From Larkinella terrae (lineage in GTDB: Bacteria; Bacteroidota; Bacteroidia; Cytophagales; Spirosomataceae), in the NCBI RefSeq assembly GCF_009668025.1, contig NZ_WJXZ01000006.1:1-64000 (forward strand): a stretch of 64,000 nt of DNA, written 5' to 3'. The notes beneath the pieces are model-generated. The model was not told where the DNA came from, did not search any database, and saw only the letters and a program-made list of their open reading frames with translations. The position numbers and the translations under genes were made by a program. Below, one piece after another: positions 1 through 64,000 of this stretch (the stretch's first letter is position 1; every line of letters begins with the position of its first letter).

Positions 1-43
1 TTTCCAGAATGAACTCAGGCAGCAGGAACTGAATGATAGGTAA
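1..43 (+). CDS. possible 3' end of a gene cut by the window edge
   Basis: One forward frame reads 13 sense codons (FQNELRQQELNDR) and then TAA at 41-43; the other two forward frames stop earlier. The tail is hydrophilic and could be the C-terminus of a protein that starts left of the window. It is too short to assign a family, and a chance open stretch is possible. Confidence 0.3.
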   Translation, partial: FQNELRQQELNDR

Positions 44-109
44 GAAACTCTCCAAAACAAATCGGTTTGATGAAAGCACAAACCTAGAAAAATCCTACGC
101 ACTCCACAA

Positions 110-141
110 CTTTTGGATTTGATCCCTTTTGGATTTGATCC
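110..141. repeat. perfect 16-bp tandem duplication
   Basis: The 16-mer CTTTTGGATTTGATCC occurs twice back to back (110-125 and 126-141) in the gene-free stretch between the window edge and the tRNA terminator. Nothing else was recognised in this spacer. It looks like a recent slippage duplication. Confidence 0.8.
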
Positions 142-198
142 AACTTTTGCAGGTGACCCTTTTCAGGTTCGCGCCACGAATCCGTTTTAGTCTATAAA

Positions 199-240
199 TA
201 AAAAACGCTAACCTGTTGAGAGTTAGCGTTTTGTCTTTTT
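199..240 (-). terminator. intrinsic terminator downstream of tRNA-Asp
   Basis: A perfect 11-bp stem (AAAACGCTAAC at 202-212 with GTTAGCGTTTT at 222-232) closes a 9-nt loop. On the minus strand it is followed by a run of T, so it fits the end of the leftward tRNA transcript. The plus side also carries a T-rich run, so it may work in both directions. Confidence 0.8.
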
Positions 241-243
241 AGT

Positions 244-320
244 TGGCGGACCGGACGGGACTCGAACCCGCGACCTCCGCCGTGACAGGGCGGCATTCTA
301 ACCAACTGAACTACCGATCC
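244..320 (-). tRNA. tRNA-Asp (GTC anticodon)
   Basis: The minus strand folds into a full cloverleaf. The 7-bp acceptor stem GGATCGG/CCGGTCC has one U-G pair. The anticodon stem CCGCC/GGCGG closes the loop CTGTCAC, which puts GTC at positions 34-36. The T arm contains GTTCGAGTC, and a G discriminator is followed by an encoded CCA. A terminator lies directly downstream and a well-formed promoter lies upstream on the same strand. Confidence 0.97.
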
Positions 321-357
321 ATTTACTTGCCTTCGGTTATTTCCCGAAAACGTGGTG

Positions 358-387
358 CAAAGGTAGCCGCTTTTCGACACAACGCAA
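358..387 (-). promoter_or_regulatory. promoter of tRNA-Asp, Bacteroidota type
   Basis: Read leftward, TTG (387-385) is followed after exactly 19 nt by TACCTTTG (365-358), matching the Bacteroidota primary sigma consensus TTG-N19-TANNTTTG. Transcription would begin near 351, about 30 nt before the mature tRNA 5' end. Confidence 0.7.
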
Positions 388-395
388 TACCTTTG
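388..395 (+). promoter_or_regulatory. -7 element for the DinB-Nif3 operon
   Basis: TACCTTTG fits the Bacteroidota -7 box and would start transcription about 17 nt before the DinB start codon. No good TTTG sits 19-20 nt upstream. The element is the mirror image of the tRNA promoter's -7 box 22 nt away, so the two promoters are divergent and share their -33 region. Confidence 0.45.
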
Positions 396-418
396 CTGGA
401 AAAAACCGCAAAAAAAGT

Positions 419-940
419 ATGAAAAAACCTTCTTCAACGGAATATCCCATCGAAAGCTTCTTCGCCAGATACATCGATCTGGTTGATTCCGAGAACGTTA
501 TTGATGCTTTGCACCAGCAGTTCGCAATGGTAGAAAGTTTGTATAAAAATTTGACGGCCGCCCAGCAGGACTACCGATACGCCGAAGGAAAGTGGTCGCC
601 GAAGGAAATGCTGCGGCATATGATCGACACCGAGCGGATTTTTACGTACCGGGCGCTGTGTATTGCGCGGGGAGAGCAACAATCGCTGCCCGGTTTTGAT
701 GAGAATTCGTACGCCAACAGCGCCAATTCCACGCTGCAATCGCGGCAGCAGTTGCTCAATGAGTACGGTTTTGTGCGGCAATCGACCCTTGCGCTGGCCG
801 AAAGCCTGCCCGAAGAGGCTCAGCAGCGCATCGGAACGGCCAATGGTACGCTGGTTTCGTCCCGCGCTTTTTTCTCGATTCTGGCGGGTCACGAACGCCA
901 TCACTTGAACATTCTGGCGGAACGGTACGGCATAAAATGA
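419..940 (+). CDS. DinB family protein (putative metal-dependent)
   Basis: This 173-residue protein has the DinB four-helix-bundle pattern. A first helix carries WSPKEMLRHMIDTE with His67, and the C-terminal helix carries AGHERHHLNIL with His158 and His161/162; together these give the usual metal-binding histidine triad. Bacillithiol S-transferases and related thiol-dependent enzymes belong to this family, but the substrate here cannot be read from sequence. The stop overlaps the start of the Nif3-like gene (ATGA), so the two are probably translationally coupled. The start follows an A-rich leader and a -7 box. Confidence 0.85.
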   Translation: MKKPSSTEYPIESFFARYIDLVDSENVIDALHQQFAMVESLYKNLTAAQQDYRYAEGKWSPKEMLRHMIDTERIFTYRALCIARGEQQSLPGFDENSYANSANSTLQSRQQLLNEYGFVRQSTLALAESLPEEAQQRIGTANGTLVSSRAFFSILAGHERHHLNILAERYGIK

Positions 941-2034
941 AAATACACGCGATTACATCTTGCCTGGAAGCCTGGGCTCCGCTGGCTTATCAGGAAAGTT
1001 ACGATAATGCCGGACTGATCGTGGGCGATGCCGCAGCCGAGGTAACGGGCGTTCTGGTGACGCTGGACGTGACAGAAGCCGTCGTCGATGAAGCAATCCG
1101 GAAAAATTGCAACCTGATTGTGGCCCACCACCCGATCGTGTTTCGGGGATTGAAGAAGCTAAATGGCCGGAATTACGTGGAACGGGTGGTGATTAAGGCA
1201 ATCAAAAACGACGTTGCGATCTATGCCGCCCACACCAATCTTGACAATATTGCCGGTGGGGTGAGCTTTAAGATTGCCGAAAAGCTGGGCCTGACCAACG
1301 TTCGCGTGCTGACTCCGAAAGCGCAGCTGCTAAGCAAATTAGCGATATTTGTGCCTGATAATGAGACTCAAAAGGTATTAGACGCTTTGTACGAAGCTGG
1401 TGCCGGACAGATTGGTGCGTACGAACATTGTTCCTTTCGGGTGGGCGGAACCGGCACGTTCAAACCGCTGGAAGGCGCAAGCCCAACCGTCGGTGAGGTT
1501 GGTCGGGATGAGGAAGTGAAGGAGCAGCGAATTGAAGTCGTTTTTCCTACGTATCTGGAAAAACCGATGGTTTCGGCTTTGAAAAAAGCACATTCCTACG
1601 AGGTTCCGGCGTATGATTTATACGCGCTGACGAATGAAAACCAGGAAGTTGGTTCCGGAGCTGTTGGCGAGCTGCCGGATGCGTTGAGTGAAGCCGATTT
1701 TTTAGCCTATTTGAAAAACCGCATGAATCTTTCCGTGATTCGGCATACGGTTTTGCGAGGGCAGCCGGTTCGGCGGGTGGCAGTATGCGGAGGGGCGGGC
1801 GGTTTTCTGCTGAATGACTCCATTCGGGCCGGTGCCGATGTGTTTATAACGGCGGATTATAAGTACCACGAATTTTTTGACGCCGATAATCGAGTCATAA
1901 TAACTGACATTGGACATTACGAAAGCGAAGTATTTACTAAAGAGCTGATTCAACAGTATTTGTTGAAAAAATTTGATACCTTTGCGGTGATTTTGTCCGA
2001 AATAGACACCAACCCGGTGCTATACTACTTATAG
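937..2034 (+). CDS. Nif3-like dinuclear metal center protein
   Basis: The 365-residue protein belongs to the Nif3/YbgI family (also annotated GTP cyclohydrolase I type 2). It shows the N-terminal YDNAGL motif (22-27), the metal ligands HHP (64-66) and HTNLD (99-103), and the C-terminal ligand region with DIGHYESE. A central insert of about 100 residues makes it the long form with a PII-like middle domain, as is usual in Firmicutes and Bacteroidota. Family members form toroidal hexamers and their physiological role is unsettled. It overlaps the DinB gene by 4 nt and lies 18 nt before the zinc-ribbon gene, a pairing common in this phylum. Confidence 0.93.
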   Translation: MKIHAITSCLEAWAPLAYQESYDNAGLIVGDAAAEVTGVLVTLDVTEAVVDEAIRKNCNLIVAHHPIVFRGLKKLNGRNYVERVVIKAIKNDVAIYAAHTNLDNIAGGVSFKIAEKLGLTNVRVLTPKAQLLSKLAIFVPDNETQKVLDALYEAGAGQIGAYEHCSFRVGGTGTFKPLEGASPTVGEVGRDEEVKEQRIEVVFPTYLEKPMVSALKKAHSYEVPAYDLYALTNENQEVGSGAVGELPDALSEADFLAYLKNRMNLSVIRHTVLRGQPVRRVAVCGGAGGFLLNDSIRAGADVFITADYKYHEFFDADNRVIITDIGHYESEVFTKELIQQYLLKKFDTFAVILSEIDTNPVLYYL

Positions 2035-2052
2035 GCAGATAAAACCGCACGA

Positions 2053-2802
2053 ATGGAACTGACGATTGCGCAAAAACTCGAAGCACTTCTTAAACTTCAA
2101 TCAATTGATTCTCAGCTTGATGAACTAAAAAAGATCCGCGGTGACCTGCCGGAAGAGGTACGCGATCTGGAAGATGATATTGCCGGATTTGAAACCCGTA
2201 TTGGAAAGTTTAACACCGATATTCAGGGACTCGAAGAAGAAATTGACCGGAATAAAGCCATTAAAAAGGATTCCGAGAAGCTGATTACCCGCTACAAGGA
2301 CCAGCAGATGAACGTCCGCAACAACCGCGAATTTGACGCCATCTCCAAAGAAGTTGAGCTGCAAACGCTGGAAATTGAACTGGCTGACAAAAAAATCAAT
2401 GAAGCCTCGTTCAAAATCCGCAACAAGCAGGAAGAAATTAAAGCAACGCAGTCGGCGCTGGACGAGCGGAAAGAAGATCTGAAAGCCAAAATGCAGGAGC
2501 TGAACCAGATCACATCCGAAAGCCGGGATGAAGAAAAAGCGCTGTTGAAAGACCGCGACGATCAGGCGACTCATATCGAAGAGCGGTTGTTGAAGTCATA
2601 CAATAAAATCCGGGAAAACGCTTTGAATGGCTTGGCGGTTGTTGTCGTCAAGCGCGGTGCGTGTGGTGGTTGCTTCAACGTGGTGCCGCCCCAGCGTCAG
2701 GCCGACATTCGGGATAAAAAGAAAATCATCGTTTGCGAACACTGCGGACGTATTTTTGCCGACGTAGAAGGAATGCCGGAACCGGTTTCATCACGTCGCT
2801 GA
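2053..2802 (+). CDS. coiled-coil C4 zinc-ribbon protein
   Basis: Residues 15-175 form a long charged coiled-coil hairpin. The C-terminus carries a C4 zinc ribbon with CGGC (Cys204, Cys207) and CEHC (Cys228, Cys231). This is the architecture of the HP0958/CdsZ-like family, whose members bind nucleic acid or act as chaperones. Length (249 residues) is normal for the family. It is transcribed with the Nif3-like gene, and a hairpin with a T run follows the stop. Confidence 0.9.
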   Translation: MELTIAQKLEALLKLQSIDSQLDELKKIRGDLPEEVRDLEDDIAGFETRIGKFNTDIQGLEEEIDRNKAIKKDSEKLITRYKDQQMNVRNNREFDAISKEVELQTLEIELADKKINEASFKIRNKQEEIKATQSALDERKEDLKAKMQELNQITSESRDEEKALLKDRDDQATHIEERLLKSYNKIRENALNGLAVVVVKRGACGGCFNVVPPQRQADIRDKKKIIVCEHCGRIFADVEGMPEPVSSRR

Positions 2803-2827
2803 TATCAAGGAATTCTTTTCCAGGGAG

Positions 2828-2853
2828 AGGTCGCCGGAAGGTGGCCTTTTTTT
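2828..2853 (+). terminator. intrinsic terminator after the zinc-ribbon gene
   Basis: The stem AGGTCGCC/GGTGGCCT (8 bp with two G-U pairs) closes a GGAA tetraloop and is followed by seven T residues. It ends the DinB-Nif3-zinc-ribbon operon, so the TPR gene that starts 60 nt later may need its own promoter or read-through. Confidence 0.8.
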
Positions 2854-2912
2854 GTATCTATGGATTGGTAACGGGTTTAAAACCGCTCCCGGCAAATTTC
2901 AATTTTCGCACC

Positions 2913-4397
2913 ATGCGGATTCTGCTATTCTTATTGGTTTGTTTTCAGGTTTCCAAAGCCGCCGACTTCGAGTTCACTCCCAATCTGCAACGCGGCTATG
3001 CCGACATACTGAAATTAAAAGTACAGGGTGGGAGACAGGCGATCGCGGGTGATCTGGCGCAAGGCAATGGCGTGGCGGTTTACGTCGATGACTTTGCCGA
3101 TATGGTTACGCTGCTGGTGTCCGACAATCCTAAACTTTACGGGCAATGGTCGGACCGGGAGGACCAGCGCCTGGATCGGCTCCGGGACCTGGATGAGAAC
3201 TCCCCCTGGCAGCGGTTTGCGCAAGCCGAGGTGCGCTTGCACTGGGCGTTTGTCAAACTCAAATTCGGGAAAGAAGTCAGCGCCTGCTGGGACGTCATTC
3301 GGGCTTATAAGCTACTGGAGGAAAACCGCAAAAAATTCCCCGGTTTTCTGCCCACCTATAAATCACTCGGGCTGCTGCACGTCATGATTGGGGCGGTGCC
3401 GGACAATTATACCTGGGTAACCAACCTGCTGGGAATGCGCGGAAACGTGAAGCAGGGCCTGCAGGAAATCCGGACGGTTGCGCAGAAAGACGCCATTTTT
3501 CAGACGGAAGCGGAGCTGATCGATCTGTTGATTCGGGCGTATGTGCTGAAATTTACCGCTGCGGATTTCGCTAACCTCAAAAAAATGGTTCAGGAAAACC
3601 GGGATAATCTGCTGCTGCATTTTTTCGCCACCTCGGTTTTGATGAAAGATGCGCAAAGCGAAGAGGCATTTGGGTTTCTGAACAACCGACCCGCCGGGCC
3701 GGACTACCTGCCGTTCCCGATTCTGGAAGACTTAAAGGCCGATATTTTACTCCAGAAAGCCGATTATCCGCAGGCCGCAGCGGTTTATCGCCAGTTTCTG
3801 ACGCAATACAAGGGCGTTAACTTTCTGAAAGACACCTATTACAAACTTTTTCTCTGCTACTGGCTGGCTGGAGAAGATGCCAAAGCGGAGCCGTTTCTCA
3901 GGCAGGTTTCGCAGGTAGGAGCCGCCGTGGTGGAGTCGGACAAGGTGGCTCAGAAATTTGCGGATCAGTATGCCAAGAAAGGAATTTCGCTAAAGGTCAA
4001 AATCCTGATGAAAGCGCGGCTGGCCACCGACGGCGGTTTTTACGAAACCGCCTTGCAAACGCTGCGGCCGTATTCGGAGGCTTCGTTTTCACTACTGGCC
4101 GAAAAAGCCGAGTTCAACTACCGCAAAGGCCGGATTGCCCAGCGTCAGGGCGATGTGGATGAGGCTCTTCCGTATTTCGAAAGAGCCATTGTATTGAGCG
4201 AAACCGATCAGCTTTCGTTCGGTGCTACCTCGGCCTTGCAACTCGGGTACATTTACCAGCAAAAACGCAATCCGGCCAAAGCCCGGCAGTATTTTCAGAA
4301 GGCGCTGAGTTACAAAAAACACGAATACAAAAACAGCATCGACAACAAAGCCCGGGCAGCCTTGAACGAGCTTTCTACAAACTCATCAACTCCTTGA
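2913..4397 (+). CDS. exported tetratricopeptide-repeat protein
   Basis: The 494-residue protein starts with a signal peptide (MRILLFLLVCFQVSKA, likely cut before ADF). The rest is alpha-helical, with TPR-like units clearest near the C-terminus (for example GRIAQRQGDVDEALPYFERA and AKARQYFQKALSYKK). The open frame extends upstream into the zinc-ribbon gene, but the ATG chosen here follows the terminator and begins the signal peptide. It is probably a periplasmic scaffold of unknown partner. Its 3' end overlaps the convergent LytTR regulator by 23 bp. Confidence 0.8.
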   Translation: MRILLFLLVCFQVSKAADFEFTPNLQRGYADILKLKVQGGRQAIAGDLAQGNGVAVYVDDFADMVTLLVSDNPKLYGQWSDREDQRLDRLRDLDENSPWQRFAQAEVRLHWAFVKLKFGKEVSACWDVIRAYKLLEENRKKFPGFLPTYKSLGLLHVMIGAVPDNYTWVTNLLGMRGNVKQGLQEIRTVAQKDAIFQTEAELIDLLIRAYVLKFTAADFANLKKMVQENRDNLLLHFFATSVLMKDAQSEEAFGFLNNRPAGPDYLPFPILEDLKADILLQKADYPQAAAVYRQFLTQYKGVNFLKDTYYKLFLCYWLAGEDAKAEPFLRQVSQVGAAVVESDKVAQKFADQYAKKGISLKVKILMKARLATDGGFYETALQTLRPYSEASFSLLAEKAEFNYRKGRIAQRQGDVDEALPYFERAIVLSETDQLSFGATSALQLGYIYQQKRNPAKARQYFQKALSYKKHEYKNSIDNKARAALNELSTNSSTP

Positions 4398-5106
4398 AGC
4401 GAATGGCCTGCCGACGGCTGATTTCGATTTTGTCGCCCCCTTTCAGCGTCACCAGCAAACCCCCGCTGAACCACGGTTCGATTTTCTCGATCCAGGGCAG
4501 GTTGATAATGTGTTTGCGGTTGGCGCGGAAAAACGTATTGGGGTCCAGCCTGTCTTCCAGACTGTTGAGCGACTTCAACACGAGCGGTTTTTGATCGTCA
4601 AAATGCAGCCGGACGTAATTGCCCATCGACTCGAACAGGCGGACTTTGCCCAGCTTTACAAACCAGCACTTCTCGCCGTCTTTGACAAACACCTGATCAT
4701 TTTCGCCCAGAACCTTGTTCGTATCCCGGCGGGGCGCTTCGGTTTCGGGGTGATGGTTGTTTTCCTCGATGCGGTTGATCGCTTCTGAAAGCCGGTTGAG
4801 TTCGATCGGTTTCAATAGGTAATCCAGCGCATTGTATTCAAAAGCCGTGATGGCGTATTCGTCGTAAGCCGTCGTAAAAATGACTTCCGGCGATTTGCCG
4901 TCGATGGCTGATAACAACTCAAAACCGTTCTTGCCCGGCATCTGAATATCCAGAAACAGCAGTTCGGGCTGGAGGTCATCGATCAATTTGAGGGCTTCGT
5001 CGGCATTGGCCGCTTCGCCGATTACTTCAATCTTCGGGAAATTATCCAACAACCGGCGGAGTTCGTTCCGGGCCAGCCGCTCGTCGTCAACAATCAGTGT
5101 TTTCAT
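4375..5106 (-). CDS. LytTR-family response regulator
   Basis: The N-terminal receiver domain (1-120) has the acidic pair D7/D8, the phosphoacceptor Asp53 in LLFLDIQMPG, the switch Thr in IFTTAYDEY and the conserved Lys in YLLKPIE. The C-terminal LytTR DNA-binding domain spans about 140-243 (FFRANRKHIINL is typical). Length (243) is standard. The cognate membrane kinase gene lies just upstream, 94 nt away, on the same strand. Confidence 0.95.
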   Translation of the reverse strand: MKTLIVDDERLARNELRRLLDNFPKIEVIGEAANADEALKLIDDLQPELLFLDIQMPGKNGFELLSAIDGKSPEVIFTTAYDEYAITAFEYNALDYLLKPIELNRLSEAINRIEENNHHPETEAPRRDTNKVLGENDQVFVKDGEKCWFVKLGKVRLFESMGNYVRLHFDDQKPLVLKSLNSLEDRLDPNTFFRANRKHIINLPWIEKIEPWFSGGLLVTLKGGDKIEISRRQAIRFKELMSL

Positions 5107-5108
5107 TC

Positions 5109-5215
5109 GATCAAGTTTATGGTTTGTAGTTCAGGGTTTATATTTTTTAGTTTAAAGTGACCGAATGCATCCGCCAACCATAAACCGTAGACGATAAACC
5201 TTAAACTTTCTTCAA
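5109..5215. repeat. imperfect inverted repeat of a GTTTATGGTTT-type word
   Basis: The short gap between the LytTR gene and its kinase carries AAGTTTATGGTTTGTAG on one side and, inverted, copies of AAGTTTAAGGTTTAT and CGGTTTATGG on the other; the right arm runs into the last codons of the kinase. The pattern resembles the better inverted repeats at 11515 and 27806, and may be a small dispersed element or an mRNA hairpin. Confidence 0.45.
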
Positions 5216-6268
5216 TTCTTCCGCCCGCTTGAACACGCCCGCCGATTGCAGCGGAATCACGACGTCGGCGCAAACAACATCGGCCGATTCCTGCAGAATC
5301 CGGAAGCTGGCTTCCGGGCCATAGAGCAATTCGAGCCGTTGGGAAGTGTTTTTCAGACCGAAACCGGACGAGGCTTCCGTGTTGCCCAGCACGCCGGTAT
5401 TGCGAATGCGGATGTACAGCAACCGATCCTCCAGCCAGGTGGTCAGTTCGACAAAACCGCCCGAAATGGCTTTCTGAACGCCGTGTTTGATGGCATTTTC
5501 GACCAGCGTTTGCAGCATCATGGGCGGAACCTGCAGATATTGCGTTTTGGGATCAATTTCCAGGCGGCAATTCAGGCGGTCCTCATAGCGAACCTTTTCG
5601 AGGGCCAGGTAATCCTCAACAGTTTTGATTTCTTCCCGGAGTTCGACGGTTTTGCGACGGTCGGCCAGCAGCGAGTTGCGGAGAATATTGGAAAGCTGGG
5701 TGATGCTTTGCTGGGCTTTCGTGGGGTTTTCGAGCACCAGCGCCCGAATGCTGTTCAGGGCGTTGAACACAAAATGGGGATTCAGCTGGGACCGCAGAAC
5801 CTTGGCTTCAGATTCGCGAATGGAGGTTTTGAGGAGAATTTTTTCAATTTCGGCATCCCCGGAGCGCTCCACATAATGATAAGCCGTATAGCTCAGAACC
5901 CAGGCCAGCATGCTTTTCCCCCAGTTCAGCAGATAGCCCAAAACAATGGATGGTTCATCGGACAGGTATTGCGGCAGCACCTGTTTGTCGATCGGCAGGT
6001 TGATGATGGTCATGATCACAGCCAGTACGAAAACCGAAAAAATAACCCGCGGAACTAGCTGAAAGAAAGGTAGTTGAACCCATCGCCATCGCTTAATCAT
6101 CAACCGGTACAGGTGCGTTAGCAGAATGCAGAGGATGATGGTGGCAATGGCTTCGTAAAAATAATCCGCCCGGTAGCCTTCTTCAAAGGTAAAAATGGCG
6201 AACTCCGCCATGATGAGCATCGTCCACCCGACAATCTGACAAAACCAATATATTCTATTCTTAGACAT
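5201..6268 (-). CDS. LytS-type membrane sensor histidine kinase
   Basis: Four transmembrane helices occupy about residues 8-26, 40-57, 73-90 and 108-130. They are followed by a short coiled coil and a His_kinase domain with the phosphoacceptor His165 in SQLNPHFVFNALNS. The N box VENAIKHGV and a glycine-rich GFGLKNTSQRL segment complete the ATPase domain. No extra periplasmic sensor domain is seen, so sensing is probably membrane-linked. It is the partner of the LytTR regulator that follows it. Confidence 0.93.
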   Translation of the reverse strand: MSKNRIYWFCQIVGWTMLIMAEFAIFTFEEGYRADYFYEAIATIILCILLTHLYRLMIKRWRWVQLPFFQLVPRVIFSVFVLAVIMTIINLPIDKQVLPQYLSDEPSIVLGYLLNWGKSMLAWVLSYTAYHYVERSGDAEIEKILLKTSIRESEAKVLRSQLNPHFVFNALNSIRALVLENPTKAQQSITQLSNILRNSLLADRRKTVELREEIKTVEDYLALEKVRYEDRLNCRLEIDPKTQYLQVPPMMLQTLVENAIKHGVQKAISGGFVELTTWLEDRLLYIRIRNTGVLGNTEASSGFGLKNTSQRLELLYGPEASFRILQESADVVCADVVIPLQSAGVFKRAEELKKV

Positions 6269-6439
6269 GCGCTCACTTCAGGAATTTACGCCAAAGACAT
6301 GGTACGTATAGCGAATATACTCTTTTAGTGGACGAAGTGAGGTTTTTATTACAGGAGTGGCAATATAGAAATGTCAGTTGTCGGTTTTCATTATGTGACC
6401 GAATTTGCTAAATCAATAACATTATGTAGTTGTCCGAAA

Positions 6440-7078
6440 TTATTGGTGCATCACCAAAGCCAGCAGGTGGGTACTGTCGTTGGAAACTTCGATCGTAAAT
6501 TCCTGGGTTTCGTAGGAATAATTCAGCTTATACAGGCAGAGGTTGCTGTGCTCGTACATGTCCATGTTTGCCAGCGATTCTTTCATCAGCCAGGGCAGCA
6601 AAATCCGGATGGCCCGGCCGTGCATGCAAATCAGGATAGGATTTTCGTCCGTTCGGGAGAGAATCAGATCGATAACCGGTTTTTGGCGAATCACCACCTG
6701 ATCGGGACTTTCACCGTTTTCGGTGGGGAAATCGGTGTGTCCGGATGCCCAGTTTTCGATCAGGGTGCGGTAATATTCGTTGTCGAAACTATTGGGCATT
6801 TTGCCTTCCCGCGCGCCCCAGCTAATCTCGTTGAGACCTTCGAAGCTTTCGTGGGGAATACCGGCATCGATGAAATGCTGCACCGACTGCATGGTCCGGC
6901 GGAGTTTCGAGGTATACACTTTGGCGAAGGGGATGTGTTGATACGCCTGGTAGAACGCCAGCGCCTGTGCCTGACCCATCGCATTCAGATTTGAATCAAC
7001 CCCACTGCCCTGAACAATGCCCTGCCGGTTGAAATCCGTTTCGCCGTGGCGAATGAGATAAATTGTCTTATGTTTCAA
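6440..7078 (-). CDS. histidine phosphatase family protein
   Basis: The 212-residue protein has the phosphoglycerate-mutase-like LIRHGETDFN motif with nucleophile His11, Glu84 in the LNEISWGAREG segment as likely acid, and a second catalytic His153 in ICMHGRAIR. It lacks a signal peptide and is probably a cytoplasmic phosphatase acting on a small metabolite; cofactor-dependent mutase activity is less likely for this short form. It diverges from the thioesterase gene. Confidence 0.9.
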   Translation of the reverse strand: MKHKTIYLIRHGETDFNRQGIVQGSGVDSNLNAMGQAQALAFYQAYQHIPFAKVYTSKLRRTMQSVQHFIDAGIPHESFEGLNEISWGAREGKMPNSFDNEYYRTLIENWASGHTDFPTENGESPDQVVIRQKPVIDLILSRTDENPILICMHGRAIRILLPWLMKESLANMDMYEHSNLCLYKLNYSYETQEFTIEVSNDSTHLLALVMHQ

Positions 7079-7232
7079 ACTTAAAATAGGAAATAAAAAA
7101 TACTAAATAGTCTATAACGAAGACGCCTACAGATAATTAAATACCGTTCAAAATTACGTTACTAACTATTCACTATTTTGATCTTAACTTACCCGCAAAA
7201 ATGTCAGCAAAATTACGAAAAATCTTCATACT

Positions 7233-7652
7233 ATGAAGCCAGATTGGACGATAGAATCATTACAACAATTTCATTCGAACTCGATTGTTAGTCATTTGGG
7301 TATTGAGGTTACGGAACTGGGTGACGGTTTTATGACGGCCCGAATGCCGGTCGATCACCGCACGCACCAGCCATTCGGAATTCTGCACGGGGGCGCATCG
7401 GTTGTGCTGGCCGAAACCCTGGGAAGCATCGCGTCATTTACGCAGCTCGACGATCCCAGCCGCCAGCGCGCCGTCGGATTGGAGATTAACGCCAACCACA
7501 TTCGCTCGGTCAAGGAAGGCTGGGTGTACGGAAAAGTAACGCCGATTCACATCGGTCGGACAACGCACATCTGGGATATTCGGATTACCGACGAAGCGGG
7601 AAAACTGGTATGTGTCAGCCGCCTAACAGTGGCAGTACTGGATAATAAGTAA
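7233..7652 (+). CDS. PaaI-family hotdog thioesterase
   Basis: This 139-residue single hotdog domain has HQPFGILHGGASVVLAETLG, where HGG (52-54) and Glu61 are the usual active-site elements. It belongs to the PaaI/YbdB/MenI-like group of acyl-CoA hydrolases. An isochorismate synthase gene lies 2.6 kb downstream, so hydrolysis of 1,4-dihydroxy-2-naphthoyl-CoA in menaquinone synthesis is a reasonable guess, but the two genes are separated by regulators. Confidence 0.88.
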   Translation: MKPDWTIESLQQFHSNSIVSHLGIEVTELGDGFMTARMPVDHRTHQPFGILHGGASVVLAETLGSIASFTQLDDPSRQRAVGLEINANHIRSVKEGWVYGKVTPIHIGRTTHIWDIRITDEAGKLVCVSRLTVAVLDNK

Positions 7653-7749
7653 GTAATAAAGTAAAATTACCACAAAATAATTAAGTATTTATTCCGAAAA
7701 GATTTGCACAATTATTGTTGTCTGATAATTCATCTAGAAACGTGTTTAA

Positions 7750-8217
7750 ATGAATTACGGAAACGCTATGAAAAACCCCGAAACGGATGAATTGGCATTT
7801 GATTTCCCCGGCCAGATTCCGGTAAAAGAACGTCCAACACTTTGCTTTATTGAAGATAACGATGACAATCTCACTCTCTATGAGTGGATCAACTCCCGCC
7901 ACATGCCGGAGTATGCGTTTCAGCTCTACACCGATGAGCGTTTCCTCAAACAGCGTTTCGATGATTCCCTGCCCCGCCCCGATCTTATTTTTCTGGATTT
8001 AAAAATGCCTCAAATATCGGGAGTTCAGCTATTGACTAAAATGAAAGAGCACCCCAGCTGGAAACACGTTCCGGTAGTGATTTTTACGCATTCAACTTCG
8101 CCAAAGGACATGGAACAGTGCATGGATGCCGGTGCCGACGGTTTTTTTAATAAGGATATTTCAGTGCACGGCATTCGGTCACAGTTGACCGAAATTTGCG
8201 ATATCTGGCTGAAATAA
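7750..8217 (+). CDS. single-domain response regulator
   Basis: The 155-residue protein is a receiver domain with no output domain. The acidic pair lies in FIEDNDDN (35-38), phosphoacceptor Asp83 in LIFLDLKMP, Thr in VIFTHS, and the conserved Lys in GFFNKDIS. A tail of about 30 residues precedes the domain; an alternative ATG lies six codons in. Such receivers relay phosphate or bind kinases. It is convergent with the kinase on the right and the partner is not evident. Confidence 0.88.
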   Translation: MNYGNAMKNPETDELAFDFPGQIPVKERPTLCFIEDNDDNLTLYEWINSRHMPEYAFQLYTDERFLKQRFDDSLPRPDLIFLDLKMPQISGVQLLTKMKEHPSWKHVPVVIFTHSTSPKDMEQCMDAGADGFFNKDISVHGIRSQLTEICDIWLK

Positions 8218-8228
8218 GCGGTTTTTCC

Positions 8229-9272
8229 TCATCCAATTACAACTTCCGTCGTCGGCGTCAGCAGGGGCACGCCGACGAGGAATTTTTCTTCGTCAAAGTA
8301 AATTGTAACCGGCGAGTCGGCGAGGAGTTTGTACTTGATCATGATGTTCTGCAATCCAATCTGGTTGGAGGGAACGGCCATTTTCTTTTTCTGCAAATTG
8401 TTTTCGACGTACAAATTCCCTTCCAGCGTATAAAGCCGGATCGTGAGCGGGCGACTGACCGCGATCACGTTGTGCTTGATGGCATTTTCCAGCAGAATCT
8501 GAAGCGTTAAGGGCGGAATCAGGTACGATAAATATTTGGAATCCAGGTCAAGGTCCATGAAAATACCGTCGCCGTACCGGGTTTTGAGCAGGTGGAAATA
8601 GGCTTTGATGAACTGGATTTCGTCGGTCAGCGGGCATAAATCGCGGTTATTTTGCTGGAGTAAATACCGGTAAACCGACGACAATTCGTCCACAAATAGC
8701 TCGGCCTGTTCCGCATCACTGGTGATGAGCGACGACAGCGAATTGAGGTTATTGAACAGGAAATGCGGATTGATCTGCGTTTTAAGCGAGTCAAGTTGGC
8801 TTTGCAGGTTTACTTTTTTCAGTTCCTGCGCTTCCGTGTAAGCCACTTTCCAGCGCTGGTACAGGTAAACGCCTTCGTAATAGGCGGCAATCTGGACGGT
8901 TCCGGCGAACGAAACGAGGGTATTGAAGAAGTACGGTTTGAAGAGGAAGTAATCTTCGGATTGCCAAAGGCCAATGAAATCGTAAAAAAACGTTTGGGTG
9001 ATTCGGATGATGCTGGCAAAAAAGGCAAACCAGACGAGTTGGTAGAGCACCCGCTGGCGGGTTTGCGACAGGTCGGGCAATTTCCGGCGGGATAAAATGA
9101 TGCCCCAGCGGTTGGTTTCCCAGACGATGACACTACCCAGGATAAAGAAGAACGGAATTCGCCAGTCGTCCGGATACGGAACGTTCGTGTAGCCGTACAT
9201 GGCCCACTGACCCGTAAACGCCAGCAAAGGGACGCCCAGAATGCGCATCCACTTGTCATTCAGTTTCTGCAT
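8229..9272 (-). CDS. LytS-type sensor histidine kinase
   Basis: Four transmembrane helices fill the N-terminal half, followed by a coiled coil (QELKKVNLQSQLDSLK) and a His_kinase domain with TQINPHFLFNNLNS and the N box LENAIKHNV. The start used here follows the upstream regulator stop directly (TAAGATG) and has AAGG just before it, which suits translational coupling; the frame could extend 22 codons upstream only by overlapping that gene. It pairs with the LytTR regulator encoded before it. Confidence 0.92.
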   Translation of the reverse strand: MQKLNDKWMRILGVPLLAFTGQWAMYGYTNVPYPDDWRIPFFFILGSVIVWETNRWGIILSRRKLPDLSQTRQRVLYQLVWFAFFASIIRITQTFFYDFIGLWQSEDYFLFKPYFFNTLVSFAGTVQIAAYYEGVYLYQRWKVAYTEAQELKKVNLQSQLDSLKTQINPHFLFNNLNSLSSLITSDAEQAELFVDELSSVYRYLLQQNNRDLCPLTDEIQFIKAYFHLLKTRYGDGIFMDLDLDSKYLSYLIPPLTLQILLENAIKHNVIAVSRPLTIRLYTLEGNLYVENNLQKKKMAVPSNQIGLQNIMIKYKLLADSPVTIYFDEEKFLVGVPLLTPTTEVVIG

Positions 9273-9273
9273 C

Positions 9274-10041
9274 TTACCTTCCGATCCAATCCTTAAAATC
9301 CCGCGTTCGGTCGCTGCTGACAACGATGTTCTGGGCAATACCGCCGGAATCCAGATCCACTTTAAGTTGCCCGTTAAGGTAGGAATGAATTTGCAAAACT
9401 GCTCTTACTTCAACAATAAACTGGTCGTTAATGCGGAAAAAACGGCGGGGTTCCAGAAATTCCTCCAGGGCGTCGAGGGGATAGTCCACCACGTACCGGT
9501 TTCGATTCCGGCCGTATAGATAGGTGATGCCGTCTTTCGCGTAAAAATAACTCACATCACCCGCGTCGATCGACAGCAATTGCTGCTGGTATTTGGCCAG
9601 AAACTGGCTCCGGAATTCCGGCTGACGGGTTTGTTTGCGGAGGTCGTCAACTAAAAAACCGATGTCGGTCGACGTCACTTTAGGCGATTTGATTCGGGAA
9701 TATTTTGCCAGCATATGCCCGAGATCGTCTCTCTTGATCGGTTTTAACAAATAATCGAAGCGGTTTGCCTGAAAGGACTTTACCGCAAACTCGTCGTAAG
9801 ATGTCGTGAAAACAACCGGACATTCGATGGAAACCAGGTTGAAGATTTCAAAACTCTGGCCGTCGGAAAGCTCTATATCCATCAGAATCAGGTCGGGCAG
9901 CGGGTGAGCCCTCAGCCAGCTGACCGTTGACTCAATACCGTCCGTTACGCCCCTGATCTCGATCGTCGGATCGGCCTGGTTCAGGAGTTTCACGAGTTTC
10001 TGAACGGCGAGCGGTTCGTCTTCAACGATTAGAATGTCCAT
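9274..10041 (-). CDS. LytTR-family response regulator
   Basis: The receiver domain begins MDILIVEDEP and carries phosphoacceptor Asp55 in LILMDIELS, TTSYDEF and the Lys of YLLKPIK. The C-terminal LytTR domain (about 150-255) contains FFRINDQFIV and KVDLDSGG. The frame runs 16 codons further upstream, but the extension is aromatic and low-complexity, and the receiver fold begins at the Met used here. It forms a two-gene operon with the kinase; sharing a second LytS/LytT pair with the one at 4.4-6.3 kb suggests paralogous systems. Confidence 0.93.
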   Translation of the reverse strand: MDILIVEDEPLAVQKLVKLLNQADPTIEIRGVTDGIESTVSWLRAHPLPDLILMDIELSDGQSFEIFNLVSIECPVVFTTSYDEFAVKSFQANRFDYLLKPIKRDDLGHMLAKYSRIKSPKVTSTDIGFLVDDLRKQTRQPEFRSQFLAKYQQQLLSIDAGDVSYFYAKDGITYLYGRNRNRYVVDYPLDALEEFLEPRRFFRINDQFIVEVRAVLQIHSYLNGQLKVDLDSGGIAQNIVVSSDRTRDFKDWIGR

Positions 10042-10275
10042 AAATCTGCCAAAGGAAAAGAAGTAGAAGTACGAACTATTATTATCCAATAAAAACTAAA
10101 TAATGGATAAACCGGAAAGATTTCAACCCGAATTGTTGTTTTTCTTGTTTGAATTGGGGAAGATTACAGTCAATCAACCGGAAAAATTTACGGGCAATAG
10201 CGATTTTTGCGCACAAAAAATAAGAACAAACTGTTATTCAAATAGAGCTTGATTTGCGTCACCGCTATTTAGATA

Positions 10276-11511
10276 ATGCAATTTTCAACACACTTGTCAT
10301 CAACTGTACAAACGCAGCAAACCAGTCATTCCGTCTGGCAGGCTGCCGTTCAGGCGGGTTATCCTGCTGCTATCTGGCGTTTGCCAAACCGCACGGATCG
10401 GGAAGTAATTATTGATGCATCCGGGCACGTTTCAACCGTCGTGATGGATTTGGAAGAGTTGCCGATGGGGTTTGCCGTTAGCCCATTTATTAATCCGGAA
10501 GCGGAAAATACCTTCTTTTTAAAGGCCGATTTCTACTGGCGTTTCGACGAAAACGGGACGGTTCTGGCCGCCCAGAATAAATTATCGGATGGACATCCGG
10601 CTTTTGAAGCCCTGTTCAGAAGCGAACCGTCAGGTAGTAAAAATGAGACCGTTTCAACGGTTAAAGTTATCGAACCTTCTGACAATCAGCAAAATAATTT
10701 TGAAAAGAACGTAGCTCGCGCCATTCGTCAGATCGAGCGGGGCACGTTCCGGAAGGTGGTGCTGGCCCGGACCAAAACCGTCCGGTTTGAGGAGCAGCCC
10801 GACATTCCGACGCTGTTCAACCGGCTTTGCAGTGCTTACCCAAATGCTTTTGTATCAGCGGTTTATCTGCCCGATCTCAACCAGATTTGGATTGGAGCTA
10901 CCCCCGAACGACTGGTGAGCGTCGATGCCCGGGGAATTTTCAAAACCGTTGCGCTGGCCGGAACGCAACCTGCCTATGATACGGAAGGACGGCCCAAACG
11001 GACAATGGACGCGCCCTGGACGCAGAAAGAAATTGAAGAACAGGCGCTGGTCGGCCGGTATATTATCGGTTGTTTCAAGAAAATCCGGGTGCGAGAATAC
11101 CTCGAAGAAGGCCCCAGAACCGTAGTCGCGGGCAATTTAATGCACCTTCGTTCCGATTATTCGGTTGATACACAGGTGCTTAATTTCCCACAACTCGGCA
11201 CCGTCATGCTGCGGTTGTTACACCCGACCTCGGCGGTTTGCGGCATGCCCCGCGAAGCCGCTCAGGAGTTTATTCTGGACAACGAACTGCATCCGCGCGA
11301 ATTCTACAGCGGTTTTCTCGGACCGGTTAATGTCTACCAGGCCGAAGGGCCGGAAACCCATCTGTTCGTCAATTTGCGCTGCATGAAATTGGAAGGGCAG
11401 GAGGGAACGCTCTACGCCGGAGCCGGCTTAACGGAAGACTCCGTTCCCGCCAAAGAATGGCGGGAAACCGAGCTGAAATGCGATACACTTTTGTCGTTGT
11501 TAACGAAATAA
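10276..11511 (+). CDS. menF: isochorismate synthase
   Basis: The 411-residue protein is a chorismate-binding enzyme that converts chorismate to isochorismate for menaquinone or siderophore synthesis. Conserved blocks include KVVLARTKTV, GATPERLV, ALAGTQP, LHPTSAVCGMPREAA, EFYSGFLGPV and GAGLTEDSVPAKEW. Length is normal for MenF/EntC. With no siderophore genes nearby and a hotdog thioesterase upstream, the menaquinone role is favoured. The 230-bp leader is AT-rich but shows no clear promoter. Confidence 0.93.
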   Translation: MQFSTHLSSTVQTQQTSHSVWQAAVQAGYPAAIWRLPNRTDREVIIDASGHVSTVVMDLEELPMGFAVSPFINPEAENTFFLKADFYWRFDENGTVLAAQNKLSDGHPAFEALFRSEPSGSKNETVSTVKVIEPSDNQQNNFEKNVARAIRQIERGTFRKVVLARTKTVRFEEQPDIPTLFNRLCSAYPNAFVSAVYLPDLNQIWIGATPERLVSVDARGIFKTVALAGTQPAYDTEGRPKRTMDAPWTQKEIEEQALVGRYIIGCFKKIRVREYLEEGPRTVVAGNLMHLRSDYSVDTQVLNFPQLGTVMLRLLHPTSAVCGMPREAAQEFILDNELHPREFYSGFLGPVNVYQAEGPETHLFVNLRCMKLEGQEGTLYAGAGLTEDSVPAKEWRETELKCDTLLSLLTK

Positions 11512-11514
11512 ACG

Positions 11515-11585
11515 AATGAACAATTAACAATTAATAATGAACAGGCTGACGCCCACGATTCATTGTGCATTGTTAATTGTTCATT
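11515..11585. repeat. perfect 17-bp inverted repeat, AATGAACAATTAACAAT type
   Basis: AATGAACAATTAACAAT (11515-11531) is exactly complementary to ATTGTTAATTGTTCATT (11569-11585) across a 37-nt spacer. It lies between the convergent isochorismate synthase and 48-residue genes, so it may act as a terminator or be a small mobile repeat. A near-copy with one mismatch in 18 occurs at 27806-27910. Confidence 0.85.
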
Positions 11586-11592
11586 AATTAAT

Positions 11593-11739
11593 TTACCGCT
11601 CTCCTTCCGCCGGTTCGTTTGGGGCGTGATGTTCTTCGGTTGTGCGGTTTCCCTGGGCACTGCTGGCCGATGACTGCGTATCGCTGTCGGGAGCGGTTTC
11701 TTCCGATTCCAGTTCGGGGTGTTCTTCTTCGGATTCCAT
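11593..11739 (-). CDS. small acidic hypothetical protein (48 aa)
   Basis: A 48-residue reading frame, too short for most gene callers, is nearly all Glu, Ser, Pro, Thr and Ala (starts MESEEEHPELESEETAPDS). It has no hydrophobic core, so it should be disordered. It shares strand and composition with the 72-residue acidic protein just upstream. Compositional bias in only this frame supports coding. Function unknown. Confidence 0.6.
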   Translation of the reverse strand: MESEEEHPELESEETAPDSDTQSSASSAQGNRTTEEHHAPNEPAEGER

Positions 11740-11795
11740 TCAATTATGTGTTTATCGTGAAGGCTGAGTCAGGATAAGCGGCTCAACGTCACTGG

Positions 11796-12014
11796 TTAAA
11801 CATCGTCTTCGTCGTCATCCTCTTCGAGATCATTGTCGTCATCATCGTCCGTGATGGTGAGCTCTTCTTCGTCATATTCCTCGTCGTCATCTTCATCGGG
11901 GCCGGAAGACAAGGCTGCGGAGCCGCCGTAGCCGCTGTTTGTCAGGTTTTCTGGATATTGAGCATCCGCAGAACGGTCGGCGCCGGGCGCAATTGGGCTG
12001 TTTGGAAGTGCCAT
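11796..12014 (-). CDS. acidic hypothetical protein (72 aa)
   Basis: The N-terminal half is small and polar (ADRSADAQYPENL), and the C-terminal 35 residues are almost solid Asp/Glu with one ELTITDDDD interruption, ending EDDDEDDV. The protein must be strongly negative and disordered. With the 48-residue gene downstream it makes a leftward pair. No family recognised; a cation buffer or a binding partner for basic proteins would be guesses. Confidence 0.65.
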   Translation of the reverse strand: MALPNSPIAPGADRSADAQYPENLTNSGYGGSAALSSGPDEDDDEEYDEEELTITDDDDDNDLEEDDDEDDV

Positions 12015-12082
12015 TTCAATATAGGTTTAAGTGGAAATATCACTAAAACCCGACGCACGAAAGAAGGTTTGAAAGATTTTTA

Positions 12083-12126
12083 ACCATTGACATAATGGTA
12101 ACGATACTTTTAAAATAGTAACTATT
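12083..12126. promoter_or_regulatory. paired palindromes upstream of the TPR kinase
   Basis: ACCATT-N5-AATGGT (12083-12099) is followed by AATAGT-A-ACTATT (12114-12126), both perfect, in the AT-rich leader between the divergent acidic and kinase genes. They could be regulator binding sites; no matching promoter spacing was found. Confidence 0.35.
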
Positions 12127-12166
12127 CTTTTCTTTATATTTACCTGGATGCGAATTGATTACCGGC

Positions 12167-14413
12167 ATGCTTCGACTAGTCTTATTGGTTCTTTCAGTTT
12201 TCTTCTTTGCCTTCAAAACCGCCTTAAGCCAAACCAATGCGGACCCGGAAAACCGTGCGGAATGGGAGCGGCTGAAAAAACAACCGATTACGGAAACCTC
12301 GTTTCGGACTGCCTGTGATCTGATGCAGGCCACCGGCCGAACCAACATCAACCGCAGTTACGAAATGCTGGCCGAGTACGTGCCGATGGTTCGGAAAACC
12401 AGCAACCGGGCGTGGGTGCACATTTTGTTGATGGGATGGGCAAGGGCCAAGTCTTCGATGATCTTTTCGGAAGAAGCCGAATCGCTCTACAGGCAGGCGC
12501 GCGAAAATGCCGGAAAGCACACCCGGTTTTACCGCGAAGCCCTTGTCGGCACGGTTTTGATGTACGGCGAGTGGGGCAAAATAGACCTGATGGACAACTA
12601 CCTGAACCTGGGCGAAAAGGAATGTCAACAGGCGAATGACAGGGAAAATCTGTCGTTTCTCTACACGTTCAAGGCGATGGCTCATGCGTCCGATACCGCC
12701 ATCTTGCATAGTTATCTCGAAAAAGCCATTGAGCTGGCGAAGAATCTACCGAACAAGAATGCCTTGTTTACAGCGCGTTACAACCTGGCCAATCAGTATT
12801 ACCAATTCAACCCCCAAAAACAGGTCACTGAATTTGAAGCCTTGCTGGAACTGGCGAAAGATTCCAGCCTGAACAAGTATCCCCGAAAACTCTACGAACG
12901 AACCGCCTTTACGTTTCGAAATGCCGGACCGAGTGTTTATTACCAGCTGATGCAGATTAACCTGCTGCTAACCGACTACGAAAACGCCTGGAAATTTGCG
13001 GAGTTGTTCTATAATTCGACGGTCAAACCCAATCCGATGGGCGTGCAGGCAGCTTATTTCAATTCGGAAATTGCCATTGTTAAAACGTATCAAAACGATC
13101 TGGCGGCTGCCCGCAAGTACCTGACGATGAGTAAAGAGTTGTTTAAAGTGCCGGAAGCTCAAATTCCGTATTACGGTTATTTTCTGGCCGCCGGTTTTCT
13201 GGCGGAGAAGTCCGGGAACTACGGAAAAGCCTTGCAGTATTACGAAACTGTTCGAAAAATGGGCGGAGTGGGAGTAGGTTTAAACTTATTTCCTTCGGAT
13301 ATTTATTACGCTCATGCCCTGGTTTTGAATCAACAACTGGCAAAAGCCGGTCAGGTTTTTGATGAATTCCGGCCGCAGTTAAAAAATAGAGAATACACGG
13401 CGACCGGTTTTTATTTCTATAAATATTACGCCGATTATCTAAAGAAAAAAGGTGATTTTCAGGGATATAGTAAAGCGCAGGAGCAATTTGATACCGTCAA
13501 GGATTCGCTTATTAATCTGAATAAATACCGTGCTATTCAGGAGATTTTAGCGAAGGTTCGAATCCGCGATAAAGAACAGCAGATTGCGCGGTTAAATGAG
13601 GAAAGTCTCGCCCGCGATCGCGAAATCCGGCGCGAACGAATCTTTTATTCGGTTGCCATTGGACTGGCGGTTTTGACCATTGTACTCCTGATTTTATACC
13701 TGCGAAACCGCCAGATTCGCAGTCGGCAGAAGGAAGAATTGCAGCAACGAATGTTGGAGCAAATTGAAAAACAGCGCCACATAGAACTGATGGAGGGAAT
13801 CATGCAGGCCGAAGAAAACGAGCGTCATAAGATCGCGGATCAGCTTCACGATGAGGTGAATACGATGCTGGCGCTGGCGTCGCTCAATATTTCATCGACG
13901 CTCGAAAACGGCATTCGCGATAACCGCTCGGAACAGAAACTTTATAAAACGCAGGAAGTGTTGACGTCGGTTTCGTCAACCATCCGCGGAATAAGTCACC
14001 GGTTGACACCTTTAACCATCGAGCGATCCGGTTTTCGGAAAGCGATTGAAGAACTGGCCGAAACGGTTAATCTGGCCGGAAAAATCGAGCTGGAAACCAT
14101 CGTTGTCGGTTTCGAGGACAACTCAAAATATGCGGTTTCTTTTCTGAATGATCTGTTTCGAATTGTGCAGGAACTGGTGCATAACATTCTGAAACACGCG
14201 CAGGCCACCGACGCCCTGGTGGAAGTCATTGAACACGAAAAAACGCTTTCAATTGTGGTGGAAGACAACGGCGTCGGAATTCCGGACGATGCGATGAACA
14301 ACGGGAAAGGATTGAGTGGAATGAAAGCGAAGGTTGCGTATCTTAACGGGCAAATCGAAATAAAACGAAAATCGGACAACGGAACGCTGGTTGTGATCGA
14401 AATTCCTACTTAA
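12167..14413 (+). CDS. TPR-containing NarL-type sensor histidine kinase
   Basis: A signal peptide (cut near ALSQ) is followed by about 440 residues of TPR-like helices. A coiled coil and a transmembrane helix (VAIGLAVLTIVLLILYL) come next, then a HisKA_3 domain with the phosphoacceptor in ERHKIADQLHDEVN. The HATPase has VHNILKHAQAT and VEDNGVGIPDD. The periplasmic TPR part probably senses a protein or peptide signal. The true start is the ATG beginning the signal peptide; a TTG four codons earlier is less likely. The NarL-type regulator follows 10 nt later. Confidence 0.92.
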   Translation: MLRLVLLVLSVFFFAFKTALSQTNADPENRAEWERLKKQPITETSFRTACDLMQATGRTNINRSYEMLAEYVPMVRKTSNRAWVHILLMGWARAKSSMIFSEEAESLYRQARENAGKHTRFYREALVGTVLMYGEWGKIDLMDNYLNLGEKECQQANDRENLSFLYTFKAMAHASDTAILHSYLEKAIELAKNLPNKNALFTARYNLANQYYQFNPQKQVTEFEALLELAKDSSLNKYPRKLYERTAFTFRNAGPSVYYQLMQINLLLTDYENAWKFAELFYNSTVKPNPMGVQAAYFNSEIAIVKTYQNDLAAARKYLTMSKELFKVPEAQIPYYGYFLAAGFLAEKSGNYGKALQYYETVRKMGGVGVGLNLFPSDIYYAHALVLNQQLAKAGQVFDEFRPQLKNREYTATGFYFYKYYADYLKKKGDFQGYSKAQEQFDTVKDSLINLNKYRAIQEILAKVRIRDKEQQIARLNEESLARDREIRRERIFYSVAIGLAVLTIVLLILYLRNRQIRSRQKEELQQRMLEQIEKQRHIELMEGIMQAEENERHKIADQLHDEVNTMLALASLNISSTLENGIRDNRSEQKLYKTQEVLTSVSSTIRGISHRLTPLTIERSGFRKAIEELAETVNLAGKIELETIVVGFEDNSKYAVSFLNDLFRIVQELVHNILKHAQATDALVEVIEHEKTLSIVVEDNGVGIPDDAMNNGKGLSGMKAKVAYLNGQIEIKRKSDNGTLVVIEIPT

Positions 14414-14423
14414 TCATACGATT

Positions 14424-15053
14424 ATGGCTTTACGCCTGTTGATTGCGGACGACCATCCGTTGCTGGTCGACGGTTTGGTTTCGGTACTGGAAGAAATAGA
14501 AGACGTACTGGTACTTGAACCGGTCAGCAACGGTCGGCAGTTGATCGACCGCCTGCGAAAGCTGGTCGTCGATGTGATTCTGCTGGACCTGAATATGCCG
14601 CATCTGGACGGGATTGCCTCCCTGAAAATTATCAAAACCGAGTTTTTGCATGCCAAAGTTATCGTTTTTACCAGCTACGATCAGCCGAAATTGATTCGGG
14701 AAATAAAGGCATTGGGCGCAGAGGGATATTTGCTGAAAACGAGTAATTCCACGACGCTTAAAAAAGCTATTTTGACAGTGGCGGCCGGGAAAACCTGGTT
14801 TCCGGAAACCGCTATTGAATCACCTGAACCGGAAGTACCGGCGGACGATTTTGTTAAAAAGTACCAGATTACGAAGCGGGAAGTGGAAATTATTCGAATG
14901 ATTGCCGAAGGGCTGACGACCAAGCAAATCGGTGACCGCCTGTTTGTCAGTGAATTTACCATCAATTCGCACCGCCGGAATATCTGCCGCAAACTCAACA
15001 TTTACACGCCCGTCGGCCTGCTCAATTTTGCCAAGGAACAGGGGCTGGTGTGA
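14424..15053 (+). CDS. NarL/LuxR-family response regulator
   Basis: The receiver domain has acidic residues D9/D10, phosphoacceptor Asp55 in VILLDLNMPH, and Lys in GYLLKTSNS. The C-terminal LuxR-type helix-turn-helix (about 145-209) contains KREVEIIRMIAEGLTTKQIG and HRRNICRKLNI. Length (209) is normal. It is the cytoplasmic partner of the TPR kinase immediately upstream and probably a transcription factor; targets cannot be deduced. Confidence 0.95.
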   Translation: MALRLLIADDHPLLVDGLVSVLEEIEDVLVLEPVSNGRQLIDRLRKLVVDVILLDLNMPHLDGIASLKIIKTEFLHAKVIVFTSYDQPKLIREIKALGAEGYLLKTSNSTTLKKAILTVAAGKTWFPETAIESPEPEVPADDFVKKYQITKREVEIIRMIAEGLTTKQIGDRLFVSEFTINSHRRNICRKLNIYTPVGLLNFAKEQGLV

Positions 15054-15093
15054 ACCCGGAATAAAAACCGTCCTAACCCGTATTTGATTCAGT

Positions 15094-16053
15094 ATGAAAG
15101 AATTTGCATCGGTTTCACGTCGTGGATTTATAACCCGCTCCGGTATTTTAGTGGCCGGAACGGTAATGAACCTGAAACTACCCGGTTTGAGCGAACCGCT
15201 GGCCGAGCCCATCATCGACATTCACCAGCACACCGACTACATGGGGCGAACCCACGACCAGTTGATGGCGCACCAGCGGACAATGGGCGTGACCACCACG
15301 ATTTTGCTCCCTGCGGGCACCCCGGCGTTCGGACTTTCGACGCACAAAGGGCAATCGAACGGGCTCCAGGCGAAATGCAGCGGCAACGAAACCTGCTACA
15401 ACCTGGTGAAGCAATATCCGAAAGAGTTACTTTTCGCATCCAACGAAGTGCCTGATTTACCGGATGCCACGCAGGAAATTGAAAAGTATCTGAAGCTGGG
15501 TGCGCTCCTGATCGGGGAGTCTAAATTCGGAGTTAAATGCGACTCGCCGGAAATGCAACGCATCTACGAACTGGCTCAGTCTTACCGGGTTCCGGTTTTG
15601 ATGCACTGGCAGTTCGGGATGTATAACTATGATTTTGACCGGTTTCATACGATGCTGGAAAAATACCCAAAAGTCAATTTTATCGGACATGCGCAGACGT
15701 TCTGGGCCAACATCGACAAAGCGCATCTCGACCAGGCGGTTTTGTATCCAAAAACCAAAGTGACGCCCGGCGGCATCACGGATCGCTTGCTGAGCGACTA
15801 CCCGAATATGTACGCGGACATGTCGGCGGGTTCGGGCCTGAATGCGCTGCTGCGGGATGAAGAACACACCCGGGGCTTTCTGGAACGTCACCAGAACAAA
15901 ATTCTGTACGGGAGCGATTGCCTGGACGCGGCCGGGCACGGTCCCGAATGCCAGGGTTCGCAAACCATCGCGGCCATTCGCCGACTGGCTCCTTCCAAAA
16001 GTATTGAGCGCAAAATTCTCTATGAAAATGCGAAAAAATTATTCAGATTGTAG
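15094..16053 (+). CDS. exported amidohydrolase-like TIM-barrel protein
   Basis: The N-terminus has a twin-arginine signal (SRRGFI, then a hydrophobic stretch), so the folded enzyme is likely sent to the periplasm. The barrel starts with DIHQHTDY (metal-binding His pair), and continues with VLMHWQFG, FIGHAQTFW and LYGSDCLD (final catalytic Asp). This fits the amidohydrolase_2 group of hydrolases/decarboxylases. Substrate unknown. It is followed after 51 nt by the propeller lipoprotein, and the two may work on the same compound. Confidence 0.85.
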   Translation: MKEFASVSRRGFITRSGILVAGTVMNLKLPGLSEPLAEPIIDIHQHTDYMGRTHDQLMAHQRTMGVTTTILLPAGTPAFGLSTHKGQSNGLQAKCSGNETCYNLVKQYPKELLFASNEVPDLPDATQEIEKYLKLGALLIGESKFGVKCDSPEMQRIYELAQSYRVPVLMHWQFGMYNYDFDRFHTMLEKYPKVNFIGHAQTFWANIDKAHLDQAVLYPKTKVTPGGITDRLLSDYPNMYADMSAGSGLNALLRDEEHTRGFLERHQNKILYGSDCLDAAGHGPECQGSQTIAAIRRLAPSKSIERKILYENAKKLFRL

Positions 16054-16104
16054 CCCGATCAGTGCCCTTTCCTAAAAAACCGGTTTTTCGATACCCCGTT
16101 AAAA

Positions 16105-18258
16105 ATGAACGAATGCTCCCCGAATCGGCTGTTGTCGATTGCCTGTCTGCTGAGTTTTGCCCTCTGTTTTTCCTGTTCAACCGAGCGGTATTCCGATCCG
16201 CTGACGCCCGAAGAATCGCTGAAGAAGTTTCAGATTCGGGAGGGTTTCAAAATCGAGATTTTTGCGGCTGAACCCATCATTGCGGACCCGGTCGATCTGG
16301 CTTTCGACGAACAGGGCCGGGCGTTCGTGGTTGAAATGGGCGATTATCCCGGCAAGCCGGAAGCCGGAAAAGGCAAGGGTAGGATTCGGATGCTGGAAGA
16401 TACCAACAGCGATGGCCGGATGGATCGTTCGGTGGTTTTTGCCGATTCCATTGCCGATGCCACCAGCGTGTTGCCCTGGGAAGGCGGATTGATTGTGGCC
16501 GCAGCCCCCGACATTCTGTTTTTGAAAGACACCACTGGCGATAACCGTGCCGACGTTCGGGAAGTGCTCTTCTCCGGTTTTTTTGCGAACAATTCCGAAG
16601 CGCAGATCACGAGCCTGCGGTACGGCATTGACAACTGGATTTACGCCAACAACAACGGCCAGGAAGGCCAGATCCGGTTTAACCGGAAACCCAATGCGCC
16701 CGCTTTGACCGTCAATGGTGGTGATTTCCGGTTTCGGCTGGATCGCGGGTTGTTCGAAGTGGAGTCGGGCTCCGGCCAGTTTGGGCTTGCAATCGACGAC
16801 TGGGGACATCGTTTCTTTACTCAGAACACGCTCCACATTCAGCAGGCGCCGATTGCCGGTCGGTATCTGCGTCGGAATCCGCATTTTTCGGCTCCCAAAT
16901 CGTCCGTCAATATTTCGGATCATGATCTGGAAATGTTTCAGGAAACCCCGCCCCCATACTGGCGCAAGGAGCGGACGGATCGTCGGCAGAAGCAATACGC
17001 AGAGGCCAAACTGGACCGAAAAGAATATGCGGAAGATCATTTTACCGGTTCTTCCGGCGGCCATTTTTACGACGGAGATGCCTTTCCTTCAGCCTATTAC
17101 GGATCGGTTTTTACGGGCGATGTGGCCGGGAATCTCGTTCACCGCGACGTGCTGACTCCTTCGGCCGACAGCCCGATTTTTGTGGCTAAACGGGCGGAAG
17201 GCGAGACCGATCGCGAGTTTCTGGCGTCGACTGACCCCTGGTTCCGGCCCGACAATGTGACTACCGGACCCGACGGTGCGCTGTATGTGGTTGATTTCTA
17301 CCGTCAGCACATTGAAACCCCGGTTTCGATTCCCGACGATCTAAAGGCCGACATGGATTTTTTGAATGGAAATGATAAAGGGCGGATTTACCGCATTCTC
17401 CCGACCGATTCGAAAAACCGCCCGGCTGCATCGCCTAATCTGCGCACTCGGAATTCGGCGGAACTGGTGGAATTACTGGGGCATCCAAACCGGTGGTGGC
17501 GGTTGCAGTCCCAGCGCTTGCTGCTCGAACGGCAGGATCGATCGGTGATTCCACAGCTTTCAAAAATGGTGAGTGAGCACAGGGACCCGCGCATCCGGCT
17601 GCACGCGTTATATACGCTGGAAGGGCTGAATGCCCTCAACATCGGTTTGGTCAGGCTGGCGTTGCAGGATGCCCAGCCCGGCGTTCGCGAACACGGATTG
17701 ATCCTGGCCGAGCGGTTTCCCGATTTGCTGCCCCAGCTATTGAAAATGACCAATGATTCGTCCAGCCAGGTCGCCTTGCAGGCTTGTTTGAGCCTGGGCC
17801 AATTCACCAGCCCGGCCGTGGTTTCGACCCTGGCGGAAGTCGTCCGGAAACACGGTGAAAACAACTGGTTCAGGACCGCCGTGCTGAGTTCGTCGGCGGG
17901 TTCGTCGCCGGAATTACTGAACTTGCTCGTCAACCAGAAAACGATTTTTAGTGACACAACGTCCGGGAAAAAGGCGTTTTTAGCGGATTTCTCGAAGGTC
18001 ATTGGCCGCCGGAACCGACCCGCCGAAATAAGCCATTTACTGAATTTATTGACGAGTCCGGCCCAGCGGAAAGAGAGCTGGCAGGTGGCCGGTTTAACCG
18101 GGCTGGCCGAAGGATTTGCCAAAGCCGAACCCCAAAAGGGCGCTAATCCGGAGGTAAGCAGGGCGATTCAAAACCTGGAAAAAACCGTGCAGTCGGAAGA
18201 GGTGAAAAAAGCCATTCAGGCCGTGCGGGACGCGCTGGCAAAACCGGTTTCCAGTTGA
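16105..18258 (+). CDS. beta-propeller/HEAT lipoprotein (PVC-type dehydrogenase-like)
   Basis: A lipoprotein-like signal (Cys24 after LCFS) precedes a six-bladed propeller of the TIGR02604/DUF7133 type: FKIEIFAAEP, LAFDEQGRAFVVEMGDYP and repeated metal-like DTNSDGRMD and DTTGDNRAD motifs. Residues about 440-700 are HEAT-like helices. Related proteins often end in a cytochrome c domain, but no CxxCH is present here. It is probably anchored in the outer or inner membrane facing the periplasm. A soluble-glucose-dehydrogenase-like activity is suggested by fold only. Confidence 0.8.
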   Translation: MNECSPNRLLSIACLLSFALCFSCSTERYSDPLTPEESLKKFQIREGFKIEIFAAEPIIADPVDLAFDEQGRAFVVEMGDYPGKPEAGKGKGRIRMLEDTNSDGRMDRSVVFADSIADATSVLPWEGGLIVAAAPDILFLKDTTGDNRADVREVLFSGFFANNSEAQITSLRYGIDNWIYANNNGQEGQIRFNRKPNAPALTVNGGDFRFRLDRGLFEVESGSGQFGLAIDDWGHRFFTQNTLHIQQAPIAGRYLRRNPHFSAPKSSVNISDHDLEMFQETPPPYWRKERTDRRQKQYAEAKLDRKEYAEDHFTGSSGGHFYDGDAFPSAYYGSVFTGDVAGNLVHRDVLTPSADSPIFVAKRAEGETDREFLASTDPWFRPDNVTTGPDGALYVVDFYRQHIETPVSIPDDLKADMDFLNGNDKGRIYRILPTDSKNRPAASPNLRTRNSAELVELLGHPNRWWRLQSQRLLLERQDRSVIPQLSKMVSEHRDPRIRLHALYTLEGLNALNIGLVRLALQDAQPGVREHGLILAERFPDLLPQLLKMTNDSSSQVALQACLSLGQFTSPAVVSTLAEVVRKHGENNWFRTAVLSSSAGSSPELLNLLVNQKTIFSDTTSGKKAFLADFSKVIGRRNRPAEISHLLNLLTSPAQRKESWQVAGLTGLAEGFAKAEPQKGANPEVSRAIQNLEKTVQSEEVKKAIQAVRDALAKPVSS

Positions 18259-18333
18259 GGGCTAGCAGTTACAGGTTTAGAAAGGTTATGGTTTTATTCT
18301 AGCTTAACATGAATTTATGAATTAGCCAATTAA

Positions 18334-18490
18334 GTGCCAGCGGCACGAAATGTTTGTAGTAAAATAAATCATCCGGTTTCTCCTGTGTGCCATTGGGTAC
18401 GCAATTAGTTTTGTAAGTTGCGTACCCAAAGGCACGCAGGGGTGTTCGTACATACTTTCTTACGACTACAAATATCAGTCCGCTACGCGG
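18334..18490. repeat. nested symmetrical palindromic element
   Basis: The element is symmetrical from the outside in: hairpin GTGCC-AGC-GGCAC (18334-18346), ATGTTTGTAGT (18350-18360), a 23-bp arm (18382-18404), a 13-nt loop, the matching arm (18418-18440, one mismatch and one G-U), ACTACAAATAT (18465-18475), and hairpin CCGC-TAC-GCGG (18480-18490). It fills most of the 300-nt gene-free gap after the propeller gene. It looks like a REP/MITE-type repeat rather than a plain terminator, since no T run follows. Confidence 0.75.
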
Positions 18491-18559
18491 CCAAAAATCA
18501 ACTAGTTCGCGCTGACTATAACTGAAAACAAAATAGCTACTGAAAATCCTTTCGATTTA

Positions 18560-18928
18560 ATGAAGTCATTAAAATCCCGCCGGTTTTTCCTGAAACGTTT
18601 TTCTTCCGCTGGTCTTTTTCTGGGAAGCGGGAGCCTGATTTTTACGAACTGTGATTCAAAACCGGCGAAAACCGCCCAAACCGGTGAGCCCAAAAAACCA
18701 GTCGCGAATCCCTGCGAGGATTATTCCGAAGTCAGTGAGGGCGATTTGAAAAAACGAAAGGAGTTAGGCTACGTTACCAAATCGCCCGTTCCGGAAAAAA
18801 CGTGTAACTCCTGCAATCTGTGGCTGCCGCCCGCACCGGGCAAAGAATGTGGCGGCTGCATGTTGTTCAAAGGCCCGGTTTATGCCAATGCCCACTGCAC
18901 ATACTGGGCTCCGCAGGTCAAAAGCTGA
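18560..18928 (+). CDS. high-potential iron-sulfur protein (HiPIP)
   Basis: A Tat-like N-terminus (SRRFFLKRF followed by a hydrophobic stretch) leads to a 122-residue protein. The C-terminal 45 residues carry CNSC (82, 85), CGGC (97, 100) and Cys113 before TYWAP; the spacing C-x2-C-x14-C-x12-C is that of the 4Fe-4S cluster in HiPIPs. It should be a small periplasmic electron carrier. Neighbouring oxidoreductase-like genes are suggestive, but no specific partner is known. Confidence 0.85.
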   Translation: MKSLKSRRFFLKRFSSAGLFLGSGSLIFTNCDSKPAKTAQTGEPKKPVANPCEDYSEVSEGDLKKRKELGYVTKSPVPEKTCNSCNLWLPPAPGKECGGCMLFKGPVYANAHCTYWAPQVKS

Positions 18929-19276
18929 GGAAATACTTCACAATACGTACCGGTTTTTCCGTCGCGAAAACCGGTTCAATTCGTTGCCGAAAACCGTTCT
19001 GCTTCGGCGAAAAACCGCCTTTCCGTTCCGTAATATAGTTAGAAGTAGGTATTTGAGACCGGCTGAATCGAATGGTAATTTGGGAAACGATTTTCGTCTC
19101 CTGAACGACCATGAAACGCCTACGCTATGCTTTTTTACTGCTCTCTGGATGAGTGACTTATGAGTTCAGAAAGCCGTGAATTATCAACTGATACGAAAAA
19201 AAATAGCACGGACTCACTGACAACTCAAGGGTGGTTTTTATAAAGAGGTAAATCAATCATTTAACCTCTCCATCAA
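18929..19276. other. gene-free spacer with small dyads
   Basis: No convincing reading frame is present. It contains a perfect 9-bp inverted repeat ACCGGTTTT/AAAACCGGT (18949-18975, 9-nt loop, no T run) just after the HiPIP gene. A second dyad AGAGGTAAAT/ATTTAACCTCT (19244-19269) ends 7 nt before the next start codon, where it could hide the ribosome binding region. Confidence 0.5.
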
Positions 19277-19825
19277 ATGAAAACCTCGGCTTTCTTCTCA
19301 AAAAACGGATTCGTATTTCTGCTGGTACTCACGCTGGCCGGATTGCAAGGTTGTAAAAATCAGGATGTTGAGCCTGAATTTTATCTGTCGGCAACCATCG
19401 GCGGAAAAGCCTGGCGGGCCAACGTCAACAACAGCCAGAATATTACGGTTGGAGCTGCCAAAGTGAACAATTACGTCGTGGTTATCGGTCAGCAGAAAAC
19501 GGATAAAACCGCTACACTGGTGGTAATTTTTCCAAAAAATGTCGCGCTGAATCAGTCCGTCAAATTCACCGAATCGCAGCCCAGTACGCTGGCTTACTCG
19601 CCGGATGATTTGGAAGCCTACTCGATGGAGCCTTCGAGGGGCGGTTCCGGAACTTACACGGTTACGCGATTTGACGAAGAGAATCAGATGGTTGAAGGGA
19701 CATTTTCCGGTGACGCCATCAACATCAAGACCGGCGCCAAGCTGAAAATCACCGACGGTCGGTTCCGGTCCCAATTATTCGACGTACCGCCCACGACCAC
19801 GCCAGCGCCCAACACCAAACGATAA
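19277..19825 (+). CDS. lipoprotein, DUF6252-like
   Basis: A signal peptide ends in the lipobox LQGC (Cys26). The mature domain is beta-rich: it begins with YLSATIGGKAWRA and ends with VEGTFSGDAINIKTGAKLKI and ITDGRFRS, the layout of DUF6252-type Bacteroidota lipoproteins. The C-terminal tail is Pro/Thr-rich. It should be anchored to the membrane facing the periplasm or cell surface. Function unknown. Confidence 0.8.
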   Translation: MKTSAFFSKNGFVFLLVLTLAGLQGCKNQDVEPEFYLSATIGGKAWRANVNNSQNITVGAAKVNNYVVVIGQQKTDKTATLVVIFPKNVALNQSVKFTESQPSTLAYSPDDLEAYSMEPSRGGSGTYTVTRFDEENQMVEGTFSGDAINIKTGAKLKITDGRFRSQLFDVPPTTTPAPNTKR

Positions 19826-19876
19826 TCCACCCCTTTGCGCCTGACTTTTCACAAGCATAAATAACGCAAAGCAATT

Positions 19877-20410
19877 ATGAAAAAGATGAAAAAAGCACTT
19901 CTGTTCGTTCTCATGGGCGTGATGGGCATTCTGTCCGCAACGGCGCAATCAAGCAAATTTCCGGGAGACTGGAAGGCGGACGTAGGGCTCCTGGTGGCCA
20001 AACCGGTCTGGGCGTTCGGCACCACTCATTCATTCGGGTTTGGCATCGATGCCAGCCTGACCCGGCCGCTTCCGCAGGTAAAAAACCTTTATGTTGGGGG
20101 ACGGGTGTATTTTGCTCACTACCTGGCTAAAAAAGAGACGGCTTTTATATTCGCAACCGGCGATCCGGCCAACCTGATCGGGATTCTGGGCGATGCCCAC
20201 TACGTTTATCAGGACAAGTTTGTGGTTGGCGGAAATCTGGGTTTGGGTCTCCGGTTTCCGGCCTATTTTGGTACGGCGGGATTGGCCCGGGCGGGATACG
20301 TGGGTTACCAGTTACCGGTGAATAACCGGCCACTAACCCTGGCAGTTTGTCTGAGCCGAACCACGCTGGCCACGCACGTCTTTGCCCTTCGAGCTAGTAT
20401 CCGCCTGTAA
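19877..20410 (+). CDS. exported beta-rich protein, probably outer membrane
   Basis: A signal peptide (cut near ATAQ) is followed by about 150 residues of alternating hydrophobic strands with many Gly and aromatic residues (for example LYVGGRVYFAHYLAKK). This is compatible with a small outer-membrane barrel. It ends one base before the start of the DUF2279 gene, so the two are co-transcribed. No family could be named. Confidence 0.7.
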   Translation: MKKMKKALLFVLMGVMGILSATAQSSKFPGDWKADVGLLVAKPVWAFGTTHSFGFGIDASLTRPLPQVKNLYVGGRVYFAHYLAKKETAFIFATGDPANLIGILGDAHYVYQDKFVVGGNLGLGLRFPAYFGTAGLARAGYVGYQLPVNNRPLTLAVCLSRTTLATHVFALRASIRL

Positions 20411-21361
20411 ATGAGACGGTTTATCTTATTCCGTTTCGTAGCTTTCTGGCTGTTACTGTCCTCCAGGTTATATGGACAGCAATTCTATATGACGGATTCG
20501 ATTCCCAGGTTGAAGAAGTCCGCAACCTTCTACGGCGTTCTGATTTTTCACGGTGCGGCAACCACCGGTTCGTTTCTATCCTTAAACCGCTCCTGGTACG
20601 CCGATTACCCCCGGCAGTCATTTCATTTTACCAACGACTGGAACGATTGGAATAAAATGGACAAACTCGGGCACATGTGGACGGCTTATTCGCTGGCCCG
20701 GCTGTCGTCGGCATCCTGGAGATGGAGTGGGCTAAGCCCGACTGAAGCTGATCTGGCCGGAACCGTTTCGGCGCTGGGATACCAGAGCCTGATCGAAGTC
20801 GCGGACGGTTTTTCGTCGCACTGGGGATTTAGCTGGACCGATTTTGCGGCTAATCTGGCAGGAATCAACCTGTATCTTTCCCAGCAATTGATGTGGAAAA
20901 ACCAGCGCGTCCAGATGAAAGTGATGGCCTATAAACCGTATACCTACCGAGGTGAGCTTTCCGCGCGGGCCGAACAGCTTTTTGGAAACGGGAACATAAA
21001 CCGCCTTTTAAACGATTACAACGTTCAAACATATTGGCTCAGCGCCAATCTAAATACCTTACTTTCTGAAAACCGCCTGCCTCCCTGGCTGGGTATTTCC
21101 GTCGGCTACGGCTCCCGGCTGCTGCTGGGCCGGAACACGAACCAGTGGATGAGTCGAACGGGCTATGAAATTGATCGGTCGGATATTCCGCGCTACCACC
21201 GGTTTTTCATCGCGCCGGACATCGACCTGACCCGAATTAAAACGAAAAACCGCCTTTTACGGTCGGTTTTTCTGGTTCTGAATAGCTTCAAAATGCCCGC
21301 TCCGACCCTGGAGATTTCATCCAATGGCAACATTCAGTGGCATTTTTTGCTCCTGAACTGA
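20411..21361 (+). CDS. DUF2279-containing exported protein
   Basis: A signal peptide (cut near RLYGQ) leads to the DUF2279/YfiM-like core: FTNDWNDWNKMDKLGHMWTA, then GLSPTEADLAGTVSALGYQS and EVADGFSSHWGFSWTDFAAN. The His and Asp/Asn positions in DKLGH and DGFSSHWGFS are the family's conserved part. The rest is beta-rich. It begins directly after the preceding stop. The role is unknown; membrane-associated lipid or envelope functions are common guesses. Confidence 0.82.
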   Translation: MRRFILFRFVAFWLLLSSRLYGQQFYMTDSIPRLKKSATFYGVLIFHGAATTGSFLSLNRSWYADYPRQSFHFTNDWNDWNKMDKLGHMWTAYSLARLSSASWRWSGLSPTEADLAGTVSALGYQSLIEVADGFSSHWGFSWTDFAANLAGINLYLSQQLMWKNQRVQMKVMAYKPYTYRGELSARAEQLFGNGNINRLLNDYNVQTYWLSANLNTLLSENRLPPWLGISVGYGSRLLLGRNTNQWMSRTGYEIDRSDIPRYHRFFIAPDIDLTRIKTKNRLLRSVFLVLNSFKMPAPTLEISSNGNIQWHFLLLN

Positions 21362-21371
21362 GGGGTACGAA

Positions 21372-22757
21372 CTAGAAACTGCCACCCAAGGCCTTCAGCA
21401 ACGCGACGGTGTACGAGGCCCGCTGTCCCTGAAGCAATACCAACTGGCGTTCCGAATCCAGAACAGTCCGCTGCGAATCCAGCACTTCCAGAAAAGTTGT
21501 CAGGCCCTTGGTGTAGAGTTCCCGGTTGAGTTTTTCAGTATACCGGGCTGATTCCAGCGCCAGGTTCTGCGCGTCAATTTGCTGCCGCATGCTCTGCAGA
21601 TTATCGAGGGCGGTTTCGGCTTCTCGCTGGGCGTTCAGCATCCGTTGCTGGTACGACGCGTCGGCAGTTCGGACCTGTTGCTGGGCCAGAACAATGTTCT
21701 GCTGATTCCGTTTTCCTTCAAAAATCGGAACACTGGCGTTGAGGCCGAGCAGATACGTCATACTGGCCGGAAAAAACAGATTCCCAATTCGGCCGGTGAG
21801 CGTTCCACCCGCACCGACGAGGTTGATGCGGGGATACAGGGCCGCTCGATTGACCTGAACCTGAACATGGGCAACCTGGGTTTGCTGCTCGGCCTGTAAC
21901 AGATCCGGCCGACGGCGGAGCTGGTCGGCGGAAATAGCCGAAAAGGGTAACTCAGGAAAACCGGTACCCAAACGTCCCGCAGGAACCGTGAAATTGGCCG
22001 GATTCTGACCGCAAAGGCCCGCCAGCCCGTTGACCAGTTCGGTGCGGCTGCGTTCCAGGCCCAGCAGTTGCACGCGAACATTGGCAATGTCGGTTTCGGC
22101 CCGTTTGGCGTCGATTTCGTTTGTCAACCCCGCCTGAAACCGGGCGCGAATGATTGAAATGGTGGAATCGCGCAGGCCGATGTTTCGGCGAATCACGGCC
22201 TGTTCACTGTCATTCGCGCGAATGAGGTAGAATAAGCGGGCCACTTCCGACGCCACGATCAATTGCGTAATCTGCACATCCGACTCGGTAACCTGACGTT
22301 GCAAATCCGTCACCCGAACGGTGTTTCGGATGCGTTTGAACAGATCGACTTCGTAGCTGGCGTCGATGGGCAATACCTGCAGCGAATTGAGTTGAATGCG
22401 GGGTAACCGTTCACTGGTAACCGGCACGGCAACGGGGCGGTATTCCGATAAGCTTTGGGTGTTGAAATTCAGGCTGCTACGAATGGAAGGTGCCAGAAAT
22501 GACTCGGCCACCCGAACCCGAATCCGGGCTTCTTCCACCCGGCTGACGGCAACCCGAACGTCGGGATTGTTGGTTAAACCCAGGTCGATCAGCGAATCCA
22601 GCGTTGGGTCGTGGAAAACCGCCCAGCCGCTGCGAACGGAATTGGTTTGGAATGACGCAACCGACGCGCTACTTTCCGAAGAGGCCACCGATTGAGCCTG
22701 GGAAACCGTACTGCACAGAACTGCAATGGATAAGCTGTAAAAAAAAGTTTTTCTCAT
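21372..22757 (-). CDS. TolC-family outer membrane efflux protein
   Basis: A signal peptide (cut near SQAQ) precedes two repeated OEP domains of long alternating helices and short strands, giving 461 residues as expected for NodT/TolC-type channels. RRPDLLQAEQQ and the closing heptads (LESARYTEKLNRELYTKGLT) are typical. The channel would join an inner-membrane pump through a periplasmic adaptor, but no pump or adaptor gene lies on either side, so it is an orphan component here. Confidence 0.92.
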   Translation of the reverse strand: MRKTFFYSLSIAVLCSTVSQAQSVASSESSASVASFQTNSVRSGWAVFHDPTLDSLIDLGLTNNPDVRVAVSRVEEARIRVRVAESFLAPSIRSSLNFNTQSLSEYRPVAVPVTSERLPRIQLNSLQVLPIDASYEVDLFKRIRNTVRVTDLQRQVTESDVQITQLIVASEVARLFYLIRANDSEQAVIRRNIGLRDSTISIIRARFQAGLTNEIDAKRAETDIANVRVQLLGLERSRTELVNGLAGLCGQNPANFTVPAGRLGTGFPELPFSAISADQLRRRPDLLQAEQQTQVAHVQVQVNRAALYPRINLVGAGGTLTGRIGNLFFPASMTYLLGLNASVPIFEGKRNQQNIVLAQQQVRTADASYQQRMLNAQREAETALDNLQSMRQQIDAQNLALESARYTEKLNRELYTKGLTTFLEVLDSQRTVLDSERQLVLLQGQRASYTVALLKALGGSF

Positions 22758-23146
22758 ACTTTTTATATTGTTTCCGAACGCTGCCCGCCATCCGGAATCG
22801 AATCATCCGGACAATGGCCGCCACCTGCAACGACCGACCCCACCGGGATATGGGTTCGTGGAAAAACTCCGCTCGTCTTCAAAAGAAGTAATTCCACTAC
22901 CGCAACGGAAAACTTTTTCTCGAATAGTAAACGGACAATCTACATGGCAAAAATAACTGGAAATTCAGGAATCCTAACTGTCCAGAATTGAACTTATCGA
23001 AGGAGAGATGGTGAAAACAGAATCGATTTAACAACAGCCGGTAACTTTAAAAAGGTTTCGGTAACCTTAGAGATTTATGTTAATTCTTATAAAAGCCAAA
23101 TAATCTATTGCATTAACGTGCTAATGGGCGAAATTCCAAGGGTACA
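22758..23146. other. gene-free spacer between tolC and tamB
   Basis: This 389-nt stretch holds the upstream region of the leftward TolC gene and the region after tamB. A short inverted pair GGTAAC/GTTACC-like sequence (around 23040-23067) is the only structure noted. No ORF, RNA or full promoter was recognised. Confidence 0.5.
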
Positions 23147-26100
23147 CTAAAGCTGAAAATCGTCTTTTTCCTGAAGAGCGGACGTTTCCGAAACCGGGGC
23201 CGGAATTGTATTGGCGGGTCGTTCGATCGGCGTTGGCTGCGGTTGAATTCCGGGTCGGGGAGGCACGGCAGCAGGACCGAACAGTCGGTTGAACGAGCGC
23301 GTATACTGGATACTCATACCGCCACCGGTAGTCAGCGTTCCATACGTAGTGGCGTTGATCGTTCCGAGCTGGTTCTGGTTCCGGTTATACATTTTCAACC
23401 GCAGTTGGCCGTCGGGCGAGAGCCAGTATTCGAGCGTCCATTCGCCCAGCAGACTGGCAACGCTGGTCTGATTCTGACCGTACGTAAAACCGCCGTCGCG
23501 GCTGATCCGGAAGCGGTCGTTGAAGCGGTAGGAAAGCCGGACCTGGAGGTTGTTGACCAGATTCTGGTCCAGCCCGTTCAGTGAAACGCCTACATCCAGG
23601 TTTTTGTCCAGCGTGGAAGCCAGGCGACTGATCTGGTTGGAGAGCAATTCACTCAGGCTGTTGGTCAATCCCGATCCCACCATATTATTGCCCGCCGACG
23701 ATGCCGGATCGATCAGTCCCAATCCTTCGCCGGGGGCCAACTGATTGAATAACAGAATGCTGCTGACCTGTCGCCCGAGTTCCTGATCATTACTTTTCAA
23801 CCGCGATTCAAACGCGGCCACCGCCTGCCGGAAATCCGGTTGTTGCGGGTATTCTTTTACTTTCAGATCGTATGAAATATCGGGGGCCAGCAGCCGACCG
23901 TTCAGATTGATCAGCAAATCGACCGGATACCGGCGTGTACGGTCGGGATTATTGGTGGAGCTGGACGAATAATATTGCAGAATCGGCGCAAGCGAAGCAT
24001 ACTGCGTATAGGCGGTTTTGACATCGACCATCGCTTCATACGGATCACCGGTCCAGGTAATCCGACTGTTGGGCAGCATCTGAAACCGCTTATTGATCAC
24101 ATTTTCAAACGTGAATGTGTACTCGCCCTGCTGAATTTCGTAGGCACCGGTCATCGTAAAATCACCCTTGGTGTCGATTTTCATGGCGAGCTGACCCGTA
24201 CCGTACGCCTTGATAATGTCGCCCGTCTGGCGGTCTAACTGGATCTCGCAATACGCATCGGGTGTAATCGACAGGTTGAAATCCATCCGGATGCCCGACA
24301 AATCGACCACCGGTTCGTTGGTCTGCGCCACGCTGTCGCGGTGGGCCGGGCTGACGTTGATAAACCGGATCACTTCTTCCTTGGAAACCGTAGTGGCCTG
24401 ATCGAGCGGAATATAAATTTTGGTGCCCCGGTTGCTGGTAACATTGGCGCGGATGTTCAGATTGTCAAAAGGTCCGTCAATGCTGGCCCGGCCGCTGGCG
24501 ACGGCGGTCCCGTAAAACTGATCGTTGTCCTTGAGCGTCGTGTTCAGAATCTTGAAGTTCTTCATGTCCACGATGTTCAGATCCACCGTGAAGTACTTGA
24601 ATCCGTCGTGGAAAACACCCCCCCGCAAAGTGGCACGTCCGCCGTTCAAATCGGTAAGAACCATGTTTTTGGCGACAATTTCGCTGGCACCAAAGTAGAC
24701 TTTGTCCGAAAAACCGATGTCCGCTTTCAGGTAGTCGAGCGTCAGTCGGCCGTTGGTAATATCGACCGTTCCACCCAGGACCGGGCTGGACACTTTCCCT
24801 TTGATGGTCACCACTCCCGTGGCGGTTCCGCCAAGATTCGTGGCAATGTCTTTCACGAAAGGCTCCAGAATCCGCAGATCGGTTCCTTCCAAAACCGCTT
24901 TCAAATCCAGCGGATTCGATGCCGATGCCCCCGGCGTGTACACACCGGTAATAGCCAGAAGCTCCCGGTCAAGCCGTCGGATGCGGGTGTCCAGATTGAT
25001 TCGGTTGGACTGATCGAGCGTACTGCGGTTGACAACATTCCCAATCAGAAAATCATTGTATTTCAGGGAATCAATCGTCATATTTCCGTCCAGCAACGGC
25101 AAACCGTAAAGGCCCCGAATGGCTACTTTTCCGTTGGCAACTCCGGAAATTTTCGTTTCCAGAACCGGGTTCAGCGTTGCCAGTAAAAAGTTTCTGGCCT
25201 CAACATCAAGGGTTTGCAATGAATCCTGCGACGCCCGACCGCTGATTGAGATAAATTGATTCTGATTGGAAACCGCCAGGTTGCGAACGGTGATTTCCGG
25301 CCCGACAATCCGGATCAGGTTTTCGGGCGAAATCGTCCAGATGCTGTCGAGTAACCGGAATTTCGATTGCTCGAGTTCGATGTCGATGGCATCCCCTTTA
25401 AACGTCAATGAACCGTTCAAATCGGCCCGGTTGCTGCTTTTTTGCTGCTGTAAGCTAGTCGTAAAATCAATGTGATTGACATCCCACGAAGCTTCAGCCT
25501 GGAGGTTTTCGGTGGCCGCCAGCGAGCCAAACTGCTGTTGTTTCGAACCAATGATCAGCGAAGCCAGCACGTCTGGCGAGTTGACAAACTTGGAGGTATT
25601 AAGATCGACCGTGCTTTTGTAGAAGTTGTACGTGTCGAATTTTAGCGTGTCAATTGTGCCGGTCAGCGTCAGTAACGAGGACTGATCGACGCCAAAACGG
25701 CCTTCCAGCTTCGTATTCGGTGACGCATACAGCGAAGGGTAAATCAGCGTGAGCAGCGGCTGCGCATTTTTCAGCAAAAAGGAATAGTCGATGTTGTACG
25801 GAACCACCGGAACCGGTTTCCGAAGCTTTTCCTGGTAGTATGCGGCCATTCCGGCGGCATTCCCGGCAAAATTCAGGCGGTATTCCTTCGCAATGCGGTT
25901 CAGGTCGTCGGCGACGTGCGTCAACTGGAAATTGCCTTTCAGGTTCGCGTCCAGGTAGTCGGAATTGACCGAAATTGTCCGTTCATTGCCCGTAACCGAC
26001 GACGCGAAAAAGAGTGTATCCAGGATCAGATTGCGTTTTCCATACGTCAGGTAGGTGTTCAACAGCCGCGCATTTCCGACCAGTTCGTTGACGGTATTGC

Positions 26101-27796
26101 CCACCAGTTGCACATCCAGATCGCTCCGAACGACCAGGCTGTCGTCCAGGAGATTTGTGGCCAGGAGGTTGGCCTGTTGAACCGTCCCCCGAACATCGAA
26201 GAGGTTTTTAGCACCCCGCAGGTCAAATTCACCGTTCAGGCTGAACGTCAGGTTGGTATCTTTCGCGCTGACCTGACCCCGGAAAAAGGATTGCTGCAAA
26301 TTTCCATGAACCGCGATGTTGCGGTATTTGTAATTGCGAAAACCCACGCGGGTGAACTGCGCATTGAGATCGAGCGAGCCATCTTTGATGGTCAATCCCC
26401 GTCCTTCAAACTTGCCCTGACCATCGATGCGCTGCAGGTCGGACTGGTCGATGAGCGAACCGGCATCCACATCCGTCAGCTTCAGATTCCCGCTGTACGT
26501 CGTACCCTGATCGCCGTTCAGGTGAAGCGCCAGATCACCCGAAACCGAACCGATTTTGGTTTTAAAAGTGCCAACGGTTTTAAAATCGATGAATCGGCCG
26601 GCGTAGGTGGCCGCAAAATCGAGGGTGCCCAGTTTGGCCATGATTCGGTCGAAATCCGGGTCGGAATAATAGGGGCGAAGGTCCGCCAGGTTCACCTGCG
26701 AGGGCTTGAACCGGAAATCGACAATCGTATTTTCGTCACTGTCCGGCAGGCCTTTAAAGGCCAGATCGCCCACCAGCCGACTCCGGTGATTGGGTCCGAA
26801 CCGGATGTCGGCATTGGTGACTTTGAAGTTTTTAATCCGCCCCACGTAGTCACCCGAAGCGCGGGCAACGTCGAAATTATCGTTAAAATAGGAGGTAAAC
26901 GGCGCCAGATCCTGCGCCCGAACGACTGAGTTGCGCAGGTTGGCCCGCATGACCACTTCGTCGTTAAACTCGTTGAAAGCCGAAAAATTGTCGTACGAAA
27001 AAACCAGTTTATTCCGAACCGTCGAGCCATTGATGCGGGCGAACAGGCTATCCAGCCGCATTTCCTTGGCGCAATACAGGAACTTCGTATCGAGCCGGTG
27101 AATCCGCAGATTTCCCTGTTTTTCGAAGCCCTTCATCCGCCCGATGTTCACCGCAATGGTGTCACCCAGTAACAGGAAGCTATTTAGGTTGGCGCTTATA
27201 CCACTGACCTTGAAGTGATTGTAATCGAAAAGCCGCCCGCCCATAGTCGATTTGCGCATGTCGTTGTACGTAAACGTGCCATCGATGAGGGTAGCTTTTC
27301 CGATGGTGAACGGGATATTCTGGTTGGCAACGGACGGTTTGGTCGTGTCGCGGGTCATTTCGTTGATCCGTTCCACAAAATCGTCGATATTCAGATTACC
27401 GGTTTTGGCGTCTTTCACCAGGGCAACGCGCGGTTGGTACAGCAGCACCTCGTCCAGGTGAATATCGGTCGCCGAATTGTTGATTAATTTCTCGAGGGCC
27501 AGACCGACTTCCAGGCGCCCGACGCTGATCATCGGTTTCAGATCGCGGTTGCGAATCGTCACTTCTTCAAGTGTCAGGGAATTCACCCAGACATTGGGAA
27601 AGGAAAATTTGATGTCAATCCGTTGAATATCGACCGGAAACAGCAGCTTTTCAGACACCCGTTTGGCCGCGTAACGCACCAATTCGGTCTGTACGGCCGG
27701 TATTTGCAGACTAACCACCACGATTCCGGCCACCAGCAATACGACCAACACGGTGTAAAGCAGGGTTTTAAGAAGTATGGCGAAGAATGAACGCAT
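23147..27796 (-). CDS. tamB: translocation/assembly module TamB
   Basis: At 1,549 residues this is a full-length AsmA/TamB-type protein. One N-terminal membrane anchor (about 6-28) precedes a long beta-rich periplasmic body that should form a lipid-carrying groove. The C-terminal DUF490 domain (about 1090-1500) contains GRLTLDYLKADIG, MTGAYEIQQGEYTFTF and LLGEWTLEYWL-type strands. TamB bridges inner and outer membranes in phospholipid transport and outer-membrane protein assembly. The tail is proline-rich. It diverges from tsaD, an arrangement frequent in Bacteroidota. Confidence 0.93.
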   Translation of the reverse strand: MRSFFAILLKTLLYTVLVVLLVAGIVVVSLQIPAVQTELVRYAAKRVSEKLLFPVDIQRIDIKFSFPNVWVNSLTLEEVTIRNRDLKPMISVGRLEVGLALEKLINNSATDIHLDEVLLYQPRVALVKDAKTGNLNIDDFVERINEMTRDTTKPSVANQNIPFTIGKATLIDGTFTYNDMRKSTMGGRLFDYNHFKVSGISANLNSFLLLGDTIAVNIGRMKGFEKQGNLRIHRLDTKFLYCAKEMRLDSLFARINGSTVRNKLVFSYDNFSAFNEFNDEVVMRANLRNSVVRAQDLAPFTSYFNDNFDVARASGDYVGRIKNFKVTNADIRFGPNHRSRLVGDLAFKGLPDSDENTIVDFRFKPSQVNLADLRPYYSDPDFDRIMAKLGTLDFAATYAGRFIDFKTVGTFKTKIGSVSGDLALHLNGDQGTTYSGNLKLTDVDAGSLIDQSDLQRIDGQGKFEGRGLTIKDGSLDLNAQFTRVGFRNYKYRNIAVHGNLQQSFFRGQVSAKDTNLTFSLNGEFDLRGAKNLFDVRGTVQQANLLATNLLDDSLVVRSDLDVQLVGNTVNELVGNARLLNTYLTYGKRNLILDTLFFASSVTGNERTISVNSDYLDANLKGNFQLTHVADDLNRIAKEYRLNFAGNAAGMAAYYQEKLRKPVPVVPYNIDYSFLLKNAQPLLTLIYPSLYASPNTKLEGRFGVDQSSLLTLTGTIDTLKFDTYNFYKSTVDLNTSKFVNSPDVLASLIIGSKQQQFGSLAATENLQAEASWDVNHIDFTTSLQQQKSSNRADLNGSLTFKGDAIDIELEQSKFRLLDSIWTISPENLIRIVGPEITVRNLAVSNQNQFISISGRASQDSLQTLDVEARNFLLATLNPVLETKISGVANGKVAIRGLYGLPLLDGNMTIDSLKYNDFLIGNVVNRSTLDQSNRINLDTRIRRLDRELLAITGVYTPGASASNPLDLKAVLEGTDLRILEPFVKDIATNLGGTATGVVTIKGKVSSPVLGGTVDITNGRLTLDYLKADIGFSDKVYFGASEIVAKNMVLTDLNGGRATLRGGVFHDGFKYFTVDLNIVDMKNFKILNTTLKDNDQFYGTAVASGRASIDGPFDNLNIRANVTSNRGTKIYIPLDQATTVSKEEVIRFINVSPAHRDSVAQTNEPVVDLSGIRMDFNLSITPDAYCEIQLDRQTGDIIKAYGTGQLAMKIDTKGDFTMTGAYEIQQGEYTFTFENVINKRFQMLPNSRITWTGDPYEAMVDVKTAYTQYASLAPILQYYSSSSTNNPDRTRRYPVDLLINLNGRLLAPDISYDLKVKEYPQQPDFRQAVAAFESRLKSNDQELGRQVSSILLFNQLAPGEGLGLIDPASSAGNNMVGSGLTNSLSELLSNQISRLASTLDKNLDVGVSLNGLDQNLVNNLQVRLSYRFNDRFRISRDGGFTYGQNQTSVASLLGEWTLEYWLSPDGQLRLKMYNRNQNQLGTINATTYGTLTTGGGMSIQYTRSFNRLFGPAAVPPRPGIQPQPTPIERPANTIPAPVSETSALQEKDDFQL

Positions 27797-27805
27797 CTAG
27801 TCTTC

Positions 27806-27910
27806 AATGAACAATGAATAATGTAAAATGAACAATGCGTGTCCGTTCCGACGGCTGATTTTAGGACAAATCAATCGAACCGGAAGGATATTCATTATTC
27901 ATTGGTCATT
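27806..27910. repeat. inverted repeat between tamB and tsaD, AATGAACAATGAATAATG type
   Basis: AATGAACAATGAATAATG (27806-27823) pairs with CATTATTCATTGGTCATT (27893-27910) with a single mismatch; extra partial copies of the same word flank both arms. It fills most of the divergent promoter gap and shares its word with the element at 11515, so it probably belongs to one repeat family. Confidence 0.8.
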
Positions 27911-27944
27911 ATTCATTACTTTCGATATTGATTACTTTTGAAAA

Positions 27945-28949
27945 ATGACAATTCTGGCAATTGAATCTTCCTGCGACGAGACGTCGGCTGCTGTTTCTGT
28001 TAACGGAAAAATACAATCTAATGTTGTGGCAACCCAGCTAATCCATGAACAGTACGGGGGTGTTGTTCCCGAACTGGCCTCGCGGGTGCATCAGCAACGG
28101 ATTGTTCCCGTCGTCGAACGAGCCCTGTCTCAAGCAAACATACAAAAAAACGCATTAAATGCCGTAGCTTTTACGCGCGGCCCCGGATTATTAGGCTCGT
28201 TGCTGGTTGGTACTTCCTTTGCCAAAGCATTTGCCCTGGCACTGGACATTCCGCTCATCGAAGTACACCACATGCAGGCACATGTGCTGGCGCACTTCAT
28301 CGATGAACACCATTTTCCGAAGTTTCCGTTCCTGTGCCTGACGGTCAGTGGGGGGCACACCCAGATTATGCTGGTGCGGGATTACCTGGACATGGAAATT
28401 ATCGGGCAAACCCAGGACGACGCCGTGGGGGAAGCCTTCGATAAAACCGCTAAACTGCTCAATTTGCCCTATCCGGGTGGGCCGCTCATTGATCGGTATG
28501 CCCAGCAGGGCAATCCGCTGGCGTTCCCGTTTCCCGAAGTGGAAATGCCGGGGCTGGATTTTTCCTTCAGTGGCATCAAAACCGCTTTTCTGTACTTCCT
28601 GCAAAAGCAGACCCGGGCCAATCCGGACTTTATCGCCCAAAATCTGCCGGATATCTGTGCCAGCATCCAGCGTACGCTAATTAAAATTCTGCTGACCAAA
28701 CTGCGGAAAGCCGCCCGCCAGACCGGTATTCGCGAAATTGCGCTGGCCGGGGGCGTTTCGGCCAACTCCGGTTTGCGGGCCAGATTGACCGAAATGGGGC
28801 AGGAGGAAGGCTGGAACGTATACATTCCCAAGTTTGAATACTGCACCGATAATGCCGCAATGATTGCGATGGCGGCCCATTTCAAGTATTTAAAAGGCGA
28901 ATTCACCTCCCAGGAGGTCAGTCCGATGCCCCGCTGGTCAATCGGTTGA
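27945..28949 (+). CDS. tsaD: tRNA N6-adenosine threonylcarbamoyltransferase TsaD
   Basis: The protein has the Kae1/TsaD ASKHA fold: IESSCDETS at the N-terminus, FTRGPGLLGSL, the metal ligands HHMQAH (108-113), VSGGHTQ and a closing EYCTDNAAMIA with a metal-binding Asp. Its 334 residues match the family. TsaD transfers the threonylcarbamoyl group to A37 of tRNAs that read ANN codons, in the TsaB/E/D complex in the cytoplasm. It is essential in most bacteria. Confidence 0.98.
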   Translation: MTILAIESSCDETSAAVSVNGKIQSNVVATQLIHEQYGGVVPELASRVHQQRIVPVVERALSQANIQKNALNAVAFTRGPGLLGSLLVGTSFAKAFALALDIPLIEVHHMQAHVLAHFIDEHHFPKFPFLCLTVSGGHTQIMLVRDYLDMEIIGQTQDDAVGEAFDKTAKLLNLPYPGGPLIDRYAQQGNPLAFPFPEVEMPGLDFSFSGIKTAFLYFLQKQTRANPDFIAQNLPDICASIQRTLIKILLTKLRKAARQTGIREIALAGGVSANSGLRARLTEMGQEEGWNVYIPKFEYCTDNAAMIAMAAHFKYLKGEFTSQEVSPMPRWSIG

Positions 28950-28983
28950 TAAACCGTCGGGAACGATTGCTTACATTTGCCCC

Positions 28984-29820
28984 ATGAATGCACCTGTTTT
29001 AAAGGAAATACGGATTTACCCCATCAAATCGCTGGGCGGGATTTCGCTGTCTGAAGCCGAAGTTGAATTAAAAGGTTTTCGCTACGACCGGCGCTGGATG
29101 CTGGTAAAACCCGACGGCGTTTTTTTGACGCAACGGGAAAATACCGTTATGGCGCTGGTGGAGGTGGAATTGACCGATCGGCATTTGCGGGTCTACCACC
29201 GGCACCGCCCGGACGATTTTCTGGAAATACCGCTCGATCAGGCAACGGACGAGCAACTGACGGCCTATGTCTGGGATGATCAGGCCGTCGATTCGCGGGT
29301 GGTCAGTCAGGAAGCCGACGACTGGTTCAGCCGACTGCTCGGGTTGGAGTGCCGACTGGTTTATATGCCCGAAAACTCCCGGCGCTCGGTTGATCCGAAA
29401 TATGCCCAACCCAACGATGTCGTTAGTTTTGCCGATGGCTATCCGTACCTGGTGATCAGTACGGATTCGCTGGACGAGTTGAACCGGCGGGTGGAAAAAC
29501 CGCTCGAAATGATCCGGTTTCGGCCCAATCTGGTGGTGGAAGGCGTTCTGCCGCACGATGAGGATACCTGGTACCGGTTTCAGATTGGCGAGTTGCGGTT
29601 TTTGGGAGTAAAGCCCTGCGCCCGCTGCGTGCTGACCACCATTGACCCGGAAACCAGTCTGAAAGGCAAGGAACCGCTCAAGACCCTGGCGACCTATCGG
29701 CGGCTAGACAACAAGATCCTCTTTGGTCAGAATGTGCTGGCCGAAACGCCGGGAATCCTGCGGGTTGGCGATCCGGTGCAGGTGCTGGAACGACGCCCCG
29801 CCCGACTCCCATTTTCTTAA
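28984..29820 (+). CDS. MOSC domain protein with N-terminal beta barrel
   Basis: Residues 1-115 form the MOSC_N barrel (EIRIYPIKSLGGI, YDRRWMLV). The MOSC domain follows and carries the conserved cysteine region KPCARCVLTTIDPET (about 213-227). MOSC proteins handle sulfur bound to molybdenum cofactor or reduce N-hydroxylated compounds (YiiM/YcbX-like). No ferredoxin domain is fused, unlike YcbX. It lies 34 nt after tsaD. Confidence 0.9.
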   Translation: MNAPVLKEIRIYPIKSLGGISLSEAEVELKGFRYDRRWMLVKPDGVFLTQRENTVMALVEVELTDRHLRVYHRHRPDDFLEIPLDQATDEQLTAYVWDDQAVDSRVVSQEADDWFSRLLGLECRLVYMPENSRRSVDPKYAQPNDVVSFADGYPYLVISTDSLDELNRRVEKPLEMIRFRPNLVVEGVLPHDEDTWYRFQIGELRFLGVKPCARCVLTTIDPETSLKGKEPLKTLATYRRLDNKILFGQNVLAETPGILRVGDPVQVLERRPARLPFS

Positions 29821-29863
29821 ATTTATTTTGCGCTGCCAACGGTTGCAGGGCGGAAATTGATGT

Positions 29864-30718
29864 ATGAAGTTCATTGACACGATTCAACGACTGCTGCGGA
29901 AGGCCCATTACCTCAGTCTCGATGTGGTGGTTGGAGCAGTGATTTCCCATATTATGGTGGCTCGCTTGCCCGATGGCCACCGGCCGGTTGGCTGGGCAAC
30001 CACACTATTACTGGCCATTTGTGTATTTGTGATTTACGCTGTCGATCGGCTTTACGATGTCCACAAGAGCCTGACAACCAATTCTGAAATGACCATTCGC
30101 CACCGGTTTCACGCCGAAAACCGGCTGGTGTTGCGGCAGGTTTTGCTGGGGCTGGTGGCGGTTTGTGCCATTCTTCTTTTCTGGTTGCCTAAAAGCGTTA
30201 TTCTGTTCGGCACCGGGCTGGCCCTGTTTTCGGGGGCTTACGTCTGGGGTGTCTCGCGGCTCGGCGTTTCCAACTCAAAGCTGGCCTGGAAGGAACCCGC
30301 CGTCACGCTGGCCTACACCGTTGGCGTCTGGGGCAGTTCATGGGCGCAGAAACCGACCATCGGCTGGTCCGAAATTGGACTGGGAGTTTTGTTCCTTTTC
30401 ATCGTTTTCCAGAATTTACTGCTGTTCTCCGTAATGGAATCCTACGAATTTCCAGACACCGCCTACAACCTGGCGACGATTCTGGGGTTCGACCGTAGCG
30501 ATGTCGTGTTGCGGACAATCACGGTGGTGGTAACGGTTCTTGCGCTGGTAATCTTCTTCATGGCCGACGACCGGTTTGCCCAGCGGGCGGCCGTCATTGA
30601 AGGCATGATGAGTGCGGTTTTGTACCTGATCCAGCGCTATCCGAACCGGTTTTTGACGGACGAACGCTACCGCTGGATCGGCGACGGTATTTTTTGGCTG
30701 CCGGTTTTGATTCTTTGA
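29864..30718 (+). CDS. UbiA-like polytopic membrane protein
   Basis: About eight hydrophobic helices span 284 residues. The first loop carries FVIYAVDRLYDVHKS, resembling the first Asp-rich motif of UbiA prenyltransferases; a clear second motif was not found. It may be a divergent prenyltransferase or an inactive relative. It is the last host gene before the phage region and ends near a strong palindrome. Confidence 0.65.
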   Translation: MKFIDTIQRLLRKAHYLSLDVVVGAVISHIMVARLPDGHRPVGWATTLLLAICVFVIYAVDRLYDVHKSLTTNSEMTIRHRFHAENRLVLRQVLLGLVAVCAILLFWLPKSVILFGTGLALFSGAYVWGVSRLGVSNSKLAWKEPAVTLAYTVGVWGSSWAQKPTIGWSEIGLGVLFLFIVFQNLLLFSVMESYEFPDTAYNLATILGFDRSDVVLRTITVVVTVLALVIFFMADDRFAQRAAVIEGMMSAVLYLIQRYPNRFLTDERYRWIGDGIFWLPVLIL

Positions 30719-30738
30719 CCGTTTTATCCGACATTTTA

Positions 30739-30775
30739 CGGTTTTGAAACCTTTTACCAAAAGGTTTCAAAACCG
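30739..30775. terminator. 17-bp perfect palindrome between converging genes
   Basis: CGGTTTTGAAACCTTTT and its exact complement flank a 3-nt loop (ACC). It sits between the rightward UbiA-like gene and the leftward phage repressor gene, so bidirectional termination is likely. No strong T run follows on either side. It also marks the approximate host-prophage junction. Confidence 0.7.
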
Positions 30776-30827
30776 GCTTATTCCACTCACAGAGCCGATT
30801 TTGGCCCCGAGGTAACTGATTAGGTAA

Positions 30828-31391
30828 TTAAGCGATAGCTGGAGACGTTACATCGGCCATCATGTGCGCTACTTCCTTCTCGCTGTATTTTTGTTCGCGG
30901 AAGTAAAGACGCGGCTGATCGATGTACACCAATTCGTTCGCCTGGTTACCCGTGGTATAATCAGCTACCCAATTAAAACCCGCTTTCGCTAAAACTTTGT
31001 CGACTAAAGCCTGATACTTTTCCTGAATTGCGTCAGCTCTTTTTTCAATAGGTTCAACGGCTTCCTTTATCAACCGCTGTATTTCTGCTTCCTGATATTG
31101 CAATTCCGCAGAACCGTTTCCTGCTCCACCAATTTTTGAATCCGGTTTATCCGCTTCGTCAATTCGGCCAGATGCCAAGGCGTTTAAGTTTACCTCGCCT
31201 GGCCACGTCCGATGTAGTGCTGCGAAAACTGCCCAAGTAGGTTTCTTTTTGGGATACTCATCGAATAAAGTGATCTCACGCAAAACCTGATAGTTTAAGC
31301 CAGTCAGTTTCGATACCTCACTCGCCCCTCCCTTCTTGTTAATCAACTCCGCAGTCCAATCGCGAAGTGGATCCTTCACATTTTCATCCAT
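30828..31391 (-). CDS. phage repressor-like HTH protein
   Basis: The N-terminal 60 residues contain a helix-turn-helix-like stretch (GGASEVSKLTGLNYQVLREI). The centre is a predicted coiled coil (about 95-130) that could dimerise, and the C-terminus is mixed alpha/beta. No LexA-type protease motif was seen. Position is the main evidence: it is the only leftward gene at the left end, faces the early operon, and has operator-like palindromes directly before it. It could also be a regulator other than the main repressor. Confidence 0.65.
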   Translation of the reverse strand: MDENVKDPLRDWTAELINKKGGASEVSKLTGLNYQVLREITLFDEYPKKKPTWAVFAALHRTWPGEVNLNALASGRIDEADKPDSKIGGAGNGSAELQYQEAEIQRLIKEAVEPIEKRADAIQEKYQALVDKVLAKAGFNWVADYTTGNQANELVYIDQPRLYFREQKYSEKEVAHMMADVTSPAIA

Positions 31392-31397
31392 AATTTT

Positions 31398-31449
31398 TAA
31401 GTATTTATATAATTTTGTTTGTGATTAACTAAGTATTTACTTATTATTG
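31398..31449 (+). promoter_or_regulatory. early promoter with two operator palindromes
   Basis: TAAGTATTTATATA (31398-31411, half-perfect) and TAAGTATTTACTTA (31430-31443, perfect dyad TAAGTA-N2-TACTTA) lie in the divergent gap. TTTG (31418-31421), 20 nt, then TATTATTG (31442-31449, 7 of 8 to TANNTTTG) form a rightward promoter. The perfect operator sits between the two boxes and covers the first two bases of the -7 box. Confidence 0.65.
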
Positions 31450-31481
31450 TACATCAATTGTCAGCAAATACAACTTTAATG

Positions 31482-31512
31482 CAAAACTAATTTTCAGTTA
31501 ATGCTGAACAAA
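31482..31512 (-). promoter_or_regulatory. leftward promoter for the repressor gene
   Basis: On the minus strand TTTG (31512-31509), exactly 19 nt, then TAGTTTTG (31489-31482) match the Bacteroidota consensus fully. Transcription would start near 31475 and give a leader of about 84 nt containing both operator palindromes, so repressor bound there could block its own transcript. Confidence 0.65.
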
Positions 31513-31526
31513 CGTAAGTAAAACAT

Positions 31527-31862
31527 ATGAAAACAGCAAGCAAAAACTACACAAACGCTCAATTAGACTTACTGTACGGTCAAATAAAGGATACGAAGTA
31601 CTCCCTTGAAGTACATGAGGTCTTAAAAGAATGGGTTAAAACGGGGAAGATTGCAAAGAAATTCAAGCACATTGACCAGAATAAAATCCGGCTAGTCGTT
31701 TTTACCGTTGCGAAAAAATTCTCTACGAAGGAGTTAAAAGTGACCACCACCAATAGCGACTACTACATTGAAGAGGTTTGGGACGCAGTTGTCGAGGTTA
31801 TTAAACGTCGAAAAGCAAAATCTTTTGAGAAGGCGGCCCAGATTGAAGAGGCTCTAGCTTAA
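31527..31862 (+). CDS. first early-operon protein, unknown
   Basis: A basic 111-residue protein, mostly helical, with KIAKKFKHIDQNKIRLVVFT in its middle. It is the first gene after the rightward early promoter, the place taken by Cro or CII-like regulators in lambdoid phages, but no clear HTH was found. A TAAGTA half-site overlaps its ribosome binding region. The gene is markedly AT-rich compared with host genes. Confidence 0.6.
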   Translation: MKTASKNYTNAQLDLLYGQIKDTKYSLEVHEVLKEWVKTGKIAKKFKHIDQNKIRLVVFTVAKKFSTKELKVTTTNSDYYIEEVWDAVVEVIKRRKAKSFEKAAQIEEALA

Positions 31863-31902
31863 GCAAGTACTTAATTAACTTAACTCTTCTCTTTAGGTAT
31901 TC

Positions 31903-32514
31903 ATGGAGCTTTCGGAAAAAGATCTTGAGGATTCAATATACAATGCTGCTATCGATAGTTATGGTCGCCTATTTTTAGAAGAACGGGGCTTAACTCTCAA
32001 TGGAAAAATATTCAGACAGGTAAATCTTGGGGACTATGGAATAGCCGACTTAATCACAATCCATTATATCGGAAAGAAGAAGAACATCCACAATCCAGAT
32101 GGAAAGCCAATTAAGACAATCCTCATTACAGTTTATGAATTGAAGAAGGGCCTAGTTGGACTTGCTACATATGGTCAGCTTCACCGTTATATGCGTGGAG
32201 TACAGGAACTAGCAAAAACAACAAGGGCAAATAAGTCGGGTGGTGTAGACATACAGGTTTGGATAAATGGAACTCTGATCGGCGATGGAATTGAATCAAT
32301 TGACGCCTGGGATTTAATTACCTCTTCGCCAGGGATGAGTGCCTACATTTACAAGTTTGGCTTTGATGGACTTTCATTCATACAAATCGAACGTGACCAT
32401 ATGCCGACACGGGCCATAAACGAGGACATTATTAAGTCGGTTGATTTTAAAGCAAGAGAGTTTATTTCCACCCGCTCCATTGGGGAGTATATAGATTTCC
32501 TCAAAAAGAAATGA
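31903..32514 (+). CDS. PD-(D/E)XK nuclease-fold protein
   Basis: The 203-residue protein shows a nuclease-like core: Asp49 in YGIADLITIHY, then E79-x-K81 in ITVYELKKG, followed by YGQLHRYMRGV with Gln92 and Tyr96, as in the helix after the active site of many restriction-type nucleases. Spacing between Asp49 and Glu79 fits the fold. It could process phage or host DNA; substrate unknown. AT-rich. Confidence 0.6.
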   Translation: MELSEKDLEDSIYNAAIDSYGRLFLEERGLTLNGKIFRQVNLGDYGIADLITIHYIGKKKNIHNPDGKPIKTILITVYELKKGLVGLATYGQLHRYMRGVQELAKTTRANKSGGVDIQVWINGTLIGDGIESIDAWDLITSSPGMSAYIYKFGFDGLSFIQIERDHMPTRAINEDIIKSVDFKAREFISTRSIGEYIDFLKKK

Positions 32515-32577
32515 ACGCCGGAAAAATCACCCGCAGGCGCTCAGATGCCAATTTTCTGCCAGTTGAGCACAAAGATC

Positions 32578-32952
32578 ATGACAAACGAAACTACGGATTA
32601 TAAAATCCTGAGCCGGTACTTTATTGGTGAAAATTGCCACCTGATGCCTGGCCGGAAGGTGACCGGGGTATATGTTATTAATAGCGTATACGTAGGAGCG
32701 TCACACGATATAAGGGCGCGAATTCTTCGCCATATCACACAGGCAGTTCGGGGCCAACATTCAAATAAGGCTCTGGAAGCGCACATTTTGAAGTGTATTC
32801 AGGACGGCGATCCACTGCGGATTACTTTAGCCAGTCAGCACACTCCCGACGAAGCAAAGGTCTATTTCGAACTTCAGTCAAAAGGGTTTCTGCTTCTCAA
32901 TTCACCGCAGGGTAGACTTCGGAATCAGTCAAAATTTAGCAAGCCAGCATGA
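32578..32952 (+). CDS. GIY-YIG domain protein
   Basis: The domain begins GVYVIN and continues VYVGAS with Arg/His residues in IRARILRH, the order of a GIY-YIG nuclease. The C-terminal part contains DEAKVYFELQSKGFLLLNS, as seen in phage- or plasmid-borne family members. The ATG used gives a natural N-terminus (MTNETTDYK); an ATG 33 nt upstream is in frame. The gene ends 4 nt into the next one. Confidence 0.75.
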   Translation: MTNETTDYKILSRYFIGENCHLMPGRKVTGVYVINSVYVGASHDIRARILRHITQAVRGQHSNKALEAHILKCIQDGDPLRITLASQHTPDEAKVYFELQSKGFLLLNSPQGRLRNQSKFSKPA

Positions 32953-33854
32953 GCGAGGTAACCGGATATCAGCTAACCAAAGCCTTCTATCGACTTGTAG
33001 GCGATAGTGAGGAAATTCAAAAGGCAGTCATGCCCCACCACCAGAGCCTATACACCTGGATATGCGAACTCCGTAATCGTATTCAGATATACGATCCTAA
33101 AGCCGAAATATTGGACTTGCCACGCGAGTACACCATGAAAATGACGTTCATCGGTTCGCCTGTGAAGCTAAAGTCCTGCATTGAAGATTTGATTAAATGG
33201 GGCGTGATTGAATTGGTTACTAAGGGTAAAAACGATTATACGGGCTCCACCAAAGTAAAACTTAGCTGTTCATTTATGAACAAGTACTGTACAGCTAATG
33301 AACAGCTACCGAACAGCAACAGTACAGCTACCGAACAGCCATCGAACACAATAAAAACAGATAAAACAGAAGAAACAGAATTAACAGTAAAAACAGAAGA
33401 AAACGGGAAAGGCGCTGACGCGCCCGAACAGCAAGTTGAAACTGTTTTTGTTAAACCTACTGACCTGACGGCGCAAAGCGCCCCCACCACCCCCCCGGTT
33501 CCGGCCGCCCCCCCACCACCCCCAAAGCCTGCCCGAACAAGTCCGCCGGAAACCTCGCTGCCGTTCGGCGAGAATTTCAGAGTCGCCTGGGAACGCTGGC
33601 TGGCTTACCGAAGGGAACGGCATTTACCCGCCTACAAACCCATTGGTTTATCCAGTGCGCTATCTGAACTGGAAACGCTGGCCGATCAAAACGAAGTAAC
33701 CGCCATTGCAATCATCAACCAAAGTATCAACAAAAACTGGCAAGGACTCTTTGCTCTCAAATCCAATGACAACGGAAACAAAATCCCCCGCACCCCTCCA
33801 CCAGTTACTGCCCGAATTGAACCCGTCGCTGGCCGTCGGTTCGGAAAGTGGTAG
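32949..33854 (+). CDS. phage replication protein, O-like
   Basis: The N-terminal 110 residues look like a winged-helix DNA-binding domain. A low-complexity Thr/Glu linker follows, then a Pro-rich segment (PPVPAAPPPPPKP), and then a C-terminal helical domain (FRVAWERWLAYRRERH ... IINQSINKNWQGLFAL) of the type that contacts helicase loaders. This two-domain design and the adjoining DnaC-like gene suggest an origin-binding replication protein. The Pro segment is encoded by runs of up to seven C. Confidence 0.7.
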   Translation: MSEVTGYQLTKAFYRLVGDSEEIQKAVMPHHQSLYTWICELRNRIQIYDPKAEILDLPREYTMKMTFIGSPVKLKSCIEDLIKWGVIELVTKGKNDYTGSTKVKLSCSFMNKYCTANEQLPNSNSTATEQPSNTIKTDKTEETELTVKTEENGKGADAPEQQVETVFVKPTDLTAQSAPTTPPVPAAPPPPPKPARTSPPETSLPFGENFRVAWERWLAYRRERHLPAYKPIGLSSALSELETLADQNEVTAIAIINQSINKNWQGLFALKSNDNGNKIPRTPPPVTARIEPVAGRRFGKW

Positions 33855-34626
33855 CCAATCTGATTTGCCGGAACTGGATGAAGATGAATACCGGGCCGCC
33901 GTGGAAGCTGCAATCTTGGCCGCCCGGAAGGTGAAGCACCAGAACCAGTTAAAACAGGCGTACTACGAACGGCTCCAGCAAATCGACCCGGTTCCCGACA
34001 CGCCGGATAAACTCAGCAAACAAATCCTGTACCGAGGCCAGCAAATCGCCATTGATGAAGGTTGGGAAACGCCGTTCGTGATCGATGAGAACAACCGGGA
34101 GATTTTCAATCAGCTCTGTTTTTTCTTCACCAATCACCCAAAAATGGCCAGTTACGGCCTGTCGCCCAACAAAGGGATTTTGCTGTTTGGCGACGTGGGA
34201 TGTGGCAAGACAGTAGCCTTGAAAATCTTCGAGCGCAACGTTGTCCAGAGCTACAAAACGATCAGTTGCCGCCGGTTATCGCAGCTCTACAGCCAGATTG
34301 GCGATGATGCCATTGTCGAATACAGCCAGATGTTTCACAACGAATACCGCAGCAAGTACTATGATCAGGGTTGGCTGGGCTGCTTCTTTGACGACTTGGG
34401 CACCGAGCGAGACGGCAAGCACTTCGGTAAAAACGTGAACCTGATGGAAGAGGTGTTACAGGGCCGCTACGATAACCAGGCTTGCCGTGGACCTAAAACC
34501 CACATGACTACCAACATTACGCTGGAAGAGGTTCAGGATCGCTACGGAAAGCGGGTACTGGACCGCATGAAGCAAATGTTTAACGTGATCGAGTTTCCGA
34601 TCAATTCAGCCAGTAGACGGAAATGA
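33766..34626 (+). CDS. DnaC-like helicase loader ATPase
   Basis: An AAA+ ATPase of about 286 residues has Walker A GDVGCGKT and Walker B GCFFDDLG. Sensor-like MTTNI follows and an Arg-rich C-terminus (YGKRVLDRMKQMF) is typical of DnaC/IstB-type loaders. It overlaps the O-like gene by 89 bp; the Met used gives a Thr/Ser-rich N-terminus, and the frame is open another 20 codons upstream. It should load the host replicative helicase onto the phage origin. Confidence 0.85.
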   Translation: MTTETKSPAPLHQLLPELNPSLAVGSESGSQSDLPELDEDEYRAAVEAAILAARKVKHQNQLKQAYYERLQQIDPVPDTPDKLSKQILYRGQQIAIDEGWETPFVIDENNREIFNQLCFFFTNHPKMASYGLSPNKGILLFGDVGCGKTVALKIFERNVVQSYKTISCRRLSQLYSQIGDDAIVEYSQMFHNEYRSKYYDQGWLGCFFDDLGTERDGKHFGKNVNLMEEVLQGRYDNQACRGPKTHMTTNITLEEVQDRYGKRVLDRMKQMFNVIEFPINSASRRK

Positions 34627-35159
34627 AAAAGCAGATAAAGCCACAAGATTTAATTATTGGCGCATACCTCTACGATGACTGTGGAGGAATTAGTCAGGTA
34701 GTCGGAATCGGAGATTCTTTTGTAGTGATTGACCAATTCGAGTCAATGAGAAATAGAACACCAATAACCGTCGGTTATGATAAGGTTGAGCCTATTGTAT
34801 TTGATCAACAATGGGCCAACATGTTCGAGCTAAAAGTAAGTTTTGATGATCAGCCCTATAATATTGGCGATGTTTGGTATGAAGCCAAAAAGTACTACAA
34901 GTTGCCGGGATTTGGCAAAAACAAAGTAGAAGCAGTGGCTTATGATATTTATGAGCGAACAAAGGGATTTAAAATCGGCAAGCCATATATCTACAATTAC
35001 GATGCTGCCCCCGATATTCACATGAAACGGGGCGAATACAGGATACATGGCGTTCATCATCTGCAACGGTTTGTTTATTTCCACACTGGAAAGCTATTAA
35101 CGCTTTATCCATCCAAGATACCTAAGCGTCAAAAATCGAACTTTGATGAAGCCGATTGA
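34623..35159 (+). CDS. hypothetical phage protein (178 aa)
   Basis: The gene overlaps the loader stop by 4 nt (ATGA) and is AT-rich. The N-terminal half is beta-rich (DLIIGAYLYDDCGGISQVV) and resembles short domains found in phage early proteins. The C-terminal half ends with HGVHHLQRFVYFHTGKL. No family recognised. Confidence 0.7.
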   Translation: MKKQIKPQDLIIGAYLYDDCGGISQVVGIGDSFVVIDQFESMRNRTPITVGYDKVEPIVFDQQWANMFELKVSFDDQPYNIGDVWYEAKKYYKLPGFGKNKVEAVAYDIYERTKGFKIGKPYIYNYDAAPDIHMKRGEYRIHGVHHLQRFVYFHTGKLLTLYPSKIPKRQKSNFDEAD

Positions 35160-35439
35160 CTGGCCGCGCATCCTGGCTGATCCTGACGACTTCGCCCAGC
35201 ACCTGCCCCGGCTGGATGAGCGGCTTAATTGGGATGCGCTGTGCGAACTCTGCGAGGTTGATCCGTATAAACTGGCCGGGTTTGACCGGCAGTTGATGGT
35301 GCTGATTCGGGACTTCTATCAGATGGTCAAGCGGAGGGAATGGGAAATGGCCAGTGCGATGTATGATGAGATTGTGGCAACCCGCGAACGGTTGCTAAAG
35401 AATATTGGGGCAACAGAACTTAAACCACAACTTGTATGA
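35146..35439 (+). CDS. hypothetical early protein (97 aa)
   Basis: A helical acidic protein starting MKPIDWPRILADPDDFAQHL; it overlaps the previous gene by 14 nt. A TTG one codon upstream is in frame. The next small gene overlaps its stop (ATGA), which supports coding by coupling. Function unknown. Confidence 0.7.
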   Translation: MKPIDWPRILADPDDFAQHLPRLDERLNWDALCELCEVDPYKLAGFDRQLMVLIRDFYQMVKRREWEMASAMYDEIVATRERLLKNIGATELKPQLV

Positions 35440-35612
35440 ATGCCTTTATGATAATCATTGGAGTTCTTGACGCCATACTTGGGCTGATTATGCTTAACGG
35501 ATCTTTTTATGAATCCTTTAACAGTTCTGGCAGACTTGGAGCCAGGGTAATGTCTACCCTGTTTTTGCTCAGCTCTATTCTTTTAATTTCATCCGTATTG
35601 ATTCGATTCTAA
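35436..35612 (+). CDS. small membrane protein (58 aa)
   Basis: Two hydrophobic segments (FMIIIGVLDAILGLIML and MSTLFLLSSILLISSVLI) flank a short polar loop. The start is ATGA-coupled to the preceding gene. This is a tiny inner-membrane protein of the phage early region; a holin is unlikely at this position, and superinfection exclusion is only a guess. Confidence 0.6.
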   Translation: MNAFMIIIGVLDAILGLIMLNGSFYESFNSSGRLGARVMSTLFLLSSILLISSVLIRF

Positions 35613-35641
35613 CTTAAACCGCAGCCGGTGGACTGAAAGCT

Positions 35642-35878
35642 ATGACAGAAGTAATCATAACTGATGAAGCGGGAAATGTAATTCCCCCTGAAATTCATAA
35701 TGTGACATTTGAGAATCAGGCAATAAAGAGCCCAAAAATCGGGTTGCGACCAGGGAGATACAACCTAAAAATCAGAGAAAGTCCAATACCTGAAATCTCT
35801 ATTCAAATCAAAATTTCTTCAAAATACCGTCTTGTCAGATGGTTCAATGACCTAATCGAAAAGCTATGGCAACTCTAA
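35642..35878 (+). CDS. hypothetical early protein (78 aa)
   Basis: A short protein with a beta-rich start (MTEVIITDEAGNVIPPEIHN) and a basic tail. The 29-nt gap before it follows the small membrane protein, and its 3' end overlaps the next gene by 13 nt. No family recognised. Confidence 0.6.
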   Translation: MTEVIITDEAGNVIPPEIHNVTFENQAIKSPKIGLRPGRYNLKIRESPIPEISIQIKISSKYRLVRWFNDLIEKLWQL

Positions 35879-36096
35879 AAATAATCTGCCCGCACTGCCA
35901 AAAGGAGGGCCTGAAGTCGCGAGTATATGAAGGGGCGTCCATGTCAACGCTCATCCATTATTCGCCGGGACATTATGATGAGCGAGGGAATTATCACTCC
36001 CATTCCAATCCGAACACGGTAACGACGGACTATTCGTGTTCAAACGGGCATCAGTTTGTGGTAAAAAAGAAGCATGGAAAGCAGTGGATTTCTTGA
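35866..36096 (+). CDS. zinc-finger-like small protein (76 aa)
   Basis: CPHC near the N-terminus and CSNGH near the C-terminus could bind one zinc. The middle has several His and Tyr residues (YSPGHYDERGNYHSHSN). It is the last rightward gene before the leftward PIN cassette, separated by 18 nt. Possibly a nucleic-acid-binding accessory protein; unproven. Confidence 0.65.
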   Translation: MATLKIICPHCQKEGLKSRVYEGASMSTLIHYSPGHYDERGNYHSHSNPNTVTTDYSCSNGHQFVVKKKHGKQWIS

Positions 36097-36114
36097 AAAA
36101 GGCAACCAGTTGAA

Positions 36115-36774
36115 TCACATAAGATTTTCAAATAGCCCGCCCTTCAACTCTGGTTTTTTTGTAGCAGGCTTTACAAACATGGGGATGTGAGTTTTAAAGC
36201 CATATATTTTATCGCCACCTCTATTTAAGTTGAAATTTTCAAAATAAGTGCCTATACAAGGCAAAGCTATTTCCTTGGCAACAGGTATAAATGTCTTTTT
36301 ATCGCCTGTAAATGTAATATCAGCATTTATGTACTTTGCTGTGGCGGCTATCATAAAATCTTTCGATAACCATTCTCTGCACGAAGCCCAATTATTGCCT
36401 AAAGCATTATTTCTAGCTAGAAAGTCATTAATTGATTTTTTGTCTGAGAGGTGCGAGAACAGGCTTCTTTGCATCAACGCTACCGGTTCTGAATAAGATA
36501 CCACTTCAATATCTTTCCCTTGAAGAGACTCCAATATTTCCTCAATTATACCACTTTCGATTGCGTCTATTCTTTCGAATTTTACTACATCCACGATTTC
36601 GGCAATCGTGATAGCGGATATGTAAAACTTCGATTTCTTTACTTTACATAAAATTTCCAGAAGTGCTTTTACGCATTTTACTCTTTCTTCTTTGCTGTGC
36701 GGATGAAGCAAATCCAGGATAACTGTAGTATCTAAAAATACCTTTTTGCAATCCTCAAAAGTAAGACTAGCCAT
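36115..36774 (-). CDS. PIN-domain protein, putative nuclease effector
   Basis: The fold begins KVFLDTTVILDLLHPHS with Asp14, continues TIAEIVDV (Glu near 60) and ends with FMIAATAKYINADITFTGDK, giving the acidic triad/quartet of PIN ribonucleases. At 219 residues it is longer than VapC toxins, with an added C-terminal tail of about 45 residues. It overlaps the upstream 250-residue gene by 8 nt and both are about one third GC, unlike the phage genes beside them. The pair resembles a toxin-antitoxin or defence cassette, but the partner is not a known antitoxin. Confidence 0.8.
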   Translation of the reverse strand: MASLTFEDCKKVFLDTTVILDLLHPHSKEERVKCVKALLEILCKVKKSKFYISAITIAEIVDVVKFERIDAIESGIIEEILESLQGKDIEVVSYSEPVALMQRSLFSHLSDKKSINDFLARNNALGNNWASCREWLSKDFMIAATAKYINADITFTGDKKTFIPVAKEIALPCIGTYFENFNLNRGGDKIYGFKTHIPMFVKPATKKPELKGGLFENLM

Positions 36775-37519
36775 ATAAGTCGTTCTGTTGCCTTGATTTT
36801 AATAATAAATCCAACGGGTCATTTTTTGTAAATAGATCCGGGTGTTTGGCGTTGAAATCATTGACCAGCTCAAGCAAAGTTTTACTACTCTTTACTTTAA
36901 ATGCGACCAGTTCAATAGGAATTCTTTTTTTAGTGTATTTATCAATTTTAAAACGAACTTCAAATTGCAAAGTCCCGTTTTTATAATAATCCCTTAGTTC
37001 TTGATCCTGCTGATCAGAGATAGGTACTGTAAAAGGTATTTCTTCTTCGTGTTGACTAATTACGATGGAAGAAGGGTAATTAAATTGACGATTTCCAATC
37101 CTGGTAATCTCCCCTGTGACTGAGTCAGTAATATAGTAGTTTCCACGAACAGGCTTTCGATCTTTTGTTACAACCGCAACTCTATCGTTGTCGGTATCAT
37201 AGGCTTCGATGAAATAACCCTTTCGGACATAAAACAATAGGTTATTTAATAGTTTTTTTTGGTACGCAGGTACCTTTTCCCTTTTTTCTGCCCTTCCCAT
37301 CAACTCAATAAATTCATCGTGATGAACTCTGTTTGAGGTGGAAACATCAACCTGGTAACAGTTTCCCTGAATAGCTGAAAGGGTACAGTTTGAATCCCTT
37401 TGTAAACGTAATGCTGCGTTTAAATTTCTTAATAATTGAGATAGCCGGTAAATGGAAATGCCATTTTCTTCTGAAAGTGTACCGACAGGGTCGTCTATTT
37501 TCAATGAGAATTTATACAT
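36767..37519 (-). CDS. unknown partner of the PIN protein (250 aa)
   Basis: The start follows an AT-rich leader on the minus strand and the 3' end overlaps the PIN gene by 8 nt, so the two are translated together. The N-terminus is FSLKIDDPVGTLSEENGISI and the middle carries a beta-rich block with SVTGEITRIGNRQFN. It is too long for a typical VapB antitoxin and shows no obvious DNA-binding domain. It may sense or restrain the PIN protein; this is inference from the gene pair only. Confidence 0.75.
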   Translation of the reverse strand: MYKFSLKIDDPVGTLSEENGISIYRLSQLLRNLNAALRLQRDSNCTLSAIQGNCYQVDVSTSNRVHHDEFIELMGRAEKREKVPAYQKKLLNNLLFYVRKGYFIEAYDTDNDRVAVVTKDRKPVRGNYYITDSVTGEITRIGNRQFNYPSSIVISQHEEEIPFTVPISDQQDQELRDYYKNGTLQFEVRFKIDKYTKKRIPIELVAFKVKSSKTLLELVNDFNAKHPDLFTKNDPLDLLLKSRQQNDLYG

Positions 37520-37558
37520 GGCTTTGATTTTTAGGCTTTTATGATATATCTATTTTCA

Positions 37559-37566
37559 CAAAAGTA
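37559..37566 (-). promoter_or_regulatory. -7 box for the PIN cassette
   Basis: Read leftward, TACTTTTG matches TANNTTTG and would start transcription about 32 nt before the 250-residue gene. A TTG lies 23 nt upstream, farther than the usual 19-20, so the promoter may be weak or regulated. Confidence 0.4.
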
Positions 37567-37700
37567 AAGGAACCATCGTCGCCTATTACCAACGCATCCG
37601 TAATTAATTTCATCGCACCGCGCGTTCACTTTCAATTTTTCCGCCAACCTACGCAATCCCCGCAGCTTTCGCAAGTGGTAAGTTATTGATAATTCGCTGT

Positions 37701-37787
37701 TATGTAGAGACTTATAAAATTTATAAGTATTTACTTAAAAATAATTCAGTATTTACTTTGAATTAATTAAGTATCCACTTACATTTG
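37701..37787 (+). promoter_or_regulatory. second early promoter with four phased operators
   Basis: Four 14-bp sites start at 37701 (TATGTAGAGACTTA), 37724 (TAAGTATTTACTTA, perfect), 37746 (TCAGTATTTACTTT) and 37768 (TAAGTATCCACTTA), spaced 23, 22 and 22 bp. TTTG (37757-37760), 19 nt, then TACATTTG (37780-37787) form a consensus promoter. Site 3 overlaps the -33 box and site 4 covers the first two bases of the -7 box, just as at the first early promoter. A 19-nt palindrome (37710-37728) links sites 1 and 2. Confidence 0.75.
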
Positions 37788-37876
37788 TCTATACCAATTC
37801 ACAACGCCCCGCCAAAAGGCCGCATCGGCGGTCCGACCCACGTACCGAAGTAGCGGAGCAAAACGAATCAAGACAG

Positions 37877-38062
37877 ATGAAAAAGCCATTGACTTACAGA
37901 GTGTGCCGATGGAATTCAAAATCTTACTCTTGGGAGCCAATGCATGAGAATGACATGATCCTATGTGAAGCCAAAAAGTTGATTGCGGCTTTGTATTTGT
38001 CAGCTCCGGGTTTCAGGTATCACTATGTAAGAAGTTCAGCCTTTAATCAGCAAGTGCCATGA
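37877..38062 (+). CDS. hypothetical protein (61 aa), first of second early operon
   Basis: A short basic protein (MKKPLTYRVCRWNSKSYSW) that starts about 83 nt after the predicted transcription start of the operator-controlled promoter. Its stop overlaps the next start (ATGA), which begins a chain of tiny coupled genes. Function unknown. Confidence 0.65.
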   Translation: MKKPLTYRVCRWNSKSYSWEPMHENDMILCEAKKLIAALYLSAPGFRYHYVRSSAFNQQVP

Positions 38063-38178
38063 AAGAACTGCTCGCCACCGCCTTCCAGCAACTGCTGGAG
38101 CCTGTCAGCCGCTTCGAGTTCCGCCGTCGGCTTCGGCTGTACCTGGAGATCGTCGCCTTTAGCCGCCTACACCCATGA
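38059..38178 (+). CDS. tiny hypothetical protein (39 aa)
   Basis: An Arg-rich amphipathic peptide (MKELLATAFQQLLEPVSRF, then RRRLRL). It overlaps both neighbours by 4 nt (ATGA on each side), which is the main reason to believe it is translated. Function unknown. Confidence 0.55.
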   Translation: MKELLATAFQQLLEPVSRFEFRRRLRLYLEIVAFSRLHP

Positions 38179-38408
38179 ATGCCAAAATAGACCCGCCAAA
38201 AGTTGGCAACATCCACTGGTCGTGGGATGGCGCCCAGTGGATTCCCTGTACAATTCACAGACTTACCAAGTCGGGCAAGTCATTCCACTGCTACAACGCC
38301 GAATTGGGCTACGGAAGCTATCTGGCGATTCCCAATAAGAAATACCGGTCCAAGCCAGAGCACAAGAAGGACGCAGATTCTAAGCCAGCACTTTTCCATG
38401 CAAGCTAG
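38175..38408 (+). CDS. hypothetical protein (77 aa)
   Basis: A basic protein with two Trp-rich turns (GNIHWSWDGAQWIPCTIHR), resembling a small SH3-like or Tudor-like strand arrangement. It overlaps its neighbours at both ends (4 nt upstream, 11 nt downstream). Function unknown. Confidence 0.6.
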   Translation: MNAKIDPPKVGNIHWSWDGAQWIPCTIHRLTKSGKSFHCYNAELGYGSYLAIPNKKYRSKPEHKKDADSKPALFHAS

Positions 38409-38499
38409 TGACTGGCAACTAATCGCTACGGTCCTGCTGGTGGCCGGGGCTGCCTACGGAATTTGGACACTGATTCGCAACCGAAGAAAGAAACCATGA
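38398..38499 (+). CDS. tiny single-span membrane protein (33 aa)
   Basis: One hydrophobic helix (LIATVLLVAGAAYGIWTLI) is followed by a strongly basic tail RNRRKKP, a positive-inside pattern. Overlaps upstream by 11 nt and downstream by 4 nt (ATGA). Function unknown. Confidence 0.55.
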   Translation: MQASDWQLIATVLLVAGAAYGIWTLIRNRRKKP

Positions 38500-38654
38500 A
38501 GAACTTTTACATCGGCTCACTGCTCACCCTGGCCTCTGTCTTTTTGATCGCCCGGCTGACTGAACCCCGCCCGCTGTGGCAGAAAGTAGGGCTGGTGCTG
38601 CTGCTGATTGCGCTGGCGGCCGGGGCGTGGTGGGTAATTACTGAAACTGCTTAA
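38496..38654 (+). CDS. small two-span membrane protein (52 aa)
   Basis: Two helices (FYIGSLLTLASVFLIARL and VGLVLLLIALAAGAWWVI) with a short loop. ATGA-coupled to the preceding membrane peptide, so the pair may act together. Function unknown. Confidence 0.6.
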   Translation: MKNFYIGSLLTLASVFLIARLTEPRPLWQKVGLVLLLIALAAGAWWVITETA

Positions 38655-38673
38655 CAATTAAACAGATACGACA

Positions 38674-38823
38674 ATGCTTACTATTTTCTGCAAAGACAAA
38701 TCAATCCGAATCCTGCGAAACTTCCACCCCTCTTTTCAGGGCAACAGCTATGATATTGAGGAACTGGCGCGGGAACTCGAAGGAAAGAACTACCTGCGGC
38801 ATGAGTGGGTAAAGGTTCGATAG
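38674..38823 (+). CDS. hypothetical protein (49 aa)
   Basis: A short basic protein (MLTIFCKDKSIRILRNF at the start, KNYLRHEWVKVR at the end). It is preceded by an A-rich leader and ends just before the structured gene-free region. Function unknown. Confidence 0.5.
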   Translation: MLTIFCKDKSIRILRNFHPSFQGNSYDIEELARELEGKNYLRHEWVKVR

Positions 38824-39391
38824 ACACCACCGGGGCGGTCGGCAACGTCGCCAGACCAACAGCCAATGGTCCAATGCCGCCCCAAGTCATTAGCGCCCTG
38901 CGCCGGGATATTCCGGTAACAAAGCTGTAGGATAGGTTGGAGCGACCGGGGCGGTTGATAGCCGTTCCGGCGTAGGGCGCAAAAGAGAAAGGTTAGGGTT
39001 TAGAAAAAGGATGCACTGTGCCGGCCGGATTGGGTCGGCAGCAGTCTCAGACCGAGGCCCCAGAAGATACACCAAAGGCCGCGTGAGGCCATAGCCCGAA
39101 GAAGCCGCAAGGTCAGGAATCGGCATCAAGTACCGGGTGAGTCAAGAGGTTTCCAGTGGTGGACGGTACCCTGAACTGGACTGAAAGTTGGAATAGAGGC
39201 CAACCGCGCCGGGCAACGTTCCCGGCAAACATTAGCCCCGGTAAAATTACCGTAGGCGGACCTTCGGGACACGGTACAAGTGTGAGGGTGACACATTAAC
39301 ACCAACTACCGCACCGGGGCTATTCTTTCAAACAAAACCGCCCGCTCACGTGCCGGGAAGCTGTTGAGCGGGCGGGTAACAACTAAAAATC
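38824..39391 (+). ncRNA. large structured non-coding region, candidate RNA
   Basis: These 568 nt have no plausible ORF in a phage where genes otherwise overlap, and are GC-rich. Perfect or near-perfect stems include GGGGCGG/CCGCCCC (38832/38877), a 14-bp stem with one G-U pair (38893-38906/38967-38980), TGCCGGC/GTCGGCA (39019/39034), GTACCG/CGGTAC (39130/39164), GCCGGG/CCCGGC (39208/39221), GCCCCGGT/ACCGGGGC (39235/39313) enclosing TACCGT/ACGGTA and GTGT/ACAC hairpins, and an 11-bp stem 39338-39348/39365-39375. No tmRNA, RNase P or group I/II intron core was found. Strand is inferred from the operon. Confidence 0.5.
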
Positions 39392-39724
39392 ATGACGAAT
39401 CTACAACAATCACTGCAAATGAACAACATCCCCGTCTGCATCATTAGGGATCAGGCCGAACGGGTCACGGTCTACGACCCGCTGCCGGTCCACAACAAAG
39501 CCGAACTGGCGTACCTGCTGGAAGATCGGTTCGGCATTCCGGCGGATATGCTGGAAGTGGAGGTTCACGATCTGGGCGCATTGGGCTATCTGGTTTTCTA
39601 CAGCTGCGAGATGCGGAGACTGCGGCCGCTGGAACTGGCGGAAACAGCTATCACTAAGGGCGGCAAGAAGGATGATAACGGGTATTGGAGCAACAGCATC
39701 TGGTTAGACGAACTGACGGCATGA
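39392..39724 (+). CDS. hypothetical protein (110 aa)
   Basis: Starts 16 nt after the final 11-bp stem of the structured region, so its translation could depend on that structure. The protein is acidic, with KAELAYLLEDRFGIPADMLE in the middle. The stop overlaps the next ATG. No family recognised. Confidence 0.7.
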   Translation: MTNLQQSLQMNNIPVCIIRDQAERVTVYDPLPVHNKAELAYLLEDRFGIPADMLEVEVHDLGALGYLVFYSCEMRRLRPLELAETAITKGGKKDDNGYWSNSIWLDELTA

Positions 39725-40062
39725 CACCGACTGAACACCTCATCAAAGACTTCTGCCGCCGTCACCCGCGCATCTGGCACATGGAAATGGCGGAGAGCCT
39801 CGAACGCTTCTGTTGGCGGGGCAAGTACCTGCACCAGCGGGAAAAGGAGTCGGCGGTTCAAATGGCTTACTGCTACGCCAGCGCCTTCATCAACGAATGC
39901 CTGCCCGATACCGGCACCAATCGCCGTCCGTGGCTGCAAATGAACCTGGTGGCCCTTCTGCTGAAAGCCAACGGGCAATATGGGCGGTGCAAGGAACTGC
40001 ACTTTGATGCCGGTCTGGCCCTGCTCCAATCCCAACCTCTGAACGAATACGAACCGATATGA
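39721..40062 (+). CDS. hypothetical protein (113 aa)
   Basis: A helical protein (HLIKDFCRRHPRIWHMEMAE). The frame is open further upstream, but the ATG used is the ATGA-coupled one. It precedes the annealing-protein gene, also with a 4-nt overlap. Function unknown. Confidence 0.7.
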   Translation: MTPTEHLIKDFCRRHPRIWHMEMAESLERFCWRGKYLHQREKESAVQMAYCYASAFINECLPDTGTNRRPWLQMNLVALLLKANGQYGRCKELHFDAGLALLQSQPLNEYEPI

Positions 40063-40580
40063 ACACCGAAGTGGATAACGATATAAAAGTGCTGACCGCA
40101 CCCATTCAGCCCGACGAAATTGAATGGCGGGTATCGCAGACGATGGAAGCTAAAAACGGTAAGCCCGCCAAGATGATGGTCGTTCCGTATATCAATAACC
40201 GGTGCGTTATGGAACGCTTCGACGGGCAGTTTGGCTGGCGGAACTGGTCGAACAAGATTGAGGAAGTAGAGGGCGGTTTTCTGTGTACCATCTCCGCAAT
40301 CCTGCCCACCGGGGAAGTGGTCAGCAAAACTGATGGGGCGAGCCGAACGAACGTCGAGCCAATCAAGGGCGGTATATCCGATGCCATGAAGCGGGCGGCT
40401 GTGCAGTTTGGACTTGGCCGGGGACTCTACAACTACCCGAAAGTTTTTATCGAAGTGGACGGCAAATTTATTCCGGACTGGGGATTTCGGCTATTGAACG
40501 CGCTGGTTGTCTCCATCAACTCCGGTAAAGCCCAACGGGAGATCATCGTACTCAAGGAAGCACAGGCAAAGAATTTATAA
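40059..40580 (+). CDS. Rad52/22-family single-strand annealing protein
   Basis: The 173-residue protein follows the Rad52/Rad22 family plan: RVSQTMEAKNGKPAKMMVVP, YINNRCVMERFDGQFGWRNW, a hairpin LCTISAILPTGEVVSKTDG, and the conserved ISDAMKRAAVQFGLGRGLYN segment. Such proteins anneal complementary strands in phage recombination and replication-linked repair. It is found close to a RusA-like resolvase, which fits a recombination module. Confidence 0.88.
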   Translation: MNTEVDNDIKVLTAPIQPDEIEWRVSQTMEAKNGKPAKMMVVPYINNRCVMERFDGQFGWRNWSNKIEEVEGGFLCTISAILPTGEVVSKTDGASRTNVEPIKGGISDAMKRAAVQFGLGRGLYNYPKVFIEVDGKFIPDWGFRLLNALVVSINSGKAQREIIVLKEAQAKNL

Positions 40581-40634
40581 CCCCCTCACCGCCGGGGCCT
40601 GACGCACTCCGGCTAACCACTTACACGCACTTTC
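40580..40634 (+). promoter_or_regulatory. GC hairpin leader, TAACC type
   Basis: The spacer holds GCCGG/CCGGC (40591-40595 with 40609-40613) flanked by TAACC upstream and GGCTAACC downstream. Similar leaders precede the genes at 44360 and 45327. Confidence 0.4.
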
Positions 40635-41063
40635 ATGAAACTGGCAAACCTGACAAAAGCGATCAAGCTAAACGAGCGGCTGGCAACTCTCAATAAAGAG
40701 ATTCACCAGATTGAACTGTTGGCAAAGAAACTCGTAGAGGGCCGAAATAAGACAGTACTAGTGATCAATTCGGTCGATTTGGATAAGAAGGCTGAAAAGT
40801 TATCAGAAGTCAAATTTGATGCAGATGGATCACTAGTCTACCCCAACGAGGATAGTGATGATTGCTCTTATTCGAGCCTATTTTCTCCTTTTGGGATGGT
40901 TCAAATCCGCACATCCCCAAAGGAAAAGGCCTTGACCAGCATTCGCGGGGATTTTGAAGTAAACGACATGACTGCACTAGAGGTGTTGGGTGTGCTCATT
41001 CTATGCAAACAACACGAAAAGGCTGAAATCCTCAAGAAGTTAGCCCGATTAGGAATCCAATGA
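40635..41063 (+). CDS. hypothetical protein (142 aa)
   Basis: A helical N-terminus (KAIKLNERLATLNKEIHQIE) leads to an acidic middle and a helical C-terminus (HEKAEILKKLARLGIQ). Its stop overlaps the next start by 4 nt. Lower GC than its neighbours. Function unknown. Confidence 0.65.
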   Translation: MKLANLTKAIKLNERLATLNKEIHQIELLAKKLVEGRNKTVLVINSVDLDKKAEKLSEVKFDADGSLVYPNEDSDDCSYSSLFSPFGMVQIRTSPKEKALTSIRGDFEVNDMTALEVLGVLILCKQHEKAEILKKLARLGIQ

Positions 41064-41251
41064 CGCCCCACTGGAAGCACACCGCGCCCCGCGAGGGCCG
41101 GGCGGTGGGGTGGCTGCTGGTGCTGCTGATACTGTTTAAACTCCTTGCTTATGAAACTTCGAAGCGACGACACGAGTCCCGTCCTGGTCTGGGTCAGTAT
41201 ACTCGGAACGCTGATTTTCATTCTCACCTGTCTTTTAAACTGATGCCATGA
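41060..41251 (+). CDS. small membrane protein (63 aa), uncertain 3' part
   Basis: ATGA-coupled to the preceding gene, with one hydrophobic helix (AVGWLLVLLILFKLLAY). The last 30 residues overlap another plausible gene in a different frame and look unconserved, so the true product may be one or the other. Function unknown. Confidence 0.4.
   Translation: MTPHWKHTAPREGRAVGWLLVLLILFKLLAYETSKRRHESRPGLGQYTRNADFHSHLSFKLMP
41151..41243 (+). CDS. tiny membrane peptide (30 aa)
   Basis: An ATG within the previous frame opens MKLRSDDTSP followed by a hydrophobic helix (VLVWVSILGTLIFILTCLL). Composition is a convincing membrane anchor. It overlaps the 63-residue frame by its whole length; possibly both are made, as with embedded phage genes. 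Confidence 0.45.
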   Translation: MKLRSDDTSPVLVWVSILGTLIFILTCLLN

Positions 41252-41388
41252 AAACCCTCTACCGCCTTGAATTTGCCTTCTGCGCAATGGGATTCGTTGC
41301 CCTGCTGCTGCTCAGCCGCCTGTGGCCGCACCGCGAGAAGGAAACGAAAACGACCGGGTACACCGGGGAAAACGAAATGTGGGTATGA
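41248..41388 (+). CDS. small single-span membrane protein (46 aa)
   Basis: The hydrophobic segment FAFCAMGFVALLLLSRLW is followed by a charged tail (HREKETKTTGYT). It starts 4 nt after the 30-residue peptide and its stop is ATGA-coupled to the next gene. Function unknown. Confidence 0.6.
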   Translation: MKTLYRLEFAFCAMGFVALLLLSRLWPHREKETKTTGYTGENEMWV

Positions 41389-41753
41389 AAATGATCCTAT
41401 CCAAGGTTGCCGACTGGTTCTGGACGCTGCTCAATCACCGTCGCCTGATCAAGTTTTACAAGGCGGAATTGATGAAGCCCTATGAGGTTCGCATTCAGGA
41501 ACTTCAGCTTCGACACGACGAAATGATCATCAAGCACGACAGTCCAATTCTTCGAATCATGGCTGGCGGATTTATCAAGGCGATGAAGAACCTTCCTGCC
41601 GAGAACTACATGGTGCTGACTTTTGACGATGGTGTTGGATTTTACGATGTCACCGTTCAGCGAAAAATGGGCGAAACACCACTGGATCAGCTTACGGCGG
41701 CAAAGAAGCGAATTGCAGAATTGGAACGCCAGCTAAAAGCCACTGAGCCATGA
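41385..41753 (+). CDS. hypothetical protein (122 aa)
   Basis: An amphipathic N-terminus (MKMILSKVADWFWTLLNH) leads to a helical body and a C-terminal coiled coil (QLTAAKKRIAELERQLKAT). The frame is open upstream, but the ATG overlapping the previous stop is preferred. May associate with the membrane peptides beside it. Function unknown. Confidence 0.7.
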   Translation: MKMILSKVADWFWTLLNHRRLIKFYKAELMKPYEVRIQELQLRHDEMIIKHDSPILRIMAGGFIKAMKNLPAENYMVLTFDDGVGFYDVTVQRKMGETPLDQLTAAKKRIAELERQLKATEP

Positions 41754-41896
41754 ACGCCCTGCCGATCTGCGCCCTGCTGGCGGGGCTGGCCCTGCTGATC
41801 GCCTACCCGCAGGCATACGCGGTGGTGATGAGCGTGTCGGGGCTGGTGATGCTGTGGATTGTAGGGTGGGATAACTGTAAAGCAATGAAACGATGA
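41750..41896 (+). CDS. small two-span membrane protein (48 aa)
   Basis: Two hydrophobic helices (ICALLAGLALLIAYPQA and VVMSVSGLVMLWIVGW) end with a short basic tail. Both ends overlap neighbouring genes by 4 nt. The fourth membrane peptide in 0.8 kb; function unknown. Confidence 0.6.
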   Translation: MNALPICALLAGLALLIAYPQAYAVVMSVSGLVMLWIVGWDNCKAMKR

Positions 41897-42471
41897 AAAA
41901 AGGACGCAAGAAAACACCGGGGGCGCCCTATATCAAAACAGAGAAGGGATTTCCGTACTACTACGTCACCTACGCGCCGGGCAAACGAAAAACGCTTCAC
42001 CGGATGGTTTGGGAGCAGGCCAACGGCCCGGTGCCGGAAAATCACGTAATCCGTTTTCGGGATCAAGATACGCTGAACTGTGCGCTTGAAAACCTCGAAC
42101 TGATTCACCGGCGGGAAATCACCGGTCGAATCCGGAATTCAGAGCGCCAGTCAGAAGGAATGCGCCGAATGTACCAAACCCCGGAAGGGAAAGCCCTCAG
42201 CGCCCGCAAGGCAGAAAGATTACGGCAGCACTTCCAGGATGGCACTTTTCCACTCGAACAGCGATCCGCTAAAATCAGCGAAATGATCCGTACGGGCAAG
42301 ATGCGGAACCCATTCGTTGAACTGGATGACAATGTAGTTGCCTATCAGCTATTTCCCCATAAACCCGAAATGGCCGCTTTTGTCCTTGCGAATCACCCTG
42401 AATTAATTGCCGTTAAGCGCCAGCAAACACTTTTAAAACGAGCCCTAAAACAACATGAAAACGCTGATTGA
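41893..42471 (+). CDS. HNH-like protein with altered active site
   Basis: The segment LHRMVWEQANGPVPENHVIR...LNCALENLELI follows the phage HNH homing-endonuclease pattern (HRLVWE, NGPIPEG, HxDGDxxNN, IENL). The usual catalytic HHxDGD is replaced by RFRDQD, so at least one His is missing and catalysis is doubtful. Residues 75-135 are a basic, repeat-binding-like helical part. It may be a decayed homing endonuclease kept for DNA binding. Confidence 0.7.
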   Translation: MKKGRKKTPGAPYIKTEKGFPYYYVTYAPGKRKTLHRMVWEQANGPVPENHVIRFRDQDTLNCALENLELIHRREITGRIRNSERQSEGMRRMYQTPEGKALSARKAERLRQHFQDGTFPLEQRSAKISEMIRTGKMRNPFVELDDNVVAYQLFPHKPEMAAFVLANHPELIAVKRQQTLLKRALKQHENAD

Positions 42472-42895
42472 CACCACCCGCGATAAGCTTCGCAAACTGG
42501 CCGGACAAGATTATATCTTCCCTGATAACCGGGAAGGGCGGTTTATATCCTTTGACATTTCACCCAACGAAGATGTGACCTTTACCACCAGTGTGGGTAC
42601 TTACACCAAGCAGGTTAGCGAAGTTCCGTTTTTTATCGAACGCTTTCGAACCCCCAGCGGACTGCCCGCATTACCCGCAATCCAAGCGCTTGATCAAGCT
42701 AAACAGCAGGTTGACAATATGGTCCCGCTGGGGGAGCTGGCTGACATACTAATGGACAGTATCCGAAAGGTAAAAGGCAATAAAGAATACATTGAGCAGG
42801 CACGCGCCATTAATGATCAGGCCAAAACGCTGGTTGATATTGCCAAGGTGAGAGTTGAAGCCCTGAAAGTGGTCAGTCAGTTTCAAAGTCAATGA
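42455..42895 (+). CDS. hypothetical protein (146 aa)
   Basis: It overlaps the HNH-like gene by 17 nt. The N-terminus is beta-rich (GRFISFDISPNEDVTFTTSV), the C-terminus helical (AINDQAKTLVDIAKVRVEAL). Phage proteins of this plan are common in Bacteroidota, but the role is unknown. Confidence 0.7.
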   Translation: MKTLIDTTRDKLRKLAGQDYIFPDNREGRFISFDISPNEDVTFTTSVGTYTKQVSEVPFFIERFRTPSGLPALPAIQALDQAKQQVDNMVPLGELADILMDSIRKVKGNKEYIEQARAINDQAKTLVDIAKVRVEALKVVSQFQSQ

Positions 42896-43188
42896 CCAAG
42901 CGATCCCAACCGGCCCTGCCCGCCCCGCTCTGGTCCGACGAGCGACTGGAAGCCGCCAGCGCCTACCTGCAAAGCCAGTGGCGGTTCACTACCTGGCAAA
43001 GCTTCCTGGAAGCCCTGGCAGCGGCCCGCACCGAGAGCGACCTTCGGCGGATTCTGGTGGAGGTCAACCGCGACAAGCTGCCGGATGATGTGCATCCCGA
43101 CCGGGCGCGGTGCTACGTGATTGACCGGGCGAAGGAATTGGGCATTCGGCTGAGTAAGAGGGGCGGGTTTCGGTGGGTGGATGATTAA
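42892..43188 (+). CDS. hypothetical protein (98 aa)
   Basis: ATGA-coupled to the preceding gene. It is basic and helical (SFLEALAAARTESDLRRILV) and ends with RGGFRWVDD. Higher GC than the gene that follows. Function unknown. Confidence 0.7.
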   Translation: MTKRSQPALPAPLWSDERLEAASAYLQSQWRFTTWQSFLEALAAARTESDLRRILVEVNRDKLPDDVHPDRARCYVIDRAKELGIRLSKRGGFRWVDD

Positions 43189-43243
43189 AAAGTATTAGGT
43201 TAAGTATTTGAAAATGTGTATCTTATAGTAAAAAATAGTAACA
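43189..43243 (+). promoter_or_regulatory. AT-rich leader with two AAGTATT half-sites
   Basis: AAGTATT-N5-AAGTATTTG lies between two otherwise tightly packed genes. Each copy is half of the phage operator palindrome, but the second arm is missing, so binding is uncertain. TATCTTAT downstream is only a weak -7 match. Confidence 0.35.
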
Positions 43244-44299
43244 ATGAAACGGTTTGATGAGCGGCAGCACATGCTCTTAAAGTTGCTAAGCAAGTGTATT
43301 CTTGATGATCTGGTCATTTATGAGTCCGATCATCAAATGGATGATGAAACACCAGAAGCGTTCGAAGCTCGACTGATCCAACTTAGGGAATCAAAAGACC
43401 GGCAGGGGTTAGATGCTGAGTTAAAAAAAATCAAAGAACGGGAATCTTACCTGAACGAAATGCTTCGAGATGATCGGATTTTCTTCAAAAATTCTATATC
43501 AGACTGGATTGACGCAGTATCAGACGAAAACCCCGAATTTGAAAAAGGGTTTGACCGGATATTTACTACGTTTCGGCCAGTAGCATATTACCTGCCGGAG
43601 GCTACCATCAGCGTGATTAATGCCAATCCCAACCTGTACATTCGAAAGCTACACAGTTTGTTAAAGGACTTGCCAAATGAAACAGGCTTGCTGATCGTTC
43701 GACTGCCCGATAAAGAAGACTTTGATCTAATGTTTATCTACGATTTGACGCCCTATGGAATTTGTGGGTTGATACTCGGGAATAGCGCCAAATCAGGCAA
43801 AAAGGTTTACGTCTTAGACTCTTTTGCTGTCCCGATGAGTGCTATCAAAAATCCGGAGAAAGTCTGGCTGCCTTCAAAAAAGCCAAATCTGGCTGCGAAA
43901 TCAGACGCAGCTATTCGAGCAGGTCACGGTGTGCTCACCCTAACTATATTACTGTTCATCCATTTCTTCGAAGTGGAAAGAGTGATTGTTGTTCAACCCA
44001 ATGGCAACGATTCCCGATACAAAACGGTAGAGCTTAATGAACAGCGATATAGCTCAAATCTAACCTATCCTGTCAATATAATTGACGCCCATTGGTTTAC
44101 GACTATCATTCGGGATGATCCGTTTTTGGTATCGGGTCACTGGCGTCGCCAACCTTACGGCCCGGGTCGTAGCGACTTTAAAATGAAATACATCGGCACA
44201 TACCAGAAAAACGGCTACCATCGAAGGGCAAAACACGAATCTGAAACGGACGAAAAAATTTCAGATACACAAACTGACCCGGAGGTCGAAAAAGAATAA
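43244..44299 (+). CDS. AT-rich unknown cargo protein (351 aa)
   Basis: The longest unassigned gene of the second early region and AT-rich compared with its neighbours. The N-terminus is helical and charged (KELRES-like heptads), the middle beta-rich (ETGLLIVRLPDKEDFDLMFI, GKKVYVLDSFAVPM), and the C-terminus contains NIIDAHWFTTIIRDDPF. It has its own AT-rich leader. No family recognised; own promoter, odd composition and isolation suggest a moron carried by the prophage. Confidence 0.7.
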   Translation: MKRFDERQHMLLKLLSKCILDDLVIYESDHQMDDETPEAFEARLIQLRESKDRQGLDAELKKIKERESYLNEMLRDDRIFFKNSISDWIDAVSDENPEFEKGFDRIFTTFRPVAYYLPEATISVINANPNLYIRKLHSLLKDLPNETGLLIVRLPDKEDFDLMFIYDLTPYGICGLILGNSAKSGKKVYVLDSFAVPMSAIKNPEKVWLPSKKPNLAAKSDAAIRAGHGVLTLTILLFIHFFEVERVIVVQPNGNDSRYKTVELNEQRYSSNLTYPVNIIDAHWFTTIIRDDPFLVSGHWRRQPYGPGRSDFKMKYIGTYQKNGYHRRAKHESETDEKISDTQTDPEVEKE

Positions 44300-44359
44300 C
44301 CTAACCACCCCGCCCGCTGCCCCACGTGAGAGCCGGGGCTGGGCCTAACCAGAAGAGAG
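44300..44359 (+). promoter_or_regulatory. GC hairpin leader, CACGTG type
   Basis: GCCCC/GGGGC (44319-44323 with 44335-44339) encloses CACGTG and is flanked by CTAACC and GGCCTAACC, then AGAAGAGAG and the start codon. The CACGTG word also occurs in the loop of the final stem of the structured region before 39392. Confidence 0.4.
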
Positions 44360-44554
44360 ATGAAACAGCAATTCACGATCACGATTCCCGCGCTGAACCT
44401 AGCCAGATTGTTCACATTGGCGGGAAAGTACGAGCCAGTCGCAACACCGGTCGGCGGGACTAATATGGGGACCGTACAGGTAGCACTAAACTGCACCCCG
44501 CAGGAGTTATTCGATTTAGGTGGAAACATGATGAAACCATCGCCGTATCAATGA
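44360..44554 (+). CDS. hypothetical protein (64 aa)
   Basis: A short protein (MKQQFTITIPALNLARLF) with an AGAAGAGAG stretch immediately before the start that could bind the ribosome. The stop overlaps the RusA-like gene. Function unknown. Confidence 0.6.
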   Translation: MKQQFTITIPALNLARLFTLAGKYEPVATPVGGTNMGTVQVALNCTPQELFDLGGNMMKPSPYQ

Positions 44555-44904
44555 CCACCGAACTAACCATACTAGGCCACGTGCCGGGGATGAACACGCT
44601 TCTTCGCCTTCACTGGTCAGACCGGGCGGATATTCTCCGGAAATATCAGTGGGAACTGATGGCGCAGAAGCCGCCCCAACACCGCGGGAAAATCAAGGTT
44701 GATCTGTGGCGTCATAGCTGCGGTAGGGGGCCCGATCAGGACAACCTGGTATCGACCGCCAAAACATTGCTTGATGCGCTGAAAAAGAACAAAACCATCG
44801 TTGATGACAACCCGAGTATTCTGGTTGAACTCAACTGTCAGCACGTCAAGGTCAGCCGCAAGGTGCAGCCGTATTCTGTTCTCCGCATAACAGACATTGA
44901 ATAG
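44551..44904 (+). CDS. RusA-like Holliday junction resolvase
   Basis: The 117-residue protein has the RusA signature: Asp62 and Asp64 in GPDQDNLVSTAKTLLDAL, then TIVDDNPS with Asp85/86. These acidic residues bind the catalytic metal in RusA. It should cut four-way junctions in phage recombination. It lies downstream of the Rad52-like gene and directly before an HNH gene. Confidence 0.85.
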   Translation: MTTELTILGHVPGMNTLLRLHWSDRADILRKYQWELMAQKPPQHRGKIKVDLWRHSCGRGPDQDNLVSTAKTLLDALKKNKTIVDDNPSILVELNCQHVKVSRKVQPYSVLRITDIE

Positions 44905-44906
44905 CC

Positions 44907-45293
44907 ATGCCAACGAAGAAAGAACGCGAGATCATTTTTAACAAGTTCAACGGCAGGTGTGCATACTGCGGCTGTGAGCTGACAAAGGGCTGGCATGTCG
45001 ATGAACTAGAGCCCTGTATTCGGAATCATCGATGGGATCGCCAGAAACGAAAGTTTGTTCATGACGGTACGTATCAGCACCCAGAACGACTCAACATTGA
45101 TAACCAGATGCCAGCGTGTGCCAGTTGCAATATCAACAAGCACAGCGAGTCACTAGAAGGGTTTCGGCAGTTGATCGCTGGTTTCCTGAAATCGCTGAAC
45201 CGTGATTCCACGCAGTACAAGATCGCCAAACGCTACGGCTTTATTCAGGAGGTCGAAAAGCCGGTGGTGTTCTATTTCGAAACATTTAACTAA
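44907..45293 (+). CDS. HNH endonuclease
   Basis: GRCAYCG near the N-terminus and MPACASCNINKHSES near the C-terminus give four zinc-binding Cys. Between them HVDELEPC and HPERLNIDNQ lie where the catalytic residues of the HNH fold occur, although the first motif reads WHVDE rather than DHI. The 128 residues match phage HNH proteins, which often take part in packaging or DNA degradation. Here it lies in the early region, some 3.5 kb from the terminase. Confidence 0.8.
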   Translation: MPTKKEREIIFNKFNGRCAYCGCELTKGWHVDELEPCIRNHRWDRQKRKFVHDGTYQHPERLNIDNQMPACASCNINKHSESLEGFRQLIAGFLKSLNRDSTQYKIAKRYGFIQEVEKPVVFYFETFN

Positions 45294-45326
45294 CCGCCCG
45301 GAGCCGGGCCTAACGAAAGAGTGATT
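45294..45326 (+). promoter_or_regulatory. GC hairpin leader, TAACC type
   Basis: GCCCGG-AG-CCGGGC (45296-45309, perfect) is flanked by CTAACC and GGCCTAAC, then GAAAGAG before the start codon. It is the third member of the leader set. Confidence 0.45.
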
Positions 45327-45593
45327 ATGACCTCAAGAGATTTTTGTTTTTGGCTACAAGGCTTCTTTGAAATCAGCAATGTTGCTTACCTTGATGCAAG
45401 CCAAACTTCGGTAATTAAGAAGCATCTGGATTTGGTGTTCTACCACGAAATTGATCCTTCTTATTCCGACGATCCAAGGGTACAACAACAGATGAATCAG
45501 ATTCACAACGAACCGAAACCGCCAAAGCCGGTGCCATTTCATCCTTTTGCTGAGGGGGAACCATTTCCAGATAAACCAATCATGCGTTGCTAA
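45327..45593 (+). CDS. conserved small phage protein (88 aa)
   Basis: The N-terminus MTSRDFCFWLQGFFEISN and DASQTSVIKKHLDLVFYHEI resemble a short protein that recurs in many tailed phages; its function is not known. A GTG two codons upstream is in frame, but the ATG is preferred. The Pro-rich C-terminus appears lineage-specific. Confidence 0.7.
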   Translation: MTSRDFCFWLQGFFEISNVAYLDASQTSVIKKHLDLVFYHEIDPSYSDDPRVQQQMNQIHNEPKPPKPVPFHPFAEGEPFPDKPIMRC

Positions 45594-45595
45594 CC

Positions 45596-46036
45596 ATGAC
45601 CACCACCCCGCCCAAACTCCCGCCCGCCAAACGGGACACTTACGGACTGATCCTGCAAGGGCTGAAATTCGTCGCCATTGAACACTATGACCAGATGGGC
45701 GGATCAGGTAGCTTCCGTCAGGAGCAGAAGTTTCACCTGAATAAACTGATCGCACTCTTTGAAAAGGATCAGGCCAGCCTGTACCGGCTGATTCAGCAGC
45801 ACGGCGACGGCATGGAATTGAACGCGCCGTTTTACGATGCCATTGACCTGGTTCGGGAGATGATCGAAACGGCGGCATCACTCAGCCAGCAGCAGAACCC
45901 GGAAGGCGGCACCGTCGGCATCCCGCTCATGCGACAGATATTGGCCGAGATCCGGGCGGGCAACTTCGCTACGGTGGAGGAACTACCCGAAGGTGTGCAA
46001 TCAGTCAAACAACTAAACACCCCGGCGGGGGAATGA
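45596..46036 (+). CDS. hypothetical protein (146 aa)
   Basis: A Pro/Lys N-terminus (MTTTPPKLPPAKRDTYGL) precedes a helical body (IDLVREMIETAASLSQQQNP). A TTG three codons earlier is in frame. No family recognised. Confidence 0.7.
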   Translation: MTTTPPKLPPAKRDTYGLILQGLKFVAIEHYDQMGGSGSFRQEQKFHLNKLIALFEKDQASLYRLIQQHGDGMELNAPFYDAIDLVREMIETAASLSQQQNPEGGTVGIPLMRQILAEIRAGNFATVEELPEGVQSVKQLNTPAGE

Positions 46037-46040
46037 TACG

Positions 46041-46334
46041 ATGGAAAATACTGAGGCTATTATTGAATCCCCTGAGCCAATCCACAATTGGTTCGAGCTG
46101 ACCTACGCGCAGTACCTGACAATCCCCCGTTCTGTACTGCAATCCATGCCGGCCGAATGGCAGCACCGGTTTGTCGAGTGTCTTGAGCAGTTGGACGAGA
46201 CGATTGACTGGTACCCAAAACAGGGCCGGTATTGGGTATCCCTGAAAGACGACAAGGGGTGCTATGTGTCAGATCCGTTGATGGATTACGATCGTGGCAG
46301 AAGACGCATTGACTACCGTTCAGAGCAACAATAG
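46041..46334 (+). CDS. hypothetical protein (97 aa)
   Basis: An acidic protein with many Trp residues (QSMPAEWQHRFVECLEQL). It lies 4 nt after the previous stop and 2 nt before the next start. Function unknown. Confidence 0.7.
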   Translation: MENTEAIIESPEPIHNWFELTYAQYLTIPRSVLQSMPAEWQHRFVECLEQLDETIDWYPKQGRYWVSLKDDKGCYVSDPLMDYDRGRRRIDYRSEQQ

Positions 46335-46336
46335 CC

Positions 46337-46681
46337 ATGACCGACACCACCCAACCCACCCCCGCGCTGATCGCGCAGAAGGCAAAGAAGCCCGATCTCT
46401 TCATTGACATCGAACGCCCCAAGTTCGGGACTGAGAAGTATTCTGCATCCATCAGCATAGGTAACCTGCAAGGGAAAGGCGATACTCCAACGCTGGCTTT
46501 GAAAGACCTGAAAGCGAAGGCGAAGCAACTGATCAAGAAGCTGGAAAACATCGAACAGATGGAAATGTATCACCGTCAGGATGTGTTCGAGAGTAAGATG
46601 GTTCCGGGCTTTTACGGTACTAGCCATGCGATGTCTATCCAGACCAAGCGCAAGAAGTACGAACGTAAGCGACCGTTTTGA
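46337..46681 (+). CDS. hypothetical protein (114 aa)
   Basis: Starts MTDTTQPTPALIAQKAKK; the middle has a beta-hairpin-like block and LKAKAKQLIKKLENIEQMEM, and the C-terminus is basic (TKRKKYERKRPF). It could bind nucleic acid by its charge. No family recognised. Confidence 0.65.
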   Translation: MTDTTQPTPALIAQKAKKPDLFIDIERPKFGTEKYSASISIGNLQGKGDTPTLALKDLKAKAKQLIKKLENIEQMEMYHRQDVFESKMVPGFYGTSHAMSIQTKRKKYERKRPF

Positions 46682-46684
46682 GTT

Positions 46685-46750
46685 ATGCGGAAGCACATTT
46701 ACTGCCCCGGCGAAGTTCCGGAAGCGTTTGTTCAACTGGTAAACGAATAG
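46685..46750 (+). CDS. possible 21-residue peptide
   Basis: A short frame (MRKHIYCPGEVPEAFVQLVN) lies between two genes. The length is too small to separate from chance, though Cys and Pro content is protein-like. Confidence 0.25.
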   Translation: MRKHIYCPGEVPEAFVQLVNE

Positions 46751-46773
46751 AATCAAAATAAGCATCTACGAAA

Positions 46774-47019
46774 ATGGCAGACAGAACATCAGCAAGGTTA
46801 TTCGGCAAGATCTTCGGCTTACTTGCGAAAAACCCATCCGAGGAACACAAGGCGATTGCTAAAGAAGTGTTCGCAGAAACGGACAATTATGACTTTAGCA
46901 GCTACCAAATGGATGCCGATGATTCACTAATGGCTTTAGGCTTGGCAAGGCTTGGGGTTGATCCCGAATATCCAGAGGAAGGTGAAACGGTGTTGTACGG
47001 CGAACATAACGAACCATGA
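46774..47019 (+). CDS. hypothetical protein (81 aa)
   Basis: A helical acidic protein (SARLFGKIFGLLAKNPSEEH). The stop overlaps the next ATG by 4 nt. Function unknown. Confidence 0.65.
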   Translation: MADRTSARLFGKIFGLLAKNPSEEHKAIAKEVFAETDNYDFSSYQMDADDSLMALGLARLGVDPEYPEEGETVLYGEHNEP

Positions 47020-47357
47020 CTAATATCACCACCGACACCGAGCTGCGGGCGGCCGAGGACAGGCTGCGGGAGTTGACAAGCCTAATCGCCAAAAGGCCAT
47101 CGCCGGATATTTGGCCGGAAGGGGAATTCGTTCGCATGGTTGAAGAAAACAATGCGCTATTCAACGCGACGCAAGAGTATCGCAATCCGGTTCTGCACAA
47201 GCTGAGGGTTGCCAGTGTATTCGAAGTTTATATTGGTCAGGACAACAAGGCCGTGTTCGTGGAGATGTGCGATGAAAATTTCGCTGCAACCCTCACCGGC
47301 GACGAACTGCTGGCGCTGGCCGGGGAGCTGACAAATATTGCAGAACAAATGAAATGA
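47016..47357 (+). CDS. hypothetical protein (113 aa)
   Basis: A helical N-terminal half (ELRAAEDRLRELTSLIAKRP) and an acidic C-terminus with GDELLALAGELTNIAEQM. ATGA-coupled to the previous gene. No family recognised. Confidence 0.65.
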   Translation: MTNITTDTELRAAEDRLRELTSLIAKRPSPDIWPEGEFVRMVEENNALFNATQEYRNPVLHKLRVASVFEVYIGQDNKAVFVEMCDENFAATLTGDELLALAGELTNIAEQMK

Positions 47358-47358
47358 C

Positions 47359-47781
47359 ATGGAAAAAATAAAAGACGCTAATTTAATTTTTTTCACCTCA
47401 GGCGTGGTGGCCCTAATTGTCACATTGATTATCTGGATTTTCTACCTGCCCGAAAAGATTCAACAGTACGAAGAGGCAGAGAGCCGGGCAATATTAGCCA
47501 TTGAGTATCGGCAGATGCAACTAGACCCGCCGGTAAAGGTCCGGGGTCGACTTAACTTCGTCGCCAATAAGGTTCGACTAGGTAGATCATCAGTTGAGTT
47601 GCAGGATACCGTCAACGGCAAAATGGCACTTTACAACATGGACTCGGTGAAGGTTCAGATTAACCGTCACGATATTACGCTTTTCGATATGAAAAACCAG
47701 CGGATCATTTGGTCCGGCCTTCGGGATGGATTGCGCAACGTTCGCGTGGTTAATGGTGTTGACCTCGATTCGCTGCGATGA
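47359..47781 (+). CDS. single-span membrane protein (140 aa)
   Basis: A transmembrane helix (about 9-29) is followed by a beta-rich domain of about 100 residues rich in Arg and Val (KVRGRLNFVANKVRLGRSSV). The topology resembles small phage-encoded membrane-anchored domains. The 3' end overlaps the next gene by 4 nt. Function unknown. Confidence 0.7.
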   Translation: MEKIKDANLIFFTSGVVALIVTLIIWIFYLPEKIQQYEEAESRAILAIEYRQMQLDPPVKVRGRLNFVANKVRLGRSSVELQDTVNGKMALYNMDSVKVQINRHDITLFDMKNQRIIWSGLRDGLRNVRVVNGVDLDSLR

Positions 47782-48044
47782 ACCCGGTTGGCGGGCGGGA
47801 TGAAAACGGAATGAATGAAACCAACAAAGACATGAAACTATACTGTTACCGCCCAGGCGGACACGGCCAGTGGTCGTTTTTTGTAGTTGCCAGTAGCGAA
47901 GAAGAAGCCTTTGCGAAAGTGCAGGCGGAAGTGGACTGCCTTCGTTCCGAAATGCACAATTATGAGTGTCAAGGCTGGGACACTGATTATTATTCACTGG
48001 AAATCCTGGAGCCAGGAGAAGTCGCCACAAACGAAAACGATTAA
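47778..48044 (+). CDS. hypothetical protein (88 aa)
   Basis: The ATGA-coupled start gives MNPVGGRDENGMNETNK; later Met codons 12 and 19 are alternatives. The core contains LYCYRPGGHGQWSFFVVASS and an acidic tail. Function unknown. Confidence 0.6.
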   Translation: MNPVGGRDENGMNETNKDMKLYCYRPGGHGQWSFFVVASSEEEAFAKVQAEVDCLRSEMHNYECQGWDTDYYSLEILEPGEVATNEND

Positions 48045-48069
48045 TCAAACCATTTAAACCAAAACGACC

Positions 48070-48273
48070 ATGTATCTCTCCATTCACAAGAACGGCAACA
48101 GCCAGGGTATCAACAACGTCAAAACCATTCAGCACGAAAACAGCGTGCTCACCATCGTCATGCAGCCGGGTAACAGCATTCCCGACCTGTCCGCGTTCGG
48201 CACTGTGCTCTACAGCAACGGGGAAGGCGTGCAGATCAGCGCGGGGGAGGTGAGTGTACGGGTGGATGTGTGA
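48070..48273 (+). CDS. hypothetical protein (67 aa)
   Basis: A short beta-rich protein (MYLSIHKNGNSQGINNV). Last gene before the late promoter region; function unknown. Confidence 0.65.
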   Translation: MYLSIHKNGNSQGINNVKTIQHENSVLTIVMQPGNSIPDLSAFGTVLYSNGEGVQISAGEVSVRVDV

Positions 48274-48278
48274 AAATT

Positions 48279-48360
48279 CCAGTGCTGATCTGGTTAACAT
48301 AAAATGCGTTCCGTCTATATGATTTGCAGTTTTGATAGAGGTTATCTATATTAGCACTGG
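48279..48360. repeat. inverted repeat flanking the late promoter
   Basis: CCAGTGCT (48279-48286) is exactly complementary to AGCACTGG (48353-48360), with 10 of 11 bp matching if extended inward. The right arm overlaps the end of the -7 box, so a protein binding both arms could loop the promoter. Confidence 0.6.
48323..48354 (+). promoter_or_regulatory. late promoter before the terminase genes
   Basis: TTTG (48323-48326), 20 nt, then TATATTAG (48347-48354, 7 of 8 to TANNTTTG). Transcription would begin near 48361, shortly before the small-terminase start. It is placed in the only sizeable gap between early and late genes. Confidence 0.5.
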
Positions 48361-48375
48361 TAATTAACTGATTCA

Positions 48376-48969
48376 GTGGAGGACACAACGCCCACTACAC
48401 CCGATCCAATGGCTAAACTGGCCGCCAAACAAAAGCGGTTTGTGGAGGCTTATTGTATCCACCTTAATGCGGCAAGGGCCGCTCGTGAAGCCGGATATGC
48501 GACAGCCTATTCTAATCGGGAAGGGCATCGATTGCTGACAAATGTAGACATTTCAGCGGCTGTTAAATTTATCCTTGATACACAAGGAATGTCTTCAGAG
48601 GAAGGTGTTCGGAGGCTAACTGATTGGGGAAGAGCGAGTTTGGAACCGTTCGTTGCATTTGTTCCATCTTTTTCGCTCAAGCGCCACTTGGATGACGACG
48701 ATGAGGAAGAAGAAGAATTTGATGATGAGTCAGACCAACAGCCTGAAGAAGAACCCAGAATGGTTGCGATCATTGATTTGGCGTCTGATGCGGCTAAAGA
48801 AAACTTACACCTCCTCAAGAAGATTAAACAAGGCAAGTACGGGCTTGAAATCGAGCTCCACGACCCTAAAGATGCCGTATCCAAGCTGCTTGAGGTTCAC
48901 GGCAAAATCAAGCCAGTCGACAATTCTACGCTCATAACAATCTTCCAGCTTCCCGACAATGGCCGGTAA
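48376..48969 (+). CDS. terS: terminase small subunit
   Basis: The N-terminal domain follows Terminase_2: LAAKQKRFVEAYCIHLNAAR, EAGYATAYSNREGHRLLTN and a DNA-binding-like helix. An Asp/Glu-rich linker (LDDDDEEEEEFDDESD) separates it from the helical C-terminal region. The start used is GTG, whose extension (EDTTPTTPDP) suits this phage's N-termini; an ATG 33 nt later is possible. It recognises packaging sites and feeds DNA to TerL. Overlaps TerL by 11 nt. Confidence 0.88.
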   Translation: MEDTTPTTPDPMAKLAAKQKRFVEAYCIHLNAARAAREAGYATAYSNREGHRLLTNVDISAAVKFILDTQGMSSEEGVRRLTDWGRASLEPFVAFVPSFSLKRHLDDDDEEEEEFDDESDQQPEEEPRMVAIIDLASDAAKENLHLLKKIKQGKYGLEIELHDPKDAVSKLLEVHGKIKPVDNSTLITIFQLPDNGR

Positions 48970-50476
48970 TCCACCCAAAGGCACTCCGAGGGCGATCCGC
49001 CCGCAATCTGGCTATCAGATGCGGGCTTTGTCGTCTCCGGCCGACATTGTCATCGGGGGTGCGTCGGCCGGTGTGGGTAAAACCTTTTCTCTGCTACTTG
49101 AGCCATTACGTCACATCAATAACCCTGATTTCGGGGCCGTTTGTTTTCGGCGAACCTCACCCCAGATACGTGCTGAGGGTGGTTTGTGGGATACGTCAAT
49201 GGGCTTGTACCCTTCAGCGGGTGGTGCGCCGAAAGAAACGACACTGGAATGGAAATGGCGTTCGGGGGCTAAGGTGAGCTTTCGACACCTGCAATACGAA
49301 AAAGATATTCTCGAATGGCAGGGCTCGCAAATCCCCCTGATCCTGTGGGACGAGTTGACGCACTTTACCGAGAAGATGTTTTTCTACATGCTTTCACGGA
49401 ACCGGTCAACGTGTGGCGTGAAGCCTTACATCCGGGCCACCTGCAACCCGGACCCGGAGTCATGGGTCGCTAAGCTCATCGAGTGGTGGATTGACCAGGA
49501 AACCGGCTTTCCTATTCCTGAACGCGACGGTGTAGTTCGTTACTTCACCAAATACGGCGATAACTATATCTGGGGTGATTCATTTGCCGAGGTGACCGAA
49601 AAAGCCTGGTTCTTTCTTAAAACGCTGGTTACCAGGTCCGGGCAGAAGCCCGAAGACTTTATCAAGTCGATCACGTTTATTTCCGGCTCCATTTACGACA
49701 ACCAGGAGCTACTCAGTAAAGACCCTTCTTACCTGGCCAACCTGGTAGCACAGGACGAGCAGACGCGCCTGCAACTATTGGATGGCAACTGGAAAGTAGT
49801 ATTAAGTGACCTGGATATTTACGATTACCCGGCATTTGCGGGCATGTTTAATAACACTTATTCAGTCAATAATGAGGGCCGGTATTTAACGGCCGATATT
49901 GCTCTGAAAGGGTCAAATAAACTGGTTCTGGGTGTCTGGTACGGGTTTGAGCTGGTGGATATTGCTATAGTTGATTCAAGCGACGGAAAGCGCGTGGTTG
50001 AGGAGGCCCTTCGACTGCTCGATATTCATAAAATTCAGAACCACCATTTTACTTACGATGCCGACGGTGTTGGCGGGTACATTGATGGATTTATCCGGGG
50101 TGCGATTCCCTTTCACAACGGCGCGTCTCCCATTGAAGTGAAAGGGACCGACGGGAAACCTTTGAAAGAGAACTACGCCAACCTGAAAACGCAGTGTTTT
50201 TATCGCAGTGGCGACCGGGTGCGGGAGGGGGGTTATAAAGTATCGGAAGAGGTGGCCAATCGCATGTATGACAATAAAATGACTGTTCGGCAACGGTTTA
50301 TGCACGAACGCAAAGCCATAAAACGGGATAAGACGGATTCAGATGGAAAACTGCGGATTATCCCTAAAGAGCAGATGAAAGTCAAGCTAAACGGCGAATC
50401 TCCTGACTTAATGGATATGTTCGCCCAGCGCGAACGCTTCGAACTCAAGCCTAAAAAACAAGGCATACTGATATGA
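48959..50476 (+). CDS. terL: terminase large subunit
   Basis: The ATPase domain has Walker A GGASAGVGKT (33-42) and Walker B PLILWDELTHF (126-136). The C-terminal RNase H-like nuclease starts at YLTADIALKGSNKLVLGVW and includes HHFTYDADGVGGYI with metal-binding Asp residues. The 505 residues are normal for pac/cos-type motors. It powers packaging into the prohead through the portal. ATGA-coupled to the portal gene. Confidence 0.95.
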   Translation: MAGNPPKGTPRAIRPQSGYQMRALSSPADIVIGGASAGVGKTFSLLLEPLRHINNPDFGAVCFRRTSPQIRAEGGLWDTSMGLYPSAGGAPKETTLEWKWRSGAKVSFRHLQYEKDILEWQGSQIPLILWDELTHFTEKMFFYMLSRNRSTCGVKPYIRATCNPDPESWVAKLIEWWIDQETGFPIPERDGVVRYFTKYGDNYIWGDSFAEVTEKAWFFLKTLVTRSGQKPEDFIKSITFISGSIYDNQELLSKDPSYLANLVAQDEQTRLQLLDGNWKVVLSDLDIYDYPAFAGMFNNTYSVNNEGRYLTADIALKGSNKLVLGVWYGFELVDIAIVDSSDGKRVVEEALRLLDIHKIQNHHFTYDADGVGGYIDGFIRGAIPFHNGASPIEVKGTDGKPLKENYANLKTQCFYRSGDRVREGGYKVSEEVANRMYDNKMTVRQRFMHERKAIKRDKTDSDGKLRIIPKEQMKVKLNGESPDLMDMFAQRERFELKPKKQGILI

Positions 50477-51879
50477 ATTTTCTACAGAAAGCGGTTGCGG
50501 CCACCTTCGGGATCAAGGCGTCGTCTTTTAACCTTCCGGCACCCACCGACGCTCAGGCGGCCGCCAACCGGCTGTTTGCCAGCGCCCGGTTCCAGATTGT
50601 CAACGGACAGGTGCGGCTGATCAACACCGACACCGGCAGCCTGATCGGCGAGTCCTACCTGCGGAACTCCGACCTCTACAGTGTGGTGCGCTACCTGGTC
50701 CGAAAAGGAATGCGGGCCAACTTCTTTCTCTACGAAGTCAAGGACAAAAAAGCCCTGTCGGACTACCGGCTGTTAAAGGGTGAAGACGCCACGGCCGCCA
50801 GCATCACCAAAGCGGTAACGATGCGCCGGAAGGCTCTTGTCGACACCAGCCAGCCCGCCATTGAGAAGCTTCTGCGAAATCCGAATCCGTACCAGGACTG
50901 GAAGACCTTTGTGGAGAACGCACTGGCCTACCGCCTGCTCACCGGCGAGCGGTTCATTCAGCGCATTTCGGGTCTGCAACCCGTCTCGGAGCTGTACGTG
51001 CTGCCCTCCGCCTTAATGGAAGTTACGGCAGGATCGAATTACCTGGAAATCGGCAGTTACCTGTACACGCCCACCCAGACCAAACTGGACCCCGCCGAGG
51101 TGATTTTCAGCAAGGACTTTCGCCCGGCTATTACCGGCTACGGGGAGGAACTGCGGGGATTATCACCGCTTAAGGTGCTGGCACTGACTACCCAGAAGTC
51201 CAACGAGGGGCGCATCAGCAGCATCAAACAGTATCAGAACGGCGGGCCTCCGGGTGTGCTGTCGCTGGAAGATCCCGACACCGAGCCGCTGACCCAAGAG
51301 CAGATGCAGACCTACGAATGGAAGCTTAACAGCCAGTACGGGGGCAGCCTCAACCGAAACCGGGTGCATATCACGAACATGAAAGCCGAGTGGACCGCGC
51401 TGGGTCTATCACCGGTCGATCTGGAAATCTCCAACTCCCTGCAATTTGACCTCAGAGACTTTTGCCGGGCCTACGGTGTGGACAGCAAGGCGCTCAGCGA
51501 CCCCAGTTCCTCCACCTACAACAACGTTTCCGAGGCCAAGAAAGCCGCTGTCGTTGACGCCGTGATTCCGGCCGTGTCCGCGCTGGCCGACGATCTGAAC
51601 GCCTGCATTGAGCCGTTTAATGTGGGCGGTAAGCAGTATTTCATCGATGCTGATGTGACCCACTTCCCTGAACTGGCTGAGGATATGAACAAGTTGGTGG
51701 AGCGCTTGCAGAAGTCGTGGGAGATTACCCCGAACCAGCGACTGGAAGCCCAGCAGTACGAACGCTCTCCCGACCCAATGATGGATATGGTATGGGTGCC
51801 GATGGGCCTAACGCCGATTTCGGAGTTCGGCAAACAAGACCCCGGCGCTGATCCGCAAAATGATGGGTCGTATGCTTGA
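50473..51879 (+). CDS. portal protein, HK97 family
   Basis: The 468-residue protein follows the HK97 portal plan: NSDLYSVVRYLVRKGMRANF (N-terminal wing), PSDALMEVTAGSN-like stem region, SPLKVLALTTQKSNEGRISS and a helical crown region with LQKSWEITPNQRLEAQQYER. It forms the dodecameric ring at the capsid vertex. It directly follows TerL. Higher GC than the early region. Confidence 0.9.
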   Translation: MNFLQKAVAATFGIKASSFNLPAPTDAQAAANRLFASARFQIVNGQVRLINTDTGSLIGESYLRNSDLYSVVRYLVRKGMRANFFLYEVKDKKALSDYRLLKGEDATAASITKAVTMRRKALVDTSQPAIEKLLRNPNPYQDWKTFVENALAYRLLTGERFIQRISGLQPVSELYVLPSALMEVTAGSNYLEIGSYLYTPTQTKLDPAEVIFSKDFRPAITGYGEELRGLSPLKVLALTTQKSNEGRISSIKQYQNGGPPGVLSLEDPDTEPLTQEQMQTYEWKLNSQYGGSLNRNRVHITNMKAEWTALGLSPVDLEISNSLQFDLRDFCRAYGVDSKALSDPSSSTYNNVSEAKKAAVVDAVIPAVSALADDLNACIEPFNVGGKQYFIDADVTHFPELAEDMNKLVERLQKSWEITPNQRLEAQQYERSPDPMMDMVWVPMGLTPISEFGKQDPGADPQNDGSYA

Positions 51880-51932
51880 TTATCTCGCGGATTATATGTA
51901 ATTTATAGGTATATAAAACAAATAGTAATACT

Positions 51933-52367
51933 ATGAAACGCAGAGCCTTCCTTGCTAAATCACTGGCCGCTGTTGGGGCTGTAAGTGTTTTGGGTGCCAC
52001 CATTAAGCCTGAGAGATACGTGCTGTATGGCGATGGTGTTCACGATGATACGAAAGCATTGCAAGCCTATTTTGATGGGAAGGAGGTGTTTTGGGCTCAT
52101 ATTATAGACTACCAGTCCCCTTCGGGTGTGGCTCGAAACATCACTGGAAAAACACTGCTGTTGTCTGACACCATTTACCTCCGCAATAAAATTCCTACTC
52201 ATGTCCAAAGAATAAAGGATTGCCATGTTTTAGCCGCAAGTGGATTTAAAGGTGATAGCGTGTTTCATGCCACGGCAGATTGTCCGAATCGGGTTCTTAT
52301 TGATAGCTGTTACATAGACGGAAGAAATTTGGTCAGGGCGGGATTAGTCTTTAAAAACTATGCCTGA
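51933..52367 (+). CDS. Tat-signal pectate-lyase-like protein, short
   Basis: A twin-arginine-like start (MKRRAFLAKSLAAVGAVSVL) is followed by YVLYGDGVHDDTKALQAYFD, the hallmark start of beta-helix (pectin lyase-like/tailspike) domains. Only about three helix rungs follow (LIDSCYIDGRNLVRAGLVF), while family members need several hundred residues, so the gene is truncated or a domain donor. It is AT-rich, with a 53-nt AT leader, and sits oddly between portal and head genes. Whether it is expressed is unclear. Confidence 0.6.
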   Translation: MKRRAFLAKSLAAVGAVSVLGATIKPERYVLYGDGVHDDTKALQAYFDGKEVFWAHIIDYQSPSGVARNITGKTLLLSDTIYLRNKIPTHVQRIKDCHVLAASGFKGDSVFHATADCPNRVLIDSCYIDGRNLVRAGLVFKNYA

Positions 52368-52545
52368 CCCAATCCCACCACCGCAGCCGATCATCGTTCA
52401 CAAGATAGCGTTCGATGTTGAGTATGTGCCGGGTGGCAGCAAGGCAACGGTTTACCCGAATGACACGGCGGCCGAGCTGACCAAGACGCAACTCTGGCTG
52501 TTGATTGCTGGTTTGACGGATATTCACGAAAAGATGGTGTATTGA
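52360..52545 (+). CDS. hypothetical protein (61 aa)
   Basis: Overlaps the previous gene by 8 nt. It starts MPDPIPPPQPIIVHKI and contains AAELTKTQLWLLIAGLTDIH. Short proteins of this kind recur between portal and head morphogenesis genes of Bacteroidota prophages. Function unknown. Confidence 0.6.
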   Translation: MPDPIPPPQPIIVHKIAFDVEYVPGGSKATVYPNDTAAELTKTQLWLLIAGLTDIHEKMVY

Positions 52546-52546
52546 G

Positions 52547-52981
52547 ATGGCATGGAGTAAAATAATTGACAAGTCACCCAAGCCGCTTAAATGGTGGCTT
52601 TTTAAGGTTCTCAGCGAACTAGGCTGGGCCTTTGGTGCGGATCGAATGTATTTGTTTTTTCTAGGAAAGATGATTTCAGAAACGGACTTCAACCTCTACG
52701 GGCAAAGACATCGACCTGAAAAAGACAAGATCCGATTGAAGGCAGGGCAAGACCACGAAGCTTACCCCCGCCCGGTAATGTCCGGTGCTTGCACGTTGCG
52801 TATTGAGAATGGAACGCCTTTTTTATTCCTACCAGATGGCCAGAAGATTCCTAAGATGCTGGGATTAAAAATTGAAGATCCGTTTGAAAGGGATACAGTG
52901 AAACGGTTGGCAAAAGTGACGATAACCGTTTTTGCTAATCTGGCTAATACTGAAGTAAAATCATTCGATGACCCTCAATGA
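52547..52981 (+). CDS. hypothetical protein (144 aa)
   Basis: A mixed alpha/beta protein with WSKIIDKSPKPLKWWLF at the N-terminus and LRIENGTPFLFLPDGQKIPK in the middle. The 3' end overlaps the head morphogenesis gene by 14 nt. AT-rich compared with virion genes. No family recognised. Confidence 0.65.
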   Translation: MAWSKIIDKSPKPLKWWLFKVLSELGWAFGADRMYLFFLGKMISETDFNLYGQRHRPEKDKIRLKAGQDHEAYPRPVMSGACTLRIENGTPFLFLPDGQKIPKMLGLKIEDPFERDTVKRLAKVTITVFANLANTEVKSFDDPQ

Positions 52982-53846
52982 ACGCCAACGATACGCCATC
53001 AACGCCGGACGCTTTCAACGCCGAATGGAACGACGCGCTGTTAAAATTGCTCGAGCCTTCCTGCAAGCGAAAGCGAATAGCGCAATTGCTCGGCTTGAAG
53101 ATGGTGGTATCGATGCTTTTAGAGAAAGAATTGAGGAGTTCGCCACGACCTTCGAAGTGCGGACGCTCCTGCAAGAGTTGTACAACGTCGTCGGACCCGC
53201 CTACGCTGAACGAGAGTTCGACCTAGTGGCATCCCGTACGCGGATGGCGTTGAAGCGGGAAGGCGGCTTGTTTAACATCGGCTTCTTTTCCCGCAAGTGG
53301 ATGCAGGTGATGCGGTCGCTGATGGCATCGGAAGAAACCGCCCGGCGCATTACCAACATCACCGAGACGACCCGGCGACTGATTCGGGAAGCCCTGGAAC
53401 GGGCGCAACTGGAGCGGCTGGATATTCGGGCTACGGCACGGGTAATTAGTGAGGTACTGGGCGGCAAGGCATTACGAAACCGGGCACTGTTGATTGCCCG
53501 TACCGAGTCCACGCGGGCGGCTAACATTGCCGCAGAGATGGGCGCTGAAACGACGGGACTGAAACTGGAAAAGCTGTGGATTGCCACGGCGGACTCCCGC
53601 ACCCGGCCTGCACACCGGGCGATGCTGGGCAAGAAGGCGATTCCGAAAGACGCGCTGTTTAACGTCGGTGGGGCGATGATGAAACACCCCGGCGATCCGG
53701 CGGGCGGGGTGGCTAATATTGCAAATTGCAGGTGCTGTGTTACTTACGTGCCGGTAATTCGGAATGGAACAGCAGTGCCGGTGGATGCACCGGATTTGCC
53801 GCAGCGGATGGCGAGGAATGAGATTTTACAGGAACAAACGGCTTAA
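52968..53846 (+). CDS. phage head morphogenesis protein, Mu F-like
   Basis: The C-terminal domain matches SPP1 gp7/Mu F: LIARTESTRAANIAAEMGA, ADSRTRPAHRAMLGKK, MKHPGDPAGGVANIANCRCC. The N-terminal 150 residues are helical. These minor head proteins join the portal to the capsid or travel with the DNA. The typical C-terminal CRC is present. It is 292 residues long and overlaps the upstream gene. Confidence 0.9.
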   Translation: MTLNERQRYAINAGRFQRRMERRAVKIARAFLQAKANSAIARLEDGGIDAFRERIEEFATTFEVRTLLQELYNVVGPAYAEREFDLVASRTRMALKREGGLFNIGFFSRKWMQVMRSLMASEETARRITNITETTRRLIREALERAQLERLDIRATARVISEVLGGKALRNRALLIARTESTRAANIAAEMGAETTGLKLEKLWIATADSRTRPAHRAMLGKKAIPKDALFNVGGAMMKHPGDPAGGVANIANCRCCVTYVPVIRNGTAVPVDAPDLPQRMARNEILQEQTA

Positions 53847-53850
53847 GAAC

Positions 53851-54156
53851 ATGAAAGAAGTTAATCGGCTCTTAAAAATTATGCAAATCGGTTTGTACGT
53901 AATATACGTGCTTTTGGCAGGGATGATAATAGCCATTTCCTTTGAAGTCTATTATATTTTTTTCGAGAAGAGCGGTTTGTCTGCGGGGTTACTATATTTT
54001 ATTATTTCCTGTTGTGTAATCCCCCAGTTTATCAATTTAGCTATTCAAGAAATGAACCAGCGTGTTCAGAAGAAGTGTGATAAAATCATAAAAGATGCTC
54101 AAAAGAAAGACTCGGCGAGTATCAAGCCTTTTATCATTATGTCCACATTGAACTGA
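53851..54156 (+). CDS. two-span membrane protein (101 aa)
   Basis: Two hydrophobic segments (YVIYVLLAGMIIAISFEVYY and LLYFIISCCVIPQFINLAI) precede a basic C-terminal helix (VQKKCDKIIKDAQKK). The start used is the ATG 4 nt after the previous stop. AT-rich against its GC-rich neighbours. A holin-like or exclusion role is possible from topology alone. Confidence 0.6.
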   Translation: MKEVNRLLKIMQIGLYVIYVLLAGMIIAISFEVYYIFFEKSGLSAGLLYFIISCCVIPQFINLAIQEMNQRVQKKCDKIIKDAQKKDSASIKPFIIMSTLN

Positions 54157-54158
54157 AT

Positions 54159-54362
54159 ATGGGCCTAACCACCAAATCACTCGCTGAACTTGACCAGGAG
54201 CCACCGAAGCCCGGCATTGCCGTGGTGACTATCCAGTTCAACGGGCGCACGGTAACACTCGAATTTGACGCACAGGAAATGAACATGATGACCCATAGCG
54301 AAGCCCTGCGGGTGGCGCTGGGGATGAAACCGAAAGAGAATGACAGCACTAACCAAAGATAA
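54159..54362 (+). CDS. hypothetical protein (67 aa)
   Basis: An acidic protein with GIAVVTIQFNGRTVTLEFDA. It overlaps the next gene by 23 nt. Function unknown. Confidence 0.65.
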   Translation: MGLTTKSLAELDQEPPKPGIAVVTIQFNGRTVTLEFDAQEMNMMTHSEALRVALGMKPKENDSTNQR

Positions 54363-54582
54363 GCCCACCGAATACGACGCGTTTGTGACCATCTATGAAC
54401 GCTGTAAAAAGACGATCCACAAGGCCAGCCGGGAGGATGCTTTCGAGGCTGCGCAGGAGTTGTTCTTTGTGCAGTATGGTTTTTGTTACTCCACTGGCTT
54501 CGATGGCTTTATCAAGCGGTATTACGCGAAGAACCCGGTTAGAACTCTTTCAGCCGGCCCAGTGCTCCTGAAGCGGGTTTGA
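54340..54582 (+). CDS. hypothetical protein (80 aa)
   Basis: A helical protein (YDAFVTIYERCKKTIHKASR). It overlaps the preceding gene by 23 nt, and its 3' end overlaps the convergent leftward gene by 44 nt. The last ~14 residues (TLSAGPVLLKRV) lie in that overlap, so the real C-terminus is less certain. Confidence 0.55.
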   Translation: MTALTKDKPTEYDAFVTIYERCKKTIHKASREDAFEAAQELFFVQYGFCYSTGFDGFIKRYYAKNPVRTLSAGPVLLKRV

Positions 54583-54859
54583 TGTTCTTCCAGTACAGGG
54601 TGTACGTGGCAGCATCGCCGGGCCGCACACCGCCCGTCTTGCCGCGCTGGTTATATCCATCCAGCCCAATAGCGACCTGACTGAATAGGCTAATGAGCTT
54701 GCGGAGCGGTGGATTGCCAACTAAAACACCCTGCGGGAACACAAAGCGCATGTATTCCTCATTGATTTCCGTCATGTATTCAATCAACGGGCCGACTAGA
54801 TCAATCACTTCCCGTTCCATTTCAGAAAGCCCCTTGTATTTATCTATCTCTTCGCTCAT
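54539..54859 (-). CDS. leftward cargo protein A (106 aa), unknown
   Basis: The gene runs against the structural module. It is helical and acidic at the N-terminus (DKYKGLSEMEREVIDLVGPL), with GYNQRGKTGGVRPGDAATYT in the C-terminal half. It is ATGA-coupled to the upstream 128-residue gene on the same strand. No family recognised; it may be a lysogenic-conversion or exclusion gene. Confidence 0.65.
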   Translation of the reverse strand: MSEEIDKYKGLSEMEREVIDLVGPLIEYMTEINEEYMRFVFPQGVLVGNPPLRKLISLFSQVAIGLDGYNQRGKTGGVRPGDAATYTLYWKNIKPASGALGRLKEF

Positions 54860-55242
54860 TCCGGTACGATTAGAATGTCAGTCATTAAACACCAGCCCAA
54901 TGTGTCCCGAAAAAACGCTAACTGATTAAATTCAACGACGGCATCCGGGTCTTTCGGTTCTGGATGCTCCAAAATATCCCGCAATGACTTCTTTAAGATC
55001 GCGTATTTTACAGTATCGGTCTGCCACACCGTATTAACAAGGCTGTCACAAGCGTGTAGCACATCACCTTCCGCTACCTCTATATTCCCTATTCCCTTCA
55101 ATCCCGGCCAGACGCCTACACCGTACCGGTCCAGCATCTTGCTCTCCAGTTGTTGAAAAGCCGCCCGGCTGTATAGCTCTTTTGCTCCGAATCGCTCAAT
55201 TTCATAACCTTTTCTGTCGATTAATTGCAATACAATATACAC
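54856..55242 (-). CDS. leftward cargo protein B (128 aa), unknown
   Basis: First gene of the leftward pair. Starts MYIVLQLIDRKGYEIERFG and ends GWCLMTDILIVPE, with an acidic helix (LRDILEHPEPKDPD) between. A leader of about 100 nt with a dyad AGTAA-TTC-TTACT (55273-55285) lies upstream. No exact promoter consensus was found. Expressed opposite to the head genes, so probably from the lysogen. Confidence 0.65.
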   Translation of the reverse strand: MYIVLQLIDRKGYEIERFGAKELYSRAAFQQLESKMLDRYGVGVWPGLKGIGNIEVAEGDVLHACDSLVNTVWQTDTVKYAILKKSLRDILEHPEPKDPDAVVEFNQLAFFRDTLGWCLMTDILIVPE

Positions 55243-55347
55243 AATTTTCAGGTATTAACTACCTAACAATCAAGTAATTCTTACTCAGACCCTTCCCGCG
55301 CACGTACGGAACTTTAGCCTATCAACTGTAAGCTAACGTTTCGACCT

Positions 55348-56055
55348 TTGGAAGAGATACTTCGCAAGCGCCTTGCCATAAACTATAAAGATCTTGATGA
55401 GAAACAAGGCATCATGCAGGGATACTTCTCTCATTTTGACTCGAAAGACTCTGACGGCGATATTATAGTAAAAGGGGCTTACAAAAAAACTATTCAGGAG
55501 TTCGGCCCCGCTGGTGCCAATCGCACCAAACACCTCAAAAACCATTACAAGGAAGAGCCAGTCGGCATTCTAAAGGAGCTTTCCGAAGATGCTACAGGAC
55601 TGGTGTATACCTCGCAACTACTGAAGGGCGACAACTCCCACGGCGACTATATTCTTCACTTAGCCTCCATGAATTACCCATTCGAGCATTCGATTGGATA
55701 TGAGGTCGTCAAGAATGACACTAAATCACAGCCGGGCTCAAACATTCTACAAGAACTTAAGCTATGGGAAGGCTCAATTTTAACGGCGTGGGGCTCAAAT
55801 CCTAATACGCCCGTTACAGGTCTCAAATCACTTGGATCTAGTCCGCTCGAAACACTGATCGATGCGAGACTCGTCCTGGAAAAAGCTCTTCGCGTAGGCA
55901 ATCTACACGATGATGTATACCTGAAAATTCAATCCGAATACAATGCCATCGGTACGCTTCTCAAAGCCAAAACCACTGAGCCGCCTAGCACTCAGCCGGA
56001 TGCAAAAGCCATCGCCGAACTGATCACCAATTCTTTTACACTCAAACTGAATTAA
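55348..56055 (+). CDS. prohead protease, HK97 family
   Basis: The 235-residue protein has the U35/HK97 layout: a strand GIMQGYFSHFDSKDSDGDII, the catalytic His region HLKNHYKEEPVGIL, and FEHSIGYEVV with the catalytic Ser. The C-terminal 60 residues are helical. It matures the capsid by removing the delta domain. The start is an unusual TTG: no ATG lies upstream in frame, and the next Met would remove the first strand. Confidence 0.9.
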   Translation: MEEILRKRLAINYKDLDEKQGIMQGYFSHFDSKDSDGDIIVKGAYKKTIQEFGPAGANRTKHLKNHYKEEPVGILKELSEDATGLVYTSQLLKGDNSHGDYILHLASMNYPFEHSIGYEVVKNDTKSQPGSNILQELKLWEGSILTAWGSNPNTPVTGLKSLGSSPLETLIDARLVLEKALRVGNLHDDVYLKIQSEYNAIGTLLKAKTTEPPSTQPDAKAIAELITNSFTLKLN

Positions 56056-56058
56056 CAC

Positions 56059-57495
56059 ATGGAAAAGCAATTTTTGCTTTTTGGATTCCTGTTGCTGCTG
56101 ATCCACCTGGCGACAAACCGCACCGGCCTGGGCTTCGCGTTCGCGCAGTTGCCCGCTTCGTTTAAACCCACCGGCACCGCATCCGCCCTCTTCGAAAAAG
56201 CATCCAAGCTGTTTATCGAGGGTATGCAAGGCGTCGAAGAAGCCATTACAAAAGCCACCGAAGGCATTTCCAAACAAATCAAAAGCCTGGAAAAAGACTT
56301 CAACGAGCGGCTGGAGAAAGCCAACGAACAGGCGGAGAAAAACGGCAAGGTCGACCCGGAAACGAAAACTGAGATAGCCAACCTAGCCAAAGCCCACGAA
56401 GAATTAAAGAAAAGCCACGCCGATTTTGTGCTTCAGGTCGATGAGAAGATGGTGGCCATGAAACGGCTGGGAACGGCTGCCAACGATGGCAAACCTAAGA
56501 CGCTGCTGAAACACCTGCACGAGTTGATGGACGAAAAGAAAGGCAATGGCCCGACGCTGCGCGAGCAAATCATCGCCAATAAGGACGCCAAACGGCCGAT
56601 CATGTTCGACATCAAGGCGGTAGGTGATTTGTCGGGCGCCAACCTGACCGGTACGTCGGGAACGCACTTCATCGGCTATGACCTGCGCCCGGGCATCATT
56701 GGTCCGGTGCAGGAAACACACATCCGTAACCTGCTGTTGCAGGGCAGCACCGACAAGGATTTGCTGCGCTACATCCGGGAAACCACGAAAGAGGGCGGAT
56801 TTGGCATGGTCGCTGCCGGTGGGCTGAAGCCCCAAATGGACTGGGATCTGCAAATCTACGATGCGCCGGTTCGCAAAGTAGCGGGCTGGTTCCGGTTGCC
56901 GGAAGAAATGATCGATGACATTCCGTACCTGCTCGGGTATCTAACGCAGCGCGGCATCGATGAGCTGCAAAACACCGAAGATTACCAGTTCCTCTACGGT
57001 GACGGTACGGGCCAGAACCTGACCGGTATCCTGCCTTCGGCCACGGCCTTCTCGGCGGGCGGCTCGACGGTAACAACGCCGAACGAGTTCGACGTACTGG
57101 TGGTGGCCAAAAAGCAGCTCCGCAAAATCAACCTGGTGCCGACGGCGGTGGTCGTTTCTCCGCAGGATTACGCATCAATGCGGCTGGCCAAAGGAACGGA
57201 TGGACACTACATCTTCCCGGTTATCCCCGGCACCGAACGCATTACGGTGGATGGTACGCCGATCATCCAGAACAACAACATCACCGATGGCGACTTCCTG
57301 GTGATGGACGGCAAATGGGCGCAGGTTGTGGACCGCATGTCTGCTCAGGTTCGTCTGTACGACCAGGACGGCGACAACGCCCGGTATAACCTGGTGACCT
57401 GTGTGATCGAAGAGCGCCTGGCGCTGCCGATCTACCGGCCGCAAGCCTTTATCAAGGGAACCTTCGCCACGGCTCAAGCTGCCATCACTGCTTAA
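56059..57495 (+). CDS. major capsid protein, HK97 family, with hydrophobic N-terminus
   Basis: The C-terminal two thirds match the HK97 capsid fold (RKVAGWFRLPEEMIDDIPYL, FLYGDGTGQNLTGILPS, VDGTPIIQNNNITDGDFLVM). A coiled-coil delta-domain (about 55-155) precedes it and should be cut by the protease upstream. Oddly, the protein starts with a signal-like hydrophobic segment (QFLLFGFLLLLIHLA ... FAFAQ). The start lies 3 nt after the protease stop; an internal Met at 56 would remove it but has a poor ribosome site spacing. Confidence 0.9.
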   Translation: MEKQFLLFGFLLLLIHLATNRTGLGFAFAQLPASFKPTGTASALFEKASKLFIEGMQGVEEAITKATEGISKQIKSLEKDFNERLEKANEQAEKNGKVDPETKTEIANLAKAHEELKKSHADFVLQVDEKMVAMKRLGTAANDGKPKTLLKHLHELMDEKKGNGPTLREQIIANKDAKRPIMFDIKAVGDLSGANLTGTSGTHFIGYDLRPGIIGPVQETHIRNLLLQGSTDKDLLRYIRETTKEGGFGMVAAGGLKPQMDWDLQIYDAPVRKVAGWFRLPEEMIDDIPYLLGYLTQRGIDELQNTEDYQFLYGDGTGQNLTGILPSATAFSAGGSTVTTPNEFDVLVVAKKQLRKINLVPTAVVVSPQDYASMRLAKGTDGHYIFPVIPGTERITVDGTPIIQNNNITDGDFLVMDGKWAQVVDRMSAQVRLYDQDGDNARYNLVTCVIEERLALPIYRPQAFIKGTFATAQAAITA

Positions 57496-57563
57496 TCTTC
57501 AAACCGCGTACGCCCTGGGTCAGCTAACAACTTAGCCACTCAGGGCTACCCATAAAAAGAACC

Positions 57564-57938
57564 ATGAAAGCACTCCTGTTTTTTATCGCATTCATCACCT
57601 TCTCGCTGGTCGCTGCTGAGGATTCGCACGCCCAGACGATGGGCAAAGTGACCAAAGTTACCGCGTCAACCTCTACCACTGGCACCATTGTGCTTGAGGA
57701 TACGCTGGCGGGCGGTGCCAAAGAGTACCTGCCGTTTCGCCGGGGCGATGTGGTCGTGAAGGTCGCCGGAAGCACGACCAGCGACGCCTGGGTATCGATT
57801 TACAGCAAAACTGGCGCTACCCCCAAAGCCATCTGGCAGGGGTCGATTAATAGCATTCGCGTCGTTGGTGCCGGGAACGGCACAGCCTCGCCCACCATCA
57901 CGCAGAAGATCGCCTACCTACAAGCCAACAGCTATTAG
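57564..57938 (+). CDS. probable head decoration protein with signal-like N-terminus
   Basis: A 124-residue protein directly after the capsid gene, the usual place of the decoration protein. The N-terminus is a classical signal peptide (LLFFIAFITFSLVAAEDSHAQ). The rest is beta-rich (MGKVTKVTASTSTTGTIVLE, SINSIRVVGAGNGTAS). Decoration function is inferred from position. The export-like N-terminus is unexpected for a cytoplasmically assembled virion part. Confidence 0.55.
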   Translation: MKALLFFIAFITFSLVAAEDSHAQTMGKVTKVTASTSTTGTIVLEDTLAGGAKEYLPFRRGDVVVKVAGSTTSDAWVSIYSKTGATPKAIWQGSINSIRVVGAGNGTASPTITQKIAYLQANSY

Positions 57939-57939
57939 C

Positions 57940-58155
57940 ATGGAAAAGGTCGCTGTAACCGTCGTCTCGGAAAGCATGGCCGCTGCCTTTGGGGTCAAAG
58001 TCGGTGCTACCGTCAAGGTGACGCCCGCCAATGCCACCAAATTGACCGAAGAGGGCCACGCTGAAGAGGCTGGAGAAGGAAAGAAAGAAGAGAAAGCGAA
58101 AGGCGACACCAAAGAAGATAAGGCTGCCGCCGAACGCAAGACCAAAGCCGCATAA
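57940..58155 (+). CDS. small charged phage protein (71 aa)
   Basis: A hydrophobic strand region (AVTVVSESMAAAFGVKVGATV) leads to a Lys/Glu-rich tail (EEAGEGKKEEKAKGDTKEDK). The frame is open upstream but the ATG used follows the previous stop by one nt. Similar short proteins sit before connector genes in many siphoviruses. Function unknown. Confidence 0.65.
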   Translation: MEKVAVTVVSESMAAAFGVKVGATVKVTPANATKLTEEGHAEEAGEGKKEEKAKGDTKEDKAAAERKTKAA

Positions 58156-58158
58156 CCC

Positions 58159-58737
58159 ATGACCACCGCTGTTTCCTCTGCCTATCAAACCGAACTAATC
58201 CGCCGGACGGGTGACAACCCCGCCACGCGGCAACAGTTGATCGCGCAGCTGGAAATGGGGGATGTCGACACGGATACCGGGCTTTTGCTCGACCGCAAGC
58301 TGGCCGCCGCCCTGGTGCTGGTGGAAACCTATACCGGACTGTCGCTGACCAAATGCGAGCGGACGGTAATCTGGGAAAGCCTGGTCGGGGTAGGGCGACT
58401 GCCTTACGGGCCGGTCTGGACCACGCCCGCAGCCGTGGTTACACAGCTCGGCGGAACGGTGCTGCTGATTAGTTCTTATTCGCTTTCGGAAAGCCGGTTT
58501 CCGATGCTGACCGGCCAGTATTCCACCGGCGTTTCGGTGGCGTATACAGCCGGATACACGGCGCAGGCGGACGAAGATCACCCCGAACTGGATAAGTACG
58601 TGATTCCGGATGCGCTGTCGGATGCCATTCTGGTCTGTGCCGCCGAGCTGTACTGCCAGACCACGGGGTTTCAGTCGCCGAAGAAACTCATGAACAACTG
58701 GCGCAGCCTGGCCGCGCCGTTTCGCCGTTTCGAATGA
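58159..58737 (+). CDS. head-tail connector protein
   Basis: The 192-residue protein shows the gp6/SPP1 gp15-like plan: helical N-terminus (LLLDRKLAAALVLVETYTGL), then AYTAGYTAQADEDHPELDKY and PDALSDAILVCAAELYCQT. It should form the ring below the portal. Starts 3 nt after the charged protein and is ATGA-coupled to the closure gene. Confidence 0.85.
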   Translation: MTTAVSSAYQTELIRRTGDNPATRQQLIAQLEMGDVDTDTGLLLDRKLAAALVLVETYTGLSLTKCERTVIWESLVGVGRLPYGPVWTTPAAVVTQLGGTVLLISSYSLSESRFPMLTGQYSTGVSVAYTAGYTAQADEDHPELDKYVIPDALSDAILVCAAELYCQTTGFQSPKKLMNNWRSLAAPFRRFE

Positions 58738-59048
58738 TCCGCGACCGCATTGTGATCACCCGTTCCGAGCCGGTTTCCGATGGAGCCGGGGGCTGGATTG
58801 AGCCGGAAGACGCTGAACCGATTCTGGACACGAAAGCGGAGGTGCGGGAGGTCAAACCCACGCAGACATTGGAGAACCTGCAAAACGCGCTCAAACGGGC
58901 GATTGTCTGCAAGTTCTGGGGCAAGCCAGCCGATTTACAGGCGGGCGATACCCTGCTCTGGGGCGGCCAGAAATGGGCGCTGTTGGGTCCACCGATTCCG
59001 AGTGATGCCACGCGCCGGGTGTACGAGTTAACCGCGACACAGCAATGA
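58734..59048 (+). CDS. head closure protein
   Basis: A 104-residue beta-barrel-like protein (RIVITRSEPVSDGAGGWIEP, GDTLLWGGQKWALLGPP) fits the SPP1 gp16/HK97 head-closure family. It seals the connector before tail joining. Both ends overlap neighbours by 4 nt. Confidence 0.85.
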   Translation: MIRDRIVITRSEPVSDGAGGWIEPEDAEPILDTKAEVREVKPTQTLENLQNALKRAIVCKFWGKPADLQAGDTLLWGGQKWALLGPPIPSDATRRVYELTATQQ

Positions 59049-59458
59049 AAATCTACGGAATGGTGGACTTGCAAAGGAAGCTCTCAAAGCTTTCTCGCGA
59101 AGTGCCAGAAATCGCCAAAAACGAAATCGAAGCGACCGGCCGGTTGATTGAGGCTGAAGCAAAATCAAATGCCCCGGTAGATACGGGTTCGCTACGCCAG
59201 TCAGGTTATTACGAATCAATAAATGGGGGCTTCGGGGCGAAAGTGACTTTCAGTGTGGCTTATGCCCCATTTATAGAGTTCGGCACCGGCGGATCTGTCA
59301 TGATTCCGGATGGATGGGGTGATTTGGCTGAGCAATTTAAAGGAAAAGGGATTCGGCAAATCAATCTTCCCGCCCGCCCTTTTCTGATTCCGGCTTATGC
59401 GAAAGAGAGTAAAGCCCTGATAGGCCGACTAAACAAGCATTTGGCCAAACTAACATGA
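59045..59458 (+). CDS. HK97 gp10-like protein
   Basis: Helical start (MVDLQRKLSKLSREVPEIAK) then APVDTGSLRQSGYYESING and SVAYAPFIEFGTGG, the conserved core of HK97 gp10-like phage proteins involved in head-tail completion. The RPFLIPAY region at the C-terminus is typical. 137 residues; ATGA-coupled on both sides. Confidence 0.9.
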   Translation: MKIYGMVDLQRKLSKLSREVPEIAKNEIEATGRLIEAEAKSNAPVDTGSLRQSGYYESINGGFGAKVTFSVAYAPFIEFGTGGSVMIPDGWGDLAEQFKGKGIRQINLPARPFLIPAYAKESKALIGRLNKHLAKLT

Positions 59459-59889
59459 AAGACCCGGCAACCGCCATCCGTACCGCTTACTTCTCGCTGC
59501 TCAACGGCATGACCGTGGGTGGTAAGTTGATCAAGCTCTACGACAGCGTGGCGCCGGACAACGCCGTACCGCCGTACCTGATCATCAAAAGCCAGCAGAC
59601 GCTGGACGAGTCGACCAAAACGGGTTTCGGGGCGGATCACCGCATTACCCTGGCCTCGGTGGCCCGCTGGACGGGAGACACGGCCGGAAAGAAGCCCGCC
59701 GAGGAAGTGGCCAATGCGGCCCTGGCGCTGATCATGCCCGCACCGGGCGCGGTCGGATTGCCGCAGCAGGCTGAATTTCACATTTACACCGCCACATGGG
59801 AGAACGGCATTGACGTGCAGCTCGACACCAAAAGCGGAACGGATTACCAACGAGTATTCACTATTAAACACCTGGTACAGGAGCTATAG
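59455..59889 (+). CDS. tail terminator-like protein
   Basis: A 144-residue protein in the terminator slot between gp10-like and tail tube genes. It contains DPATAIRTAYFSLLNGM and VPPYLIIKSQQTLDESTK and ends with VFTIKHLVQEL, a plan seen in DUF3168-like tail completion proteins. Assignment rests on order plus this pattern. Confidence 0.75.
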   Translation: MKDPATAIRTAYFSLLNGMTVGGKLIKLYDSVAPDNAVPPYLIIKSQQTLDESTKTGFGADHRITLASVARWTGDTAGKKPAEEVANAALALIMPAPGAVGLPQQAEFHIYTATWENGIDVQLDTKSGTDYQRVFTIKHLVQEL

Positions 59890-59890
59890 C

Positions 59891-60319
59891 ATGGCAAAAA
59901 TTAATGCTTCGAATATCCGCCTGAAGGTCAAGCTTGGCTCTCCGGGCTCATTCAAGATCGTGGCAGAGGAAACTACCTGCTCGTTCGATGTGGACACCGC
60001 CGACATTGATGTGACCAGCAAGGACAACGACGGTTGGGAAGAAACCCTGTCCGGTCTGCAATCCGGTTCCATCAACTGTGAATTCATCGTTGATTACGTT
60101 GCGCCCTCCGGTAAAGCTTCTTACGAAGACATTTATGGGCTGCTGATGGCGCGGTCGGTGAACGACTGGCAATTGGGAACGGGCGAAACGGGCGATCTGA
60201 AGCTTGACTTCAAGGGCCGGGTGAAGAAGTTCTCGAAACAGGCAGATATGGAGTCGGCCGCTAAGGTCTCATTGGAAATCAAAATAACCTCCCGGCCGGT
60301 AATGTCTGACGAAGCGTAA
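59891..60319 (+). CDS. major tail (tube) protein
   Basis: The ATG used gives a 142-residue beta-rich protein (IRLKVKLGSPGSFKIVAEET, TADIDVTSKDNDGWEETLSG, LKLDFKGRVKKFSKQADMES), matching the TP901-1-type tail tube family. It polymerises around the tape measure protein. The reading frame is open 81 nt upstream, but that part overlaps the terminator gene. Confidence 0.9.
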   Translation: MAKINASNIRLKVKLGSPGSFKIVAEETTCSFDVDTADIDVTSKDNDGWEETLSGLQSGSINCEFIVDYVAPSGKASYEDIYGLLMARSVNDWQLGTGETGDLKLDFKGRVKKFSKQADMESAAKVSLEIKITSRPVMSDEA

Positions 60320-60320
60320 T

Positions 60321-60746
60321 ATGGTCAATGTATTCGAAATAAAAGGCACCGACGCCCCGCTGCGGCTTCTGTTCAGCACGTATGCCGTGCGCCGGTTTAC
60401 CAAGCTTATGAACTGTGCGCCGACCGTTTCGGGTATTTTCCCTCTGTTTGACGGCGAGACCATGCTGGACGCAATGGTTGCCATGCTTCAGGCGGGCCTG
60501 GAAACCTCTTCGGCTGAACGCAAACAAGCGTTTACCATGACCGAATACGAGGTCTGTAGCCTTCTGGATGGTTTAACCGAAGAAGAGGGCCAGCAAATCA
60601 CGTACGCCTTCATGGGGTCTGTATTGGGCCGTCCGGCCAGCGAAATGCCGGATTTCCTGCTTGAGATCCGGAAGAAAACGGCTGAACTGACCGCTGGTCC
60701 ACAGCCCGAAGATGCGGGAAACCCGGAGCCGCTCCCAGCTTCATAG
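60321..60746 (+). CDS. tail assembly chaperone G
   Basis: A 141-residue protein in the slot between the tail tube and the tape measure, where lambda encodes gpG. It is helical after a short beta start. Codons 133-134 (GGA AAC) form part of a slippery site; ribosomes that slip back one base make the longer GT product. Its stop codon (60744-60746) lies in the loop of the stimulatory hairpin. Confidence 0.9.
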   Translation: MVNVFEIKGTDAPLRLLFSTYAVRRFTKLMNCAPTVSGIFPLFDGETMLDAMVAMLQAGLETSSAERKQAFTMTEYEVCSLLDGLTEEEGQQITYAFMGSVLGRPASEMPDFLLEIRKKTAELTAGPQPEDAGNPEPLPAS

Positions 60747-61069
60747 GCTGGGAGCGGCTGTCAGAACGCGCTTTTTATTACGGACTCCTGCCACAGCAGT
60801 TGTGGTTCGAGTTCAGCTTCAACGAGATACAGGTCTGGATTTGCGCCCGCGATGAACAGGAAAGTCAACAAGACATTCGGGATTGGCGCAGAACGCGCAA
60901 ACAGCTTACTCAAATCTACAATCTCTTTGCGGACAAGAAATTTACCGATGCGGAATTTCTGCCGCTTCCGGGCGATGCGGTCTTGGAAGAGGTTTCGGGA
61001 CTCACACCAAAAGCCTTCTTTAAAATCATAGCGACCACGATGTCTTCGAATGGAAAAGCTTCACGTTGA
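60686..61069 (+). CDS. tail chaperone T domain, reached by -1 frameshift
   Basis: The frame is -1 relative to G and is open from 60686. After slippage it continues AAPSFIGWERLSERAFYYGL and FEFSFNEIQVWICARDEQES to the stop. The Trp/Phe-rich core is typical of gpT-like domains. No good start codon of its own exists, apart from TTG at 60800. The full GT fusion would have about 249 residues. It overlaps the tape measure start by 20 nt. Confidence 0.85.
   Translation, partial: TDRWSTARRCGKPGAAPSFIGWERLSERAFYYGLLPQQLWFEFSFNEIQVWICARDEQESQQDIRDWRRTRKQLTQIYNLFADKKFTDAEFLPLPGDAVLEEVSGLTPKAFFKIIATTMSSNGKASR
60716..60759 (+). other. -1 programmed ribosomal frameshift signal
   Basis: Slippery heptamer G-GGA-AAC (60716-60722) lies in the G frame exactly. 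A 4-nt spacer and then a perfect 13-bp stem follow: AGCCGCTCCCAGC (60727-60739) with GCTGGGAGCGGCT (60747-60759) around a 7-nt loop holding the G stop codon. Lambda G/T uses GGGAAAG, one base different. Confidence 0.9.
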
Positions 61070-64000
61070 GATTACCGGCGATGCATCTGGCCTTGTCAAA
61101 TCAACTGATCGGGCGCGCGATGCGCTAGGCCGATTTGTTGCCAGTTCTGACAGGGCGGCCGCTGCCACAAATCGAAACCGTGATGCGCTGGGGCGCTTCG
61201 TTGCCGGAGCAAAAGGATCTACGGGTGGCATAGCGGGCATAACGCGCTCTTTTGAAGGTCTGGGTGATACCCTCGCCAGCTTCGGAAGTCGTTTAACTGT
61301 TGGCTTTACTATTCCATTTTCCCTGCTGAGTGGCGCTGCTTTCAAAGCTTACGGTGATATCGATGCCTTGCGGCTGGGCCTTGAGAACATCGAAGGTTCA
61401 ACAGCTGGGGCTGCGGCCCGTTTCGGTGAACTTCGGGAGGTTGCCAAATTGCCTGGTTTGGGTCTGTCGGAAGCCATAAAAGGTGACACCCGGCTACGGG
61501 CATTAGGGTTTTCAGCCATTGAATCCAAAAATGCGCTTTTGCAATTCGGCAATGCACTCGCCTTAACGGGCGGTGGAAAAACCGAACTGGACAATGTTCT
61601 GACGCAGCTTACGCAAATGGCGTCTAAATCCTCCGTATTAACCGAGGATCTAAAGCCAATTATTAACGCCGGTCCCGCCATTGCGGCTGCCGTCAAAAAG
61701 ATATTCGGCACCGTCAATGCCGAAGAAATCAGCGACAAGTTAAAAGCCGCCGGGAAGGGACCGAAGGATTTTGTAAACGAGCTGGTTGCCGAACTCTCCA
61801 AACTGGAGCGCATCAAGAGCGGACCCAAGAACGCCATTGAAAACTTCGGCGATAACGTCAAGATCGCTTCCTACGAGTTTATGAAAGCTGCCGATTCCAG
61901 TCTGGGGTTAACCTCCAAACTGGAAGGATTGGGCAATATGATTGGAAGCGTCGCTACCGGCTTTTCTACGCTGCCCGGCTTTGTTCAGGGCTCTATTTTT
62001 GTGGTGACTGGCCTTGCAGCTTCGTTTGGCCCGCTAATCCTGGCCGTCGGAAGCTTTATTCAACTAATGCCCACCCTGCAAGCGGGGCTACGGGCGATAC
62101 AGGGGGGAATGGCTGCGTTAACAAGTCCGATGGGTCTGCTGACTTTGGGGGCTGCTGCTGCTGCGGTGGCGCTGGGTACGTTGATCTACAGCGTCTGGAA
62201 ATACAACGAAGCGCTGGATGCCTCTGTCGATAAATCCAGGCTACAGGCAAGCGTCAATGCGCAGGTCGAACAATCCATTGGTTCCGAGCGGGCCCGGCTC
62301 GAAAGCCTGCTCAAGGTAGCGCGTGACGAAAACCTTACGAAGGATGCGCGGGCAAAGGCCATCAAGGAAATCAACGACATTTCACCCCGCTACCTCGGCA
62401 ACCTCAACCTAGAGACCATTGGTACCCAGAATGCCACGAAGGCAATTAATGAGTACGTCCGGGCGATGACTTTGCGGGCCAGACAAACGGCCCTCTTCAA
62501 CACCATTCAGGAAAAACAGGCACAGCTTGCCGCCGAAAAGGCAAAAACGCCCGAAGCGACAGCCATTGATGTGATCGGCACCTTTGTCATGGGCAACGTG
62601 AACGAAGGTGGGTTGATGGATCAGGCCAACGAAAAGGCTACCTACCGGCAAGTAACGGCGATCAATACTTTGATCAACGAAATCGACGTCTTGACCAAAG
62701 AAGCCGAAACCGCTACGGCTCAACTTGCCAAGATGGGTGAAGGGGGGACTTCCGGCGCCGGTGGTGGATTTATGGGGTCAATGACCAATGCCTTAGAAGA
62801 TGCCAGAGTTAAGCTAAAGAAACTGGGCGATGAAATTGCCCTGGATAAGTTCAATAAAGTCGCCACGCCCGCTGCTAAACTAGCGGAATATACCGAGTTA
62901 AAGAAAAAGATCGAAGAGGCTGACGCGGCCTTAAAATCGCCAAAAAAAGGCACGGCAAAAACTATCTCCGACTATTGGGAAGACGAGCTAAAGCTTGTTG
63001 AACAGAAGATCGCTGATTTCAAAGCTCGAAACGTCGGCGTTCAGGTATTACCTGGCTTCCTGACTGCCCGAAAAGACGAGGTGTTAAACCGGTTAGGTAA
63101 ACTTGAGAAAACTGATCTACCATCCAGCACCGAGATTGGTCCCGTAAAATCGGCCGCACAGCGGTATTGGGAAGCGATTTCGAAAGGCTGGATGACTGAA
63201 GGACAGCGCGCCTTTGAAGCCAAGAGAAACGACTTTAACAAAATACTTTCCAGTCTATGGGAAGCATCTGACCGTGCCGGAGCACAGGGGCAGGATCAAA
63301 AGCGGGCCGCTGGCCGGTACAACAACATCAATGCGGCAATTGACCGGTTCGGGTCGATGGCGGACCTAAAAAGGTCGGTCAATCAACTGGTAGAAGGCGG
63401 ATCAATTGGGCAGGGTGTCGTTGATGGGCTGGGACTGGATCAGGTTGACGAAGCCGTCAATAAGGGTCAAATTAGTTTGGCGAACCTGCGCGGCTTCTCT
63501 GACTCCTTCCAGGCAGTCTTACGGGCGTTCAGTGATGGCGTCCGGGAGCTTTCCATTGATGTCGGCGCGAGTATTATTGAGTCGCTAGGGCGGGCCATTG
63601 GTGGCGGCAAAAACGTCATGCAGGGACTTTTGCAGAGCGTAGCCAGTATGCTCGCTCAATTTCTGGTGCAAACCGGCAAGTTGTTGATCAAAGCGGCATC
63701 TTTCCTGCTGCTGGGTGGAACAACAAACCCTATTTTATTTGCCGCCGGACTTAAACAGGCGGGGATTGGCGCGGCTATGATCGCGGGCGCGGGCGTTGTT
63801 ACCGCCCTGGCTGCCAAAGTGCCTGCAATGGGGAATAGCGGGCTGGCCTACGGTCCTACACTGACCATGATCGGCGATAACCCGAACGCCCGGTTTGACC
63901 CTGAAATGGTGGCGCCAGCCTCTGATATTACGTCAATGATACGGGCAGCGGCCAGTGGTGGCGGGAATGGTGGCGGCCGGGTTGAATTCGAAATTCGGGG
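61050..64000 (+). CDS. tape measure protein (cut by window edge)
   Basis: An open frame of at least 983 codons begins MEKLHVEITGDASGLVKSTD and does not stop in the window. It has a duplicated unit near the start (RDALGRFVAS and RDALGRFVAG), an all-helical body, two hydrophobic segments (about 300-350 and about 870-930, e.g. LLLGGTTNPILFAAGLKQAG) and repeats of Ala/Gly-rich helices. This is the tape measure that sets tail length and helps DNA cross the membrane. The start overlaps the T frame by 20 nt. Confidence 0.92.
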   Translation, partial: MEKLHVEITGDASGLVKSTDRARDALGRFVASSDRAAAATNRNRDALGRFVAGAKGSTGGIAGITRSFEGLGDTLASFGSRLTVGFTIPFSLLSGAAFKAYGDIDALRLGLENIEGSTAGAAARFGELREVAKLPGLGLSEAIKGDTRLRALGFSAIESKNALLQFGNALALTGGGKTELDNVLTQLTQMASKSSVLTEDLKPIINAGPAIAAAVKKIFGTVNAEEISDKLKAAGKGPKDFVNELVAELSKLERIKSGPKNAIENFGDNVKIASYEFMKAADSSLGLTSKLEGLGNMIGSVATGFSTLPGFVQGSIFVVTGLAASFGPLILAVGSFIQLMPTLQAGLRAIQGGMAALTSPMGLLTLGAAAAAVALGTLIYSVWKYNEALDASVDKSRLQASVNAQVEQSIGSERARLESLLKVARDENLTKDARAKAIKEINDISPRYLGNLNLETIGTQNATKAINEYVRAMTLRARQTALFNTIQEKQAQLAAEKAKTPEATAIDVIGTFVMGNVNEGGLMDQANEKATYRQVTAINTLINEIDVLTKEAETATAQLAKMGEGGTSGAGGGFMGSMTNALEDARVKLKKLGDEIALDKFNKVATPAAKLAEYTELKKKIEEADAALKSPKKGTAKTISDYWEDELKLVEQKIADFKARNVGVQVLPGFLTARKDEVLNRLGKLEKTDLPSSTEIGPVKSAAQRYWEAISKGWMTEGQRAFEAKRNDFNKILSSLWEASDRAGAQGQDQKRAAGRYNNINAAIDRFGSMADLKRSVNQLVEGGSIGQGVVDGLGLDQVDEAVNKGQISLANLRGFSDSFQAVLRAFSDGVRELSIDVGASIIESLGRAIGGGKNVMQGLLQSVASMLAQFLVQTGKLLIKAASFLLLGGTTNPILFAAGLKQAGIGAAMIAGAGVVTALAAKVPAMGNSGLAYGPTLTMIGDNPNARFDPEMVAPASDITSMIRAAASGGGNGGGRVEFEIR

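Follow-up and report, generated by a model that had tools for sequence, protein, structure and literature searches.

A structured gene-free stretch in an early operon of a Larkinella terrae prophage as a possible orphan phage RNA

To our knowledge, few large structured phage RNAs have been described. ROOL forms a homo-octameric cage, and the expression of GOLLD goes up in phage lysis. Intercistronic and leader regulatory structures are another kind of structured element and are usually much shorter than 568 nt. According to PMC12286853, both ROOL and GOLLD often occur near tRNA islands, many GOLLD members exceed 800 nt, and the function of GOLLD is unknown.

The region compared here with these RNAs lies between two early open reading frames (ORFs) of a prophage of Larkinella terrae. 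The window, which is the whole 64-kb stretch of DNA that was analyzed, belongs to a 7.85-Mb genome and contains the prophage from ~31.9 kb onward. The first base of an IMG/VR record (IMGVR_UViG_2890798260_000003; 58,914 bases) was computed to correspond to window position 31903. This record is identical to the window across the 568-nt region and in the searched proteins, and it therefore represents the prophage itself rather than a second, independent source of evidence.

Prophage setting and coding status of the region

The early genes of the prophage encode the replication and recombination proteins and the HNH protein listed in Table 1, and they are followed by the terminase, portal, and head genes. 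Among the terminase matches listed, six of the eight with 98% coverage are from Bacteroides or Phocaeicola phages, with 36% identity. These matches and the promoter type described below agree with a host in the Bacteroidota, and a search with a host protein returned mixed organisms. The genome also carries a second Rad52-like gene (C6:869193-869687), the product of which is 71% identical to the prophage copy, and Rad52-like relatives are common in the family, being present in 54 of 222 genomes, its own included. A minus-strand cassette of two ORFs with a low GC content (0.34 to 0.38) is located within the early region at 36115-37519. It encodes a PIN-domain protein (PF01850; E 1.6e-9) and, overlapping and upstream of it, a 250-amino-acid (aa) ORF without a Pfam match, and PADLOC gave no match for the cassette; the two genes could be a toxin-antitoxin pair or a moron pair.

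Table 1. Coordinates of the region, its predicted parts, and neighboring features in the window
Feature	Position	Strand	Evidence
DnaC-like helicase loader	33706-34626		Early gene
Bacteroidota-type promoter-like site	37757-37787	+	TTTG-N19-TACATTTG; ahead of operon leading into region
Upstream 49-aa ORF	38674-38823	+	Codon score +0.263; no Pfam hit (E up to 1)
568-nt gene-free stretch between two early ORFs	38824-39391	+	ORF boundaries; six-frame codon scores; MFE z -3.04 (38820-39395)
5' structured domain (predicted)	38828-38982	+	z -4.43; tested pairs P 0.90-1.00 across five folding contexts
Middle linker	38985-39204	+	z -0.09; predicted structure no more than chance
3' structured domain (predicted)	39205-39378	+	z -3.34; tested pairs P 0.60-1.00 across five contexts
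A-rich linker and start codon of 39392 ORF	39376-39394	+	Predicted unpaired probability 0.74-0.99 (39376-39389), 0.51-0.94 (39390-39394)
Downstream 110-aa ORF	39392-39724	+	Codon score +0.342; ORFan in searches made
Rad52/Erf-like single-strand annealing protein	40059-40580	+	PF04098 E 1.5e-14; phrog_1097 E 2.4e-43
HNH protein	41893-42471		Early gene
RusA-like resolvase	44551-44904		Early gene

The boundaries given by the first-pass annotation are exact, as the upstream plus-strand ORF stops at 38823 and the ATG of the next one is at 39392. No plus-strand ORF of at least 50 aa was found within 38824-39391. A 47-codon GTG frame at 39156-39296 has a codon score of -0.161, and three minus-strand ORFs of 59 to 79 aa that overlap the region, one of them only partly inside it, score from -0.23 to -0.37 and had no Pfam match at E values up to 1. 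Over the whole 568 nt, the six frames score from -0.055 to -0.258, and the prophage reference genes score from -0.017 to +0.386, with all 20 of them exceeding every frame of the region. The nearby ORF 37877-38062 is also low (-0.196), so the codon score alone is no proof against coding. On the codon scores together with the Pfam searches, a coding or decayed gene was rejected, and the earlier claim that no gene is present holds in all six frames by codon score. The codon use of both flanking ORFs still resembles that of coding sequence (Table 1), which indicates that decay has not reached them.

The region had also been called the only large gene-free stretch among tightly packed genes. It is the only one in the second early operon, but five such gaps are present across the window (18259-18559, 37528-37876, 38824-39155, 61862-62408, and 62724-63213) when plus-strand ORFs of at least 45 aa and minus-strand ORFs of at least 100 aa are counted as genes and the minimum gap is set to 280; the third of these is the studied region, shortened by the 47-codon frame. 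The description of the region as GC rich is borne out, with a GC content of 0.577 versus 0.486 for 33001-50000. Its U content is 15.7%, and A exceeds U, with an AT skew of 0.26; of 577 other windows, 25 have a skew at least this high.

The strict Bacteroidota-type pattern TTTG-N17-21-TAnnTTTG has two matches on both strands of the 64 kb, one at 37757-37787 on the plus strand, ~1 kb upstream of the region, and one at 31512-31482 on the minus strand. The pattern follows the consensus derived from Bacteroides fragilis, with TAnnTTTG at -7 and TTTG near -33, as given in PMC7366714. The plus-strand site could be the source of the region's transcription within the early operon. The minus-strand match precedes the minus-strand ORF 30828-31391, which has no Pfam match and, judging by where it lies, may be a repressor or lysogeny gene. 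Within the region itself, no strict Bacteroidota-type promoter was found, with a partial -7 element only, at 38933, and neither an E. coli-type promoter nor a terminator-like site was detected there.

Predicted folding of the region

As a plus-strand RNA, 38820-39395 has a minimum free energy (MFE) of -223 kcal/mol and a z score of -3.04 against 100 dinucleotide shuffles, versus -217 kcal/mol and -2.6 for the minus strand. A second run with 60 shuffles gave z scores of -2.6 and -2.2, respectively. When 52 prophage tiles of equal length, two of them overlapping the region, were compared relative to their shuffles (20 per tile), 2 folded better than the region. The limits of the structured blocks were picked after the fold was seen, and an unbiased scan of the plus strand in 160-nt windows (n = 750) was therefore run. 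The windows at 39224 (z -4.19), 38824 (z -4.09), and 38944 ranked second, third, and sixth, and z scores fell below -3 in 3 of the 11 windows lying within the region versus 10 of the 732 outside it, although these windows overlap and are not independent. Taken as a whole, the region has an ordinary ensemble diversity (20 of 60 shuffles reach it) and an ordinary number of confident pairs (23 of 60). The earlier description of many long-range stems goes too far: excess structure is present in two blocks, but the middle 220 bases are at the level of chance and confident pairs are not in excess.

The scan's top-ranking 160-nt window, at 60624 (z -4.22), lies elsewhere in the prophage, in 60300-60880. 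The 576-nt tile at 60300 has a z score of -3.88 versus -2.6 for the studied region in the same run; this segment overlaps the ORF 60321-60746, and a comparison with Rfam gave nothing convincing (best E 0.053, a fungal snoRNA).

The prediction for the 5' block is a hairpin with a three-way junction (38832-38839/38876-38883), which carries two inner hairpins, and then a stem of 17 uninterrupted pairs (38893-38909/38964-38980); 2 of 300 shuffles attain a stem of this length. The stem of 14 bp, including a single G-U pair, that was noted earlier is real and forms part of these 17 pairs. Six of the 45 pairs in the block are G-U, and its MFE is -77.7 kcal/mol on the plus strand versus -68.1 kcal/mol on the minus strand, a difference of 9.6 kcal/mol; both features point to the plus strand as the one favored by the folding model for this block. 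The 3' block contains a predicted hairpin (39208-39226), a helix (39233-39242/39313-39322) that closes a multi-helix element, and a terminal stem (39338-39353/39360-39375). The 11-bp terminal stem of the first-pass annotation is present within the latter (39338-39348/39365-39375), though 16 of 300 shuffles also contain a perfect inverted repeat of 11 bp. In the 3' block, 1 of 47 pairs is G-U and the minus strand is better by 3.6 kcal/mol (-76.6 versus -73.0 kcal/mol); the plus strand is not favored here.

The region also contains an 11-base direct repeat, ACCGGGGCGGT, which is reached by 14 of 300 shuffles. The element ACCGGGGC occurs in three copies (38829-38836, 38945-38952, and 39313-39320), each in a different predicted helix. 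Its complementary copy, GCCCCGGT, at 39235-39242, is able to pair with two of the three, and alternative folds are therefore possible.

Search for relatives

In DNA searches, the region had no match in phages and only two short matches in plasmids (E 0.1). Its own genome contains a single copy, in addition to a 23-base match at an E value of 0.32. A blastn search of 149 related genomes, its own included, returned the own copy and otherwise only short matches of 19 to 58 bases (E 0.002 to 0.09) in 22 related genomes, and in 390 genomes of the order, its own was the only one at an E value of 0.001. For viral loci, the best 80 of 110 matching the Rad52-like protein and the best 80 of 89 matching the terminase were taken, one in each set being the prophage itself. 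Against the 79 Rad52-linked and 79 terminase-linked loci (158 in all, with possible overlap between the sets), the best blastn E value was 1.1 and nhmmer found only the prophage's own copies. Three exact words of 17 to 19 bases from the region were found among viral contigs in the prophage only. In addition, 20 host regions fetched around Rad52-like genes gave a best E value of 2.2, and they contain no other prophage gene save one portal-like match that is 22% identical.

Covariance models of both blocks, when run on 89 of the 158 viral loci, recovered only the window itself. Because both models were built on a single sequence, that of the window and its identical copy, they could miss distant relatives; stricter filters were applied in the genome searches. 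In 395 genomes of the phylum, model R1 matched G625, G108, and G876 (E 0.002, 0.19, and 0.29, each calculated per single genome); one of these matches is inside a long reading frame and two are opposite such frames, and they are therefore regarded as chance. Model R2 gave two matches in 222 genomes of the family (G065, E 0.35; G002, E 0.84) and its own genome only at an E value of 0.1 over the 395 genomes of the phylum.

The 39392 ORF had no PHROG, Pfam, or PADLOC match. Searches of 148 other related genomes and of phages gave no relative of its product, which was found among viral contigs in the same prophage only; its sole match in genome contigs sits in an unrelated frame of 2,283 aa. The proteins encoded at 43244 and 42455 were also found in viral contigs only in the same prophage, and the latter had no match in phages. 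The region and the downstream protein have no relatives in the searches made, and this early operon was thus not found elsewhere. No description of the region turned up when the literature on large phage or prophage RNAs and on Spirosoma prophages was searched.

Possible roles and comparison with known RNAs

Computation shows the absence of a coding signal, the excess structure of the two blocks, the plus-strand preference of the 5' block, and the mostly unpaired start of the 39392 ORF. Among four readings of the region, an orphan structured phage RNA carried on the plus strand in the early transcript is considered the likeliest, at somewhat less than an even chance. Such an RNA would be transcribed within the second early operon, probably from the promoter-like site 37757-37787, and would comprise two stable domains with a flexible linker between them. 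The stable blocks may shield it from RNases, by which it would outlast the mRNA or be excised from it, and it might then act early in the phage cycle by binding to a protein or an RNA of the host or the phage or by assembling with itself. A more specific form, in which the region represents a new class of large phage RNA without Rfam kin whose two rigid domains and flexible linker possibly join to other copies via hairpin loops, is doubtful. The loop at 39214-39220 (CAACGUU) contains a six-base palindrome, and the loop at 38844-38849 (AACGUC) is a further possible pairing partner, as read from the sequence; by a hand estimate, the frequency of ACGU in the region does not exceed that expected from base composition. 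The unstructured middle 220 nt, the ordinary ensemble diversity and number of confident pairs, the two better-folding tiles, the slightly better folding of the 3' block as the minus strand, the lack of a strict promoter and of an intrinsic terminator in the region, and the absence of homologs in the searches made are points against a phage RNA. If it is transcribed as a stable RNA, the region would add an RNA class from a phage lineage with an early operon not found elsewhere.

A cis-acting intercistronic structure, with stems that stay in the polycistronic mRNA and determine how stable the message is or how strongly the flanking genes are expressed relative to each other, for instance by blocking exonucleases or insulating the 39392 start region, comes next in probability together with a nonfunctional spacer, both being serious but less likely rivals. 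A role in cis agrees with the position of the region, which is flanked by two ORFs on the same strand and follows a single promoter-like site, and with the very stable hairpin that ends 16 nt ahead of a mostly unpaired, A-rich start region. In addition, Bacteroidetes are described in PMC6847099 as lacking Shine-Dalgarno sequences and as tuning initiation by mRNA structure. The unpaired probability predicted for the 39392 start is 0.51 to 0.99 over the 16 preceding bases and 0.52 to 0.94 for the ATG, so the stems do not hide it. This argues against the translational control suggested earlier for the gene, insofar as it would act by sequestering the start. The 568 nt are also much longer than such a function should require, and no plus-strand terminator-like site was found in 37400-40200. 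A spacer, either a GC-rich insert or a long-decayed sequence with fortuitous stems, would be consistent with the lack of homologs in the searches made, a GC content unlike that of the surroundings, the unstructured middle part, and the two tiles that fold better against their own shuffles; as an orphan sequence of one prophage, the region may be unselected. Against a spacer, both blocks are outliers relative to dinucleotide shuffles, the 17-pair stem is rarely reached by shuffles, and no gene remnant is recognizable by codon score or Pfam. If the region is only a spacer, it shows how badly single-sequence folding scores can mislead. The least probable reading, which we regard as improbable, is a DNA-level element, with inverted repeats acting in replication or recombination, or a minus-strand RNA. 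A loose minus-strand promoter match at 39426-39396 would read into the region, the minus strand folds nearly as well as the plus strand overall and slightly better in the 3' block, and the gene for the Rad52-like annealing protein lies 0.7 kb downstream. However, loose promoter matches occur at eight other places in the 64 kb, and the 5' block favors the plus strand. A replication origin would be expected near the DnaC-like loader gene, but this gene is ~4 kb upstream of the region.

In a cmscan search of 4,227 Rfam 15 families, a tRNA at 244-320, the sole one in the window and 38.5 kb from the region, was the only match at the gathering thresholds, and at E values up to 10 the matches in the region were all weak and unrelated (best E 0.19, SOX2OT_exon3). 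Group I and group II introns, RNase P, and tmRNA were rejected, as neither Rfam above threshold nor ARAGORN gave a match, in agreement with the earlier remark that such signatures are lacking. A mimic of 23S rRNA was also rejected. On one strand of the host 23S locus, alignment gave a 17-base match with one mismatch, which was reached by 6 of 200 shuffles, and on the other strand the score was reached by 112 of 200. Looser scoring gave a result reached by 36 of 100 shuffles, and the region had no match to the Rfam LSU models. This likeness is therefore taken as chance.

Like the intercistronic and leader structures of bacterial and phage mRNAs, the region carries its stems between two genes that presumably share a transcript, and they end just ahead of a start codon; it differs from them in that the start codon is not sequestered in the predicted fold. 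The first-pass annotation had placed the region in the sense of GOLLD or ROOL RNAs, but membership in either is not supported, given the lack of an Rfam match and the remote tRNA gene. GOLLD is a large structured RNA of phages and prophages, and the region, at 568 nt, differs from it in these respects. ROOL is a large structured RNA without a reading frame in phages and prophages, and the region is of a similar sort, though it also has no Rfam match and lies far from tRNA genes. The likeness to the large phage RNAs would thus lie in a bulky, structured sequence without a reading frame, yet outside the named families. With no counterpart in the collections searched, the region may be a new viral RNA, and the predicted structure is consistent with a possible large phage RNA of an undescribed kind.
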